The translations under genes and the position numbers were made by a program. This document shows, piece after piece, positions 1 through 51,016 of a stretch of DNA of 51,016 bases. The stretch's first letter is position 1; each line of letters starts with the position of its first letter. The notes beneath the pieces were generated by a model. That model saw only the letters and a program-made list of their open reading frames with translations. It was not told where the DNA came from and did no database searches. Source of the DNA: Alistipes sp. Its GTDB lineage: Bacteria > Bacteroidota > Bacteroidia > Bacteroidales > Rikenellaceae. The stretch lies in NCBI GenBank assembly GCA_017646625.1, contig JAGCMF010000017.1, positions 1 through 51,016 of the forward strand, given 5' to 3'.

Positions 1-207
1 AGCAAGGCATTTTATAGTGGTCAGCATATGCTTTCTGCGGTATATTGTAAGGCAATAACACCGCCACAATTGGCGAGTGATGTTTTTTATCGTAATAGTA
101 ATTATGTTTTTTTGATTTATGTTCCAACTAGTTCTGTAGCTGCATATAAATCTGCATCCGCTTGGAAACTTTTTTCAAATTACATAATTGCTTATGATTT
201 TGAGTAA
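1..207 (+). CDS. C-terminal end of a BspA-type leucine-rich-repeat surface protein (partial)
   Basis: Frame 1 is open from the first base to a TAA at 205-207, giving 68 residues with no start inside the window. The tail reads ...FLIYVPTSSVAAYKSASAW..., which is the usual last-repeat signature of BspA-like (LRR_5) proteins of Bacteroidales: a 'YVP' strand, then 'VAAYKSA..W', then a short hydrophobic end. Such proteins are typically exported and involved in surface binding; that role is family knowledge, not visible here. The DNA is AT-rich compared with the genes after 2.3 kb, matching the accessory character of this end. No sorting domain is visible after the last repeat. Confidence 0.75.
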   Translation, partial: SKAFYSGQHMLSAVYCKAITPPQLASDVFYRNSNYVFLIYVPTSSVAAYKSASAWKLFSNYIIAYDFE

Positions 208-282
208 GATTTAACATATATGAAATAACCTCTTGCGCATAATCAATAAACTTGAATAATTTACCAAATAAATTGAGCAAAT

Positions 283-528
283 ATGTATATTAAAAACATA
301 AACAATTACGATGGTCAATGGTATGCAACTTTGGTTGAAGAGCATAGAGAGATAACTGTCATTATTCAGAAAGGTGGTGGCAGATGTGATTGGGTTGTAT
401 ACAATGCCGATAATCCAGACCAAATGTGGGAGATATTAGGAGTATTCCAAGAAGCTCCCGATATAGAGACTTGGAAGAGTGGAGACATAATAGAATTAGG
501 TAGTTCTATTAGACCAAACAATAAATAA
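283..528 (+). CDS. Small hypothetical protein, 81 aa
   Basis: An 81-residue ORF beginning MYIKNINNYDGQWYATLVEE and ending SSIRPNNK. It has no signal peptide or membrane segment. It reads as a compact acidic beta-rich soluble domain with several Trp and Asp residues (for example CDWVVYNADNPDQMW). I do not recognise the family. Base composition is AT-rich like the neighbours at 1-2000. No clear TAnnTTTG box lies immediately upstream, so it may be transcribed with the preceding LRR gene (75 bp gap). It is probably a real accessory gene of unknown function. Confidence 0.55.
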   Translation: MYIKNINNYDGQWYATLVEEHREITVIIQKGGGRCDWVVYNADNPDQMWEILGVFQEAPDIETWKSGDIIELGSSIRPNNK

Positions 529-658
529 GTTGGAAAGGTAAAGCCTATCGCAGAGACTTAGGTTAACCGACCATAACAGGTAGTATGTGCACGTGCTGCC
601 GAAGAAAGATGTCACTATATGCTGCGAGGTGGTGACCTAACTTTAATAAATTAAAGCT

Positions 659-808
659 ATGAAAATTGATATTTTCAAAGTAATTAATTGATTTTGGTTA
701 GTGCAGATTGCCCTAATCGGAATCGGATATTTTACTGGAGATATATCTACTATATGGATGATTTGTAGCATCCTAGGTATAGCCTTACAGAAGATAGAAA
801 ACTGGTGA
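659..808 (+). pseudogene. Small membrane-protein ORF interrupted by an in-frame TGA
   Basis: Starting at ATG 659 the frame gives MKIDIFKVIN, then TGA at 689-691, then FWLVQIALIGIGYF... through to a stop at 806-808. If the TGA were a Trp codon (TGG with one base changed) the product would be a 49-residue protein with one or two hydrophobic segments and an amphipathic end (IALQKIENW). The coherent sequence on both sides of the stop suggests a recent nonsense mutation. A GTG at 701 could still start a 35-residue protein after the stop. The ATG is preceded by the AT-rich inverted repeat CTTTAAT-AA-ATTAAAG (about 641-656), and a strong terminator follows at 834, so this was a bounded transcription unit. 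I see no other gene in 529-1078. The family is not recognised. Confidence 0.45.
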
Positions 809-833
809 AAGAGTAGGTAATCTGTTCTCTTTT

Positions 834-866
834 CAGCCCGCCTTGTATAGGTGGGCTGTTTTCTTT
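834..866 (+). terminator. Rho-independent terminator after the broken small ORF
   Basis: Nine-base stem CAGCCCGCC (834-842) pairs with GGTGGGCTG (850-858, one G-U pair). The loop is seven bases, followed by TTTTCTTT. Confidence 0.8.
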
Positions 867-876
867 ATATAAAACC

Positions 877-924
877 TACTATATTCACTTATATACAAAA
901 ATGAATATTCATAAAAACAGTAAT
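877..924 (+). repeat. Direct repeat copy A flanking the toxin-antitoxin module
   Basis: A 48-base AT-rich sequence that recurs as copy B at 1931-1980. The core at 880-909 matches 1936-1965 at 28 of 30 positions; the flanking bases also align with one-base gaps. In this copy the core contains a perfect 12-base palindrome, ATGAATATTCAT (901-912). Both copies sit just downstream of a terminator hairpin, 1056 bases apart. Confidence 0.8.
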
Positions 925-1078
925 ATTATCTAAATCAGCATTTTACAAAATACTAAAGTATCCAACATAAAAGAAATATCGCAATCAAAAAAACGCACTA
1001 AACTATTTGCACATGCGAATGTTAGTACGGATAACATATCGTTAGTTATCAACAAATAATGAGAATATTTGCAAAATA

Positions 1079-1122
1079 AACTTAACTTTTAAGTTAATTT
1101 TACGAAATTTGTATTATATTTG
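1079..1122 (+). promoter_or_regulatory. Promoter and probable operator of the toxin-antitoxin operon
   Basis: TATATTTG at 1115-1122 fits the -7 box TAnnTTTG. Upstream, AACTTAA-CTT-TTAAGTT (1079-1095) is a perfect inverted repeat. It extends to TTAACTT-TT-AAGTTAA (1082-1097) and covers the -33 region. Antitoxins with HTH domains commonly repress their own operon by binding such a dyad; that assignment is inference. Confidence 0.55.
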
Positions 1123-1144
1123 TATCGTAATTAATGTCGCGACT

Positions 1145-1621
1145 ATGACCCAAGCAAAATTAGAAATCATCGAGCAGTCAGAGCTAGTAAGTCTTTACTC
1201 TATCAAATTTAACGGTGAGGATGTTACCGAGTTCGAGAAGTTCCTTCAGAAGTTTAAGGATAACGCCGAGTTAAACGAGGACTTTCAGCGTATTGTATAT
1301 GCCTTGAGCAAGATTCTTGATAGAGGTGCCTTAGAGCGTTACTTCAGACCCGAAGGAAGGATGAACGACAATGTATGTGCTGTACCTATTGAGTCTGGAA
1401 AACTGAGGTTGTATTGCTTGCGTATGTCTGACCAAATTTTGATTGTTGGTAATGGTGGAGTAAAGTCAACTCGTACTTACAATGAGGACCCAATACTAAG
1501 TGGTTACGTTCTCGACCTTCAGAAATTTGAAAAGCTGATTAATGCGGGAATCAAGGATGGCTCGATAAGTGTTCAGGAGAAAGAGTTTAGAGGAGTAGAA
1601 GACAAATCGTTTGAGTTATGA
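1145..1621 (+). CDS. RelE/HigB-like toxin candidate of a type II toxin-antitoxin pair, 158 aa
   Basis: The protein carries a stretch of the RelE/ParE/HigB kind: a helix-rich N-terminus (about residues 20-70), then GALERYFRPEG...GKLRLYCLRMSDQILIVGNGG, resembling the 'LRLYYLR..D.I.I..GG.K' strands of HigB-like mRNA interferases. It is longer than a typical HigB (about 100 aa) because of N- and C-terminal extensions. I chose the ATG at 1145 because an upstream in-frame TTG at 1109 lies before and within the -7 box. The stop overlaps the next gene's start (ATGA at 1618-1621), so the two are translationally coupled. Toxin-first order is the HigBA arrangement. Activity is inferred from family resemblance and context. 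Confidence 0.65.
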   Translation: MTQAKLEIIEQSELVSLYSIKFNGEDVTEFEKFLQKFKDNAELNEDFQRIVYALSKILDRGALERYFRPEGRMNDNVCAVPIESGKLRLYCLRMSDQILIVGNGGVKSTRTYNEDPILSGYVLDLQKFEKLINAGIKDGSISVQEKEFRGVEDKSFEL

Positions 1622-1884
1622 AACATAATGCCTTATTCCAAAGCTGCCTATCAGATGTAACAAACGATGTAAAGGCTGAAGTTGACCTTTCGTTTGCTAT
1701 TGTTGATAGAATTGACCTACTTCTCAAGGAGAAGGGGATGACACAGCGAGAGTTGGCAGAGGCATTGGGTAAAAAAGAAGCAGAGGTCTCTCGTTGGATG
1801 CGAGGAACTCACAACTTTACCATCAGGACTCTTGCCAAAATCTCAAATGTTCTTGGGACACAAATCATCAATGTGTCAAACTAA
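1618..1884 (+). CDS. HTH (XRE family) antitoxin, 88 aa
   Basis: A small protein with a clear helix-turn-helix at about residues 33-84: LLLKEKGMTQRELAEALG, then the recognition helix KKEAEVSRWMRGTHNFT, then RTLAKISNVLG. This is the XRE/Cro fold found in HigA-type antitoxins. The N-terminal 30 residues (MKHNALFQSCLSDV...) probably contact the toxin. It starts inside the toxin stop codon (4-base overlap) and is followed seven bases later by a strong terminator, so the pair is a self-contained operon. Expected role: neutralise the toxin and repress the dyad at 1079-1097. Confidence 0.8.
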   Translation: MKHNALFQSCLSDVTNDVKAEVDLSFAIVDRIDLLLKEKGMTQRELAEALGKKEAEVSRWMRGTHNFTIRTLAKISNVLGTQIINVSN

Positions 1885-1890
1885 ATTAAG

Positions 1891-1921
1891 CAACCTATCT
1901 AATCAGATAGGTTGTTTTTTG
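1891..1921 (+). terminator. Terminator of the toxin-antitoxin operon
   Basis: Perfect 10-base stem CAACCTATCT (1891-1900) / AGATAGGTTG (1905-1914), loop AATC, followed by six T. Confidence 0.9.
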
Positions 1922-1930
1922 TTATACGAG

Positions 1931-1980
1931 TACCTTATATTCTCTTATACACAAAAATGAATATTGCATAAAAAAGCAAT
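1931..1980 (+). repeat. Direct repeat copy B flanking the toxin-antitoxin module
   Basis: Second copy of the repeat at 877-924. The palindrome is interrupted here by one extra G (ATGAATATTGCAT). Between here and 2135 I see no gene, only a spaced direct repeat TGTACCC...TGTACCC near 2040-2060. Confidence 0.8.
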
Positions 1981-2135
1981 AGCCTATGTTTCTGTCATTT
2001 ACAGTTAGACTGATTCAATAGCTACTTCATTTTTTGGATTGTACCCCGAATCTGTACCCTACGCACAAAACAATGCCATATATTACTGATAATCAACATA
2101 TCTATAGAATCAAGTGGGAGTAAAAATTCATGTTA

Positions 2136-2226
2136 TGGCGGCGTAGATGCGCCGCTTTGATCAAAAGTCCGAATGGAACCTACTCATCCGGACTTTTTTT
2201 ATGTCAACAACACATCTGCGTCACTC
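2136..2226. repeat. Fragments of the ~126-bp dispersed repeat family (third locus)
   Basis: On the plus strand, GCGGCGTAGATGCGCCGC (about 2138-2155) forms a six-base stem around TAGATG and matches the 'TAGATGCGCC' core at 44381 and 44506. On the minus strand, 2202-2226 reads GTGACGCAGATGTGTTG...GACAT, matching GTGACGTAGATGTGGTGCTGACAT of the 11843-12160 array. The two cores face each other around a terminator hairpin, so this looks like a rearranged or eroded copy. Confidence 0.5.
2163..2200 (+). terminator. Terminator-like hairpin between the repeat cores
   Basis: AAAAGTCCG (2163-2171) pairs with CGGACTTTT (2189-2197) and runs into T residues. No obvious plus-strand gene immediately precedes it other than the antitoxin operon. 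Confidence 0.6.
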
Positions 2227-2251
2227 CTTATATTTTCTAAACTCTCTAATA

Positions 2252-2284
2252 ACACTATAGGCGGAGAAGCTCCGCCTATAGTGT
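2252..2284 (-). terminator. Strong hairpin downstream of the nuclease gene
   Basis: Perfect 15-base inverted repeat ACACTATAGGCGGAG (2252-2266) / 2270-2284 with a three-base loop. It lies 44 bases past the stop of the minus-strand nuclease gene. The T-tract on that side is weak (TTATTAG), so it may terminate transcription or protect the 3' end. Confidence 0.55.
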
Positions 2285-2327
2285 AAAAACTACTAACCCA
2301 AACTTAAATATTTGCATATTTCCACCA

Positions 2328-4502
2328 TTAGTAGCTGGCGGTGAAGGTGCTCCAGGAGCTGTTTTTCTCGGCTGTAGTCTCAACACCATCAGGAAGGTTA
2401 GCAAAGAAGTCGAAGCCTGTCCAGCTCTCGATGTTATCTACCGACACGGCATAGTTGGTATATGTATCGGTATATCTCTTATTCTCGAACCAGAAGCCCA
2501 CGCTGCGTGCATCGGTGACACTACCCGATGAGTTGCACTTGACCCTCAACACCACCTTATAGAAGTAGTTGGGTATAGGCACTCGCTTCGTGTCGTCCTT
2601 CGCTGTGGTATAGTCTATGCTACGCGACTCGCCGACCTTATTAAAGGCCACGCCCGTAACGACATATATCTTCTCTCTCTCGCCTACGCCCTGCACCGCG
2701 GCCTCGAGGTTCTGCCAGATGCCACTATTAAAGTTGGTATGTATCTGTGGCACCGAGTTAGTGACATAGAAGGTCTGGAGCTGCATGCTCCTTATACCGT
2801 TACGCGAGGCATTAGGGATGAGGTGACCACGCACATAGGTATCCGAGTTGGTATAGCTACGCGAACGTAGATCTACCTGATACTCGGTGCTTATATAGGG
2901 GTTCCAGTCCCAGCTGCTGGGGCGCGATATCGAGCCCATATGTCGACTCTCAAGGGGGTATGCCACCCACAGTGTGGTATATGTATCTATGTCGTAGTAG
3001 TGCGTATAGTTTCTCTCCGCACCATCCATAACCGTCACGGTGAGAGCACGGGGAAATGCACCATCACTACGTGTTGCGGGCAACTCGAGCCACGACTCTT
3101 CTGTAGGAGGCACAACAGGAGTATCACCGCCATCATCATCACCGCCATCATCACCGCCTCCTATCTCTACATCTCCGACAAGCTCATAGAGCATGGGGTA
3201 TACGCCCTGTGCCTGCATAGATGAGTAGCTACCGAAGGAGGTATACTTATTGTTATACTGCACGAACTTATTAGCATCGACATTGAGTATCTTGAACGTA
3301 TCGTCGTAGCGTGCCGTAATGCTCCACACATGGCCACTCGAGGGTGTTGAGGAGAGGTTAAAGCTTGTATAGTTACCCTTCTGGTATAGGTATCTACCAT
3401 CAGCCACCTGACGTATGGTATAGCCACCCGACACGGCATCTATGACAAAGGCACTATTTGCGCTGTCGAGGATAATTACACCATCCTCACTCTCCGCCAC
3501 AGCCTCAACCTGCATGTAGTCATACTCCTCATATATGGGGAGTGCCATCATACCAGCTGCCACGATGAGGTATGCCTTGCCCGATGTAACCTCGCTAACA
3601 CGGCGGAACATATAACCATCGACATTCGTTGCTGTTGTCATATCCACCGTGAAGTGTGCAAGATCGCCCTCGGCAAATGTGAGGTTGCGCCCCGCAGGCA
3701 CCGTGACACTGCGCGAGTATGTAGCGCCATCTGTCGTGGTCACCTCTATATCGAAGACCTCGCCAGCATCGAGGATGAAGGGGTTACAAGTGAAGTATAT
3801 AGGAGCTGTGGCAGCGAGAGGAGCCACAGGTGTTATTGTCAGCGCCGAGCTACCATCCTCATATCCATACTCAACAACCTCGCCCTCGAGGCAGTTTACG
3901 AGGTTACAACCTGCTACCACCACCCTACTTGGCATGCGTAGCACAACGGAGCTTATCTCTGCACCCTCGGGCATGCCCTGCAACGTGAGCTCACCCATGG
4001 CAACAAGGCGCTTGAAGCGCATCTTTAGGCTCTCGGGTTGCCTCTCGGTGGAAACACGCTGCGACACAAGGATATCTGCGGCAGCATCGAACGAGGTGGC
4101 TGTAGGAGACTGCACAGCGGGAAGCATAACCTTGACAAGCTCACCATATACGCCCTCATCGAACGTAACACTTGAGGCGGGGTATACAGCATCGTAGTAG
4201 AAGCCGTCATCGCTGCTCATCTTCGAGAAGAGCACCTCGAAGTGTGCCCTACCATCGTCATCTATGATGGCAGCATCACTAACAGCATACCTATCGTCAC
4301 TCTCGATAACGACAATCCTATCGCCAGCACTCCAGCCTATGCTGTTGCTTGCCACATCAAGAGATGTTCGTGTATCGTGCTCAGCAACTACCGACATCCT
4401 CACACTCTCAACATCGCCCCCAGGAACTATATCCTGACCCATGCACGCAACGCACATAGCGAGTACAAGGGGCATATATAGCATCTTAAATATCTTTGTC
4501 AT
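2328..4502 (-). CDS. Exported lipoprotein: fimbrillin-like N-terminus fused to a DNA/RNA non-specific endonuclease (NUC) domain, 724 aa
   Basis: The start at 4502 gives MTKIFKMLYMPLVLAMCVAC, a probable lipoprotein signal with Cys20 as the lipidated residue. An upstream in-frame ATG at 4613 would bury this signal and was rejected. Residues about 30-320 resemble the fimbrillin-like domains of Bacteroidales surface lipoproteins (RTSLDVASNSIGWSAGDRI). A middle beta-rich domain follows (GYMFRRVSEVTSGKAYLIV...), then an Asp/Gly-rich linker (GGGDDGGDDDGGD). The C-terminal ~220 residues are the NUC family: YVRGHLIPNASR carries the catalytic His560, and FNSGIWQNLEAAV gives the metal-binding Asn region. 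The usual motif is DRGH; here the Asp is Val in YVRGH. It probably degrades extracellular nucleic acid at the cell surface. It lies downstream of the esterase on the same strand, 165 bp away, with no clear promoter between. Confidence 0.8.
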   Translation of the reverse strand: MTKIFKMLYMPLVLAMCVACMGQDIVPGGDVESVRMSVVAEHDTRTSLDVASNSIGWSAGDRIVVIESDDRYAVSDAAIIDDDGRAHFEVLFSKMSSDDGFYYDAVYPASSVTFDEGVYGELVKVMLPAVQSPTATSFDAAADILVSQRVSTERQPESLKMRFKRLVAMGELTLQGMPEGAEISSVVLRMPSRVVVAGCNLVNCLEGEVVEYGYEDGSSALTITPVAPLAATAPIYFTCNPFILDAGEVFDIEVTTTDGATYSRSVTVPAGRNLTFAEGDLAHFTVDMTTATNVDGYMFRRVSEVTSGKAYLIVAAGMMALPIYEEYDYMQVEAVAESEDGVIILDSANSAFVIDAVSGGYTIRQVADGRYLYQKGNYTSFNLSSTPSSGHVWSITARYDDTFKILNVDANKFVQYNNKYTSFGSYSSMQAQGVYPMLYELVGDVEIGGGDDGGDDDGGDTPVVPPTEESWLELPATRSDGAFPRALTVTVMDGAERNYTHYYDIDTYTTLWVAYPLESRHMGSISRPSSWDWNPYISTEYQVDLRSRSYTNSDTYVRGHLIPNASRNGIRSMQLQTFYVTNSVPQIHTNFNSGIWQNLEAAVQGVGEREKIYVVTGVAFNKVGESRSIDYTTAKDDTKRVPIPNYFYKVVLRVKCNSSGSVTDARSVGFWFENKRYTDTYTNYAVSVDNIESWTGFDFFANLPDGVETTAEKNSSWSTFTASY

Positions 4503-4667
4503 CGTCCTAAAATATACCATTATATATATCATCATAACCATTGCCCGCCTCGCCATCGGCACCATAGTCCTCCGATGCTGCGAAACCTCTCTCCACCTCC
4601 ACAGCCACGACATATATATCAGGCGCCTGGTACTCTACATCTACCCTACACATAGTCCTTTCCCCCT

Positions 4668-5822
4668 CTACTTAAACAACATCTGCGCAAACACGCTAAT
4701 GTATACTCGCCAGTTACGCCATGTGTGACCACCCTCACTCTCATAATACTCATAGTCGTAACCCATCCTATCCAGAAGCTCCCTATATCTCACATTCTCA
4801 TCATATAGGAAGTCATCCCTGCCTATGGCAATCCAGTAGAGCTGTGGTGCACGGCTAAACTGCACAGCGAGCTTCGCCTCGAGGTCTGCATATAGCTCCA
4901 CACCCTCCTCGCCACGGAAGATAGCCGCAGAGAAGAGACCCACATAGTCGAACATCGTAGGGTATATCTTCGATATCTGCATAGCATGGAAGCCACCCAT
5001 AGAGAGGCCTGCGATAGCACGCATAGCGCGCTGCGCCTTGGTGCGGTAGTGGTCATCGACCCACGACACCACCTCCTCGAACATCTGCTCAAACGTACCA
5101 TCCATCGAGCCACTCATATATGGGCGCCACATACCCTCATCGGAGTATCCTGGCGCAGCATCATGCCTCATACAGCCATTTGTCATCACCACAATCATCT
5201 CCTCGGCACTACCCGCAGCAATGAGGTTATCCATAATCTCGGCAAGACGTCCTGTTGCCAACCACGCCTCCTCGTCACCACCCATGCCATGTAGGAGATA
5301 GAGCACAGGGTAACGACCCTTGCCATCCTCATATCCTGCGGGGGTATATACCACCATACGGCGGCTACGACCATCCTCAAGAGGCATCCACACGCGCGAC
5401 ACCGTACCGTGAGGCACATGCTGCGCAGCATAGAGACTACCAGGCGTACCAGGGGTGATGAAGTAGTTCATCTGCGTGCCCACATCGCGCATCATATATA
5501 CATTCTGCGGGTCGTGCACATCCCTCATTCCATCAACAACGAAGGAGTAGGTATACAACTCCGAGGCGAGCTGCGGCGTGGTATACTCCCACACGCCATC
5601 CTCACAGCGCACCATAGCCACACTGCCATCTGCCACAAAGTCACCCACAAGGGCTACACTCTGCGCCTCGGGCGCATATAGGCGGAAGGTAACAGTGCCA
5701 TCATCCATAACCTCGGGCGACACGACACCCGCAGTGTGCCAGAGATTCTGCTGCGCAACACCCGACATAGCGCCCATCATAAGGCACAACATCGTAATAA
5801 TAAGTACTCTACACTCTCTCAT
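4668..5822 (-). CDS. Exported CE1-like esterase (esterase D / feruloyl-esterase type) with N-terminal glycogen-binding-like domain, 384 aa
   Basis: A signal peptide (MRECRVLIITMLCLMMGAMSG, cleavage near VAQ) is followed by an immunoglobulin-like E-set/CBM48-type domain at about residues 30-125 (VTFRLYAPEAQSVALVGDF...DGVWEYTTP). An alpha/beta hydrolase domain follows: YPVLYLLHGMGGDEEAW (oxyanion region), nucleophile Ser274 in GLSMGG, a probable acid Asp in IAIGRDDFLYDEN, and the catalytic His in EGGHTW. This architecture is standard for Bacteroidetes CE1 enzymes that remove acyl or feruloyl groups from plant polysaccharides. The actual substrate cannot be read from the sequence. It follows the acyltransferase gene by 34 bp and probably shares its transcript. 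Confidence 0.85.
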   Translation of the reverse strand: MRECRVLIITMLCLMMGAMSGVAQQNLWHTAGVVSPEVMDDGTVTFRLYAPEAQSVALVGDFVADGSVAMVRCEDGVWEYTTPQLASELYTYSFVVDGMRDVHDPQNVYMMRDVGTQMNYFITPGTPGSLYAAQHVPHGTVSRVWMPLEDGRSRRMVVYTPAGYEDGKGRYPVLYLLHGMGGDEEAWLATGRLAEIMDNLIAAGSAEEMIVVMTNGCMRHDAAPGYSDEGMWRPYMSGSMDGTFEQMFEEVVSWVDDHYRTKAQRAMRAIAGLSMGGFHAMQISKIYPTMFDYVGLFSAAIFRGEEGVELYADLEAKLAVQFSRAPQLYWIAIGRDDFLYDENVRYRELLDRMGYDYEYYESEGGHTWRNWRVYISVFAQMLFK

Positions 5823-5856
5823 AATATCATATTTTATTACTCTCTAAAACTATACA

Positions 5857-6876
5857 CTACATCTTTGTCCTTCGGCCAAGAGCATAGTAGCCAACATATG
5901 GCACACGGCATAGGAGGTAGCCCACGGCGAGGCTTGCTGCAGTGACGGCGATGGCCAGAGGCAGGCCAACAAGCAGAGGCACAAAGAGGCTATCCTGCGA
6001 GGTTACCACATCATGCAACATAGGCAAGAAGTTGATGAGCAGGAGGTAGTGTATGACATACACCTCGAGGGTATGACGCCCCACATACTGCATGGCACGC
6101 CCCACGACACCCCTATCCAGCACCTCGGCGAGACGCAAAAAAAGACCATATATCATAACTACGCCCATGATGCCGGCAACAAAGCGCAACATATCTCGCA
6201 CCACCGTGCTATCTACACCCACTATCATAGTTGCCGACATCGCCACGAAGAGCATGGAGCATAGAGCCCACAGCCCATGGCGCGACATATATGCCAAGAA
6301 CCTCTCGCGGTAGCATCCCGCGACAATACCAAAGGCAAAGTATACAAAGTAGTTGAATACTCGCTTAAGACTCAATATGCGCACAAGGGTAGCATCCAGC
6401 CACAGCTCCTCGTCGAGCATACGCATCACGACAGCCACACCAAGCAGTATCCACACAGCATACTTAAGAGCATACCTGCGACGCGAAACAATATAGCGTA
6501 ACAGATAGTATATCAGCAACATAATAAAGAGTGCAAAGGTAAACCAATAGCCGTGTTTGTCTACCGCATAGAAGAAGTCAAAGATACTCCACTCACCAAC
6601 AACAACAGTATATAGCATGCCGAAAAGGAGCACAGGCAGCAGTAGCATCCTGCACTTCTCCACTACCCTACGACACACATCATCACCCGACCATGCCTGA
6701 TCCATGCGGAACGATATGTATCCGCTGATAAAGAAGAAAAGAGGCATGCGAAAGTTGATGAACACATGGTTTATCATCGAGTGATTAGGGATGTATAGAT
6801 GGCTAAATACCACCAATATCATCGTCAATCCTCGTAGGGCATCTACATATCCGACACGCTTTGTTGGGTTAGTCAT
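5857..6876 (-). CDS. Acyltransferase 3 family membrane protein, 339 aa
   Basis: It begins MTNPTKRVGYVDALRGLTMILVVFSH, the conserved start of acyltransferase-3 proteins: the 'DALRG' segment leads into the first membrane helix, with the putative catalytic His in FSH. About ten hydrophobic segments follow, including FRMPLFFFISGYI, another family hallmark. Such enzymes transfer acetyl or succinyl groups onto cell-surface or exported glycans across the inner membrane. I moved the start from 6924 to the ATG at 6876 because the conserved motif begins there and a TAACTTTG promoter box lies at 6895-6902. It heads a likely operon with the esterase and the nuclease. Confidence 0.85.
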   Translation of the reverse strand: MTNPTKRVGYVDALRGLTMILVVFSHLYIPNHSMINHVFINFRMPLFFFISGYISFRMDQAWSGDDVCRRVVEKCRMLLLPVLLFGMLYTVVVGEWSIFDFFYAVDKHGYWFTFALFIMLLIYYLLRYIVSRRRYALKYAVWILLGVAVVMRMLDEELWLDATLVRILSLKRVFNYFVYFAFGIVAGCYRERFLAYMSRHGLWALCSMLFVAMSATMIVGVDSTVVRDMLRFVAGIMGVVMIYGLFLRLAEVLDRGVVGRAMQYVGRHTLEVYVIHYLLLINFLPMLHDVVTSQDSLFVPLLVGLPLAIAVTAASLAVGYLLCRVPYVGYYALGRRTKM

Positions 6877-6894
6877 TACTCTTGTGTTACTGCA

Positions 6895-6902
6895 CAAAGT
6901 TA
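6895..6902 (-). promoter_or_regulatory. -7 box (TAACTTTG) for the acyltransferase operon
   Basis: Read on the minus strand the sequence is TAACTTTG, matching TAnnTTTG, 19 bases upstream of the chosen start codon. No convincing -33 box at the usual spacing. Confidence 0.5.
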
Positions 6903-6997
6903 GTAAAATTTGGTTATATAACACTCCAAACTACGCCTTTTATAACATATGTTTCGATATGAGAGGATGCTGGTGCAATTTTTCGGCACTATTTTCG

Positions 6998-7005
6998 TAT
7001 ATTTG
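6998..7005 (+). promoter_or_regulatory. -7 box (TATATTTG) for the phosphoesterase-hydrolase operon
   Basis: TATATTTG followed by GCAC, 28 bases before the ATG at 7033. It makes the intergenic region 6877-7032 divergent. Confidence 0.6.
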
Positions 7006-7032
7006 CACAACCTTATATCGAAAATATTGAGT

Positions 7033-7521
7033 ATGAAGATTGGCGTTATATCCGACACACATGGCACCTTCGATAGCGTGCTCGAGGAGTTCCTCGCCCC
7101 ATGCGACGAGGTGTGGCATGCTGGCGACTTCGGCTCTATGGAGTGCGCAGACCGCATAGCAGCCTTCAAGCCGCTACGTGCCGTACATGGCAATATCGAC
7201 GGTGGCGTGATGCGTCGTGTATACCACGAGGTTAACTGCTTCGAGATAGAGGGCATGAAGGTGCTTATGATGCACATCGGTGGCTACCCACGCAACTACT
7301 CACCAAAGGCACTGCAACATATACACGTCTTACGACCACGCATCTTCATCTCTGGACACTCACACATCCTCAAGGTTATATACGACCCCATATACGACCT
7401 ACTGCACATAAACCCCGGTGCCGCTGGCACATATGGCATACACAAGGTGCGCACGGCGATACGCTTCGATATAGAGGCCGGAGAGATAAAGAATATGGAG
7501 ATCGGAGAATGGAATAAATAA
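7033..7521 (+). CDS. YfcE/MJ0936-type metallophosphoesterase, 162 aa
   Basis: It begins MKIGVISDTHG, the first metal-binding motif (D-x-H) of calcineurin-like phosphoesterases. The other motifs follow in order: HAGDFGS (GD), VHGNIDG (GN[HD]), a metal-ligand His in LMMHIGGYP, and ISGHSH near residue 115 (G-H-x-H). At 162 residues it matches the small YfcE family, which hydrolyse phosphodiesters with Mn2+ in vitro; the cellular substrate is unknown. The longer frame from 6949 was rejected because it runs through the -7 box. The next gene starts six bases after its stop, so the two are co-transcribed. Confidence 0.9.
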   Translation: MKIGVISDTHGTFDSVLEEFLAPCDEVWHAGDFGSMECADRIAAFKPLRAVHGNIDGGVMRRVYHEVNCFEIEGMKVLMMHIGGYPRNYSPKALQHIHVLRPRIFISGHSHILKVIYDPIYDLLHINPGAAGTYGIHKVRTAIRFDIEAGEIKNMEIGEWNK

Positions 7522-7527
7522 CATATT

Positions 7528-8472
7528 ATGAAAAACTTACTACTTATCATCAGCACCCTAATCATCGGCACCGCAACACTCGCGGCACAGGAGCTGACAC
7601 GCACAACGCTACACTACGCCACAAACGACAACACGGAGCTATACCTCGACCGCTATATGCTTGCCGAGATGCCCGAGACGCCACGCCCATGTATGATCTT
7701 TGCCTTCGGCGGAGGCTTCGTGGGTGGCAAGCGCGACCAGGACTACTACACCACATACTTCACACGTCTTGCAGAGGCAGGATACGTGGTGCTATCGATA
7801 GACTACCGTCTGGGGCTCAAGAATCTGCCCTCGGACATAAACATTGTGGGCATGATTGAGGCTATGGTCAACGCCGTGACAATAGCTGTGGAGGATATAT
7901 ACTCGGCAACGAACTACGCCATAGCCAACGCCGAGGAGTGGATGATAGACAAGGATAAGATTATGATAAGCGGCTCGAGTGCTGGCGCCATCACAGCCCT
8001 GCAGGCAGAGTGGCTACGCTGCAACGGTGCTCGCGAGGCAGAGGTACTACCCGAGGAGTTTAGATATGCCGCCGTGGTGTCGTGCGCAGGAGCCATCTTC
8101 TCGACAAATGGCAAGCCCAAGTTCCAGACGAAGCCAGCCCCCATGCTCCTCTTCCATGGCACATCGGACAGCAACGTACCCTACAACCACGCATCTATAT
8201 TTGGCATAGGATACTACGGCTCGGAGTATATAGCCAAGCAACTCGACAAGCTCGATGCGCCCTACTACTTCTACTCCGCAGAGTATGTAGACCACACATT
8301 GGCGGGCACACCTCTATTCGAGCAGTGCGACCTCATCCTTCAGTTCATCAACGACTATGTCATCGAGGGCCGCACACTACGCACACGCTGCGACGTGGAG
8401 AGCATTGGCACAGAACGCAAGCCCACACGCTTTAGCGTGAAGGATTACCTAAATACCAACTACTCAAAATAA
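7528..8472 (+). CDS. Secreted alpha/beta hydrolase (esterase/lipase type), 314 aa
   Basis: A signal peptide (MKNLLLIISTLIIGTATLAAQ) is followed by an alpha/beta hydrolase fold. The oxyanion segment FAFGGGFVGG takes the place of the HGGG motif of the hormone-sensitive-lipase-like group. The nucleophile is Ser151 in GSSAG. The acid is probably in LLFHGTSDSNVP, and the catalytic His in EYVDHTLAGTP. It is predicted to act in the periplasm or outside the cell on a small ester. Substrate is not predictable. It is coupled to the phosphoesterase upstream (6 bp gap); no terminator is obvious after it. Confidence 0.8.
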   Translation: MKNLLLIISTLIIGTATLAAQELTRTTLHYATNDNTELYLDRYMLAEMPETPRPCMIFAFGGGFVGGKRDQDYYTTYFTRLAEAGYVVLSIDYRLGLKNLPSDINIVGMIEAMVNAVTIAVEDIYSATNYAIANAEEWMIDKDKIMISGSSAGAITALQAEWLRCNGAREAEVLPEEFRYAAVVSCAGAIFSTNGKPKFQTKPAPMLLFHGTSDSNVPYNHASIFGIGYYGSEYIAKQLDKLDAPYYFYSAEYVDHTLAGTPLFEQCDLILQFINDYVIEGRTLRTRCDVESIGTERKPTRFSVKDYLNTNYSK

Positions 8473-8489
8473 CATTGTGGGCACACAGT

Positions 8490-8520
8490 TTTGCTGTTTG
8501 CCTATTTTTTAGTACCTTTG
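8490..8520 (+). promoter_or_regulatory. Promoter for the small membrane protein and mlaEF
   Basis: -33 TTTG at 8490-8493 and -7 TACCTTTG at 8513-8520 with a 19-base spacer, a near-perfect Bacteroidetes housekeeping promoter. It leaves a leader of about 60 bases before the ATG at 8590. Confidence 0.75.
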
Positions 8521-8589
8521 CACGATTGTAGTCGCGCACGTACGCATAGTCGACAACAATTTTAGTAGATTAGTAACATTAGACAACAC

Positions 8590-9054
8590 ATGGCATACCT
8601 AAAGATAATCTTTTTCGGCATCCTTGCCGCAATAGAACGCCACCCCGTGTTCTTCATCACCATGGCCCTCATAGCCATCTTTGCACCATTTGTCTTCAAG
8701 TGGTTCTTGTGGGTGCTCCTCGGAATCCTCATCCTCGCCATCCTCGGCATACTCTTCGCCGTGCTCCGCTTCCGTAGGATGAAGCGACAGCTCGAGAAGC
8801 AGATGCACCAGATGGGTGGTGGCGCTGGCTTCGGTGGTATGGGAGGTGCTGGCTTCGGCGGCATGGGAGGCGCTACAGGCTTCGGTGGCATGGGCGCAAA
8901 CCCCAACATGACCCTTGAGGACTTCGTGCGCGAGATGCAGGCTGCGGCAGACGCACGACAGCAGCAGAGGCCACAACAGCACAACAACGGAGGCTCGTCA
9001 CAGACCTCAAGCGTAGACTCTTCAGACTACGTAGACTTCGAGGAGGTGAAGTAA
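8590..9054 (+). CDS. Small membrane protein with Gly/Met/Phe-rich linker (DUF4834-like), 154 aa
   Basis: Two hydrophobic stretches (about residues 5-60, AIERHPVFFITMALIAIFAPFV and LWVLLGILILAILGILFAVL) are followed by a basic segment (RFRRMKRQLEKQMHQM). Next comes a repeated FGGMGGAGFGGMGG linker, a Gln/Asn-rich stretch, and a conserved-looking acidic end SDYVDFEEVK. The layout resembles DUF4834 proteins of Bacteroidetes, but I assign that cautiously. It precedes mlaE by 31 bp with no terminator and shares its promoter, suggesting a link with outer-membrane lipid transport. The C-terminal FEEVK resembles the tail of DnaK in this window; probably coincidence. Confidence 0.65.
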   Translation: MAYLKIIFFGILAAIERHPVFFITMALIAIFAPFVFKWFLWVLLGILILAILGILFAVLRFRRMKRQLEKQMHQMGGGAGFGGMGGAGFGGMGGATGFGGMGANPNMTLEDFVREMQAAADARQQQRPQQHNNGGSSQTSSVDSSDYVDFEEVK

Positions 9055-9085
9055 CAAGCTACCCAAACGATAAAAACAGATAACA

Positions 9086-9829
9086 ATGATTGCTCTATTT
9101 GAGAACATAGGACGCTACTTCATGCTTCTGGGCAAGGTATTCTCGCGTCCAGAGAAGATGGGCATCTACTACCGTAAGATATGGTTCGAGGTGGAGGCCT
9201 TGGGCTTCAACTCCATATCTTTGACAGCCATCATCTCCGCCTTCATCGGTGCTGTCGTAGCACTACAGATGGCCATAACCCTCGAGTCACCATTCATTCC
9301 ACAGTTCATGATTGGTTACGCCACACGTGAGGTGATGGTCCTCGAGTTCTCATCAACCGTCGTTGCCCTCATCCTCGCGGGTAAGATTGGCTCGAACATA
9401 GCATCCGAGATTGGTACTATGCGTATCACCGAGCAGATTGATGCCCTCGAGATTATGGGTGTCAACTCGGCATCATACCTCATCCTACCAAAGATTGTGG
9501 CCACAGTGATCTTCTTCCCACTGCTCACACTCTTCAGCATCTTTGTCGGCATCGTGGGTGGATATGCCATTGCCTACCTCACAGGCATCATGCTCCCCGG
9601 CGACTACATCGAGGGTCTCTTCTACTACTTCGAGCCCTTCTCCATAGTCTATGCACTTGTCAAAGGCTCTGTCTTTGCCTTCATCATAACCTCGATATCG
9701 GCATACTGCGGTTACTACGCCAAGGGTAACTCCCTGGAGGTGGGTCGTGCCTCGACACGTGCCGTGGTATCGAGCTCCGTGACAATCATGATTTTCGACC
9801 TCATCTTAACACAAATTATGCGTGTATGA
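9086..9829 (+). CDS. mlaE: MlaE-type ABC transporter permease, 247 aa
   Basis: The length and pattern match MlaE/YrbE: an N-terminal amphipathic helix (MIALFENIGRYFMLLGKVF) and about five membrane helices. Conserved cytoplasmic elements include REVMVLEFSSTVVALILAGKIGSNIASEIGTM and EQIDALEIMGVNSASYLILP, the EQIDAL coupling segment that contacts the ATPase. It moves phospholipid between inner and outer membrane with MlaF and an MCE-domain protein (MlaD). Its stop overlaps the mlaF start (ATGA at 9826-9829). No MCE-domain gene is present downstream in this window, where gap follows mlaF. Confidence 0.93.
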   Translation: MIALFENIGRYFMLLGKVFSRPEKMGIYYRKIWFEVEALGFNSISLTAIISAFIGAVVALQMAITLESPFIPQFMIGYATREVMVLEFSSTVVALILAGKIGSNIASEIGTMRITEQIDALEIMGVNSASYLILPKIVATVIFFPLLTLFSIFVGIVGGYAIAYLTGIMLPGDYIEGLFYYFEPFSIVYALVKGSVFAFIITSISAYCGYYAKGNSLEVGRASTRAVVSSSVTIMIFDLILTQIMRV

Positions 9830-10581
9830 TACGAGCAGACCACATATCAAAGACCTTCGATGGTCGCACCGTGCTTGACGACATAAGCGTTGAGTTCGAC
9901 ACAGGCAAGACAAACCTAATCATCGGTCGTAGTGGCTCGGGTAAGACCGTGCTCCTTAAGTCACTCGTGGGCCTCCACGATGTAGACAAGGGCAACATCT
10001 TCTTCGATGACGTGTGCTACACGAAGCTAAACTTCGCAGAACGTAAAAATATACGCAAGGATATAGGCATGATCTTCCAGGGCGGAGCACTCCTCGACTC
10101 ATCTACCGTGCGCGAGAATGTACGCCTACCCCTCGACCTCTTCACCGAGATGACCGAGGGCGAGAAGCGCGACAGGGTTAACTTCTGCCTGGAACGTGTG
10201 CGTCTTAATGGTGCCGACCACCTATACCCCTCGGAGTTGAGTGGCGGTATGGTTAAGCGTGTTGCCATAGCCCGCGCCATAGTACTAAACCCCCGCTACC
10301 TCTTCTGCGACGAGCCCAACTCGGGTCTCGACCCACAGACATCGGTGGTCATCGACAACCTCATCCACGACATCACCAAGGAGTTTAATATCACCACGAT
10401 AATAAACACCCACGACATGAACTCGGTGATGGAGATTGGCGAGAAGATTGTATACATTCACGAGGGTCATAAGTGGTGGGAAGGTAGCAAGGATAACATC
10501 TTGGAGGCCGACAACCGCGAGCTCAACGAGTTCGTCTTCGCCTCGGCAATGGCAAAAAGAGCAAAAAGCGTATCGCGATAG
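9826..10581 (+). CDS. mlaF: MlaF-type ABC transporter ATP-binding protein, 251 aa
   Basis: A complete nucleotide-binding domain: Walker A GRSGSGKT (about residues 33-40), Q-loop IFQGGALLDSSTV, signature LSGGM, Walker B YLFCDEPNSGLDP and the switch His in NTHDMNSV. The GALLDS segment after the Q-loop and the MVKRVAIARAI helix are typical of the MlaF/Mkl group. It powers MlaE-mediated lipid movement at the inner membrane and is translated from a 4-base overlap with mlaE. The operon appears to end here, as gap has its own promoter from 10613. Confidence 0.93.
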   Translation: MIRADHISKTFDGRTVLDDISVEFDTGKTNLIIGRSGSGKTVLLKSLVGLHDVDKGNIFFDDVCYTKLNFAERKNIRKDIGMIFQGGALLDSSTVRENVRLPLDLFTEMTEGEKRDRVNFCLERVRLNGADHLYPSELSGGMVKRVAIARAIVLNPRYLFCDEPNSGLDPQTSVVIDNLIHDITKEFNITTIINTHDMNSVMEIGEKIVYIHEGHKWWEGSKDNILEADNRELNEFVFASAMAKRAKSVSR

Positions 10582-10612
10582 AGCATTTTTTATTAAGAAA
10601 TTTTAATTTCGC

Positions 10613-10643
10613 TTGCTTTACTCGCTAAATACTGCTAAATTTG
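10613..10643 (+). promoter_or_regulatory. Promoter of gap
   Basis: TTGC at 10613-10616 and TAAATTTG at 10636-10643, 19-base spacer. The leader before the ATG at 10697 is about 47 bases and very AT-rich. Confidence 0.65.
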
Positions 10644-10657
10644 TAAGCCGTTTTTAA

Positions 10658-11713
<1,056 letters not shown>

Positions 11714-11745
11714 TCTTCTGCAGCGCATTAGCGACAGATAAAGCG

Positions 11746-11780
11746 AAAGACCATCCACAGCCGTGGGTGGTCTTTTTTTG
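11746..11780 (+). terminator. Terminator of gap
   Basis: AGACCATCCAC (11748-11758) pairs with GTGGGTGGTCT (11763-11773) with one mismatch-tolerant pair; loop AGCC, then seven T. Confidence 0.9.
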
Positions 11781-11842
11781 TGTATATGGTCTCTATGCAG
11801 CAGCCGTGTTATGCCTGACCTCGACATGAAATTGGGATGAAT

Positions 11843-12160
11843 GGGTAGTACTTGACGTACGTCCCATTGACGGCGTCGATTGAAGTGCCGCAGATGCGTC
11901 GCTATCACGCCATGCAGTTTATCGTCAGAGTGACGTAGATGTGGTGCTGACATGAGAAAGCCGTCGATGGGTAGTACTTGACGTACGTCCCATTGACGGC
12001 GTCGATTGAAGTGACGCAGATGCGTCGCTATCACGCCATGCAGTTTATCGTCAGAGTGACGTAGATGTGGTGCTGACATGAGAAAGCCGTCGATGGGTAG
12101 TACTTAACGTACGTCCCATTGACGGCGTCGATTGAAGTGACGCAGATGCGTCGCTATCAC
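11843..12160. repeat. Tandem array of a 126-bp structured repeat, about 2.5 copies
   Basis: The unit beginning GGGTAGTACTTGACGTACGT starts at 11843, 11969 and 12095, exactly 126 bases apart; the third copy stops after about 66 bases at the end of the response-regulator gene. Copies differ at only a few positions (for example GTGCCGCAG versus GTGACGCAG). Each unit contains a hairpin GGGTAGTAC-TTGAC-GTACGTCCC, a small stem GACGC-AGAT-GCGTC, and a second related core GTGACGTAGATGTGG. The same architecture recurs, strongly diverged, at 44378-44525. There is no conserved terminal inverted repeat or target duplication that I can see. The array fills the space between two converging genes; 11781-11842 holds nothing else. 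Confidence 0.9.
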
Positions 12161-12166
12161 GATAAA

Positions 12167-12820
12167 CTATATCTCGACAAGGTGCTTCTTAATGGCATAC
12201 ACCACAAGGTTAGCAGTATTCTTACACCCTGTCTTCTCGAGGATGTTAGCACGATGCTTATCCACGGTGCGCTTGGAGATGAATAGCTTGTCGGCAATCT
12301 CCTGGTTAGATAGTCCGCGGCACACCTCAACAAGAATCTCTATCTCGCGTTCAGAGAGTGCATCATCATCACCCGATACGGTTGTTGCAAGACGACTCAT
12401 ATTGCGTGTTAGTGAACCAAGAAGTGCGGTGCTGAAGTAGCTATCGCCCTTGACAACGCTATCTACAGCGGAGTATACCTCCTCGATATCGGAGTCTTTT
12501 AGAAGGAAGCCCGAGGCGCCACACTCCACCATTAGTGAGTAGTAGTGGTCGTCGCCATACATAGATAGTGTTATGACCTTGAGGTCGGGGCGTAGCATTA
12601 GGGCACGACGTGTGGTCTCGGCACCATCGATGCCGGGCATGGATATATCCATGAATACCACATCTACAGCCAACGTGGGTAGCGTGGCGAGAAACTCCTC
12701 ACCGCTACCAAAGTCACCCACCACATCATAGCTCTCGCACTGCGACAATAGACCACGAAGGCCTGTGCGGAAAAGCGTATGATCATCAACAAGTACTATC
12801 TTAACCTTTTCTCCTACCAT
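12167..12820 (-). CDS. NarL/FixJ-family response regulator, 217 aa
   Basis: An N-terminal receiver domain (VKIVLVDDHTLFRTGL) has phospho-acceptor Asp58 in VVFMDISMPG and Lys in GFLLKDSD. A C-terminal LuxR-type helix-turn-helix follows (about residues 150-215): LSEREIEILVEVCRGLSNQEIADKLFISKRTVDKHRANI. It should be phosphorylated by the histidine kinase encoded just upstream, whose gene overlaps it by 20 bases. Together they sit at the end of the mreB-to-surE transcription unit. The target genes are not identifiable. The coding end abuts the 126-bp repeat array with only about six bases between. Confidence 0.9.
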   Translation of the reverse strand: MVGEKVKIVLVDDHTLFRTGLRGLLSQCESYDVVGDFGSGEEFLATLPTLAVDVVFMDISMPGIDGAETTRRALMLRPDLKVITLSMYGDDHYYSLMVECGASGFLLKDSDIEEVYSAVDSVVKGDSYFSTALLGSLTRNMSRLATTVSGDDDALSEREIEILVEVCRGLSNQEIADKLFISKRTVDKHRANILEKTGCKNTANLVVYAIKKHLVEI

Positions 12821-13826
12821 TTCTTCCTCTACGTTCTCTTTTGTTATTGCTTATCTGCTCATATATATCTGCTGCCACATGCTCTATGCTACCATCCGTA
12901 GCCACGGCTATGCGTGCCGTCATGCCAGCATTAGGTCTACTATTTATTATAATCTTACCGCCGAGAGATGATACTCGGGAACGTATGTTCGAGAGGCCCA
13001 TGCCACACTGCTCGACACTCTGTGGCGTAAAGCCGCAGCCATTGTCACCATACTCTACAATAAGGCATCCATTGGCGTGACGCAGAGATAGGTTTATCGT
13101 TGTGCAGTGTGAGTGCTTAAGCGAGTTATTTATAAGCTCGCAGACCACACGATAGAGTATCACCTCGATGTTGGAGTCGAAGCGTTCGTCACGCAGGTCG
13201 GTGCTAAACTCTATCTTCACCTCATGCATCGCCGAGAGCCTATCCACGAAGTTCTTAATGCCACGTGCAAGGCCGAAGTTGTTTAGAACATGAGGGGATA
13301 GGTTGTTAGATATCTCACGTAGCGAACGTATGGCCTCATCTATCACCTGCGAGGTGTTGCGCAACGTCATCCTCTCCTTCTCTGTAAGCTCTGCGCGGCC
13401 GAGTGCCGAGAGTGACATCTTGGCAGAGGAGAGCAGCGGGCCTATGCCATCGTGGAGCTCGCGTGAGAATACATCGCGCTGGCGTTCCTCGGTGCGTAGC
13501 ACAGCTGTCATTAGACGCTTCTCAAGTTCACGACGCTGGTGTGTGACCCTATCTACATGGTTTACGAGAAGACGAGCACAGACAACGCATATGGAGAAGC
13601 TCACAGAGACCACTATACCCACCCACGCGAAGGCAAGGGGTGGCACATTGCCACCATCTATCTGGTAGAGCTGCAACACCCTCTCGGCGCCGAGCAGCAC
13701 AAGGCTGATGATACAGCATATCCACAGCGCCATGAACTTTGTCCTGTTGACAAGCAACAGCGCAGTGACTGTGGCCACAACAAGCAGCACTATAGATAGC
13801 ACTATGAGTATCTCAACAACTGTCAT
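12801..13826 (-). CDS. Sensor histidine kinase of the HisKA_3 (NarX/DegS-like) type, 341 aa
   Basis: Three or so N-terminal membrane segments (about residues 2-26, 32-50, 66-90) with almost no periplasmic domain are followed by a coiled-coil-like helix. The HisKA_3 dimerisation motif carries the phosphorylated His125 in SRELHDGIGPLLSSAKMSL. The ATPase domain has the N box ELINNSLKHS, the G1 box YGDNGCGF and the G2 box GMGLSNIRSRV. The sensing part is essentially the membrane itself, suggesting an intramembrane or envelope-derived signal. The start codon is 12 bp downstream of the surE stop, and the gene overlaps the response regulator, so it appears to be co-transcribed with the cell-shape genes. 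Confidence 0.9.
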   Translation of the reverse strand: MTVVEILIVLSIVLLVVATVTALLLVNRTKFMALWICCIISLVLLGAERVLQLYQIDGGNVPPLAFAWVGIVVSVSFSICVVCARLLVNHVDRVTHQRRELEKRLMTAVLRTEERQRDVFSRELHDGIGPLLSSAKMSLSALGRAELTEKERMTLRNTSQVIDEAIRSLREISNNLSPHVLNNFGLARGIKNFVDRLSAMHEVKIEFSTDLRDERFDSNIEVILYRVVCELINNSLKHSHCTTINLSLRHANGCLIVEYGDNGCGFTPQSVEQCGMGLSNIRSRVSSLGGKIIINSRPNAGMTARIAVATDGSIEHVAADIYEQISNNKRERRGRNGRRKG

Positions 13827-13838
13827 AGCGGGATATTG

Positions 13839-14615
13839 TTATAACACTCCGTCGAGTGCCTTTAGCTGTTTGTAGTCTGTCATGTCTGTCTGCACGGGCA
13901 CTACAGCAACATAGTTATTCTTAAGTGCCCACTCATCGGTATCCTGTGCCTCGGGCTCGGCATTATGGAATGCTCCTGTGAGCCAGAAGTAGTCACGACC
14001 CTGGGGATCCTGACGTGCATAGAAGTCCTCACGCCAGAAGCCGCGTGTCTGACGGGCAAGACGTATACCCTTGATGTCGGCAGCCGCGCAGCGTGGCACA
14101 TTCACATTTAGGCATAGTGGTCGTGGAAGTCTATCAGCAGCGCCAAGCACGGCGGCGATGACCTCTCTGCCATACTTTACAGCACCCTCGAAGTCGGCAT
14201 CTGCGGCGTGATCGTCGAGAGAGAGGCCTATGGCTGGGACATTATAGAAGCTACCCTCAATAGCAGCGCCCATAGTACCCGAGTACATGACATTTACCGC
14301 AGCATTAGAGCCATGGTTGATGCCCGAGAGCACCATGTCTACCCTCTGCTCCTTAAAGAAGTGGTCGAATGCTATCTTCGCGCAATCTACGGGTGTGCCC
14401 GAGAAGGCGTATATCTCGACACCATCTGTAGCCTCCACCTGACGCAGGAAGAGAGGTGCGTTGATTGTTATTGCCTGGCTCATGCCACTCTGCACACGGT
14501 CGGGGGCTATGGCCACAACCCTACCGAACTCGCGCGCAAGGTTTACAGCAGCACGAAAGCCCTTCGAAAGGTAGCTATCATCGTTGGTGAGGAATATAAG
14601 TCGTTCGTTATCCAT
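13839..14615 (-). CDS. surE: SurE-type 5'/3'-nucleotidase, 258 aa
   Basis: SurE enzymes remove phosphate from nucleoside monophosphates and act in stationary-phase survival. Family motifs in order: the metal-binding IFLTNDDSYLSKG near residue 10 (the usual form is NDDG; here Ser replaces the Gly), APDRVQSGMSQAIT with the metal-ligand Ser, SGTPVDCAKIA, and LSGINHGSNAAVNVMYSGTMGAA with the Asn ligand. Length is normal. It lies 14 bp after rodA on the same strand and 12 bp before the histidine kinase. The Asp-Asp metal ligands are intact, so it is expected to be active. Confidence 0.93.
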   Translation of the reverse strand: MDNERLIFLTNDDSYLSKGFRAAVNLAREFGRVVAIAPDRVQSGMSQAITINAPLFLRQVEATDGVEIYAFSGTPVDCAKIAFDHFFKEQRVDMVLSGINHGSNAAVNVMYSGTMGAAIEGSFYNVPAIGLSLDDHAADADFEGAVKYGREVIAAVLGAADRLPRPLCLNVNVPRCAAADIKGIRLARQTRGFWREDFYARQDPQGRDYFWLTGAFHNAEPEAQDTDEWALKNNYVAVVPVQTDMTDYKQLKALDGVL

Positions 14616-14629
14616 AATGGGTACTTATG

Positions 14630-16069
14630 TTATATGTAAATGTCGTTTTCGTTTGTCGAGGCATCGAGGCGTATGGCAATCATGATGAGTAGCGTGAAGG
14701 CCACCAGCGACGAGCCACCATAGCTCATCAGCGGCAGTGGGATACCCATGACGGGCATCACACCGATGGTCATGCCTATGTTCACCAGCACATGCAGCAG
14801 GAGTATCGCTGCCACAGAGTAGCAGTATATACGCCCAAAGGGCTCTTTTATCCTCTCGCCCATGCGCATGAGGCGCAGTATGAGGGATACATAGAGTAGC
14901 ACGACGACGGTGCAACCGAAGAATCCCCACTCCTCGCCCACGATGCAGAAGATGAAGTCTGTATGTTTCTCGGGCACATAGTCATACTTAATCTGTGTAC
15001 CCTCCATGAAACCCTTACCCCACATGCCACCCGAGCCGATGGCAATCTCCGACTGGTTGACATTATATCCTACACCACGAGGGTCATCAACAAGGCCTAC
15101 GAAGGTGAGGATACGGTTCTTCTGGTGCTCCTCGAGGTGCGAGAAGAGCACATCTGTTGTGGGCACGAAGAGCATGGCATATACGAACATGGCGATAGGC
15201 CATAGCAGCATCATCGTGCGGGTCTTTATGGCGAGTACGGCAAGTACCACGGCAGCAATACCGCACACCGTCATTAGCGCGGCATAGCCACTCATAGGCG
15301 TGACGAGGGCCAAGAATAGCGAGGCGAGGAATACGCCACAGAGGAAGCGGAAGTGCCCCACAACCTCACCCGTCTTAAGCGCGTTATAGAGGGTGAAGAG
15401 CACTAACAACGCTATGAATATTGTCAGCGGGGTGAAGATGAACGAGATGACAAAGAGCACCACGGTGAATAGTGCAGGGAAGTAGATATACTTCGATAGT
15501 CCCTCGCGGTAGAAGACAAAGAGGAAGGCGCCGAGCACAAGTCCCGAGCCTGTGTCGTTCTGCAAGACGATGATGCCCAGGGGTAGTAGTATCACAGCAC
15601 CCACCTTTATAAGGTCTGGCAGACGCTTGATGTTAAACGAGTAATCACTCATCACACGCGCCATCATCAGCGCCGTGGCAATCTTAACAAACTCAACGGG
15701 TTGTATACGCACACTGCCGAACTCAAACCATGCCTTCGCACCATTAACTTCACGGCCGAAGAATAGCGCGGCGAGCAGTGCCAGGATACCAAGAGCATAG
15801 GCCGGGTAGGCAAACATATGGAAGAGCCTACGATCCAGCAGCAACACCACCGTAGCCATAATCCACGATATAGAGACCCATATGATCTGCTTCATATAGT
15901 TGTGGCTCAACGAGAAGATACCTCCCTTCTCGGGGTCATAGGAGGCTGAGGTTATACACATAACACCTATAAGCACAATGGTGACATAGAGGGCCAAAGC
16001 CACCTTGTCGACAGCACCAAATAGCGAGGTACTTGTGTTACGTCGTGATATATTGTAGTCAGATATCAT
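14630..16069 (-). CDS. rodA: Rod-shape peptidoglycan glycosyltransferase RodA (SEDS family), 479 aa
   Basis: About ten to twelve membrane helices with SEDS landmarks: NGAKAWFEFGSVRIQPVEFVKIATAL (substrate region), LQNDTGSGLVLG, the large extracellular loop with SGGMWGKGFMEGTQIKYDYVPEKHTDFIFCIVGEEWGF (containing the catalytic Asp region), and MPVMGIPLPLMSYGGSSLVA. It polymerises lipid II together with the class B transpeptidase encoded immediately upstream (20 bp gap). At 479 residues it is longer than E. coli RodA (370), because of extra sequence in the central hydrophobic part, as in other Bacteroidetes. Confidence 0.95.
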   Translation of the reverse strand: MISDYNISRRNTSTSLFGAVDKVALALYVTIVLIGVMCITSASYDPEKGGIFSLSHNYMKQIIWVSISWIMATVVLLLDRRLFHMFAYPAYALGILALLAALFFGREVNGAKAWFEFGSVRIQPVEFVKIATALMMARVMSDYSFNIKRLPDLIKVGAVILLPLGIIVLQNDTGSGLVLGAFLFVFYREGLSKYIYFPALFTVVLFVISFIFTPLTIFIALLVLFTLYNALKTGEVVGHFRFLCGVFLASLFLALVTPMSGYAALMTVCGIAAVVLAVLAIKTRTMMLLWPIAMFVYAMLFVPTTDVLFSHLEEHQKNRILTFVGLVDDPRGVGYNVNQSEIAIGSGGMWGKGFMEGTQIKYDYVPEKHTDFIFCIVGEEWGFFGCTVVVLLYVSLILRLMRMGERIKEPFGRIYCYSVAAILLLHVLVNIGMTIGVMPVMGIPLPLMSYGGSSLVAFTLLIMIAIRLDASTNENDIYI

Positions 16070-16090
16070 ACTCTAATCTGCTCTATTCTA

Positions 16091-17956
16091 TTACTTTTTA
16101 CTCTTTGCGCGGTCAGCATCGTAGCGCTGCTGCTTCTTGTCGTACTGGTAGTAGTTTGGAGTGAAGTTGAGGACCTCCTCGACAAGCTGTGGGCGCATTA
16201 TGGTGTCGGTGAGATACAACTCCTCAATGAGGCTCGCAATAGGCACAGCTATTGCCGAGCCGAAGCCACCATGCTCAACATATACCGAGATGGCGATGCG
16301 CGGGTTATCCTTCGGTGCAAACGACAGGAACGTTGAGTGGTCCTTACCATTAGGGTTCTCCGCAGTACCCGTCTTACCACACACGTCCAAGCCCTCGAGG
16401 TATGCACGGCGTGACGTACCTGACACATTAACACTTCGCCACATACCCTCAACCACAGGCACAAAGTTTGTTGAGTCTACCATCGTATAGTTACGCTGGT
16501 AGAAGCGTGCATCGATAGAGTCACGACCCTCGATATGCTTGATGATATGAGGTGTGTAGTAGTAACCTCTATTTGCCACGATGGCAGCGAGGTTGGCCAT
16601 CTGCAGTGGCGTACATCCCATCTCACCCTGGCCGATGGCGCACGATATCACCGTACCCCAGTTCCATCTGCCATTATAGCCCCTATCGTAGAACTCGGGA
16701 GTGGGCACATAACCAGCACCCTCACCATAGAGGTCCGTGCCGAGCTGGCGACCAAAGCCGAAGCTATATACATACTCATTCCAGACACGCACACCCTCCT
16801 TGATGTTGCCATACTTCGCATTTGTAATCATGTCGCGGAAGACATAGCAGAAGTAGGCGTTACATGACTGCGCCACAGCCTCACGGAAGTCTATAGGCGA
16901 GTTATGTGGGTGGCATCCCATCTTTCGCGTGCCATAGCTAAAACCGCCATTACAAGGGTAGCGGTCGCTGGTGCGCAACACACCCTCCTGCAAGCCTATG
17001 AGGCCCTGCACAAGCTTAAAGGTTGAGCCTGGAGGATACTTCGCCTTGACAGCACGGTTGAACTGCGGCTGACGCATATTATGCATCATGGCAGCATAGT
17101 TGTTATTTCGCTGACGACCAACCATAAGGTCGGGGTCATAGGTTGGTGATGACACCATGACAAGAATCTCACCCGTAGATGGCTCTATGGCCACAACAGC
17201 ACCAATCTTACCCACCATGAGCTCCTCGGCAAACTCCTGAAGGCGAGCATCGATGGTTGATGTTAGCTGTGCACCCTTGACCGGGAGTATGTCATCGGCA
17301 CCATCCTTATAGGCACCCTGCAGCGCACCATACGAGTCATACATACGGTAGCTAACGCCCTTCTCGCCACGCAGCTCCGTCTCATATGCCGACTCCACGC
17401 CACCCACGCCGATGTAGTCACCCACCTCGTAGTACTCCCAGCGACTCACCTGCTCGGGTGTAACCTCACTGACATAGCCAAGGAGGTTACCACCAATCTT
17501 ACGTGGGTACTCGCGGGCTGTTCTGAAGCGTGTATGAAAGCCACTGAAGCCACCCTCATCCAGGAGCAGCTTATTCTCCTGCGAGAGGTAGCCGGCAACG
17601 AGTATAGGAGCACGTGGGCTCTTCGACGCCTTATTAAGCTGGCTAGCGAGCTTCTCGGGCGTGATTTCGAGGATGGTGGCAAGACGTGTGGTATCGAAGC
17701 CCTCCTTTGGAAGCTCACGGTAGATGACCATCACGTCGTAGCACACACGGCTCTTTACGAGGTACTCACCACGTCTGTCAAGCACCTCACCACGCATAGG
17801 ATACTCTATCTCGGCACGCACAATGTTAGAGGTGGCACGTGCATCATACTCATCCGACAATATCTGCATGGAGAACAGACGTATGAGCAATACAGCACCC
17901 ACAAACATTACGACGAGGCGTAGTATTCGGTAGCGTATATATCCCTTATCTTGCAT
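16091..17956 (-). CDS. mrdA: Penicillin-binding protein 2, peptidoglycan transpeptidase, 621 aa
   Basis: A single N-terminal membrane helix (IRYRILRLVVMFVGAVLLIRLF) is followed by a PBP dimerisation domain with YPMRGEVLDRRGEYLV. The transpeptidase domain carries YPPGSTFK (active-site Ser and Lys of SxxK), SCNAYF (SxN) and CGKTGTAENP (KTGT). It cross-links new wall during elongation and partners with RodA. The stop is 21 bp before the rodA start and its first codon overlaps the mreD stop by one base. All catalytic motifs are intact. Confidence 0.95.
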   Translation of the reverse strand: MQDKGYIRYRILRLVVMFVGAVLLIRLFSMQILSDEYDARATSNIVRAEIEYPMRGEVLDRRGEYLVKSRVCYDVMVIYRELPKEGFDTTRLATILEITPEKLASQLNKASKSPRAPILVAGYLSQENKLLLDEGGFSGFHTRFRTAREYPRKIGGNLLGYVSEVTPEQVSRWEYYEVGDYIGVGGVESAYETELRGEKGVSYRMYDSYGALQGAYKDGADDILPVKGAQLTSTIDARLQEFAEELMVGKIGAVVAIEPSTGEILVMVSSPTYDPDLMVGRQRNNNYAAMMHNMRQPQFNRAVKAKYPPGSTFKLVQGLIGLQEGVLRTSDRYPCNGGFSYGTRKMGCHPHNSPIDFREAVAQSCNAYFCYVFRDMITNAKYGNIKEGVRVWNEYVYSFGFGRQLGTDLYGEGAGYVPTPEFYDRGYNGRWNWGTVISCAIGQGEMGCTPLQMANLAAIVANRGYYYTPHIIKHIEGRDSIDARFYQRNYTMVDSTNFVPVVEGMWRSVNVSGTSRRAYLEGLDVCGKTGTAENPNGKDHSTFLSFAPKDNPRIAISVYVEHGGFGSAIAVPIASLIEELYLTDTIMRPQLVEEVLNFTPNYYQYDKKQQRYDADRAKSKK

Positions 17957-18471
17957 TACTTGGTAACGATTTTTGAGGTGAAGAGTCTAACGATGGGCCA
18001 CGCGATGAGTAGCGAGAGCAACGTGCTGAAGATGATAGTGGCTATGAGCTGCAGCAGCGCACCGAACGACAACGCCTCAAGGATGAAGAAGAGGGTGTGG
18101 TGCACAAACAACATACCACCCACATATATCATCAGCTGGCGCAATGACATACGCGAGAGCAGCGACGACTGGTCACCCGCCTCGACACTACGTCCTGTGG
18201 TGACAAAGAGTATCGTGCGACGCATGATGGCCATAGGCAGCAGCGTAGCAGTATATAGTCCCGCGCCACCCAACGACATATCCATGATGAGGCCTACGAC
18301 GAGGCTCGTGATAAGCACCCATATAGTTCGCCACTCCATGGGCAGCAACACCACAATAAGAGGGAAGAGCATGGGGCGCAGCCACATGGCAATAGATAGT
18401 TGGTTGAGGATGAAGATGTCGAGCAGCAGCACTGCAAGTGTCATCCAAAAATATGCTATATTCTTAAACAT
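17956..18471 (-). CDS. mreD: Rod-shape-determining membrane protein MreD, 171 aa
   Basis: Five to six hydrophobic segments in a 171-residue protein, with no soluble domain. The call rests on size, topology and exact position between mreC and mrdA, the standard order. MreD links MreC and the MreB filament to the elongation synthases in the inner membrane. It overlaps mrdA by one base and follows mreC by 19 bp. Confidence 0.88.
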   Translation of the reverse strand: MFKNIAYFWMTLAVLLLDIFILNQLSIAMWLRPMLFPLIVVLLPMEWRTIWVLITSLVVGLIMDMSLGGAGLYTATLLPMAIMRRTILFVTTGRSVEAGDQSSLLSRMSLRQLMIYVGGMLFVHHTLFFILEALSFGALLQLIATIIFSTLLSLLIAWPIVRLFTSKIVTK

Positions 18472-18490
18472 CGTAGTCTTAAGCGTTTAG

Positions 18491-19321
18491 TTATCTCTGC
18501 TCGTTCTGCTCGATAAGCATCTGCAGCTCGCCATAGTGTCTATTCTCGACGATGAGGAGGTTATCCAGGCTCGACATGTCAGCAGCGATGCTTATCGTTG
18601 CACTATATGCCGACTTTGCCGAGTTAAGTTCAAAATCCTCTATTGTGCCTATGAGCACACCCGCAGGCAGACGTTCCGAACGCACCTCCACCTCCATGCC
18701 CTTACGTGGCTCGGAGTATACGGATAGCTCCACAGCCTCCATCTCATACTTCGAGGCTCCCGACCAGCGAATGACACACACATGGTTATTATCTACAAGC
18801 CTACCACCCGTGCTAAACTCGGTGTTGAGCATAGGCTGCACCACGCAGTAGTGCTCCGAGCATGACACCACATATCCCACAAGCTCGTTCTGTGGTGTTA
18901 TGACACCCATATCCTTGGCTATGCCATCCTCCGCACCACGGTCGAGGACTATGTAGTTACGACGGCGGTTTGTTGTCATCGACACCACACGTGCCGCACG
19001 GTAGCGGAATTGTGGGTCATCATTGACATGCAGGAGGCTATCTGCCACGACACCCTCCGTAACATCTTCACGACTCTGAAGAAGCTCGTTGAGTTCAGCA
19101 ACACGCGCCACAAGAGTCCTATTCTGCTCCGGAAGGCTGAAGAAGTGACCCACGTCGGTTATCGCACCACTTATGGCGCCACCCACGGCTGTTGTACGCG
19201 AAAGGAGGCGCGCCTCGGTATAGGGAGATGACGAGGCATATGTCCATAGCGCAATACCCTCAACGAAGATGAAGATTACAAGCACATATATACGCTTGAT
19301 AAATTCTATGAGTCTATGCAT
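18491..19321 (-). CDS. mreC: Rod-shape-determining protein MreC, 276 aa
   Basis: One N-terminal membrane anchor (IYVLVIFIFVEGIALWTY), then a periplasmic helix with coiled-coil character (LPEQNRTLVARVAELNELLQSRE), then a beta-rich domain (RYRAARVVSMTTNRRRNYIVLDRGAEDGIAKDMGVITPQNELVGYV), which is the conserved MreC core. It links the cytoplasmic MreB filament with periplasmic wall enzymes. It is separated from mreB by 109 bp containing three stem-loops, unlike the tight spacing in the rest of the operon. Confidence 0.93.
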   Translation of the reverse strand: MHRLIEFIKRIYVLVIFIFVEGIALWTYASSSPYTEARLLSRTTAVGGAISGAITDVGHFFSLPEQNRTLVARVAELNELLQSREDVTEGVVADSLLHVNDDPQFRYRAARVVSMTTNRRRNYIVLDRGAEDGIAKDMGVITPQNELVGYVVSCSEHYCVVQPMLNTEFSTGGRLVDNNHVCVIRWSGASKYEMEAVELSVYSEPRKGMEVEVRSERLPAGVLIGTIEDFELNSAKSAYSATISIAADMSSLDNLLIVENRHYGELQMLIEQNEQR

Positions 19322-19337
19322 AATCTAATTTTAGAGA

Positions 19338-19421
19338 GAGGCTGCCAAACACTCTTGCCGACAGCCTCCCTTAAAGTTATTATCGCAGCACCGCTGCTAA
19401 CTATTCGGGGCGTTATACCCC
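19338..19421 (-). promoter_or_regulatory. Three consecutive stem-loops in the mreB-mreC spacer
   Basis: Within the transcript after mreB: GGGG (19418-19421) with CCCC (19407-19410); GCAGC with GCTGC around GGT (19385-19397); and GAGGCTG with CAGCCTC (19338-19344 / 19362-19368). None has a good T-tract, so they look more like processing, stability or partial-attenuation elements than full terminators. Confidence 0.5.
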
Positions 19422-19430
19422 ACCACAATA

Positions 19431-20459
19431 CTACTTTTCGCCACCCATCAAGAACGAGAAGTTGCCGATGTTCTTAAGGGCGATGCATGTACCACGCGCA
19501 ATGGCACGCAGTGGGTCCTCGGCGATGTGTACAGGGAGTCCAGACTTCTTCGAAAGACGTTCGTCGAGACCCTTGATGAGGGCACCACCACCCGCCAAGT
19601 AGATACCATTCTTCACAACGTCAGAGTACAACTCGGGTGGCATCTCCTCGAGCACCTCCATCAAGGCGTTGTCGAGCTTAACAAGCGACTTGTCGAGGGC
19701 ATAGGCAATCTCACTATAGTTGAGTGTCACGGTCTGTGGGAGGTTAGTGAGCATATTAGAGCCTGTGAATACATAATCCTCGGGCTCGTTCTGCAACTCT
19801 GGCACCGCAGCACCGATAGCACACTTTATATCCTCGGCAGTACGTTCACCGATACGTATGCCATGCTGCTGACGTATGTAGTTCTGGATGTCGTTTGTGA
19901 ATACATCACCAGCAACATTGATAGACTTGAAGCATACGATACCGCCCAACGAGATACAAGCAATCTCCGAGGTACCACCACCGATGTCGATGATGAGGTT
20001 ACCCTCTGGAGCCTCCACGTCGAGGCCGGCACCGAGGGCTGCAGCCATAGGTTCGAGGATGAGGTATATCTCGCGACCACCAGCATGCTGTGCAGAGTCA
20101 CGCACGGCACGTATTTCGACATTCGTTGAGCCCGAAGGGATGCATATCATCATTCGCAACGATGGTGCGAACATACCACGTGTAGCACCCACCTTCTTGA
20201 TAAGACCGCGAAGCATGAGCTCCGTAGCCTCGAAGTCGGCGATAACACCATCCTTCAGTGGGCGTATAGTGCGGATGTTAGAGTGTGTCTTACCATCCAT
20301 CAATCGCGCCTTATGACCAATGGCCATGAGGTCACCCGTCTTGATGCTCAAGGCAACGATAGAGGGCTCGTCAACGACAACCTTACCGTTATGCATAATC
20401 AGCGTATTGGCCGTGCCAAGGTCAATAGCGAGTTCCTGTGTAAGTGAAAAAATTCCCAT
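19431..20459 (-). CDS. mreB: Actin-like rod-shape protein MreB, 342 aa
   Basis: Bacterial actin that organises lateral wall synthesis. It starts MGIFSLTQELAIDLGTANTLIMHNGKVVVDEPSIVA, with the phosphate-1 motif DLGTANT. IDIGGGTSEIACISLGG (phosphate 2) and YLAGGGALIKGLDERLSKKSGLPVHIAEDPL (adenosine motif) follow. Length is standard. It is the first gene of the minus-strand operon, transcribed from a promoter at 20632-20664 with a leader of about 165 bases. Confidence 0.97.
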   Translation of the reverse strand: MGIFSLTQELAIDLGTANTLIMHNGKVVVDEPSIVALSIKTGDLMAIGHKARLMDGKTHSNIRTIRPLKDGVIADFEATELMLRGLIKKVGATRGMFAPSLRMMICIPSGSTNVEIRAVRDSAQHAGGREIYLILEPMAAALGAGLDVEAPEGNLIIDIGGGTSEIACISLGGIVCFKSINVAGDVFTNDIQNYIRQQHGIRIGERTAEDIKCAIGAAVPELQNEPEDYVFTGSNMLTNLPQTVTLNYSEIAYALDKSLVKLDNALMEVLEEMPPELYSDVVKNGIYLAGGGALIKGLDERLSKKSGLPVHIAEDPLRAIARGTCIALKNIGNFSFLMGGEK

Positions 20460-20631
20460 ATCTTTTGTTTTATATATCGCGCTTAAGGTTCCGTACCACC
20501 TTTTTTATCCTATGTCGGGGGTCAAAAGATAAAAAAAGCGTCCCGTTATGTACACCTGCACAAACAGCCGGAACACACTGTATATCAATGTATTATGCCT
20601 ATCACAGCACAAATACACCGCTACTCACTTG

Positions 20632-20664
20632 CAAAGATAGAAAAAAGATATGGACAATTTGCAA
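20632..20664 (-). promoter_or_regulatory. Promoter of the mreB operon
   Basis: On the minus strand: -33 TTGC (20661-20664) and -7 TATCTTTG (20632-20639), 21-base spacer. The predicted start is near 20625, leaving a long leader of about 165 bases before mreB; it contains an AT-rich inverted repeat TTTTTTATC...GATAAAAAA. Confidence 0.6.
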
Positions 20665-20685
20665 GAGTTTTCACATTTTTTTTGT

Positions 20686-20693
20686 TAAATTTG
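20686..20693 (+). promoter_or_regulatory. -7 box (TAAATTTG) for gpsA-pgi
   Basis: TAAATTTG 18 bases before the ATG at 20711, back to back with the mreB promoter. The two share the 20640-20685 stretch. Confidence 0.6.
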
Positions 20694-20710
20694 TCAATAA
20701 TTTTACGCTT

Positions 20711-21715
20711 ATGACTACAGACAATAACCCCAGATGTGCTGTATTAGGCTACGGCAGCTGGGCAACAGCAATCGTAAAGACGCTTACGGTAAACCACCAT
20801 CATGTAGACTGGCTCGTGCTCAACGACGAGATTTTACAGTCGCTGCATGATCGTAGCCGTAACTCTAAATATCTGCCATGGTGTTATATCGACAAGGAGT
20901 TCATGACACCCTCGAACGATATAAATGCCGTGGTGCGTGATGCAGACATGGTCTTTTTAGCAATGCCTTCAGCATTCCTCGAGAAGTTCCTTAAGCCCCT
21001 GACAGAGAGTCTCGAGAATAAGATTGTGGTATCGGCAGTTAAGGGCATAATACCTGGCGACTACCTAACAATCGTTGAGCACATGAACCGCTACTACGAT
21101 GTACCCATGGAGAATCTTGCCGTGGTAACAGGCCCATCACATGCCGAGGAGGTGGGACAGTGCCAGCTCTCGTACCTCACCGTGGCATCCGAGAGTAGCA
21201 CCACAGCAGAACGTGTGCGTGGCGTACTCGCCAACGACTTCTTCCGCTGCAGCCTCTCGAACGACGTGCTCGGCGTTGAGGCCGCCGCCATCATGAAGAA
21301 TGTATACGCCCTGGCGGTAGGTATCGCCGTGGGACTACGCTATGGCGACAACTTCCTTGCCGTGCTCATCGCTGGCTGTGCTGCCGAGATGAAGCGCTTC
21401 ATAGACGAGGCAGTGCCCATCGATAAGCGCGACATAAACGCCGCTGCATACATGGGAGATCTCCTTGTAACATGCTACTCGCCACTGAGCCGTAACCGTC
21501 GCTTCGGAACACTCCTGGGCAAAGGCTGCTCGGTGAAGAGTGCCCTCAACGAGATGACGATGATTGCCGAGGGCTACTATGCCGCAGAGTGCATACGTCG
21601 TAGCTCTATGCGCCGTAACATAGATATGCCTATTGCAGACATGGTGTGGGAGGTGCTCTACAACAACACATCAGCACGTGAGGCTATGAACAACCTACTG
21701 CAGATTCTTCGATAA
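20711..21715 (+). CDS. gpsA: NAD(P)-dependent glycerol-3-phosphate dehydrogenase, 334 aa
   Basis: Makes sn-glycerol 3-phosphate from dihydroxyacetone phosphate for phospholipid synthesis. The Rossmann motif is VLGYGSWATAIVKTL. Other family segments are FLAMPSAFL, VVSAVKGIIPG, VVTGPSHAEEV, and the catalytic Lys region EAAAIMKNVYALAVGIAVGLRYGDN. The start at 20711 gives a standard N-terminus; the open frame back to 20444 runs through both divergent promoters and was rejected. pgi follows after 20 bp, an arrangement common in Bacteroidales (lysS-gpsA-pgi), although lysS is not upstream here. Confidence 0.95.
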   Translation: MTTDNNPRCAVLGYGSWATAIVKTLTVNHHHVDWLVLNDEILQSLHDRSRNSKYLPWCYIDKEFMTPSNDINAVVRDADMVFLAMPSAFLEKFLKPLTESLENKIVVSAVKGIIPGDYLTIVEHMNRYYDVPMENLAVVTGPSHAEEVGQCQLSYLTVASESSTTAERVRGVLANDFFRCSLSNDVLGVEAAAIMKNVYALAVGIAVGLRYGDNFLAVLIAGCAAEMKRFIDEAVPIDKRDINAAAYMGDLLVTCYSPLSRNRRFGTLLGKGCSVKSALNEMTMIAEGYYAAECIRRSSMRRNIDMPIADMVWEVLYNNTSAREAMNNLLQILR

Positions 21716-21735
21716 ACAATTAAAACATTATACAT

Positions 21736-23067
21736 ATGGAACTTATTAAGTTTAATGCCAAGCACTCTCGCGTAACAATCACCAACGATATGTTGGCCGA
21801 CGCAGCACGTGCTAACACACTGCTCCACACTGGCGAAGGCGCAGGTAACGACTTCCTCGGTTGGGTAAACCTACCTACATCTATCAGCGACGAGCACCTT
21901 GCCGAGATTAAGGCTGTGGCACAGAAGCTCCGCGAACGTGCCGAGGTGGTAATATGCATCGGCATCGGTGGCTCATACCTCGGTGCCAAGGCTGTGCTTG
22001 AGGCCATGTCAAACTCTTTCGAGTCACTAAAGAAGAGACACGACAACCCTACCGTAGTGTTTGCCGGCGAGAACATCTCGGAGGACTACACCTACGAGCT
22101 CATGGAGGCTGTTAAGGACTACTCTATCGCCGCTATCGTAATCTCAAAGTCGGGTACTACAACAGAGCCTGCCATCGCCTTCCGCCTCATCAAGGCCGAG
22201 ATCGAGAAGCGCTACGGCAAGGCAGAGGCTGCAGAGCGCATCGTGGCCATCACCGACAAGGCACGTGGTGCTCTTAAGACCCTCGCAACACAGGAGGGAT
22301 ACCCCACATTCGTCATCGAGGACAATGTTGGTGGCCGCTACTCTGTACTATCACCCGTAGGTCTTCTTCCATTGGCCGTAGCAGGTGTTGATGTTGAGGC
22401 ATTTGTTGAGGGTGCTCGCGACATGGAACGTCTCACAGCTATGGATATGCCTATCGAGAATAACCCCGCAGCACACTACGCTATCGTGCGTAACGAGCTC
22501 TATAAGGCGGGTAAGAAGATTGAGATTCTCGGCTCATATGAGCCCAAGTTGCAGTATATCGCCGAGTGGTGGAAGCAGCTTTATGGCGAGTCAGAGGGTA
22601 AGGATGGCAAGGGTATCTTCCCAGCAAGCGTAACCCTCACTGCCGACCTACACTCTATGGGTCAGTACATCCAGGAGGGTGAGCGCACACTCTTCGAGAC
22701 AATCATCTCGGTTAAGAACTCGAAGTATGAGGTTAAGGTTGAGAGTGATGAGGCTAACCTCGATGGTCTTAACTTCCTCACAGGCAAGCGTCTATCGGAG
22801 ATTAACAAGATGGCCGAGCTCGGCGTACGCCTTGCGCACTTGGATGGTGGCGTTCCAAACCTCGTTATCGAGATTGAACGTATCGATGAGCGCACCATCG
22901 GTCAGCTCCTCTACTTCTTCGAGAAGGGCTGTGGCATAAGCGGTTATATGCTTGGTGTGAATCCTTTCGACCAGCCCGGCGTTGAGGCATATAAGAAGAA
23001 TATGTTTGCTCTGCTCGACAAGCCAGGCTACGAGGAGGAGTCGAAGGCTATCAAGGCACGTCTATAG
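21736..23067 (+). CDS. pgi: Glucose-6-phosphate isomerase, 443 aa
   Basis: Interconverts glucose 6-phosphate and fructose 6-phosphate. The phosphosugar-isomerase signatures are present: [21 protein letters not shown] (substrate loop), [16 protein letters not shown], the catalytic Glu region [23 protein letters not shown], and a C-terminal [26 protein letters not shown] with the Lys near the end. At 443 residues it is the shorter type found in Firmicutes and Bacteroidetes. It is the second gene of the gpsA operon and ends at a strong terminator. Confidence 0.97.
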
Positions 23068-23094
23068 TTTAGGCTACATCCTATGATGTAATAA

Positions 23095-23128
23095 GAGAGC
23101 CTGACCGTGTGGTCAGGCTCTCATCTTT
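23095..23128 (+). terminator. Terminator of gpsA-pgi (probably bidirectional)
   Basis: Perfect 12-base stem GAGAGCCTGACC (23095-23106) / 23111-23122, loop GTGT, followed by ATCTTTTG. It also lies immediately past the 3' end of the convergent RNase P RNA gene. Confidence 0.85.
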
Positions 23129-23129
23129 T

Positions 23130-23475
23130 GCATACGTTATAAGCCGAGTTCTGTTCTCCACCTTGCGGTAGAGCCTCCATCATTTATCTACGACGACAAT
23201 CACTTGTCGCCTCTAGCAACCTACCCCCCGACATTGGACGAGCAACCCTTAATTGTCGGTATACATGGTCTTGCAACCCACGAGGCGCACTGCCGAGGAG
23301 TATTGCTACCCTCGCGGTGGGCTCTTACCCCACCTTCTCACCCTTACCCTTACGGGCGGTTATTTTCTTCTGCGCTACTATATCCTCACGAATATCAAGC
23401 CGTTAACTTGCGCGGTGCTCTATGTTGCTCGGACTTTCCTCCCCCACTTACGTGGCAGCGATGGAGCACATATGC
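23130..23475 (-). ncRNA. rnpB: RNase P RNA, about 346 nt
   Basis: Catalytic RNA that removes 5' leaders from tRNA precursors. On the minus strand the 5' part contains GAGGAAAGTCCG (about 23433-23444), and the 3' part ends ACAGAACTCGGCTTAT (about 23138-23153); these are the universally conserved P4-forming segments. The ends are set by an outer P1 helix, GCATATGT (23468-23475 region) pairing with ACGTATGC (23130-23137) with one G-U. An internal ACGGGCG-like C-rich region and loops fit a type A RNA. Open frames overlapping this gene are coincidental. It has its own promoter at 23480-23510 and a hairpin right after its end. Confidence 0.93.
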
Positions 23476-23479
23476 GCCG

Positions 23480-23510
23480 CAAAGGTACTAAAAAAAGTTA
23501 AACAAGCAAA
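23480..23510 (-). promoter_or_regulatory. Promoter of rnpB
   Basis: Minus strand -33 TTTG (23507-23510) and -7 TACCTTTG (23480-23487), exactly 19 bases apart. It predicts a start within a few bases of the P1 helix. Confidence 0.8.
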
Positions 23511-23536
23511 ATGGGGAGTGTGTGTCTCTCTGTCGA

Positions 23537-23574
23537 ACAAAAATGCCGTCAATGGAGTCTCCACCGACGGCATT
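23537..23574 (-). terminator. Terminator of dnaK
   Basis: On the minus strand ATGCCGTC pairs with GACGGCAT, with an inner TGGA-GAC-TCCA stem, followed by TTTTTG. Confidence 0.85.
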
Positions 23575-23611
23575 TGTTGTTAGGCCACAATAGGCCCTTA
23601 TCACGAGATTA

Positions 23612-25507
23612 TTACTTTACCTCCTCAAACTCAACATCCTCTGGCTGTGCCTGCTGCTGACCAGCATCCTGTGCACCAGCGCCCGCATTTGCCTGCTGCT
23701 GTGCCTGCTGCTGTGCATAGATATCCTGCGATGCTGCCTGCCATGCTGCGTTGAGTGCCTCGATAGCGGTGTCGATGGCTGCGATATCCTGCGCCTTATG
23801 AGCCTCCTTGAGCTTGCCAAGAGCATCCTCAATAGCCGCCTTCTTATCTGCAGGTAGCTTATCGCCATACTCCTTGAGCTGCTTCTCTGTAGCGAAGATG
23901 TTAGAGTCGGCAGCGTTAATCTTCTCGATGCGCTCCTTCTCCTTCTTATCCTTCTCCTCGTTAGCCTTTGCCTCATCACGCATACGCTGAATCTCGGCAT
24001 CTGTAAGACCACTTGAAGCCTCGATACGTATCTTCTGCTCCTTGCCTGTGCCGAGGTCCTTTGCCGACACGTTGAGGATACCGTTAGCATCGATATCGAA
24101 GGTAACCTCGATCTGTGGCACGCCACGTGGTGCTGCAGGGATGCCATCGAGGTTGAACTGACCGATAGACTTGTTGTCTGCCGCCATTGCTCGTTCACCC
24201 TGGCACACGTTGATGGTCACTGTAGGCTGGTTATCTACGGCTGTAGAGAATACCTGGCTCTTACGAGTAGGGATTGTGGTGTTTGCCTCGATAAGCTTTG
24301 TCATCACACCACCGAGAGTCTCGATACCGAGTGAGAGTGGTGTTACGTCGAGAAGGAGGACATCCTTAACCTCACCTGTGAGGACACCACCCTGGATTGC
24401 GGCACCTACAGCAACAACCTCATCAGGGTTTACTGAACGGTTAGGAGCCTTACCGAAGAACTCCTCAACGACACGCTGGATAGCAGGGATACGTGTAGAA
24501 CCACCCACGAGGATGACCTCGTCGATCTGGCTTGCCTGGAGGCCAGCATCACGCAATGCTATACGGCATGGCTCGATAGTCTTCTGTACGAGGTGGTCGC
24601 AGAGCTGCTCGAACTTGGCACGTGTGAGTGACATCACAAGGTGCTGTGGGATGCCGTTTACAGGCATGATGTATGGGAGGTTGATGTCTGTTGTTGTTGC
24701 CGATGAGAGCTCAATCTTTGCCTTCTCGGCTGCCTCCTTAAGACGCTGAAGCGCCATAGGATCCTGGCGAAGGTCGATGTGGTGCTCCGCCTTGAAGGCC
24801 TCTGCCATGTAGTCGATGAGCACGTGGTCGAAGTCATCACCACCGAGGTGAGTATCACCATTTGTTGACTTAACCTCGAATACGCCATCACCGAGCTCGA
24901 GGATAGAGATATCGAAGGTACCACCACCGAGGTCATATACGGCAATCTTCATGTCGTTCTGCTTCTTGTCGAGACCATATGCGAGGGCTGCAGCAGTAGG
25001 CTCGTTGATGATACGACGCACCTTGAGACCTGCAATCTCACCTGCCTCCTTTGTTGCCTGACGCTGTGAGTCAGAGAAGTATGCGGGCACGGTGATAACA
25101 GCCTCTGTAACCTCCTGGCCGAGGTAGTCCTCCGCAGTCTTCTTCATCTTCTGGAGTGTGATTGCCGAGATCTCCTGTGGAGTATACTGACGGCCATCGA
25201 TGTCAACACGTGGAGTGTTGTTATCACCCTTGATGATGGTGTATGGAGCACGTGCAATGTCAGCGGCAACGTTATCGTAGCGTTCACCCATGAAGCGCTT
25301 GATAGAGAATACTGTGCGCTTGGGGTTAGTGATAGCCTGACGCTTTGCGGGGTCGCCAACCTTACGTTCGCCACCCTCTGTGAATGCAACAACTGAAGGT
25401 GTTGTGCGGTGACCCTCCGCGTTAGGGATAACCACAGGCTCGTTACCCTCCATTACTGCTACGCACGAGTTTGTCGTACCAAGGTCAATACCAATAATCT
25501 TACTCAT
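23612..25507 (-). CDS. dnaK: Hsp70 chaperone DnaK, 631 aa
   Basis: ATP-driven chaperone that binds unfolded segments with DnaJ and GrpE. The ATPase domain opens with [21 protein letters not shown]. Phosphate and adenosine motifs [14 protein letters not shown] and [14 protein letters not shown] are present, as is the linker [19 protein letters not shown]. The substrate domain and alpha-helical lid follow, then a Gln/Ala-rich tail ending [10 protein letters not shown]. Length is standard. It stands alone: neither grpE nor dnaJ is adjacent. The upstream 336 bases contain a cluster of TGnCA-type half-sites and no CIRCE (HrcA) element. Confidence 0.98.
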
Positions 25508-25609
25508 AGTCTTAATTTTTTTATTTGTTAATTACATATTCTGCACTTTTGGGTGTCGGGTCTCTTGCCGCGACATTTTAGAGTAAGGCAAATGGTATAC
25601 CAAACCGCA

Positions 25610-25724
25610 AAAAGCGACAAAAGTGACATAATAAAAGTGTGGCACATGACAAAACTGCCAAATTACCACACCACGACTGACATTTTGTCACACTGCCACC
25701 ATGCCAAGGAGATATGTCACATAT
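25610..25724 (-). promoter_or_regulatory. Cluster of TGnCA / TGTCA half-sites upstream of dnaK
   Basis: The 355-bp gap 25508-25862 holds no gene. Its middle is dense in related pentamers: GCGACAAAAGTGACA, TGGCACATGACAAAACTGCCA, and a perfect TGACA-TTT-TGTCA dyad (25678-25690) followed by CACTGCCACC. ATATG-TCA-CATAT lies near 25712-25724. Repetition of these half-sites suggests a binding region for a regulator or a specialised sigma factor acting on dnaK. No match to CIRCE was seen. The assignment is inference. Confidence 0.4.
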
Positions 25725-25807
25725 GTCGTAGCCACCAACAAGGGGCATATAGGGTCACAACAGGAGAGAGGTAACGATGTTTCTCTATCACCACACTGCA
25801 CTGATAT

Positions 25808-25843
25808 ATAAAAAAAGAGTGTCCAAAACTCTTGGACACTCTC
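25808..25843 (-). terminator. Terminator of the small secreted protein gene
   Basis: GAGTGTCC pairs with GGACACTC (25817-25824 / 25834-25841), followed on the minus strand by TTTTTTT. Confidence 0.88.
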
Positions 25844-25862
25844 CTAACCAATAGAGTGTGGT

Positions 25863-26240
25863 CTACTGCAACACATACATTGTGTATGCGTTATATACGC
25901 TACCGAGGTTCTTAATCTTAATAGTGAACTTACCTCTCCAACGTGGTGTCCACTCACAGTAGCACTTGTCGGTATTGTCTGTATCGCTGTCGATAAGGTT
26001 ACCTGACTCGTCATAGATGTAGAGGTCAAGGTCTGTGTCGCCATCACCCTCAACATATACTACAACATTTACATCGGCTACGAAGACCTCCGAGTATGTG
26101 TCTGTTGAGTTAGCGAGTACTCTCTCCTCGGTTACAGAAGAGTGATAGTAGCTTGAAGAGCTCTTGCTGTTTGGGTACTGTGCGCTTGCGTAGGCAGTAA
26201 ATGCCATAACCATTGCCACAAGCAACATAAACTTTTTCAT
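25863..26240 (-). CDS. Small secreted beta-sandwich-like protein, 125 aa
   Basis: A signal peptide (MKKFMLLVAMVMAFTAYASA, cleavage before QYPNS) is followed by a Ser/Tyr-rich spacer and a compact domain. In that domain the acidic strand-turn-strand VYVEGDGDTDLDLYIYDESGNLIDSDTD resembles the calcium-binding-like turns of bacterial pre-peptidase C-terminal (PPC) domains. The end GKFTIKIKNLGSVYNAYTMYVLQ fits the closing strands of that fold. No catalytic domain is attached, so it may be a free-standing binding domain. Function unknown. It is monocistronic, with a promoter at 26309-26339 and a strong terminator. Confidence 0.7.
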   Translation of the reverse strand: MKKFMLLVAMVMAFTAYASAQYPNSKSSSSYYHSSVTEERVLANSTDTYSEVFVADVNVVVYVEGDGDTDLDLYIYDESGNLIDSDTDNTDKCYCEWTPRWRGKFTIKIKNLGSVYNAYTMYVLQ

Positions 26241-26308
26241 AGTAGTGTTTTTTATTTGTTATTAGTTTGCGTCTCAATCATGACCGATAGGCCTCTATAT
26301 GATTTCTA

Positions 26309-26339
26309 CAAAATTAAGTAAAATTTTACATCTTTCAAA
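26309..26339 (-). promoter_or_regulatory. Promoter of the small secreted protein gene
   Basis: Minus strand -33 TTTG (26336-26339) and -7 TAATTTTG (26309-26316), 19-base spacer. The leader before the ATG is about 60 bases. Confidence 0.7.
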
Positions 26340-26427
26340 ATATTAAAAGAGATAATATTACATTTCATCTAAAAAGCTGCCGACGTATGACGTCTGTGGG
26401 TGGAGAGAGCTGCATATGAACAAAGAT

Positions 26428-26476
26428 ATTGCCCAGCATGGGTGCACTTTAAATCGTACACCCCATTCTGGGCAAT
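26428..26476 (-). terminator. Long hairpin downstream of lpdA
   Basis: ATTGCCCAGCATGGGTG (from 26428) pairs with the end of 26457-26476 (CACCCCATTCTGGGCAAT) with one mismatch and one bulge. The following minus-strand bases ATATCTTTG give only a modest T-tract. It is the likely end of the dipeptidase-lpdA transcript. Confidence 0.65.
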
Positions 26477-26513
26477 GATTACGAGATAGCAGACGACTGC
26501 CTATCTCAAAATA

Positions 26514-27893
26514 TTACATGTGGATAGCGCAACCGAGAGCATCCTCTGCCGCCTCCATAACCGCCTCATGCATTGATGGGTGGGCATGTATAGTGCGGGC
26601 AATGCGGTGTGCACTGACGCCGAGAACCTTTGCAAGGGTTGGCTCACCAATCATCTCGGTGACGTTATGTCCCACGAAGTGAGCACCGAGGAGGTGTTCG
26701 TCGGCATCGAAGATGAGCTTCACGAAGCCATCACGTTCGCCAGCAGCAGTAGCCTTACCCGATGCTGTATATGGGAACTTACCCACCTTATACTCTATAC
26801 CCTGTGCCTTCACCTGTGCCTCGGTCATACCTACAGAGGCGACCTCTGGAGATGTGAAGATGCAAGATGGTATTGTAGAGTAGTCAACAGCCTCGGGGTT
26901 GAGTCCACAGATATGCTCCACGCAGTGTATAGCCTCGGCAGAGGCCACATGTGCAAGGGCAGGTGTGGCAATGATATCACCGATGGCATATACACCATCA
27001 ACAGATGTTTTGTAGTGCTCATCTACCTTCACCTTATCACGTTCTATAGCCACGCCAAGCTCCTCGAGACCCATATCCTCGATGTTAGACTTGATGCCCA
27101 CAGCCGAGAGAACGACATCTGCCTCGAGTATCTGCTCGCCCTTCTTACCCTCAACGACAACGTCGCACTTGCCATCCTCGCGCACAGCAACAGACTTAAC
27201 GGTTGTTGAGGTCATCACCGTTGCACGCAGCTTACGGAAGGCACGTTCCATAGCCTTTGCAGTATCCTCATCCTCAAGAGGCATAATCTGTGGCATATAC
27301 TCTACGATGGTGACCTTAACGCCCAATGTTGCGTAGATATATGCGAACTCCGAGCCTATGGCACCCGAGCCTACGACAACCATTGTCTCGGGGAGCTCGG
27401 GAAGCACAAGAGCCTCCTTTGATGATATGATGTGCTTGCCGTCGATTGGCATGAATGGCATCACGCGAGGACGTGCACCTGTAGCGAGGATGATGTTATC
27501 AGCCTCATAGTCCACACCCTCAACCTCAACGGTATCGGCAGCCTTGAGGCGACCGAAGCCAGCAATGACATCGATGTTGTTCTTCTTGAGGAGGAACTGA
27601 ACACCCTTGTTCATTGTTGTTGCAACCATACGTTCGCGTTCCACCATCTTTGTCCAGTCGGGCTTAACCTCACCCTCAATAGCCACGCCATATGTTGCAG
27701 CAGCCTTGCAGTCGGCAAATACCTGTGCTGAACGCACAAGAGCCTTTGTGGGTATGCAACCCCAGTTTAGGCATACGCCACCAGCATCAGCCTTCTCTAC
27801 GATGGCAACACGCTTGCCACACTGTGCAGCATGGATGGCAGCAACATAGCCACCAGGACCCGAGCCGATAACGATTATATCATATCTATCCAT
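26514..27893 (-). CDS. lpdA: Dihydrolipoyl dehydrogenase, 459 aa
   Basis: Flavoprotein (E3) that reoxidises dihydrolipoamide of 2-oxoacid dehydrogenases or the glycine cleavage system. FAD motif IVIGSGPGGYVAAIHAAQCG; redox-active disulfide GGVCLNWGCIPTKALV; NAD motif VVVGSGAIGSEFAYIYATLG; second FAD motif VYAIGDIIATPALAHVASAE; C-terminal HAHPSMHEAVMEA with the active-site His-Glu pair. All catalytic parts are intact. No E1/E2 genes are near, though gcvT of the glycine system lies about 21 kb away in this window. It follows the dipeptidase by 25 bp and is probably co-transcribed. Confidence 0.95.
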   Translation of the reverse strand: MDRYDIIVIGSGPGGYVAAIHAAQCGKRVAIVEKADAGGVCLNWGCIPTKALVRSAQVFADCKAAATYGVAIEGEVKPDWTKMVERERMVATTMNKGVQFLLKKNNIDVIAGFGRLKAADTVEVEGVDYEADNIILATGARPRVMPFMPIDGKHIISSKEALVLPELPETMVVVGSGAIGSEFAYIYATLGVKVTIVEYMPQIMPLEDEDTAKAMERAFRKLRATVMTSTTVKSVAVREDGKCDVVVEGKKGEQILEADVVLSAVGIKSNIEDMGLEELGVAIERDKVKVDEHYKTSVDGVYAIGDIIATPALAHVASAEAIHCVEHICGLNPEAVDYSTIPSCIFTSPEVASVGMTEAQVKAQGIEYKVGKFPYTASGKATAAGERDGFVKLIFDADEHLLGAHFVGHNVTEMIGEPTLAKVLGVSAHRIARTIHAHPSMHEAVMEAAEDALGCAIHM

Positions 27894-27918
27894 GAGTATA
27901 CTTGTATAATGTTGTTTA

Positions 27919-29547
27919 CTACTTAACTACGCGGAGCACCTCGCCATTGTCGGCTGCCACAGCGCGCTTCCATGTGTCGCTATAGCCTGGCTGCTCGATG
28001 ATGCCTGGGATGTCGGTGCCATTGCCATTGTCTACAAAGTGACCATTCTCCTCACCCTTAACATTACCATCGATATACTTAACCATGAGGTACTTGTCGA
28101 GGTCTACCCACATGTTGAAGAGTCTCTGTGCATTCTCCACAGATAGCTCTGTAGCAACCTTGCGTGCCTTCTTGGCGTTAGATGCGCTACCAATCTGCGT
28201 ATCCATATCTGCCACAAGCTCGAGCATCTGGTTCTCCCACATATCAACAAACTCGCGAACATGCTTACCCACGATGTTATAGCGGAGGTATGCGAACTGC
28301 GCTACGCGGTTAGTAATCCAGAACATAGATGTATCAGAGTACTTAAGCATTGAGCCATTGCCATCGCGCAAGCACTCTGGAACCACTGTAGATGTAACAT
28401 AGATAGGTGTCAGAGGCGATGTTGCAGCATCGTCAGTACCAAACCAAAGGATACCTGTCTTACCTGGACGTGCCTGGCCTACGAGCCAGAAGGCTGTCTG
28501 CTGTGTTGCTGTAGCACGTTCGTTGCAATACTCCACGCCATCAACCTCGAAGTACATAGGACGCCAGCGGTATGGGCAACCCTCACCACCAGCACCAATG
28601 TCGGCTGTCATATCGAGGATTGTACCCTCATAGTGGTCACGCATGCAGTCCATGAGGAGCTTTGGAGATACCTTCTCTGTAGGCTTCACCCAAAGAGGCA
28701 TACGGTTTGCGGGGTTGTGACCCATAGCATAGTCCTGATACTTGTCCATGTCGGCAGCCACGGTGCGGAAGAATGCCCACACACGTGCCTCACAGCCACG
28801 CATAGCACCGAAGTCGAGTGGTGCATATGCATCAGCAAAGCTGAAGTCCTCGTTAGAGCCCTCATACCAACCGAACTTACGTGCCACATCGGCCACGTCA
28901 GCTGCATAGATGCAATTCTCGGGGTCGTTCCATGGGAATGTGGTGATGCGTGCCTGGTTAGCGTGACCCGACACATAGCCATCAGGGATGCGGCGTGCTA
29001 CCCACACGATACCCTTATCCTCTGGGCCCTTACCTATGAGTTCCATTATCCACGCCTCCTCTGTGTCGACGATAGAGAATGACTCACCAGAAGAGCAGTA
29101 GCCGTAGGTGTTAGCGAGGTCTACGATGATGTCGATAGCCTCACGCGCTGTCTTGGCACGCTGCAAGGTGATGTATATGAGTGAGCCATAGTCGATGCCA
29201 CCGTTAGGATCCTCCAACTCGTGACGACCACCAAAGGTAGTCTCTGTGATGAAGAGTGAGTGCTCGTTAGAGTTACCGAGGGTGTAGTATGTACGGTCTG
29301 CCTGACGTATCTTGCCTATGTAGCGACCTGTATCCCACTCTGTGACATCCATCCACTCTGTATACTTACCGGGGATATGCTGGTAGAGAGTGCCATAGAG
29401 GCCGTGTGAGTCGGCAGCATATGTCACCATATTAGAGCCATCTGTCGAGGCACCACGTGTGACGATAAAGTTTGTGCAGGCATCAGCCACGTTAATCGAG
29501 CCGATGAGTGCGCCCACAAGGGCAACAAGCTTAAAAAGTCTGTTCAT
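27919..29547 (-). CDS. Secreted C69-family dipeptidase, 542 aa
   Basis: An Ntn-hydrolase of peptidase family C69 (PepD/dipeptidase A). The signal-like start MNRLFKLVALVGALIGSINVADA ends exactly at Cys24, which begins the mature CTNFIVTRGASTDGSN. This Cys is the catalytic N-terminal nucleophile exposed by cleavage. Family segments include YTLGNSNEHSLFITETTFGGR, YGYCSSGESFSIVDTEEAWIMELIGKG and ISGHANQARI-like VSGHANQARITTFPW. It probably cleaves dipeptides in the periplasm. It heads a two-gene unit with lpdA, with a TATCTTTG box at 29609-29616. Confidence 0.92.
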   Translation of the reverse strand: MNRLFKLVALVGALIGSINVADACTNFIVTRGASTDGSNMVTYAADSHGLYGTLYQHIPGKYTEWMDVTEWDTGRYIGKIRQADRTYYTLGNSNEHSLFITETTFGGRHELEDPNGGIDYGSLIYITLQRAKTAREAIDIIVDLANTYGYCSSGESFSIVDTEEAWIMELIGKGPEDKGIVWVARRIPDGYVSGHANQARITTFPWNDPENCIYAADVADVARKFGWYEGSNEDFSFADAYAPLDFGAMRGCEARVWAFFRTVAADMDKYQDYAMGHNPANRMPLWVKPTEKVSPKLLMDCMRDHYEGTILDMTADIGAGGEGCPYRWRPMYFEVDGVEYCNERATATQQTAFWLVGQARPGKTGILWFGTDDAATSPLTPIYVTSTVVPECLRDGNGSMLKYSDTSMFWITNRVAQFAYLRYNIVGKHVREFVDMWENQMLELVADMDTQIGSASNAKKARKVATELSVENAQRLFNMWVDLDKYLMVKYIDGNVKGEENGHFVDNGNGTDIPGIIEQPGYSDTWKRAVAADNGEVLRVVK

Positions 29548-29608
29548 AGTTTTGTTTTAGTTTATAATTTATCAATTTGTTTTCACACCGTTTTGGCATA
29601 TTAACCTC

Positions 29609-29616
29609 CAAAGATA
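29609..29616 (-). promoter_or_regulatory. -7 box (TATCTTTG) for the dipeptidase gene
   Basis: TATCTTTG on the minus strand, about 62 bases before the start codon. No clear -33 partner at the usual spacing. Confidence 0.55.
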
Positions 29617-29635
29617 CAAATTTATTTTGAAACTA

Positions 29636-29666
29636 TTGGTCTCTTATCCGATAATTTGTATTTTTG
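29636..29666 (+). promoter_or_regulatory. Promoter of the YggS-type gene
   Basis: -33-like TTGG at 29636-29639 and -7 TATTTTTG at 29659-29666, 19-base spacer; start codon 24 bases later. Confidence 0.55.
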
Positions 29667-29689
29667 TAGGCGAAAAGTCTATAGCTATT

Positions 29690-30349
29690 ATGAATATTAA
29701 GGAACGTTTACATAGGATATTGGCGACACTACCCGAGGGTGTAAGCCTCGTTGCAGTGTCGAAGTTTCACCCCGCAGCGAGCATCATGGAGGCCTACGAG
29801 GCGGGACAGCGCATCTTCGGCGAGAGCCGTCCACAGGAGATGACCGCAAAGGCCATGGAGCTACCCAAGGATATAGAGTGGTCGATGATTGGTCATCTGC
29901 AGACAAATAAGGTTAAGATGATTGCACCCTATGTGACGATGATATCGTCGGTGGACTCTGCACGCCTCATCGAGGAGATTGAGAGGCAGGCGGCACGCTA
30001 CGAACGATGCATCGACATACTCCTCGAGGTGCATGTTGCACAGGAGGAGACGAAGTCGGGTTGGGACGTCGATGAGCTACGCACGTATATCGCCTCGGGA
30101 GCCCTCTCATCAATGCCTCATGTTCGTGTGCGTGGTGTCATGACCATCGCCACAAACACCGACGATGAGAGCATCGTGCGTGGTGACTTTAAGCGTATTC
30201 GCGACATCTTCGAGGAGTTGAAGGGATACTTCGACACAAGCTTCGACACCCTCTCTATCGGCATGTCCGACGACTACCCCATCGCCCTTGAGTATGGCTC
30301 AACGATGGTACGCATAGGCACCGCAATATTTGGTCATAGAGTATATTAG
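29690..30349 (+). CDS. YggS/PROSC-family pyridoxal-phosphate-binding protein, 219 aa
   Basis: Single-domain PLP-binding TIM-barrel protein that maintains PLP balance. SLVAVSKFHPAASIMEAYEAGQ carries the PLP Lys. FGESRPQEM, WSMIGHLQTNKVK (family hallmark GHLQ.NK), and LSIGMSDDYPIALEYGSTMVRIGTAIFG (phosphate-binding end) follow. The start at 29690 removes 21 residues encoded within the promoter region (frame from 29627). Length and motifs are standard. Monocistronic, ending at a hairpin shared with the convergent small gene. Confidence 0.93.
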   Translation: MNIKERLHRILATLPEGVSLVAVSKFHPAASIMEAYEAGQRIFGESRPQEMTAKAMELPKDIEWSMIGHLQTNKVKMIAPYVTMISSVDSARLIEEIERQAARYERCIDILLEVHVAQEETKSGWDVDELRTYIASGALSSMPHVRVRGVMTIATNTDDESIVRGDFKRIRDIFEELKGYFDTSFDTLSIGMSDDYPIALEYGSTMVRIGTAIFGHRVY

Positions 30350-30399
30350 CCAAGAGGTGTAGCGGGCGTAAAGGGAATCCACTCTCCTACATTATAGAT

Positions 30400-30440
30400 T
30401 AAGGCCACCCAGGGAACTCCCCGAGTGGCCTTACCTCTTT
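30400..30440. terminator. Hairpin between converging genes
   Basis: Perfect 9-base stem TAAGGCCAC (30400-30408) / GTGGCCTTA (30425-30433) with a 16-base loop, followed by CCTCTTT. It probably serves the YggS-type gene and the opposing 44-aa gene. Confidence 0.7.
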
Positions 30441-30451
30441 CAAGTGACACA

Positions 30452-30586
30452 TTATTCACCCTTCTTGCGGTTGATAAGACGTACAATCAAGTTCTTGATA
30501 AGGTTGTAGGCGAGCTTGATAGTATACTTAAAAATCCAAAGGAAGATGCTAACGAGCCAGTCGAACATCTGTGCGCCAATATTCAT
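30452..30586 (-). CDS. Small membrane-type protein, 44 aa
   Basis: Minus-strand ORF from ATG (30584-30586) to TAA (30452-30454). It starts MNIGAQMFDWLVSIFLWIFKY, continues TIKLAYNLIKNLIVRL and ends INRKKGE. It has one hydrophobic segment with aromatic edges, then an amphipathic helix with regularly spaced Lys/Arg, and a basic tail. It is likely a single-pass inner-membrane or membrane-bound peptide. Its codon use (C-ending ATC, CTC, AAC) resembles that of neighbouring real genes. It has its own TATCTTTG box at 30664-30671 and a downstream hairpin. Family not recognised. A peptide of this shape could also be a membrane-active toxin, but no antisense partner was seen. Confidence 0.65.
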   Translation of the reverse strand: MNIGAQMFDWLVSIFLWIFKYTIKLAYNLIKNLIVRLINRKKGE

Positions 30587-30663
30587 AATAGTTTGAGTTT
30601 ATAGTTTAACAATATTTGTGTTCGGATGTTCAATCGAAGTTGTCACATAACTCGATTGTAATA

Positions 30664-30671
30664 CAAAGATA
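30664..30671 (-). promoter_or_regulatory. -7 box (TATCTTTG) for the 44-aa gene
   Basis: TATCTTTG on the minus strand. A TTCG about 20 bases upstream may be the -33. The leader would be about 70 bases. Confidence 0.55.
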
Positions 30672-30775
30672 TATAAAAAATATTATAAATGCGAAGAAAA
30701 TCCAAAAAAATATTCCATTTAGGTCATTTTGATTATGCCCCACACATTACCCTATGCGCGGTTATGGTGGTCAGT

Positions 30776-30807
30776 TTTCATTTTCACATTTTATTTACGT
30801 ATCTTTG
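30776..30807 (+). promoter_or_regulatory. Promoter of truA
   Basis: TTTC at 30776-30779 and TATCTTTG at 30800-30807, 20-base spacer; GTG start 24 bases after the -7 box. Confidence 0.6.
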
Positions 30808-30830
30808 CCCTAAATTAAATATAAAGAGCA

Positions 30831-31559
30831 GTGCGATATTTCATTGAGTTACAATATGACGGTGCCGCATACTTCGGCTGGCAGCGACAGCCCGACACGG
30901 CAACTGTGCAGGGCACAATAGAGGCAAAGCTATCTATGCTTCGTGGCACACCAACAGAGATTGTGGGCGCAGGACGCACCGATACGGGTGTTAATGCCTC
31001 GTTCTACACCGCGCACTTCGACAGCGACACTACGGTAGATTGCCAGCAGCTGGCCTACAAGCTCAATAAGGTGCTTCCCGCCGACATCGCCATAATACGC
31101 ATATACGAGGTTGAGGAGACGAAGCATGCACGCTTCGACGCACGACAGAGGGAGTACACCTACTTCCTCACACCCCACAAGTCGCCCTTCCGCCGCTACT
31201 CGGCATGGCACTTTACCGCCGACATAAACATCGATATGATGAACGAGGCGGCTGCCAAACTCCTCGAGCATGATGACTTCACCTCCTTTGCGAAGCTGAA
31301 CTCGAACAACATGACCAACATATGCCACATCACGCATGCCGAGTGGAGGGTTGAGAGTGATGGCACGCTGCGCTTCACGATACGTGCCGACAGGTTTCTG
31401 CGCAACATGGTACGTGCCATCGTGGGCACACTTGTAGATGTGGGTCGTGGCAAGTATAGTGTCGCAGAGTTTGAGGATATAATAGTGTCGCGCGACCTAT
31501 CACGTTCGAGTGCTGGAGCCCCCGCCTGCGGACTATTCCTCTCCGACGTACGTTACTAA
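30831..31559 (+). CDS. truA: tRNA pseudouridine(38-40) synthase TruA, 242 aa
   Basis: Converts uridines 38-40 of the tRNA anticodon arm to pseudouridine. The catalytic Asp51 lies in EIVGAGRTDTGVNAS, the TruA signature. Other family segments are FIELQYDGAAYFGWQRQP at the N-terminus, FDARQREYTYFL, and FLRNMVRAIVGTLVDVGRGK near the C-terminus. The start is GTG at 30831, which sits at the expected distance from the promoter and begins the conserved RYFIELQYDG. Length is normal. Confidence 0.95.
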   Translation: MRYFIELQYDGAAYFGWQRQPDTATVQGTIEAKLSMLRGTPTEIVGAGRTDTGVNASFYTAHFDSDTTVDCQQLAYKLNKVLPADIAIIRIYEVEETKHARFDARQREYTYFLTPHKSPFRRYSAWHFTADINIDMMNEAAAKLLEHDDFTSFAKLNSNNMTNICHITHAEWRVESDGTLRFTIRADRFLRNMVRAIVGTLVDVGRGKYSVAEFEDIIVSRDLSRSSAGAPACGLFLSDVRY

Positions 31560-31578
31560 CAAGCATGGCACACGAAAA

Positions 31579-31609
31579 TTTCACATTTCGCATTTAATTA
31601 CTATCTTTG
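31579..31609 (+). promoter_or_regulatory. Promoter of prfC
   Basis: TTTC (31579-31582) and TATCTTTG (31602-31609), 19-base spacer. Confidence 0.6.
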
Positions 31610-31645
31610 CGCCCTGATTTAGAGACAAAGAAAAGATTATTCCAT

Positions 31646-33229
31646 ATGGCACTTATTGACGAGATTACAAAACGACGCACCTTCGCGGTCATCGCACACC
31701 CTGATGCTGGTAAGACAACACTCACCGAGAAGCTACTTCTGTTTGGTGGTGCGATACATGTGGCCGGCGCCGTTAAGAGCAACAAGATTAAGAAGGGCGC
31801 GACATCGGACTTCATGGAGATTGAACGTCAGCGTGGTATCTCTGTGGCGACATCTGTGATGGGCTTCGAGTATAAGGATGTGAAGATTAACATCCTCGAT
31901 ACGCCAGGTCACGAGGACTTTGCCGAGGATACATACCGCACCCTCACTGCCGTAGACTCTGTAATCATCGTCATCGACGGTGCCAAGGGTGTCGAGACAC
32001 AGACACGCCGCCTCATGGATGTATGTCGCATGCGCAAGACACCCGTTATCGTCTTCATCAACAAGCTCGATAGACCATCAAAGGATGCCTTCGACCTCCT
32101 CGACGAGGTGGAACGCGAGCTTAAGATTCGTGTGCACCCCTTGGCCTTCCCCATCTCTTCTGGCGACACCTTCAAGGGCGTTTACAACATCTACGAGAAG
32201 AACCTCTCGTTGTTCACCTCCGACGAACGACAGACCGCGGATGCCTCAACGGTGGATATCGCCGATATATCATCAACAGAGATAGATAAGTACATAGGTG
32301 ATAAGTTTGCCACACAGCTTCGCGAGAACATCGACCTTGTTGAGGGTGTGTATGACCCCTTCAACCGTGAGGACTACCTCGCAGGTGAGGTTGCCCCCGT
32401 ATTCTTCGGCTCGGCAGTTAACAACTTCGGCGTTAGAGAGCTCCTCGACTGCTTCATACGCATAGCCCCATCGCCACGCAACGCCACAACAGAGACACGC
32501 CTCGTGGAGCCTTCAGAGGCGAAGCTCTCGGGCTTCATCTTCAAGATACACGCCAACATGGACCCTAACCACCGTGACCGTATCGCCTTCATGAAGATAT
32601 GCTCTGGTAAGTTCGAGCGCAACAAGAACTACCTCCATGTGCGCAGTGGCAAGCAGCTCAAGTTCTCATCACCCACAGCCTTCATGGCCGAGAAGAAGTC
32701 TATCATCGACGAGGCATATCCTGGCGATATCGTAGGTCTTCACGACACAGGTACCTTCATGATTGGCGACACCTTCACCGAGGGTGAGAAGCTCAAGTTC
32801 ACAGGCATACCATCATTCTCGCCCGAGCACTTCCGCTACATTGAGAATGCCGACCCTATGAAGTTCAAGCAGCTGGCAAAGGGCATCGACCAGCTTATGG
32901 ATGAGGGTGTGGCACAGCTCTTCACCTCATCGCTTAACGGCCGTAAGATTATCGGCACGGTAGGTGCTCTTCAGTTCGAGGTTATACAGTATCGCCTTGA
33001 GCATGAGTATGGTGCGAAGTGTCGCTGGGAGCCTATATCTATACATAAGGCGTGCTGGATAGAGTCAGAGAATGAGGCTCAACTCGCCGACTTCAAGCGC
33101 CGCAAGCACACCAACATGGCCGTAGATAAGCATGGCCGTGACGTGTTCCTCGCCGACACAAGCTACGCCTTGGCACTCGCGCAGGAGAACTTCAAGGATA
33201 TACGCTTCAAGTTTACATCCGAGGTATAG
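31646..33229 (+). CDS. prfC: Peptide chain release factor 3, 527 aa
   Basis: Translational GTPase that removes RF1/RF2 from the ribosome after termination. It begins MALIDEITKRRTFAVIAHPDAGKTTLTEKLL, with the P-loop AHPDAGKT. QRGISVATSVMGF (switch I), DTPGHEDFAEDTYRTL (G3) and FINKLDRPSKD (G4) follow, then the RF3-specific C-terminal domains (VGALQFEVIQYRLEHEYGAKC). The frame extends upstream to a TTG at 31607, but that lies in the -7 box, so the ATG at 31646 is the start. Length is typical. Confidence 0.96.
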   Translation: MALIDEITKRRTFAVIAHPDAGKTTLTEKLLLFGGAIHVAGAVKSNKIKKGATSDFMEIERQRGISVATSVMGFEYKDVKINILDTPGHEDFAEDTYRTLTAVDSVIIVIDGAKGVETQTRRLMDVCRMRKTPVIVFINKLDRPSKDAFDLLDEVERELKIRVHPLAFPISSGDTFKGVYNIYEKNLSLFTSDERQTADASTVDIADISSTEIDKYIGDKFATQLRENIDLVEGVYDPFNREDYLAGEVAPVFFGSAVNNFGVRELLDCFIRIAPSPRNATTETRLVEPSEAKLSGFIFKIHANMDPNHRDRIAFMKICSGKFERNKNYLHVRSGKQLKFSSPTAFMAEKKSIIDEAYPGDIVGLHDTGTFMIGDTFTEGEKLKFTGIPSFSPEHFRYIENADPMKFKQLAKGIDQLMDEGVAQLFTSSLNGRKIIGTVGALQFEVIQYRLEHEYGAKCRWEPISIHKACWIESENEAQLADFKRRKHTNMAVDKHGRDVFLADTSYALALAQENFKDIRFKFTSEV

Positions 33230-33253
33230 GTTCCACAACAGGGATTTAGATAG

Positions 33254-33359
33254 GACCAAAAAGGTTTAGAAGGGAATCAGCATTGAGGCCGCAGAGTGGA
33301 GCTCAAAAACAAAAGACTCCTGCGGGCGCACTCAAAACCCCTTTTAGTCCTTTTTGGTC
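33254..33359. repeat. 106-bp structured element with 22-bp imperfect terminal inverted repeats
   Basis: Left arm GACCAAAAAGGTTTAGAAGG (from 33254) and right arm 33338-33359 (ending CCTTTTTGGTC) are inverted repeats matching at about 18 of 22 positions. Between them CCGCAGAGT...ACTCCTGCGG forms a second hairpin with a bulged C. The right arm runs into TTTTT, so the element could terminate prfC. Its two-armed shape also suits a small mobile repeat or a structured RNA. No target-site duplication is directly adjacent, though ATTTAG occurs just outside both ends. Confidence 0.6.
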
Positions 33360-33388
33360 TTTTTATTTAGCCTCTTAAACCACTTATA

Positions 33389-33420
33389 TTTGCCAATATC
33401 AACTTTTTAACATATCTTTG
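33389..33420 (+). promoter_or_regulatory. Promoter of the His-rich small protein gene
   Basis: TTTG (33389-33392) and TATCTTTG (33413-33420), 20-base spacer: an excellent match. Confidence 0.75.
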
Positions 33421-33437
33421 TGGCCGCAAAAAAGAAG

Positions 33438-33788
33438 ATGAAGGTATACGTGGGAGATAGAAGGATGCTATTTAGCATTATCATGCTTGCGGTGTTGGCA
33501 TTCAACACTGCAGCCTCTACGCTATTCATCCACAGCCACATAATCGACGGCAAGGAGGTGGTGCACTCGCACCCCTACAACGGTCCTGTATCATCGCACA
33601 CACACTCGAAGAGTCATCTACAATCAATAAACGAGGCACAGCAGAGCTTAAGCATCACCGCGGAGAGCACGTCACACCTTGGAGCACCACTCACAGTGGT
33701 CATCAAGGAGTATAACATCTACCGCGACAACATCCTTGAGTATGTGCACTCTACATCCTCTCTGCGTGGCCCTCCAGCCCTGGTGTAA
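33438..33788 (+). CDS. Small membrane-anchored His-rich protein, 116 aa
   Basis: One hydrophobic N-terminal segment (MLFSIIMLAVLAFNTAASTLF) is followed by a His-rich stretch (FIHSHIIDG, VVHSHPYNG, SSHTHSKSH) and a polar C-terminus ending SLRGPPALV. The His pairs look suited to metal binding. The gene lies 133 bp upstream of a TonB-dependent receptor, on the same strand but with a separate promoter. His-rich proteins next to such receptors are seen in other Bacteroidetes and suggest a metal-uptake setting; this is inference. The ATG at 33438 was chosen because the GTG at 33420 overlaps the -7 box. Confidence 0.65.
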   Translation: MKVYVGDRRMLFSIIMLAVLAFNTAASTLFIHSHIIDGKEVVHSHPYNGPVSSHTHSKSHLQSINEAQQSLSITAESTSHLGAPLTVVIKEYNIYRDNILEYVHSTSSLRGPPALV

Positions 33789-33861
33789 CAGACTCCATTT
33801 ACACACAAACACAAAACCACATCCCCAATCATAGGGATGCTATACCCGCTATTTACCGCAT

Positions 33862-33900
33862 TGTGGCGATTGCATAGCCACACATGCTTGGGTATCTTTG
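33862..33900 (+). promoter_or_regulatory. Promoter of the TonB receptor with an overlapping inverted repeat
   Basis: TTGC (33870-33873) and TATCTTTG (33893-33900), 19-base spacer. The inverted repeat TGTGGC-N9-GCCACA (33862-33882) is centred on the -33 box, where a repressor would block polymerase; a candidate operator. A CATCCC/GGGATG hairpin at 33820-33839 precedes it. Confidence 0.55.
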
Positions 33901-33921
33901 CACCAGGAAATAAACAATTAT

Positions 33922-36273
33922 ATGATGAGACTTTTTTATACACTAATTCTACTTCTTGCCCTTCCCCTATCACTCTTTGCGCAAACCGATGCGCCCAAGT
34001 CACCAAACGTGGTTATCATAAATAAGAGTGTTCGCAAGAACTCCGACTCAAACATCTTTGGACATGTCCTCGACAAGAATAGCGGCGAGCATATCCCCTA
34101 TGCTACGGTAGCTATCAAGGGTACAACGATAGGCTGCGCAGCAAATAGCAGCGGCCACTATAACCTCAACAACCTACCCCTCGATACACATATCGTGGTG
34201 GTATCGGCCATAGGCTACGACACCATAGAGACATCCTTCACTGCCGAGCTCGACACCTCGGTGGAGCTAAACTTCACCCTCGATGAGTCCTCGACGATGG
34301 TAGATGAGGTTGTGGTGTCGGCAACACGCAACGAGACAAACCGCCGAGAGACATCTACGGTGGTTAATGTAGCCTCTGCAAAGCTCTTCGAGGGCACCGC
34401 TGCGGGTAACCTCTCGGAGGCGATGAACTTCCAGTCGGGACTACGTGTGGAGAACACTTGCGGCAACTGTGGTGCGCCACAGCTGCGCATCAACGGTCTT
34501 GAGGGTCAGTACTCACAGATACTGCTCGACAGCCGCGCCATATTCTCATCGCTGGCGGGCGTATATGGTCTCGACCTTATGCCTGTAGCGATGGTTGAAC
34601 GTGTGGAGGTTATACGTGGTGGTGGCTCGGCACTATATGGCTCATCAGCCATAGGTGGCGTTGTCAACATCATCACCAAGGACCCACTACGCAACACCCT
34701 CTCGCTATCCAACACCTCGAACTTCATGGAGGATGGCACACCCGACATCAACACATCTCTCGGTGGCGCCTTCGTCTCTGACGACTATAAATTCGGAACA
34801 TACATCTTCGGACAGATAAAGAGCCGTGGCGCCTATGACCGTAACGATGATGGCTTCTCGGACATCACACGCCTACGTTCCGAGACTATCGGTTTCCGCG
34901 CCTACTATAAGACATCTATTCACTCGCGCCTCACCGCCGAGTACCACCACATACACGACTTCCGTCGTGGTGGCGACAACCTCGATGGCGCACCCCACAT
35001 GTCCTACATATGCGAGCAGGTAGACCACAACATCGACGGCGGTAGCATCACCTTCGACTACTTCCCCAATATGCGTCACCGCGCTAGCATCTACACCTCG
35101 ACACAGGGCATCAACCGCGCCAGCTACTTCGGCGCCGACATGAACCCTAACGCCTACGGCACTACGCGCGACATGATGCTTGTTGTTGGTGGTCAGTATA
35201 CCTACAACTACAAGGCGGGACTCCCTGCGGAGCTAACAGCGGGCGCAGAGTATAACTTCAACTCGCTAAACGACTACTACATAGCCACACAGCGCCGTCT
35301 CGACCAGCAGACATATACCGTGGGAATATTTGCACAGAACGAGTGGAAGAGTGAGAAGGTTAACTTCCTTGTCGGCTTCCGCCTCGACAAGCACAACATG
35401 ATAGACCGCCCCATCTTCGCACCACGTGCCAACGTTCGCTACAGTCCTATCGAGGACCTCGGCTTACGCCTATCATACTCGAGTGGCTACCGCGCGCCAC
35501 AGGCCTATAACGAGGACCTTCACATCGACGCCCTCAATCACTCGGTATCTATCATCGAGATTGACCCCAACCTACGTCCCGAGTTCTCACACTCGTTTAG
35601 CGCCTCGGCAGACTACTACCACAACTTCGGCCGTGTGCAGACAAACATCCTTGTTGAGGGCTTCTACACCATGCTAAACGATGTCTTTACGCTTGAGAAT
35701 ACACGCGAGGAGACAGACGCGGAGGGTAACAATTTTATATATAAGATACGCCGCAATGCTGCGGGTGCACGCATCGGAGGCATCACCACAGAGCTCAAGG
35801 TTGGCATCCCAGGCATCTTCGACGTGCAGATGGGCTACACCTTCCAGAAGAGCTACTATGTAGAGCCAGAGCAGTGGTCGGAGGATGTCACTCCACAGCG
35901 CACCATGTACCGTTCACCCGACCATTATGGCTATTTGAGTTCAAACTTCTACATCACCAAGCAGCTTGCCGCCTCACTCTTTGGCACCATCACAGGACCT
36001 ATGCTCGTGCAGCATAGCGCATACACAACAATCGATGGTGTGGAGATGCCCGACTCGGAGTCTGTGACACCCACATTCTTCGACTTCGGCTTCAAGGTTG
36101 GCTACACATTCCACATCACCAGCATCATCAACCTCGAGATTAATGCCGGTATAAAGAATATCTTTGACTCATATCAGCGCGACATAGATGTGGGTGCTGG
36201 TCGTGACTCGGCATATATCTACGGCCCAGCGCAGCCACGCACATACTTCTTCGGTGTTAAGTTCACACTGTAA
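33922..36273 (+). CDS. TonB-dependent outer-membrane receptor, 783 aa
   Basis: Signal peptide (MMRLFYTLILLLALPLSLFA, cleavage after AQ). A CarboxypepD_reg-like domain follows (about residues 40-125: IFGHVLDKNSGEHIPYATVAIKG...). The plug opens with VVVSATRNETNRRET and contains VENTCGNCGAPQLRINGLEG and VERVEVIRGGGSALYGSSAIGGVVNIITKDP. A 22-strand-type barrel ends in aromatic RTYFFGVKFTL. The paired Cys of CGNCG in the plug is a recurring feature of a Bacteroidetes receptor group often linked to metal or heme uptake; the ligand here is unproven. The upstream His-rich gene supports a metal role. The start follows the -7 box; the TTG at 33898 overlaps it and was rejected. Confidence 0.92.
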   Translation: MMRLFYTLILLLALPLSLFAQTDAPKSPNVVIINKSVRKNSDSNIFGHVLDKNSGEHIPYATVAIKGTTIGCAANSSGHYNLNNLPLDTHIVVVSAIGYDTIETSFTAELDTSVELNFTLDESSTMVDEVVVSATRNETNRRETSTVVNVASAKLFEGTAAGNLSEAMNFQSGLRVENTCGNCGAPQLRINGLEGQYSQILLDSRAIFSSLAGVYGLDLMPVAMVERVEVIRGGGSALYGSSAIGGVVNIITKDPLRNTLSLSNTSNFMEDGTPDINTSLGGAFVSDDYKFGTYIFGQIKSRGAYDRNDDGFSDITRLRSETIGFRAYYKTSIHSRLTAEYHHIHDFRRGGDNLDGAPHMSYICEQVDHNIDGGSITFDYFPNMRHRASIYTSTQGINRASYFGADMNPNAYGTTRDMMLVVGGQYTYNYKAGLPAELTAGAEYNFNSLNDYYIATQRRLDQQTYTVGIFAQNEWKSEKVNFLVGFRLDKHNMIDRPIFAPRANVRYSPIEDLGLRLSYSSGYRAPQAYNEDLHIDALNHSVSIIEIDPNLRPEFSHSFSASADYYHNFGRVQTNILVEGFYTMLNDVFTLENTREETDAEGNNFIYKIRRNAAGARIGGITTELKVGIPGIFDVQMGYTFQKSYYVEPEQWSEDVTPQRTMYRSPDHYGYLSSNFYITKQLAASLFGTITGPMLVQHSAYTTIDGVEMPDSESVTPTFFDFGFKVGYTFHITSIINLEINAGIKNIFDSYQRDIDVGAGRDSAYIYGPAQPRTYFFGVKFTL

Positions 36274-36280
36274 TAGATGA

Positions 36281-36319
36281 AAAAAAACTCTAAATGGACT
36301 GCCATTTAGAGTTTTTTTT
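36281..36319. terminator. Bidirectional terminator between the TonB receptor and MATE genes
   Basis: AAAAAAACTCTAAATGG pairs with CCATTTAGAGTTTTTTTT around ACTG. Both strands have a stem followed by a T-run. The plus-strand T-run reaches the stop codon of the opposing MATE gene (36318-36320). Confidence 0.92.
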
Positions 36320-37697
36320 ATTGTATGCTCTCTGCATGCTCAAACCTTAAAACTTTACTACGCAGTCGTATACATGTCAGCAACGCTGCAGTAGATAGTC
36401 CGAGGATGAGACCTATAACAAGACCATGACACTCAAGGTAGAAGGTGTAGGCCAACAGACATCCTACGGGTATGTTGATAAGCAAATAGGAGCATAGCAC
36501 AATAGGCATGATAATCTTAACATCCTGAATACCACGCATCATGCTTATGGACAATCCCTGCACCGCATCCGAGAACTGATATACGGCAATGAGGAGCATG
36601 AGCTGCGCCGTGAGAGCTATGACCTCGCCATTGTCGGTGAAGAGGCTTGCTATAGGGTGACGGAAGAGGATGAAGACAACGGCCATTATAAACGCCCACG
36701 TGAGACCCAGATGGTATGTGGCATTAACCGTGGGGCGTAGCTCGGCATGCTGGCGCGAGCCGTATATGTGCGACACGAGGATTGTCGAGGCAGAGCCTAT
36801 GGCCACGGTGATCATCCACGCCACATTTGCGATGCTGAAGGCCACCTGCATGGCACCTCCCGCCACCGTGCCGAAGGACAGGGCGAGGATGGAGGTGAGG
36901 ATGAAGGCTGCCGACTCCAAAATCATCTGGAACGATATAGGATATCCAACACGTAGCAGAGCCCTCAACGATGCCATAGACAGCGAGCCACGGCTGAAAT
37001 GACAACGATATATCTTGAGCTTTGGCGCAAGGAGTAGGTATGCCACAATTGCCAGCATCTGACCTATGCGCGACAGTAGCGTGGCAAGGCCAGCGCCCTC
37101 GGCACCCATAGCCTCACAACCATAGTTGCCAAAGATGAATATATAGTTAAGTATCAGGTTAGCAGCATTTCCCGCAAGCGTAATCCACATCGCCGTGCTT
37201 GTGTTTCCTATACCCTCAAGGAACTGCTTCACACCTATGAAGACCATCAGCGGCAGGATGCTCCACACAAGCATATCGTAGTACGGAATTGCCATCTGCA
37301 CCACCGCACCTATATCCTCACCAGGTGTCGACATCCACTCGCCGAGCACACCTATTAAGGGTCGCAAGGCGAGGGCAGCAACCATCGCCACAACACCAAT
37401 GATAAGCGAATAGAGCATGCCATTCTCAAATAGGTGTGCCACCTTCACCCTCTCGCCACGAGCATACTGCTCACCCACAAGAGGTGTTATCGCAAGGCCG
37501 AGACCGAGGGCAGCAAGGTATATCAACAGGAAGAGTGAGCTACCGAGGGATACAGCAGCAAGCGGCGCAGGGTCACTACCTCCATAGTTACCCACCATCG
37601 CCGTATCGGCAAACTGCGTCGTCAACTGTCCTGCCTGTGCAAGTACCACAGGCATAGCAAGATGGAGTATCTGTTTATAGTATCGTGTGTATCTCAT
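36318..37697 (-). CDS. MATE-family efflux transporter (NorM-like), 459 aa
   Basis: Twelve predicted membrane helices. The N-terminal signature LHLAMPVVLAQAGQLTTQFADTAMVGNYGG is typical of MATE proteins, as are GVKQFLEGIGNT and the second-half repeat GYPISFQMILESAAFILTSILALSFGTVAGGAMQVAFSIANVAWMITVAIGSASTILVSHIYG. It exports cationic drugs or metabolites with Na+ or H+ antiport; substrate not predictable. It is monocistronic, with a TACCTTCG box just upstream and a shared terminator. Confidence 0.93.
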   Translation of the reverse strand: MRYTRYYKQILHLAMPVVLAQAGQLTTQFADTAMVGNYGGSDPAPLAAVSLGSSLFLLIYLAALGLGLAITPLVGEQYARGERVKVAHLFENGMLYSLIIGVVAMVAALALRPLIGVLGEWMSTPGEDIGAVVQMAIPYYDMLVWSILPLMVFIGVKQFLEGIGNTSTAMWITLAGNAANLILNYIFIFGNYGCEAMGAEGAGLATLLSRIGQMLAIVAYLLLAPKLKIYRCHFSRGSLSMASLRALLRVGYPISFQMILESAAFILTSILALSFGTVAGGAMQVAFSIANVAWMITVAIGSASTILVSHIYGSRQHAELRPTVNATYHLGLTWAFIMAVVFILFRHPIASLFTDNGEVIALTAQLMLLIAVYQFSDAVQGLSISMMRGIQDVKIIMPIVLCSYLLINIPVGCLLAYTFYLECHGLVIGLILGLSTAALLTCIRLRSKVLRFEHAESIQ

Positions 37698-37714
37698 AAC
37701 AATATAAAATCGTG

Positions 37715-37722
37715 CGAAGGTA
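37715..37722 (-). promoter_or_regulatory. -7-like box (TACCTTCG) for the MATE gene
   Basis: Minus strand TACCTTCG, one base off TAnnTTTG, 17 bases before the start codon. The rest of 37723-37876 holds nothing recognisable besides AT-rich DNA. Confidence 0.4.
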
Positions 37723-37876
37723 CGAAATCTTTATCTAAAAACGACACATGGCCCGATAAATCCTCCATATGCCACTTACCGAGCCATCATTTCAGCAAAT
37801 ATTTTCGACCACTCACACCAAAAAAACGCCCATTCAGAAAAATAACATTGTTATTTATTAAAATTATTTAAAATTA

Positions 37877-37953
37877 TTTCCCTATTATAAATAAATGTGT
37901 TATCTTTGCACAATGACTATCTATACACTTTCGTAAGATACAGAATACGAAAG
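37877..37953 (+). promoter_or_regulatory. Promoter and leader hairpin of the glycogen fusion gene
   Basis: TTTC (37877-37880) and TATCTTTG (37901-37908), 20-base spacer. In the ~86-base leader CTTTCGTA (37928-37935) and TACGAAAG (37946-37953) form a perfect 8-base stem with a 10-base loop, which may affect mRNA stability or translation. Confidence 0.6.
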
Positions 37954-38000
37954 CATAGGATATCAAACATTATAGCGAATTATCTATAATAAAAGCAAAT

Positions 38001-41000
38001 ATGAGTAATGTAAATTTAACTCCTGACTACTTGTTTGAAGTTAGTTGGGAGGTGTGCAACAAGGTAGGTGGCATACACACTGTCATCGCCTCAAAGGCAC
38101 CAACTGTGAAGCACATGCTCGGTGACAAGTACATCACCATCGGCCCAGACTTCTCACAGGATGCTGCCAACCCAGAATTTAAGGAGGATCACAACCTCAT
38201 GACAGCATGGCGCGAGTCACTCTACAACAATGGCGTTCGTGTACGCATCGGCCGTTGGAACATCGAGAGCAGCCCTATGGCCATCCTCATAGACTTCAAG
38301 TCATTCATCCGCGAGAAGGATGACATCCTCAAGCTTCTTTGGGAGTCGTACAACGTAGACTCTATCTCGGGCGAGTGGGACTATGTTGAGCCTGTACTCT
38401 TCGGCTATGCTGCAGGTGTTGTTATCGCCTCATTCACCGAGTTTATGAGAGCATCGACAAACAAGGTTGTGGCTCACTTCCACGAGTGGATGGCCGCAGC
38501 AGGCTCTCTATACCTCCACAAGCATGCTCCATATGTGGCTACACTCTTCTCGACACACGCCACAGTTATGGGTCGCTGCATCGCTGGCAACCGCCTACCC
38601 CTCTACAACGACCTCCACAAGTTCAATGCCGACGACCTTGCACGTCAGTTCAACGTCATGGCAAAGCACTCTTTGGAGAAGTCAGCAGCACGTCACGCTG
38701 ACGCCTTCCTCACAGTTAGCGACATCACAGCTAACGAGTGTAAGTATCTTCTCGGTCGTGAGGTAACACGCGTTACTCCTAATGGTTTCGAAAATGGCTT
38801 CGTGCCACAGGGCGAGAAGCTCGAGGCACTACGCAGTGAGTCACGCAAGAAGATCGTCGAGGTGGCAACAGCCACATGGGGTCACAACTTCCAGGGTGAG
38901 CCACTCATCGTGGCTACAAGTGGTCGCTACGAGTTCCGCAACAAGGGTATCGACGTATTCCTCGAGTCACTCAAGCAGCTCGCCACAAGCAACCTCAACC
39001 GCGAGGTTATCGCCCTCATTGCTGTGCCAGCAGCTACAGCAGGTGCTCGTCACGACCTTGCACAGCACCTCGAGAACAAGGATATGGCCATCGACCCAGC
39101 ACAGCGCCGCTACCTCACACACTACCTCGAGTCAGAGGCATGGGATCAGGTGTCGCAGAGCATCGAGGGTAGCATACTCTCAACAACAGCATCACGTGTG
39201 AAGGTTCTCTTCGTGCCTACATACCTCAACGGCAACGACGGCATCTTCAACATGTCATACTACGATATGTTGGCAGGTGTTGACCTCACAGTATTTGCAT
39301 CATACTACGAGCCATGGGGCTACACACCACTCGAGTCTGTTGCCTATGGCGTGCCTACGGTGACAACAACACTCGCAGGCTTCGGTATGTGGGTAGCAAA
39401 GCACTCTAACCACAATGGTGTAGACATTGTACGTCGCGACGACTACAACGAGAGAGAGGTAGTATTGCAGATTACAGATGTCATCAAGAAGTATATGGAG
39501 ATGGATGGCAATGCTTTGGCTGCAGCACGCAAGTCAGCACAGGAGATCTCACAGACAGCGTTATGGAAGAACCTCTTCAGAGAGTATGAGAAGGCCTACG
39601 AGGAGGCTATGGACAACTGTGTATCACGCACAAACCGTGTGCTCATCGATGGCGGCAACCGCGCAGAGCAGATCAGCTTCCTCCGCCAGCAGCTCACATC
39701 AAATCGTCCTTCATGGCACCGTCTGATGGTCGAGAAGGGTATTCCAGAACGTCTTAAGCCACTTGAGGAGCTATCACGCAACTTGTGGTGGTGCTGGACT
39801 GTTGCTGCCCGCGACCTCTTCGAGTCAGTAGACGCCGAGCTATGGGTAAAGGTAGACCGCAACCCTATAGTATTGTTGGATAAGCTTTCAGCAACACGCT
39901 GCGAGGAGCTTTGCGCCGATAAGGAGTTCCTCAAGCGCATGGATGCAGTATATAAGGAGTTCACAGAGTATATGGCCGAGAAGCCATCACCAGAGCACGC
40001 AAGGGTAGCATACTTCTCTATGGAGTATGGTCTACACTCAACACTCAAGATCTACTCTGGTGGTCTCGGCATCTTGGCAGGTGACTACCTCAAGGAGGCA
40101 TCTGACAGAAACGTAGGCATGGTTGCCGTAGGTCTCTTGTACCGCTACGGTTACTTCACACAGCGTCTCTCGGCGCAGGGTGCACAGGAGGCTACATATG
40201 AGGCACAGAACTTCTTCAAGCTCCCTATCTCGCCTGTACGTGACGAGTTCGGCAACTGGATTACCACACAGGTGGCACTCCCAGGTCGTACTCTCTCGGC
40301 ACGTGTTTGGAAGTGCCAGGTAGGTCGTACAGACCTCTACCTCTTGGATGCTGACTACGAGGCAAACCTCGAGGAGGACCGTCAGGTGACATACCACCTC
40401 TACGGTGGCGACTGGGAGAACCGTCTCAAGCAGGAGATATTGTTGGGTGTCGGTGGTATCCGTGCCCTCGTGAAGATGGGCATCAAGCAGCAGGTATACC
40501 ACTGCAACGAGGGTCACGCAGCCTTCATCGGTGTGGAGCGCATCCGCAACCTCATCGCAAAGAAGCACTTGTCATTCTCGGAGGCGTTGGAGGTAGTACG
40601 TTCATCGTCACTCTTCACAACACATACACCTGTGCCAGCGGGTCACGACGCCTTCCCCGAGACAATGATACGTCAGTATATGTCACACTACCCCGATGTC
40701 CTTGGCATCACATGGGATCAGTTCATCAACTTGGGTAAGACCAACCCAAGCGATCCTAACGAGAAGTTCTCGATGTCAGTTCTTGCATGTAACCTCTCAC
40801 AGGAGGTTAACGGCGTGTCATGGTTACACGGCGAGGTGTCGAAGGAGATTCTCGGCAACATGTGGCCTGGCTACTTCAAGAACGAGCTCCACATCGGCTA
40901 TGTTACAAATGGTGTTCACTTCCCAACATGGGTAGCATCTAACCTCCGTCGCCTATATGCCAAGTACTTCGGCTCGGCATTCGAGGGTCACACATACAAC

Positions 41001-42245
41001 ATTCCAGAGTGGCAGAACGTACACAAGATTGACGATAAGGAGTTGTGGCAGGAACGTATGTTCCTCAAGGAGCGCCTCATCAAGACCATCCGTAAGCGCT
41101 ACAGCGATCCTACACAGGTACGCTTGCAGTCACCACGCCAGATGGTACAGGTTACCGAGAGCATCAAGCCAGATGTCTTGACTATCGGTTTCGCACGTCG
41201 CTTCGCCACATATAAACGCGCATACCTTCTCTTCACTAACCTCGAACGTCTCTCGGCGTTGGTTAACAACAAGGAGCGCCCCGTGCAGTTCATCTTCGCA
41301 GGTAAGGCTCACCCAAATGATAAGCCAGGTCAGGACCTCATCAAGCGTATCGTTGAGGTGTCGGCAATGCCAGAGTTCGTAGGTAAGATTGTCTTCTTGC
41401 AGAACTACGACATGGAGCTTGCTCGCCGCATGGTTCAGGGTGTCGACGTATGGCTCAACACACCTACACGTCCTTTGGAGGCGTCAGGTACATCGGGTGA
41501 GAAGTGCGTGATGAACGGTGTTATGCAGTTCTCTGTCCTCGACGGTTGGTGGGTTGAGGGCTACAAGGAGGGTGCCGGCTGGATGCTTCCTATGGAGCGC
41601 ACATATGCCGACCAGCGCTTCCAGGATGAGCTCGATGCCGAGATGATATACAACACTATCGAGGAGCAGATCGTGCCACTATACTACGATCGTGCCGAGG
41701 ATGGCGTGCCACACCGCTGGGTTAACGCCGTTAAGAAGTGTGTTGCCGACATAGCATCTAACTTCACAATGAACCGCCAGCTCATCGACTACGAGGAGCG
41801 CTTCTACAACAAGCTCGCTACACGTAAGAGCCTTATCGTTGACAACAACTACATGATGGCTCGCCAGATTGCAGCATGGAAGCGTAAGGTATCTGCAGCA
41901 TGGGATAATATCGCTATCCTCAATGTTAAGCGTGCCGAGATCGAGTCGGAGGCTATGTATGTAGGTAAGAAGTACCGCTTTGAGGTTACTCTCGACCTTG
42001 CAGGCCTCAACAAGGAGGATATAGGTGCCGAGTTGGTTGTTGCGACACAGATCGAGGCAGGTCAGGCAGCAAACGTAGTGGAGACACGTCGTTTGGATGT
42101 TGTGGCTGCCGAGGGCAACACCCTAACATTGGCTCTCGACTATGCACCAGAGCATACAGGTATGTTCGACGTAGCATTGCGTATCTTCCCATACAACAGT
42201 CAGTTGGAGCACCGTATGGACTTTGCCCTCGTAAAGTGGGCATAG
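38001..42245 (+). CDS. Bifunctional fusion: GT3 glycogen synthase + GT35 alpha-glucan phosphorylase, 1414 aa
   Basis: Residues 1 to about 555 form a glycogen synthase of the eukaryotic (GT3) type: LFEVSWEVCNKVGGIHTVI at the N-terminus, HFHEWMAAAGSLYL, and the E-x7-E retaining-transferase motif in YYEPWGYTPLESVAYG. From about residue 565 the alpha-glucan phosphorylase part begins with its DUF3417 lead-in (RLKPLEELSRNLWWCWTVA, near residue 584). It continues through HFSMEYGLHSTLKIYSGGLGILAGDYLKEASD-type segments to the PLP-binding Lys1168 in EASGTSGEKCVMNG. One half lengthens and the other shortens glycogen. Both active sites look intact. No stop, frameshift or promoter separates them. The long polypeptide has been kept in frame for 4.2 kb and is likely real. 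Confidence 0.92.
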   Translation: MSNVNLTPDYLFEVSWEVCNKVGGIHTVIASKAPTVKHMLGDKYITIGPDFSQDAANPEFKEDHNLMTAWRESLYNNGVRVRIGRWNIESSPMAILIDFKSFIREKDDILKLLWESYNVDSISGEWDYVEPVLFGYAAGVVIASFTEFMRASTNKVVAHFHEWMAAAGSLYLHKHAPYVATLFSTHATVMGRCIAGNRLPLYNDLHKFNADDLARQFNVMAKHSLEKSAARHADAFLTVSDITANECKYLLGREVTRVTPNGFENGFVPQGEKLEALRSESRKKIVEVATATWGHNFQGEPLIVATSGRYEFRNKGIDVFLESLKQLATSNLNREVIALIAVPAATAGARHDLAQHLENKDMAIDPAQRRYLTHYLESEAWDQVSQSIEGSILSTTASRVKVLFVPTYLNGNDGIFNMSYYDMLAGVDLTVFASYYEPWGYTPLESVAYGVPTVTTTLAGFGMWVAKHSNHNGVDIVRRDDYNEREVVLQITDVIKKYMEMDGNALAAARKSAQEISQTALWKNLFREYEKAYEEAMDNCVSRTNRVLIDGGNRAEQISFLRQQLTSNRPSWHRLMVEKGIPERLKPLEELSRNLWWCWTVAARDLFESVDAELWVKVDRNPIVLLDKLSATRCEELCADKEFLKRMDAVYKEFTEYMAEKPSPEHARVAYFSMEYGLHSTLKIYSGGLGILAGDYLKEASDRNVGMVAVGLLYRYGYFTQRLSAQGAQEATYEAQNFFKLPISPVRDEFGNWITTQVALPGRTLSARVWKCQVGRTDLYLLDADYEANLEEDRQVTYHLYGGDWENRLKQEILLGVGGIRALVKMGIKQQVYHCNEGHAAFIGVERIRNLIAKKHLSFSEALEVVRSSSLFTTHTPVPAGHDAFPETMIRQYMSHYPDVLGITWDQFINLGKTNPSDPNEKFSMSVLACNLSQEVNGVSWLHGEVSKEILGNMWPGYFKNELHIGYVTNGVHFPTWVASNLRRLYAKYFGSAFEGHTYNIPEWQNVHKIDDKELWQERMFLKERLIKTIRKRYSDPTQVRLQSPRQMVQVTESIKPDVLTIGFARRFATYKRAYLLFTNLERLSALVNNKERPVQFIFAGKAHPNDKPGQDLIKRIVEVSAMPEFVGKIVFLQNYDMELARRMVQGVDVWLNTPTRPLEASGTSGEKCVMNGVMQFSVLDGWWVEGYKEGAGWMLPMERTYADQRFQDELDAEMIYNTIEEQIVPLYYDRAEDGVPHRWVNAVKKCVADIASNFTMNRQLIDYEERFYNKLATRKSLIVDNNYMMARQIAAWKRKVSAAWDNIAILNVKRAEIESEAMYVGKKYRFEVTLDLAGLNKEDIGAELVVATQIEAGQAANVVETRRLDVVAAEGNTLTLALDYAPEHTGMFDVALRIFPYNSQLEHRMDFALVKWA

Positions 42246-42264
42246 CCTGTAGGTAGAACATAGC

Positions 42265-42311
42265 AGAGTGCCCGAGCAGTAATTCTATAGAGTCACTGTT
42301 CGGGCTCTTTT
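42265..42311 (+). terminator. Terminator of the glycogen fusion gene
   Basis: AGAGTGCCCGAGCAGT and ACTGTTCGGGCTCT pair with small bulges, followed by TTTT. Confidence 0.8.
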
Positions 42312-42340
42312 ACAAAAATATAACCACTACGTAGTATACC

Positions 42341-44254
42341 ATGAAACGTACTATCATAGACCTTTTTGAGGGTTCTGTAGCCAAATATGCAGATAAGGAG
42401 TTTCTCTTGGAGAAGCACGATGGCAAGTTCCTTCCAACGACATATAGCGAGACAAAGCGCATAGCCTTGAGGGTTGGTGCGGGTCTTGCGGCCCTGGGCA
42501 TAGAACGTGGCGACCGCGTATCTATCCTTGCCGAGGGTTGTAACAACTGGATAATCTCGGAGCTCGGCTTGCTTTATGCTGGTGCCATCAGCGTGCCACT
42601 ATCTATCAAGCTCGAGGAGGCCAACGACCTTCTTTTCCGTCTACGCCACTCCGATGCCAAGCTCATCTTCGTGTCGAAGCACCAGCTTAAGAAGATACGT
42701 AGCATCGCTGGCGAGCTCAATGACCTGAAGCACATTGTAGTATGGGGAGATGTTGAGGGTGGTCTACGCGATGGTGAGATATCGTTAGAGAGTCTTGTGG
42801 CTCTTGGCGAGGAGTACCTTAAGGCCCATGAGGAGGCCTTTTTGGCTATCGGCATGTCGCTGCAGAACGATGACATAGCCACCATAACCTACACCTCGGG
42901 CACCACCGCTGACCCCAAGGGTGTGGTACTCACACACCGCAACTACACAGCGAATGTTGAGCAGGCGTTGTCTGTGGTATCCATACCATCATCATGGCGT
43001 ACGCTTATCATCCTACCTCTCGACCACTGCTTCGCACATGTCGTAGGCTTCTACATCATGATTGCCTGTGGTGCGTCGGTGGCGACTACCGAGGTTGGCC
43101 GCACGCCTATGGAGACGCTTAAGAACATACCTCTAAACATCAAGGAGGTACGCCCACACTTCCTTCTCTCTGTGCCAGCTCTCGCGAAGAACTTCCGCAA
43201 GAATATCGAGACATCAATACGCAAGAAGGGTAAGGGTACAGAACGTCTCTTCAACTTTGCGCTTAAGACGTCGTACGCCTATCAGGCGGATGGCTACAGC
43301 AAGGGTCGTGGCTGGCGCTGCATGCTCAAGCCTCTTGTGGCACTCTTCGACAAGATACTATACTCGAAGGTCCGCGAGGCCTTTGGTGGGGAGTTGCAGT
43401 TCTTCATCGGTGGCGGTGCACTTCTGGACAGCGAGCTACAGAGGTTCTTCTATGCCATAGGCATCCCTATGTTCCAGGGCTATGGTCTCTCGGAGGCTAC
43501 GCCTGTAATCTCAACAAATGCACCCTCAAAGGGCAACCACCGCTTCGGCTCATCGGGTCGTCTTGTGCAGCCACTTGAGATAAAGATTATGGACAGTGAT
43601 GGTAAGGAGCTTCCCACAGGCCAGAAGGGTGAGATTGTCATCAAGGGTGAGAATGTTATGGCTGGCTACTGGAAGAACCCCGAGTCTACTGCCGACACTG
43701 TACGTGACGGATGGCTCTACACGGGAGATATGGGATATATGTCAAAGGATAACTTCCTATATGTGTTGGGCCGCTTCAAGAGCCTTCTCATCTCGAGTGA
43801 TGGCGAGAAGTATAGCCCCGAGGGCATGGAGGAGGCTATCGTCGACAAGTCACCATATATCGACCAGGTTATTGTCTACAACAACCAGTCTCCCTACACC
43901 ATTGCTCTTGCTGTGGCTTCGAAGGATAACCTCAACCGCACCCTCGATGAACGTGGCATCACGGGCGAGCAGCGCTATAGCGAGGCGGCGAAGATTATCG
44001 CTGCGGAGGTTGCGAAGTATCGTAGCGGAGGTGTTTATGCCAACGAGTTCCCTGACAGATGGGTGCCTGCGGTTATTGCACTTGCCGACGAGGCCTTTAC
44101 GGAGCAGAATGGACTCGTTAACAGCACCATGAAGGTTGTGCGTAATAAGGTTGAGAAGCACTTTGCCGCAGCCTTAGAGCACGCCTACACTGCCGAGGGC
44201 AAGGCCATAGATAATGCCCGCAACATCGAGGCTCTACGCAAGCTTCTCGGATAG
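42341..44254 (+). CDS. Long-chain acyl-CoA synthetase (AMP-forming), 637 aa
   Basis: ANL-superfamily adenylating enzyme, FadD-like, activating fatty acids to acyl-CoA. The P-loop TITYTSGTTADPKGVVLTHRN is present. MFQGYGLSEATPVIST, WLYTGDMGYM, and the hinge YVLGRFKSLLISSDGEKYSPEGMEEAI are also present; the usual catalytic Lys near the C-terminus cannot be fixed with certainty. At 637 residues it matches the bacterial LACS type with a lid insertion. It has no obvious -7 box in the 95-bp spacer, so it may depend on read-through or a weak promoter. Confidence 0.92.
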   Translation: MKRTIIDLFEGSVAKYADKEFLLEKHDGKFLPTTYSETKRIALRVGAGLAALGIERGDRVSILAEGCNNWIISELGLLYAGAISVPLSIKLEEANDLLFRLRHSDAKLIFVSKHQLKKIRSIAGELNDLKHIVVWGDVEGGLRDGEISLESLVALGEEYLKAHEEAFLAIGMSLQNDDIATITYTSGTTADPKGVVLTHRNYTANVEQALSVVSIPSSWRTLIILPLDHCFAHVVGFYIMIACGASVATTEVGRTPMETLKNIPLNIKEVRPHFLLSVPALAKNFRKNIETSIRKKGKGTERLFNFALKTSYAYQADGYSKGRGWRCMLKPLVALFDKILYSKVREAFGGELQFFIGGGALLDSELQRFFYAIGIPMFQGYGLSEATPVISTNAPSKGNHRFGSSGRLVQPLEIKIMDSDGKELPTGQKGEIVIKGENVMAGYWKNPESTADTVRDGWLYTGDMGYMSKDNFLYVLGRFKSLLISSDGEKYSPEGMEEAIVDKSPYIDQVIVYNNQSPYTIALAVASKDNLNRTLDERGITGEQRYSEAAKIIAAEVAKYRSGGVYANEFPDRWVPAVIALADEAFTEQNGLVNSTMKVVRNKVEKHFAAALEHAYTAEGKAIDNARNIEALRKLLG

Positions 44255-44276
44255 CCGTGAGATGTGCTATACAATA

Positions 44277-44313
44277 GATAATGGGTTGCCAATGGCAACC
44301 CATTATCTTTATT
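44277..44313 (+). terminator. Terminator of the acyl-CoA synthetase gene
   Basis: Perfect 14-base stem GATAATGGGTTGCC (44277-44290) / 44294-44307, loop AAT, then TTTATT. Confidence 0.92.
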
Positions 44314-44377
44314 AGGTTATATAGCAAGAGATAATTCTAGCTGAACTACTAGATCTCCTTATTACACCACCTTAAAG

Positions 44378-44525
44378 AGGTAGATGCGCCGTTATGATAA
44401 ATTATTTGTTGTCAGAATGGTGCAGATACAATGCTCGGCGAATTTCGAGGCGATGGGCTGTACTTTAGCGTACTGCCCATTGCCAAGATAATTCGTTAGC
44501 AGAAGTAGATGCGCCATTATCACAA
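44378..44525. repeat. Diverged copy of the 126-bp dispersed repeat
   Basis: Core TAGATGCGCC occurs at 44381 and again at 44506, 125 bases apart, mirroring the 126-bp period at 11843-12160. In between, CGATGGGCTGTACTTTAGCG aligns with CGATGGGTAGTACTTGACG of the array, and TTGTTGTCAGAATGGTGCAGAT with TTATCGTCAGAGTGACGTAGAT. The hairpin is conserved: GGGCTGTAC (44455-44463) / GTACTGCCC (44470-44478) pairs at 8 of 9 positions although the loop and inner bases changed. It lies between two converging genes, like the array. Confidence 0.75.
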
Positions 44526-44538
44526 CAAAGAACCTAGA

Positions 44539-45024
44539 CTATAGGTAGTAATATATATTATCATAGTCAAATACATCTACCGTCTCGCGCAGCAGTGTGC
44601 CATCCTCATCATAGTCGAGGTCTATATCCGTGAGAAGGCCATTTATAACCACCTCTGTCTCTATGAAGTAGAGGGTGCTGGCATTGTTACGCTCGAGGCG
44701 TTCTACATCATCCACAGGTGCCTGTGCACCATATGACGACTCGAAGGCTGTGCGCACAACCTGTGGCAACTCACTATAGGCGATATCGTACTTTGTCATT
44801 ACCCACACACCACTCTTATACCACGCCTCGCAATCACCATGCTGGCCAGGGATATGAAAATCGGCAACCTGATATCCGCGCCTCTTCTCCCACTCTACAT
44901 CCACCGCTGTGGGATAGCGGTCATAGAAGGCGTCGCGCAACGATGTTGGGGCCTTGTAGTCGTCGCAGCCGACAACCATAGCGGCCGCCACGAACAATAT
45001 TACTGCAAACATTAACTTTCTCAT
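44539..45024 (-). CDS. PepSY-like lipoprotein (DUF2874-type), 161 aa
   Basis: Lipoprotein signal MRKLMFAVILFVAAAMVVGC with lipobox V-V-G-C at Cys20. Two PepSY-like half-repeats follow: LRDAFYDRYPTAVDVEWEKRRGYQVADFHIPG...CEAWYKSGVWVMTKYDI and LPQVVRTAFESSYGAQAPVDDVERLERN...YFIETEV. The 'P.A..VEW....Y.V.F......AWY...G.W' pattern is that of Bacteroidetes PepSY-like (beta-lactamase-inhibitor-like) proteins, which are periplasmic. Role unknown. It is encoded 52 bp after a second protein of the same family on the same strand, downstream of a two-component system. Confidence 0.8.
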   Translation of the reverse strand: MRKLMFAVILFVAAAMVVGCDDYKAPTSLRDAFYDRYPTAVDVEWEKRRGYQVADFHIPGQHGDCEAWYKSGVWVMTKYDIAYSELPQVVRTAFESSYGAQAPVDDVERLERNNASTLYFIETEVVINGLLTDIDLDYDEDGTLLRETVDVFDYDNIYYYL

Positions 45025-45076
45025 ACCTCTTATATACTATTATTTAAATTTACCACTATGGGCAAACTCTACTATA

Positions 45077-45520
45077 TTAGTCGTCTATATCTACAAGTCT
45101 AAAGCTTCCGTCGAATGTGAGCTCGAGGCCACCAGTCATCTTTGCCTCCCACTCGCCATGCTCACGCTTAAGCTCCGTAATCTTATTTCCGGGATAGTTA
45201 TTCTTCACATAGTCAGCAATCTCTGTTGGCACAAGGTTGTTAGGCACAGCAGAATAACGGCAGTCGAGTTCCTTCCAATCGCCATTGCCATCGAACTCAA
45301 GTTTCGTGCCCGACATAAAGACAACCTTATACTCATCATTGATTAGGCCATCGTCGAATGTGATGTGCGACACCTGCTCCTTGGCGAAGTTCTCGGCGAT
45401 GAAGTTCTGCGCAGCAGCAGGAAGCTCATCGTAGCGTATTGGGCGGTCATCATCATTAGCACCAAATGCAATCCCTGAAGTTGATAGTAGCATAGCTGCA
45501 AAAATCATAATCTTTTTCAT
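45077..45520 (-). CDS. PepSY-like secreted protein (DUF2874-type), 147 aa
   Basis: Signal peptide MKKIMIFAAMLLSTSGIAFG, then two PepSY-like halves: YDELPAAAQNFIAENFAKEQVSHITFDDGLINDEYKVVFMSGTKLEFDGNGDWKELDC and VPTEIADYVKNNYPGNKITELKREHGEWEAKMTGGLELTFDGSFRLVDIDD. The 'LP..A..FI...F....V..I' and 'G..LEFD..G.W..LDC' motifs are clear. Such genes often neighbour HisKA/OmpR two-component systems in Bacteroidetes and are thought to be regulated by them; here the system ends about 180 bp upstream, separated by a terminator. A GACCTTTG near-match to the -7 box lies at 45564-45571. Confidence 0.85.
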   Translation of the reverse strand: MKKIMIFAAMLLSTSGIAFGANDDDRPIRYDELPAAAQNFIAENFAKEQVSHITFDDGLINDEYKVVFMSGTKLEFDGNGDWKELDCRYSAVPNNLVPTEIADYVKNNYPGNKITELKREHGEWEAKMTGGLELTFDGSFRLVDIDD

Positions 45521-45643
45521 AGTCTATAGTTTTTAGGTTTACACATTTTTTATTTTCCTACTGCAAAGGTCGTACACAATTTTGAAACAAATTTGAAATT
45601 TTCGCCTCAAAGAGTAAAAAAATCACTTTTTTGACGCCTGGGG

Positions 45644-45677
45644 TAAAAAAATCCCCCACCGAGGGCGGTGGAGGAGT
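45644..45677 (-). terminator. Terminator of the response regulator-kinase operon
   Basis: CCACCG-CCCT-CGGTGG with flanking G/C pairs, followed on the minus strand by TTTTTTT. Confidence 0.8.
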
Positions 45678-45702
45678 AGTATTTTGTACTGGGGAGGGAG
45701 TG

Positions 45703-46980
45703 CTAATTGAACTCTACGGTGAAGGTGTGATGCTGCACAGCGTAGCCATACCTCACATTGTAACCGTAGTGGTCACATATGGATTTCACTATAGCAAGAC
45801 CAAGGCCTGTGCCTGTACCCGCCTCGTGCGAGGCAAAGGTGTAGAAGCGGTCGAAGAGACGTGCGCCATCCAGAGGCTTATCGCCCACATTCGACACCTT
45901 GAGCATGCCATCACCAAGCCTCACCTCTATCACACTACCCTCCATGCCATGCACAAAGGCATTCTTAACAAGGTTAAGGATGAGGATGCGGGCCAACGAC
46001 TCGCTAACATATATATATAGGTGTTCATCTGCCGTGACCACACACTTCATACCCTTCGCCGCATATATCTCGTTGCACGACTCAACAACCTCCTCAAGTA
46101 TTGGCACAAGGTCTACATCCTCGCTTGCTGCCACCTCACCACTATCTATGCGTGCAAGTTGCAACAACGTGCGGTTAAGGCGTATGCTGTGGCGCAACGA
46201 ATGGTCAATCTTAACAAGCTCCTCAAGCTGCTGCTCCGTGGGGTTTGTGTAGTTTATGAGGTGCTCAACACGGTTGCTTATCACAGCAAGAGGTGTCTGC
46301 AACTCATGCGAGGCGTTGCCTATAAACTGTTTCTGCGCATCGAACATCGCCTCGGAACGATCTACGGCACTCTGCGCCGCCTCATTCAACTTACGTAACT
46401 CGGTGATATCCGTATCATTAGGTACACACACATGCCTACTACCAGGGATATAGCCATCAAGCCACTTAAGCAGCGCATAGAGAGGCTGCAGCGTGCGTCG
46501 CATGCTCAATGTGGCAACCACGATTACGACAATGATGAGTATGGCAAATAGCGACACAAGACTCCATAGCACCGTCTCAATGAGGTCATCCTTCTCGAAG
46601 GTGGGTGTGGCGAGCTCTAAAAGCAGATAGCGACCCTCGCCATCCTGAAAAGCCACAGTCATGACACGCGCTGGCTCATCCTCACCCTTCTCGGGGATAT
46701 ATACCTCCTCGTCACGAAACATCGGCTCAAGGTACCTCCTGGCCACATGTTCCTCTACAGGCTGAAGCGTATAGCTGTTGTTCGAGCCACTATTTAGTGC
46801 CGGCAGCTGCCTACCCTCACAACAGCGATCCTTGATAAGTGAGGCATACTCCTCCAGAGCCTCATCCACCTCGGCGTTTATCTCACGCGTGAGGGTGTAG
46901 CAGAAGAATGTTGCCCACAGCACCATGAGTGGCAGGAGCCACGCTGTGAGCACAAGAAGTATTCGTGTTGTGAGTTTCAT
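45703..46980 (-). CDS. Membrane sensor histidine kinase (HisKA/HATPase), 425 aa
   Basis: Two membrane helices (about residues 8-30 and 137-160) flank a ~105-residue periplasmic sensor containing a CC pair at 53-54 (DRCCEGRQ) and acidic stretches. The cytoplasmic part has a HAMP-like helix, the phosphorylated His225 in GNASHELQTPLAVISNRVEHL, an N box in LILNLVKNAFVHG and GTGTGLGLAIVKSIC (G2). It is encoded two bases after the response regulator, response regulator first. The sensed signal is unknown; the adjacent PepSY-like secreted proteins are plausible partners. Confidence 0.92.
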   Translation of the reverse strand: MKLTTRILLVLTAWLLPLMVLWATFFCYTLTREINAEVDEALEEYASLIKDRCCEGRQLPALNSGSNNSYTLQPVEEHVARRYLEPMFRDEEVYIPEKGEDEPARVMTVAFQDGEGRYLLLELATPTFEKDDLIETVLWSLVSLFAILIIVVIVVATLSMRRTLQPLYALLKWLDGYIPGSRHVCVPNDTDITELRKLNEAAQSAVDRSEAMFDAQKQFIGNASHELQTPLAVISNRVEHLINYTNPTEQQLEELVKIDHSLRHSIRLNRTLLQLARIDSGEVAASEDVDLVPILEEVVESCNEIYAAKGMKCVVTADEHLYIYVSESLARILILNLVKNAFVHGMEGSVIEVRLGDGMLKVSNVGDKPLDGARLFDRFYTFASHEAGTGTGLGLAIVKSICDHYGYNVRYGYAVQHHTFTVEFN

Positions 46981-46982
46981 AG

Positions 46983-47669
46983 TTATTCCTTATCAGAAAG
47001 CGTCAGTTTATAGCCAAATCCATATACCGAACGAATCATAATGTCGGCACCCGCCTCATCGAGCTTACGACGCAGGTTCTTAATCTGGGCGTAGACGAAG
47101 TGGAAGTTATCGGACTCATCGGCATAATCACCCCACACGGCCTCGGCGAGTACCACCTTATCTACAAGGTGATTAGGGCGCTGCATGAAGTATAGCAGCA
47201 CGTCGAACTCCTTCTTGAGCAACTCCACCCTACTGCCGGCGATTGTAACGATACGCGAGGCGGGGTCAAGCGATATATTGCCCATATCTATGGTCAGCTG
47301 CCCACCCGTCTTACCACGGCGTAGCACACTGCGCACACGTGCCACAAGCTCCGACATATGGAAGGGTTTGGGCAGATAGTCGTCAGCACCGAGCTCAAGG
47401 CCTGCAACACGGTCGTCGACAGAGTCACGTGCCGAGATTATTATCACATTCTCTCTGCGCGACATATCGCGTAGGCGCTTGAGGATATCAAGGCCCGAGC
47501 CGCCAGGGAGCATTATATCGAGGAGTATGCAGTCATAGTTATACCCCGCAACCTTTGTCTCGGCAGCGATGTAGTCGGCGGCAGACTCAACGACATAACC
47601 CTCATTAACCAAAGCTCGTTCTATAAGCTCGCGAAGCGATGGTTCATCCTCTATAATCAATATCTTCAT
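46983..47669 (-). CDS. OmpR/PhoB-family response regulator, 228 aa
   Basis: Receiver domain MKILIIEDEPSLRELIERAL with phospho-acceptor Asp51 in CILLDIMLPGGSG and Lys in GADDYLPKPF. The C-terminal winged helix (about residues 130-225) has VELLKKEFDVLLYFMQRPNHLVDKVVLAEAVWGDY, then VYAQIKNLRRKLDEAG and IRSVYGFGYKL. It is the first gene of the operon with the HisKA kinase. A TACCTTTG sequence at 47674-47681 on the minus strand lies unusually close (4 bases) to the start codon. Confidence 0.94.
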   Translation of the reverse strand: MKILIIEDEPSLRELIERALVNEGYVVESAADYIAAETKVAGYNYDCILLDIMLPGGSGLDILKRLRDMSRRENVIIISARDSVDDRVAGLELGADDYLPKPFHMSELVARVRSVLRRGKTGGQLTIDMGNISLDPASRIVTIAGSRVELLKKEFDVLLYFMQRPNHLVDKVVLAEAVWGDYADESDNFHFVYAQIKNLRRKLDEAGADIMIRSVYGFGYKLTLSDKE

Positions 47670-47777
47670 ACTCCAAAGGTAGTCAAAAATTCTGAAATAG
47701 AGTTAAAATAGAAGCTATATCTACAAGATGAGACCATATTTTTTTGTGCCGAGTCTACCGATTACAAAAAAAATGTA

Positions 47778-47785
47778 TATCTTTG
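47778..47785 (+). promoter_or_regulatory. -7 box (TATCTTTG) for the GNAT-like gene
   Basis: TATCTTTG, 38 bases before the ATG at 47824, in the region divergent from the response regulator. Confidence 0.6.
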
Positions 47786-47823
47786 TATGTCTGTACCCGT
47801 GACCTAAAAACTGAAAATGAATT

Positions 47824-49068
47824 ATGGTAACGACGAAATATACTCTTATAGAGGTTAAGTCCAGCGACAAGCGCATAGAACGCGAGTTTATAGACCTACC
47901 TAAAAAAATTTACAAGGGAAATCCCAACTGGGTATGCCCCTTTGACGACTCTATACGTGCAGTTTTTGATCCCGCAAAGAATAAGTTATTTGCTGAAGGT
48001 GAGGCTATCCGCTGGGTGGCACACAACGCCGAGGGCGAGTGCGTAGGCCGCATCGCAGCATTCTACGATAATAGTCACGCCTATGGTTATGAGCAGCCCA
48101 CAGGTGGCTGTGGCTTCTTCGAGGCCATCGATGACCAGGCGTTAGCAAACACCCTCTTCGACGCAGCACGCGACTGGCTGAAGCAGCGTGGCATGGAGGC
48201 GATGGATGGACCCATAAACTTCGGATCGCGCGATGCATGGTGGGGTCTGCTTGTCGAGGGCTACGAGTTCCAACCCCTCTTCGAGAACCCATACCACCCA
48301 CCCTACTACAAGGAGCTATTCGAGAACTACGGCTTCCAGAACTACTTCAACCAGAATACCTATGTCTGGAATATCGACGATGACGACGTCAACGAGGTTG
48401 TATACGACCGTGTAAAACGCCTTATGTCGACGCCTGGATACCGCTTCGCGCCTATAGGCAACGAGGATCTATACTCGGCAGTGGAGAAGGTACGCACGAT
48501 ATACAACAAGGCGTGGGCACTATTCACCGGCGTGCAGCCCATGGCCTCGGAGGAGGCACGTCAGATGGCCGACACCATGCGTCCCATCATCGACCGTAAC
48601 CTTATATACTTCGCCTACTTTAACGACGAGCCTATCGGCTTCTTCATCATGGTACCCGACCTTAACCGCCTAATAGGCAAGTACAACGGTAAGTTCGGCA
48701 TCATAAACAAGCTACGCATGATGTGGGACCTCAAGGTACGCAAGAGCTGTGACCGCATCTTCGCCATCATCTTCGGCATAACACCCGAGTTCCAGGGCAA
48801 GGGTGTAGAGTCGGGATTCATGAAGGCGATGCTCGACAACTACATACGTACCGACCGCAACAGGTATAAATCTGTGGAGCTCGCATGGATTGGCGACTTC
48901 AACCCCGTGATGAACCGCATGGTGGAACACTACATATGCGCACGCAAGCATAAGATGCACACCACCTACCGCTATCTCTTCGACCGCACAAAGGAGTTCA
49001 CACGCTGCCCACGCGTAGGCTTCAAGCCACGACCCAAGGGGCAGGAGGCAGCACAACCTAAAGAGTAA
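47824..49068 (+). CDS. GNAT-fold protein (N-acyltransferase-like), 414 aa
   Basis: A conserved bacterial protein with GNAT-like elements. The N-terminal half has FIDLPKKIYKGNPNWVCPFDDSIRAVFDPAKN and GECVGRIAAFYDN (strand with G-R-I-A). A conserved block, MDGPINFGSRDAWWGLLVEGYE...NPYHPPYYKELFENYGFQ, follows. The C-terminal half has a second acetyltransferase-like core: PIGFFIMVPDLN, then ITPEFQGKGVESGFMKAMLDN, matching the acyl-CoA-binding Q-x-x-G-x-G/A loop, and SVELAWIGDFNPVMNRMVEH. Substrate unknown. It precedes gcvT by 35 bp with no terminator or promoter seen between, so the two may be co-transcribed. Confidence 0.75.
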   Translation: MVTTKYTLIEVKSSDKRIEREFIDLPKKIYKGNPNWVCPFDDSIRAVFDPAKNKLFAEGEAIRWVAHNAEGECVGRIAAFYDNSHAYGYEQPTGGCGFFEAIDDQALANTLFDAARDWLKQRGMEAMDGPINFGSRDAWWGLLVEGYEFQPLFENPYHPPYYKELFENYGFQNYFNQNTYVWNIDDDDVNEVVYDRVKRLMSTPGYRFAPIGNEDLYSAVEKVRTIYNKAWALFTGVQPMASEEARQMADTMRPIIDRNLIYFAYFNDEPIGFFIMVPDLNRLIGKYNGKFGIINKLRMMWDLKVRKSCDRIFAIIFGITPEFQGKGVESGFMKAMLDNYIRTDRNRYKSVELAWIGDFNPVMNRMVEHYICARKHKMHTTYRYLFDRTKEFTRCPRVGFKPRPKGQEAAQPKE

Positions 49069-49103
49069 ACAGACTAAACATAACAACTAAAACTAAAGAC
49101 TAA

Positions 49104-50198
49104 ATGAAAACTACAGCATTCACAAAGTACCATATCGCCAATGGTGCAAAGATGGCAGAGTTCGCAGGCTACAACATGCCTATCGAGTTCTCGGGTATCA
49201 ACGACGAGCATATCAACGTACGCGAGAAGTGCGGCGTATTCGACGTTAGCCACATGGGCGAGATCTGGATTAAGGGTCCTCGCGCAACAGAGTTCTTGCA
49301 GCGCATAACAACAAACAACGTGTGCGACCTCTACGACGGCAAGGTGCAGTACACAACAATGCCTAACGGTAAGGGTGGTATCGTTGACGACATCCTCGTA
49401 TATCGCATCAACGAAGAGAAGTATATGCTCTGCGTAAATGCTGCCAACATCGAGAAGGACTGGGCACACATCTGCAAGCAGGGTGAGGAGTATGGCATGA
49501 AGGCTGGCGAGGAGCTCGAGAACAGCTCTGACAAGACAGCACAGCTCGCAATACAGGGTCCTTTGGCCATGAAGCTCGTGCAGAAGATGACCGAGGAGCA
49601 GGTAGAGGATATGGAGTACTACACATTCAAGATCTGCAAGGTTGCTGGCTGCGAGGTTATCCTCTCAACAACAGGCTACACAGGCTCTGGCGGTTGCGAG
49701 ATCTATATGTACAACGAGGATGCCGACACCATCTGGGAGGCAATGTGGAAGGTAGGCGAGGAGTTCGGTCTTAAGAACATCGGCCTCGGCGCACGCGACA
49801 CACTCCGTCTGGAGAAGGGCTTCTGCCTCTATGGCAACGACATCGACGACACAACATCGCCTATCGAGGCTGGCCTCAACTGGCTTACCAAGTTCGTTGA
49901 CAACAAGCCATTCATCGACCGTGAGCTCATGGAACGTCAGAAGAAGGAGGGTGTTAGCCGCAAGCTCGTAGGCTTCAAGCTCCTCGACCGTGGTGTGCCA
50001 CGCCACGAGTATGCACTTACTGACCTTGAGGGTAACCACATCGGTCACGTCACATCTGGTACTATGTCGCCATGCCTCAAGATTGGCGTCGGCATGGGTT
50101 ATGTTAAGCCAGAGTTCGCCAAGGCAGGCACACAGATAGCTGTCGAGGTGCGTGGTCGTCTGCTCAAGGCAGAGGTAGTACGTCTCCCATTCGTATAA
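49104..50198 (+). CDS. gcvT: Glycine cleavage system aminomethyltransferase (T protein), 364 aa
   Basis: Transfers the methylene group from the H-protein-bound intermediate to tetrahydrofolate, releasing ammonia. [36 protein letters not shown] and [15 protein letters not shown] match the family start. The catalytic Asp is in [60 protein letters not shown] and [21 protein letters not shown] follow. Length is standard. gcvH and gcvP are not present here; the E3 component (lpdA) lies at 26514-27893. Confidence 0.96.
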
Positions 50199-50207
50199 TA
50201 ATAACAG

Positions 50208-50256
50208 CGGGTATTCGACCTAAAAAGGGGTCTGAATACCCGTTTTCTTGTTTTTT
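50208..50256 (+). terminator. Terminator of gcvT
   Basis: CGGGTATTC (50208-50216) pairs with GAATACCCG (50234-50242), with an inner GACC/GGTC stem, followed by TTTTCTTGTTTTTT. Confidence 0.88.
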
Positions 50257-50301
50257 GCTTAAATTTTTCCACAAAGGAGGATATAATTAGGATAATTTGT
50301 C

Positions 50302-50309
50302 TATCTTTG
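50302..50309 (+). promoter_or_regulatory. -7 box (TATCTTTG) for gdhA
   Basis: TATCTTTG followed by a leader of about 80 bases to the ATG at 50395. Confidence 0.6.
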
Positions 50310-50373
50310 TGTAACTATTAGCAGACGAAAAGTATATCGTAAGATAAAAAGAATATAAATCATTTTTTAATAA

Positions 50374-51016
<643 letters not shown>

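Follow-up and report, generated by a model that had tools for sequence, protein, structure and literature searches.

Small interspersed repeats are usually regarded as tolerated clutter near gene ends. Among the described families, SPRITE is an interspersed repeat with a terminator-like hairpin and a T-rich tract that, in the available part of its description, is enriched near the 3' ends of genes and is suggested to be a co-opted terminator; as given there, it has 30 copies, an 18-bp duplex, and ends limited to AAAA/TTTT. ERIC/RU-1 and YPAL/RU-2 are palindromic, MITE-type enterobacterial repeats of 127 and 168 bp, and ERIC, which carries short terminal repeats with TA, affects the transcripts next to it (PMC2229807, in the portion available). 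Additionally, HMP2_4205, HMP2_1065, and HMP2_1032 are palindromic terminator candidates of Bacteroidetes, and the first of these is a 132-bp palindrome, a predicted terminator, and found mostly in Bacteroidetes (available text of PMC8040213).

The array considered here lies in a 51,016-nucleotide stretch of Alistipes sp. DNA, the whole of which was analysed and is called the window (contig C17 of a 1.87-Mb, 37-contig assembly). It belongs to a family of ~125-bp elements that is present in three genera of one bacterial family and sits on stop codons in one orientation. As far as the accessible description of SPRITE extends, the two have in common a terminator-like hairpin and T-rich tract near gene 3' ends, but the Alistipes element is a three-part palindrome with longer covarying ends, an offset-exact sense fusion to the stop codon, and tandem arrays. 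Compared by description with ERIC and YPAL, it differs in its exact stop-codon fusion and variable complementary ends, which are not described in the portion of PMC2229807 available. REP/BIME sequences with RAYT resemble it in being short extragenic palindromes of high copy number whose hairpin is the recognised form (PMC3733652, in part); the REP/BIME end tag, GTAG or CGTC, is absent, the consensus ends of the element being TAATTT...AAATT. Similarly, BOX elements are modular repeats whose terminal repeats pair in the fold, but, compared by description, the Alistipes element swaps its modules inside one frame of fixed size (PMC3049150, in part). No description of this family was found in the available portions of the literature searched (PMC4679880, PMC3733652, PMC2229807, PMC10969869, PMC3049150, and PMC8040213), and sense stop-codon fusion with variable complementary ends does not occur in the accessible descriptions of SPRITE, ERIC/YPAL, BOX, or REP. 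The terminator candidates of PMC8040213, known here by description in part of that text rather than by sequence, might include members of the family.

The array and its flanking genes

The element was modelled twice (R1 and R2), and R2 is a covariance model trained on 54 sequences, all of them from genomes other than this assembly. The array comprises three units behind a response regulator gene:

12041..12169, minus strand: unit 1, stop-proximal and intact (R2 E 1.8e-22; R1 126.4 bits; single-copy folds)
12159..12166, minus strand: left end arm of unit 1, TTTATCGT, which pairs with the right end arm (sequence; R2 alignment)
12044..12051, minus strand: right end arm of unit 1, ACGATAAA (sequence; R2 alignment)
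12086..12126, minus strand: central hairpin GCCGTC-AATGGGAC-GTAC-loop-GTAC-TACCCATC-GACGGC, then TTTCT (sequence; fold; covarying helix 2)
11915..12041, minus strand: unit 2, left end arm eroded (R1 103.6 bits; R2 E 1.1e-17 for 11915-12038)
11802..11914, minus strand: unit 3, decayed (R1 47.8 bits and R2 E 1.9e-6, both for 11802-11903)
12167..12820, minus strand: response regulator gene with receiver and LuxR-type domains (PF00072 E 3.9e-23; PF00196 E 3.2e-18)
10697..11713, plus strand: glyceraldehyde-3-phosphate dehydrogenase gene, convergent (PF02800, PF00044)
11745..11776, plus strand: ordinary terminator-like hairpin of the dehydrogenase gene, outside the repeat family (pattern scan, consensus match only)

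The TAG stop codon of the response regulator gene (12167-12169) is the start of unit 1, in which stop and end arm are followed by the left part, the central hairpin with its T-run, the right part, and the second end arm (on the minus strand, TAG-TTTATCGTGATAG, left part, GCCGTC-AATGGG-AC-GTAC-loop-GTAC-TA-CCCATC-GACGGC-TTTCT, right part, CTCTGACGATAAACT). Over 121 bases, units 1 and 2 share 99.2% identity. On the minus strand the array is phased from 12169 to 12041 and from 12041 to 11915, with the decayed unit then running to about 11802. An earlier note, made from the letters of the window, had read the last copy as truncated and terminal repeats as missing; the stretch in question belongs to the intact stop-proximal unit in this phase, and the terminal inverted repeats TTTATCGT / ACGATAAA exist and covary. 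The same note had placed the array between converging genes. This is correct for the dehydrogenase gene, but the family does not require such a setting, and the gene downstream of a copy is often co-directional. Because the dehydrogenase gene has a terminator-like hairpin of its own, the array is assigned to the response regulator. In a generic terminator scan of window positions 1-20000, the window copies of the element were absent from the output.

Other family loci in the window

Model R2 recovered, in addition to the array, the relatives near 44.4 kb and 2.1 kb that had been pointed out before, all three loci being real, and it matched a remote relative:

44402..44532, minus strand: diverged complete unit (R2 E 2.1e-17)
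44369..44401, minus strand: left-half remnant behind the unit at 44402 (by eye; no model match)
2123..2236, plus strand: diverged unit (R2 E 9.1e-6)
26383..26516, minus strand: remote relative (R2 E 5.5e-4; R1 E 0.0086)

The unit at 44402-44532 begins 9 bases past the stop of the gene at 44539-45024 (minus strand), and the remote relative starts on the stop codon, TAA, of the gene upstream. The unit at 2123-2236 has the same order of left part, terminator-like hairpin, and right part, and its left end is without a gene stop. The pairing previously counted for the first hairpin of the two main loci (7 of 9 and 8 of 9 positions) was found correct by eye. Additionally, positions 36244-36355 (plus strand) give a weak family-model match (R2 E 0.028) and are possibly a very old copy. 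Over the window, Rfam at gathering score returned RNase P alone, a bacterial class A RNase P RNA at 23124-23477 on the minus strand (RF00010, E 2.7e-74), and the repeat has no Rfam family match.

Copy number and distribution

Across the whole assembly, model R1 gave 101 matches at E 0.01 or better, a figure that includes both strands since the element reads as a palindrome. Merging by hand reduced them to 67 places, six of which are contig-end pieces and perhaps repeats of the same physical copy. In each of three relatives 150 candidates were scored, and the matches at E 1e-6 numbered 149, 139, and 136, again with both strands included. The core pattern occurs in at least 114 stretches of the public genome collection, and the titles among the 80 matches listed are Alistipes sp., Rikenellaceae bacterium, and one Bacteroidales bacterium. 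Within the same bacterial family the element is present in 37 of 150 genomes, its own included (E 1e-4, stricter filters), which fall in 3 of the 22 genera sampled; the element is missing from several 99%-complete genomes of its own genus, and none of 197 other genomes in a draw over the order carries it.

Of this assembly's 37 contigs, 11 have an element copy within 250 bases of an end, and the family probably breaks short-read assemblies. For instance, the 12.6-kb contig C9 (L184) has the same 121-base element piece at both ends and shares it with the ends of C21 and C28, and therefore the assembly breaks at the repeat. Several contigs (C31, C3, C18, C7, C9, C21, and C28; loci L177, L178, L181, L182, and L184-L186) carry a composite repeat of roughly 265 bases that wraps one element subtype, and its outermost arms (such as GAGAGTGAATAA) vary among loci and match within a locus, as judged by eye.

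Anatomy, pairing and covariation

A unit of ~125 bases consists of paired ends (AATTT-N5 / N5-AAATT), a left part, a central GTAC hairpin with a T-run, and a right part. Behind gene stops, 93 copies were found, and a filter on length and on agreement of the ends retained 86 of them; 66 of the 86, hand-picked and including 12 from this genome, form alignment A1. In A1, the cells of the two helices are 94.0% paired (97.7% in the central helix), 19 of 28 pairs have changed on both sides, and the covariation score is 0.350, against 0.099 when shuffled and at most 0.066 when slid. The earlier note had held that the locus would shrink to a local duplication if further copies and covariation were both lacking. 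Many more copies and strong covariation were found, which upholds its reading of a chromosomal repeat family under structural constraint.

The outer stem is a structure set by the analyst, RNAalifold by itself predicting the central hairpin only. None of 20000 permutations of the variable end bases pairs as well in the filtered set; since the 86-copy filter favours paired ends, the fair test of end pairing uses all 93 copies. In this unfiltered set, the best end match is 11.0 of 14 with a copy's own partner and 9.1 with swapped partners. End pairing extends into the stop codon, whose last two bases exceed the cross control (0.83 vs 0.68 and 0.76 vs 0.66) and whose T pairs at background (0.24 vs 0.21). 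Only TTT/AAA and the inner bases are constant at the ends, and the five variable end bases form 28 distinct end pairs in the 66 rows. Typical MITE features are present in the length of ~125 bp, the terminal inverted repeats, and a lack of coding judged by size; a fixed-end MITE, with the same terminal sequence in all copies, is inconsistent with these 28 end pairs. Variable yet complementary ends do not fit a fixed-terminus transposase, and therefore recognition of shape over sequence becomes testable.

If pairing were under no selection, and one arm were copied onto the other by quasi-palindrome correction (template switching in replication or repair), then blind correction would erase mismatches. 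In contrast, mismatches at fixed places persist in both stems of most copies (A1 columns 15/132, 17/130, and 64-65/80-81). Such correction is consistent with the scarcity of G-U intermediates, with the agreement by eye between the locus-specific outer arms of the composite repeats, and with the long simple-sequence palindromes that adjoin many copies in relatives, but we consider it a very improbable source of the pairing.

Position at stop codons

The position of units was scored relative to genes of at least 90 stop-free codons, with a stop counted within -15 to +25 bases of a unit end. In other genomes, a gene stop lies at the left end in 90 of 110 testable copies (49 at offset 0) and at the right end in 3 of 109. 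In this genome, 55 of the 67 places were used, the rest being at contig ends, truncated, or otherwise omitted by hand; a left-end stop was found in 31 of 51 testable copies (22 at offset 0) and a right-end stop in 3 of 50, and many of the 20 copies without a left-end gene stop are inner array members. Offset 0 is partly set by the model, because the model starts at TAA, and the contrast between left and right is unaffected. The earlier reading as a whole is thus partly supported: family and constraint were right, and the main feature, sense fusion to stop codons, was missed.

The element also has terminator-type features, with a GC-rich hairpin and T-run behind a gene in the sense orientation. 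At least 5 T occur in the 8 bases past the stem in 55 of 66 copies, and the run is weak in the other 11. Lying in sense on stop codons at dozens of loci per genome, the family may define the 3' termini of numerous transcripts in common gut bacteria. In 21 of 26 arrays the unit nearest the stop has the higher score, but because the model comes from stop-proximal copies and the arrays were hand-picked, both of which favour such units, array-order scores are not used as an argument.

DNA or RNA as the folded form

Selection on a sense RNA is expected to favour G-U over A-C, and a sense A-C is an antisense G-T. The best 150 of 240 matches supplied 120 distinct places at which both were counted. 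Among 1799 cells of the central stem, G-U and A-C occur 9 times each; among 1510 of the outer stem, the sense strand shows 17 G-U against 53 A-C, and when this stem is reduced to its 76 distinct haplotypes the figures are 17 and 43. Corrected for composition, the fold of the antisense strand is the better one in 49 of 66 copies (mean z -10.2 vs -8.7 for sense), and in some copies it is one long rod. One of four copies folded as DNA (L011) goes in the opposite direction by z-score. Because G-U is not favoured and the antisense strand folds better, the pairing is read as acting at the DNA level. The bias, behind which stand few independent lineages, is a sign that the folded antisense DNA strand may matter.

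These counts bear on whether the element is instead a structured cis-acting RNA of the 3' untranslated region, selected for its RNA fold and active in stability, processing, or termination-coupled control. Its sense orientation directly past the stop codon, its strong covariation, and the folding of the sense RNA far below shuffles (mean z -8.7) agree with such a role, but G-U is not preferred over A-C (9:9 central, 17:53 outer), the antisense strand folds better, and the right arm lies past the T-run, so that a transcript terminated there would be without it. We therefore hold this explanation to be highly doubtful. Of the two kinds of repeat that had been proposed for the array, REP/MITE-like holds, whereas a structured RNA as the conserved entity is less likely than folded DNA.

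Integron attC sites likewise fold from one strand, the bottom strand, with variable paired arms and fixed unpaired bases, and are placed after stop codons; their end boxes are RYYYAAC ... GTTRRRY. The Alistipes element is similar in its fold (antisense strand, variable paired arms, fixed unpaired bases) and in its place after stop codons, but unlike attC it is found after many chromosomal genes. As an attC site it was rejected: its AAC-like box occupies the right end, with the order reversed, and in column 132 the 66 rows have G 34 times and A 31 times.

Turnover among copies and relatives

In this genome, pairs of copies that are 99.2% identical stand behind different genes (C18:93059 and C14:6040; C8:119647 and C31:55598). 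The response regulator is present in 121 genomes. Its 30 best orthologues were read, and in 6 of them a full unit stands at the stop codon, the subtypes differing. The response-regulator tree, on which L152 and L155 carry element parts and were scored as none, has many open forks and 6 presence changes, at least 4 of them forced by supported branches.

Syntenic stretches of two relatives, G073 and G059, in blocks mostly 87-95% identical, allowed 8 loci to be compared (a ninth, whose upstream gene differs, was left out). The element or its remains are kept at 7 of the 8, and therefore inheritance outweighs new insertion at this distance. At the response-regulator locus the element is gone in G059, which has a derived gene end in common with G073. 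At one of the kept loci, the shared unit of G073 is separated from the stop codon by an extra unit of a different subtype, and at another (case 6) G073 has an extra unit behind the shared one. Elsewhere the spot is kept in relatives while the whole element differs (case 5) or the stems differ in step on both sides (case 9). In case 8 it is the end arms that differ, being CTTGT/ACAAG in G073, GTCGT/ACGAC in G059, and ATCGT/ACGAT in G090, both sides changing in step. L162 and L166 have common ends and different central hairpins.

The strongest rival explanation is that the copies are old, non-mobile gene-end terminators, frequently lost and homogenised without transposition by concerted evolution through ectopic gene conversion, and that they abut the stop because terminators of this lineage lie there. 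The retention of 7 of 8 loci between G073 and G059 agrees with this, as do the whole-element and stem swaps at kept spots, which resemble conversion, and the ordinary terminators found within a few bases of the stop in some orthologues that lack the element (L144 and L147 among them). It is less easily reconciled with the additional unit that separates stop codon from shared unit in G073 and is of another subtype, with the scattered presence behind the response regulator, or with the longer tandem arrays and patchy presence across the genus. The absence of a transposase partner among the three enzyme families examined (below) is in its favour, and on balance we rate it as possible but somewhat unlikely.

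Candidate partners and proposed mechanism

The earlier note had seen no transposase; likewise, no Y1 (REP-type, RAYT) transposase was found in this assembly (G000, 90.7% complete). In the family, Y1 occurs in 4 of 150 genomes and in just 1 of the 37 with elements, and the element differs in this from REP/BIME. Reverse transcriptase (RT; in 5 of 16 genomes rich in the element and 9 of 16 that lack it) and IS110 (1 of 16 and 3 of 16) were also rejected as partners. Among the collected loci, a longer, autonomous version with the same ends was represented by only 3 short cases of 186-252 bases. TA, AATT, and T were weighed as target duplications; right flanks vary, and the loci compared gave no clean empty/filled pair.

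Beside the observed anatomy, covariation, stop-codon position, repeated copies, and unit turnover, the reading to which we give about an even chance is that the array is one locus of a high-copy, terminator-bearing, MITE/REP-like palindrome family that is fused to stop codons, enters there, and overwrites residents. The central hairpin and T-run would end transcription of the upstream gene, which would make the element a gene-end module. New copies would enter at or beside the stop codon and shift older units downstream, giving rise to tandem arrays, and resident copies could be overwritten by others through ectopic gene conversion or re-insertion, the spot being kept and the sequence swapped. 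Pairing would be kept at the DNA level, probably since a putative copying machinery recognises the folded antisense strand; the copying activity may be general host recombination. It is a more specific and quite unlikely proposal that a mobile element targets the translational stop codon itself, inserting in sense, bringing or sharing the stop bases, carrying a terminator, and being recognised as folded antisense DNA, with end arms variable yet complementary as if one were copied from the other.

Further modules and neighbouring palindromes

In some loci, a second hairpin (GCTCATTTAC...GTAAACTCCGC) replaces the GTAC hairpin within the same frame (L206/L207, L211, and L213, at G073 60889, G059 60151, and G090 10245). 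This hairpin also stands alone behind the response regulator of L144. In addition, some inner array units (L068, L139, L142, and others) have the left end GGTCTCACG.TGG..AGG instead of TTT-N5-RTAAGG, and this left end is a further module of the family. Six probes for long palindromes with simple-sequence arms found none in the window. In relatives, such palindromes (TTTAAGGAATTTAGGGAG..., AGGACCTTAGGACC...) stand behind many genes and elements (L164, L165, L169, L113, L208-L212, and others).
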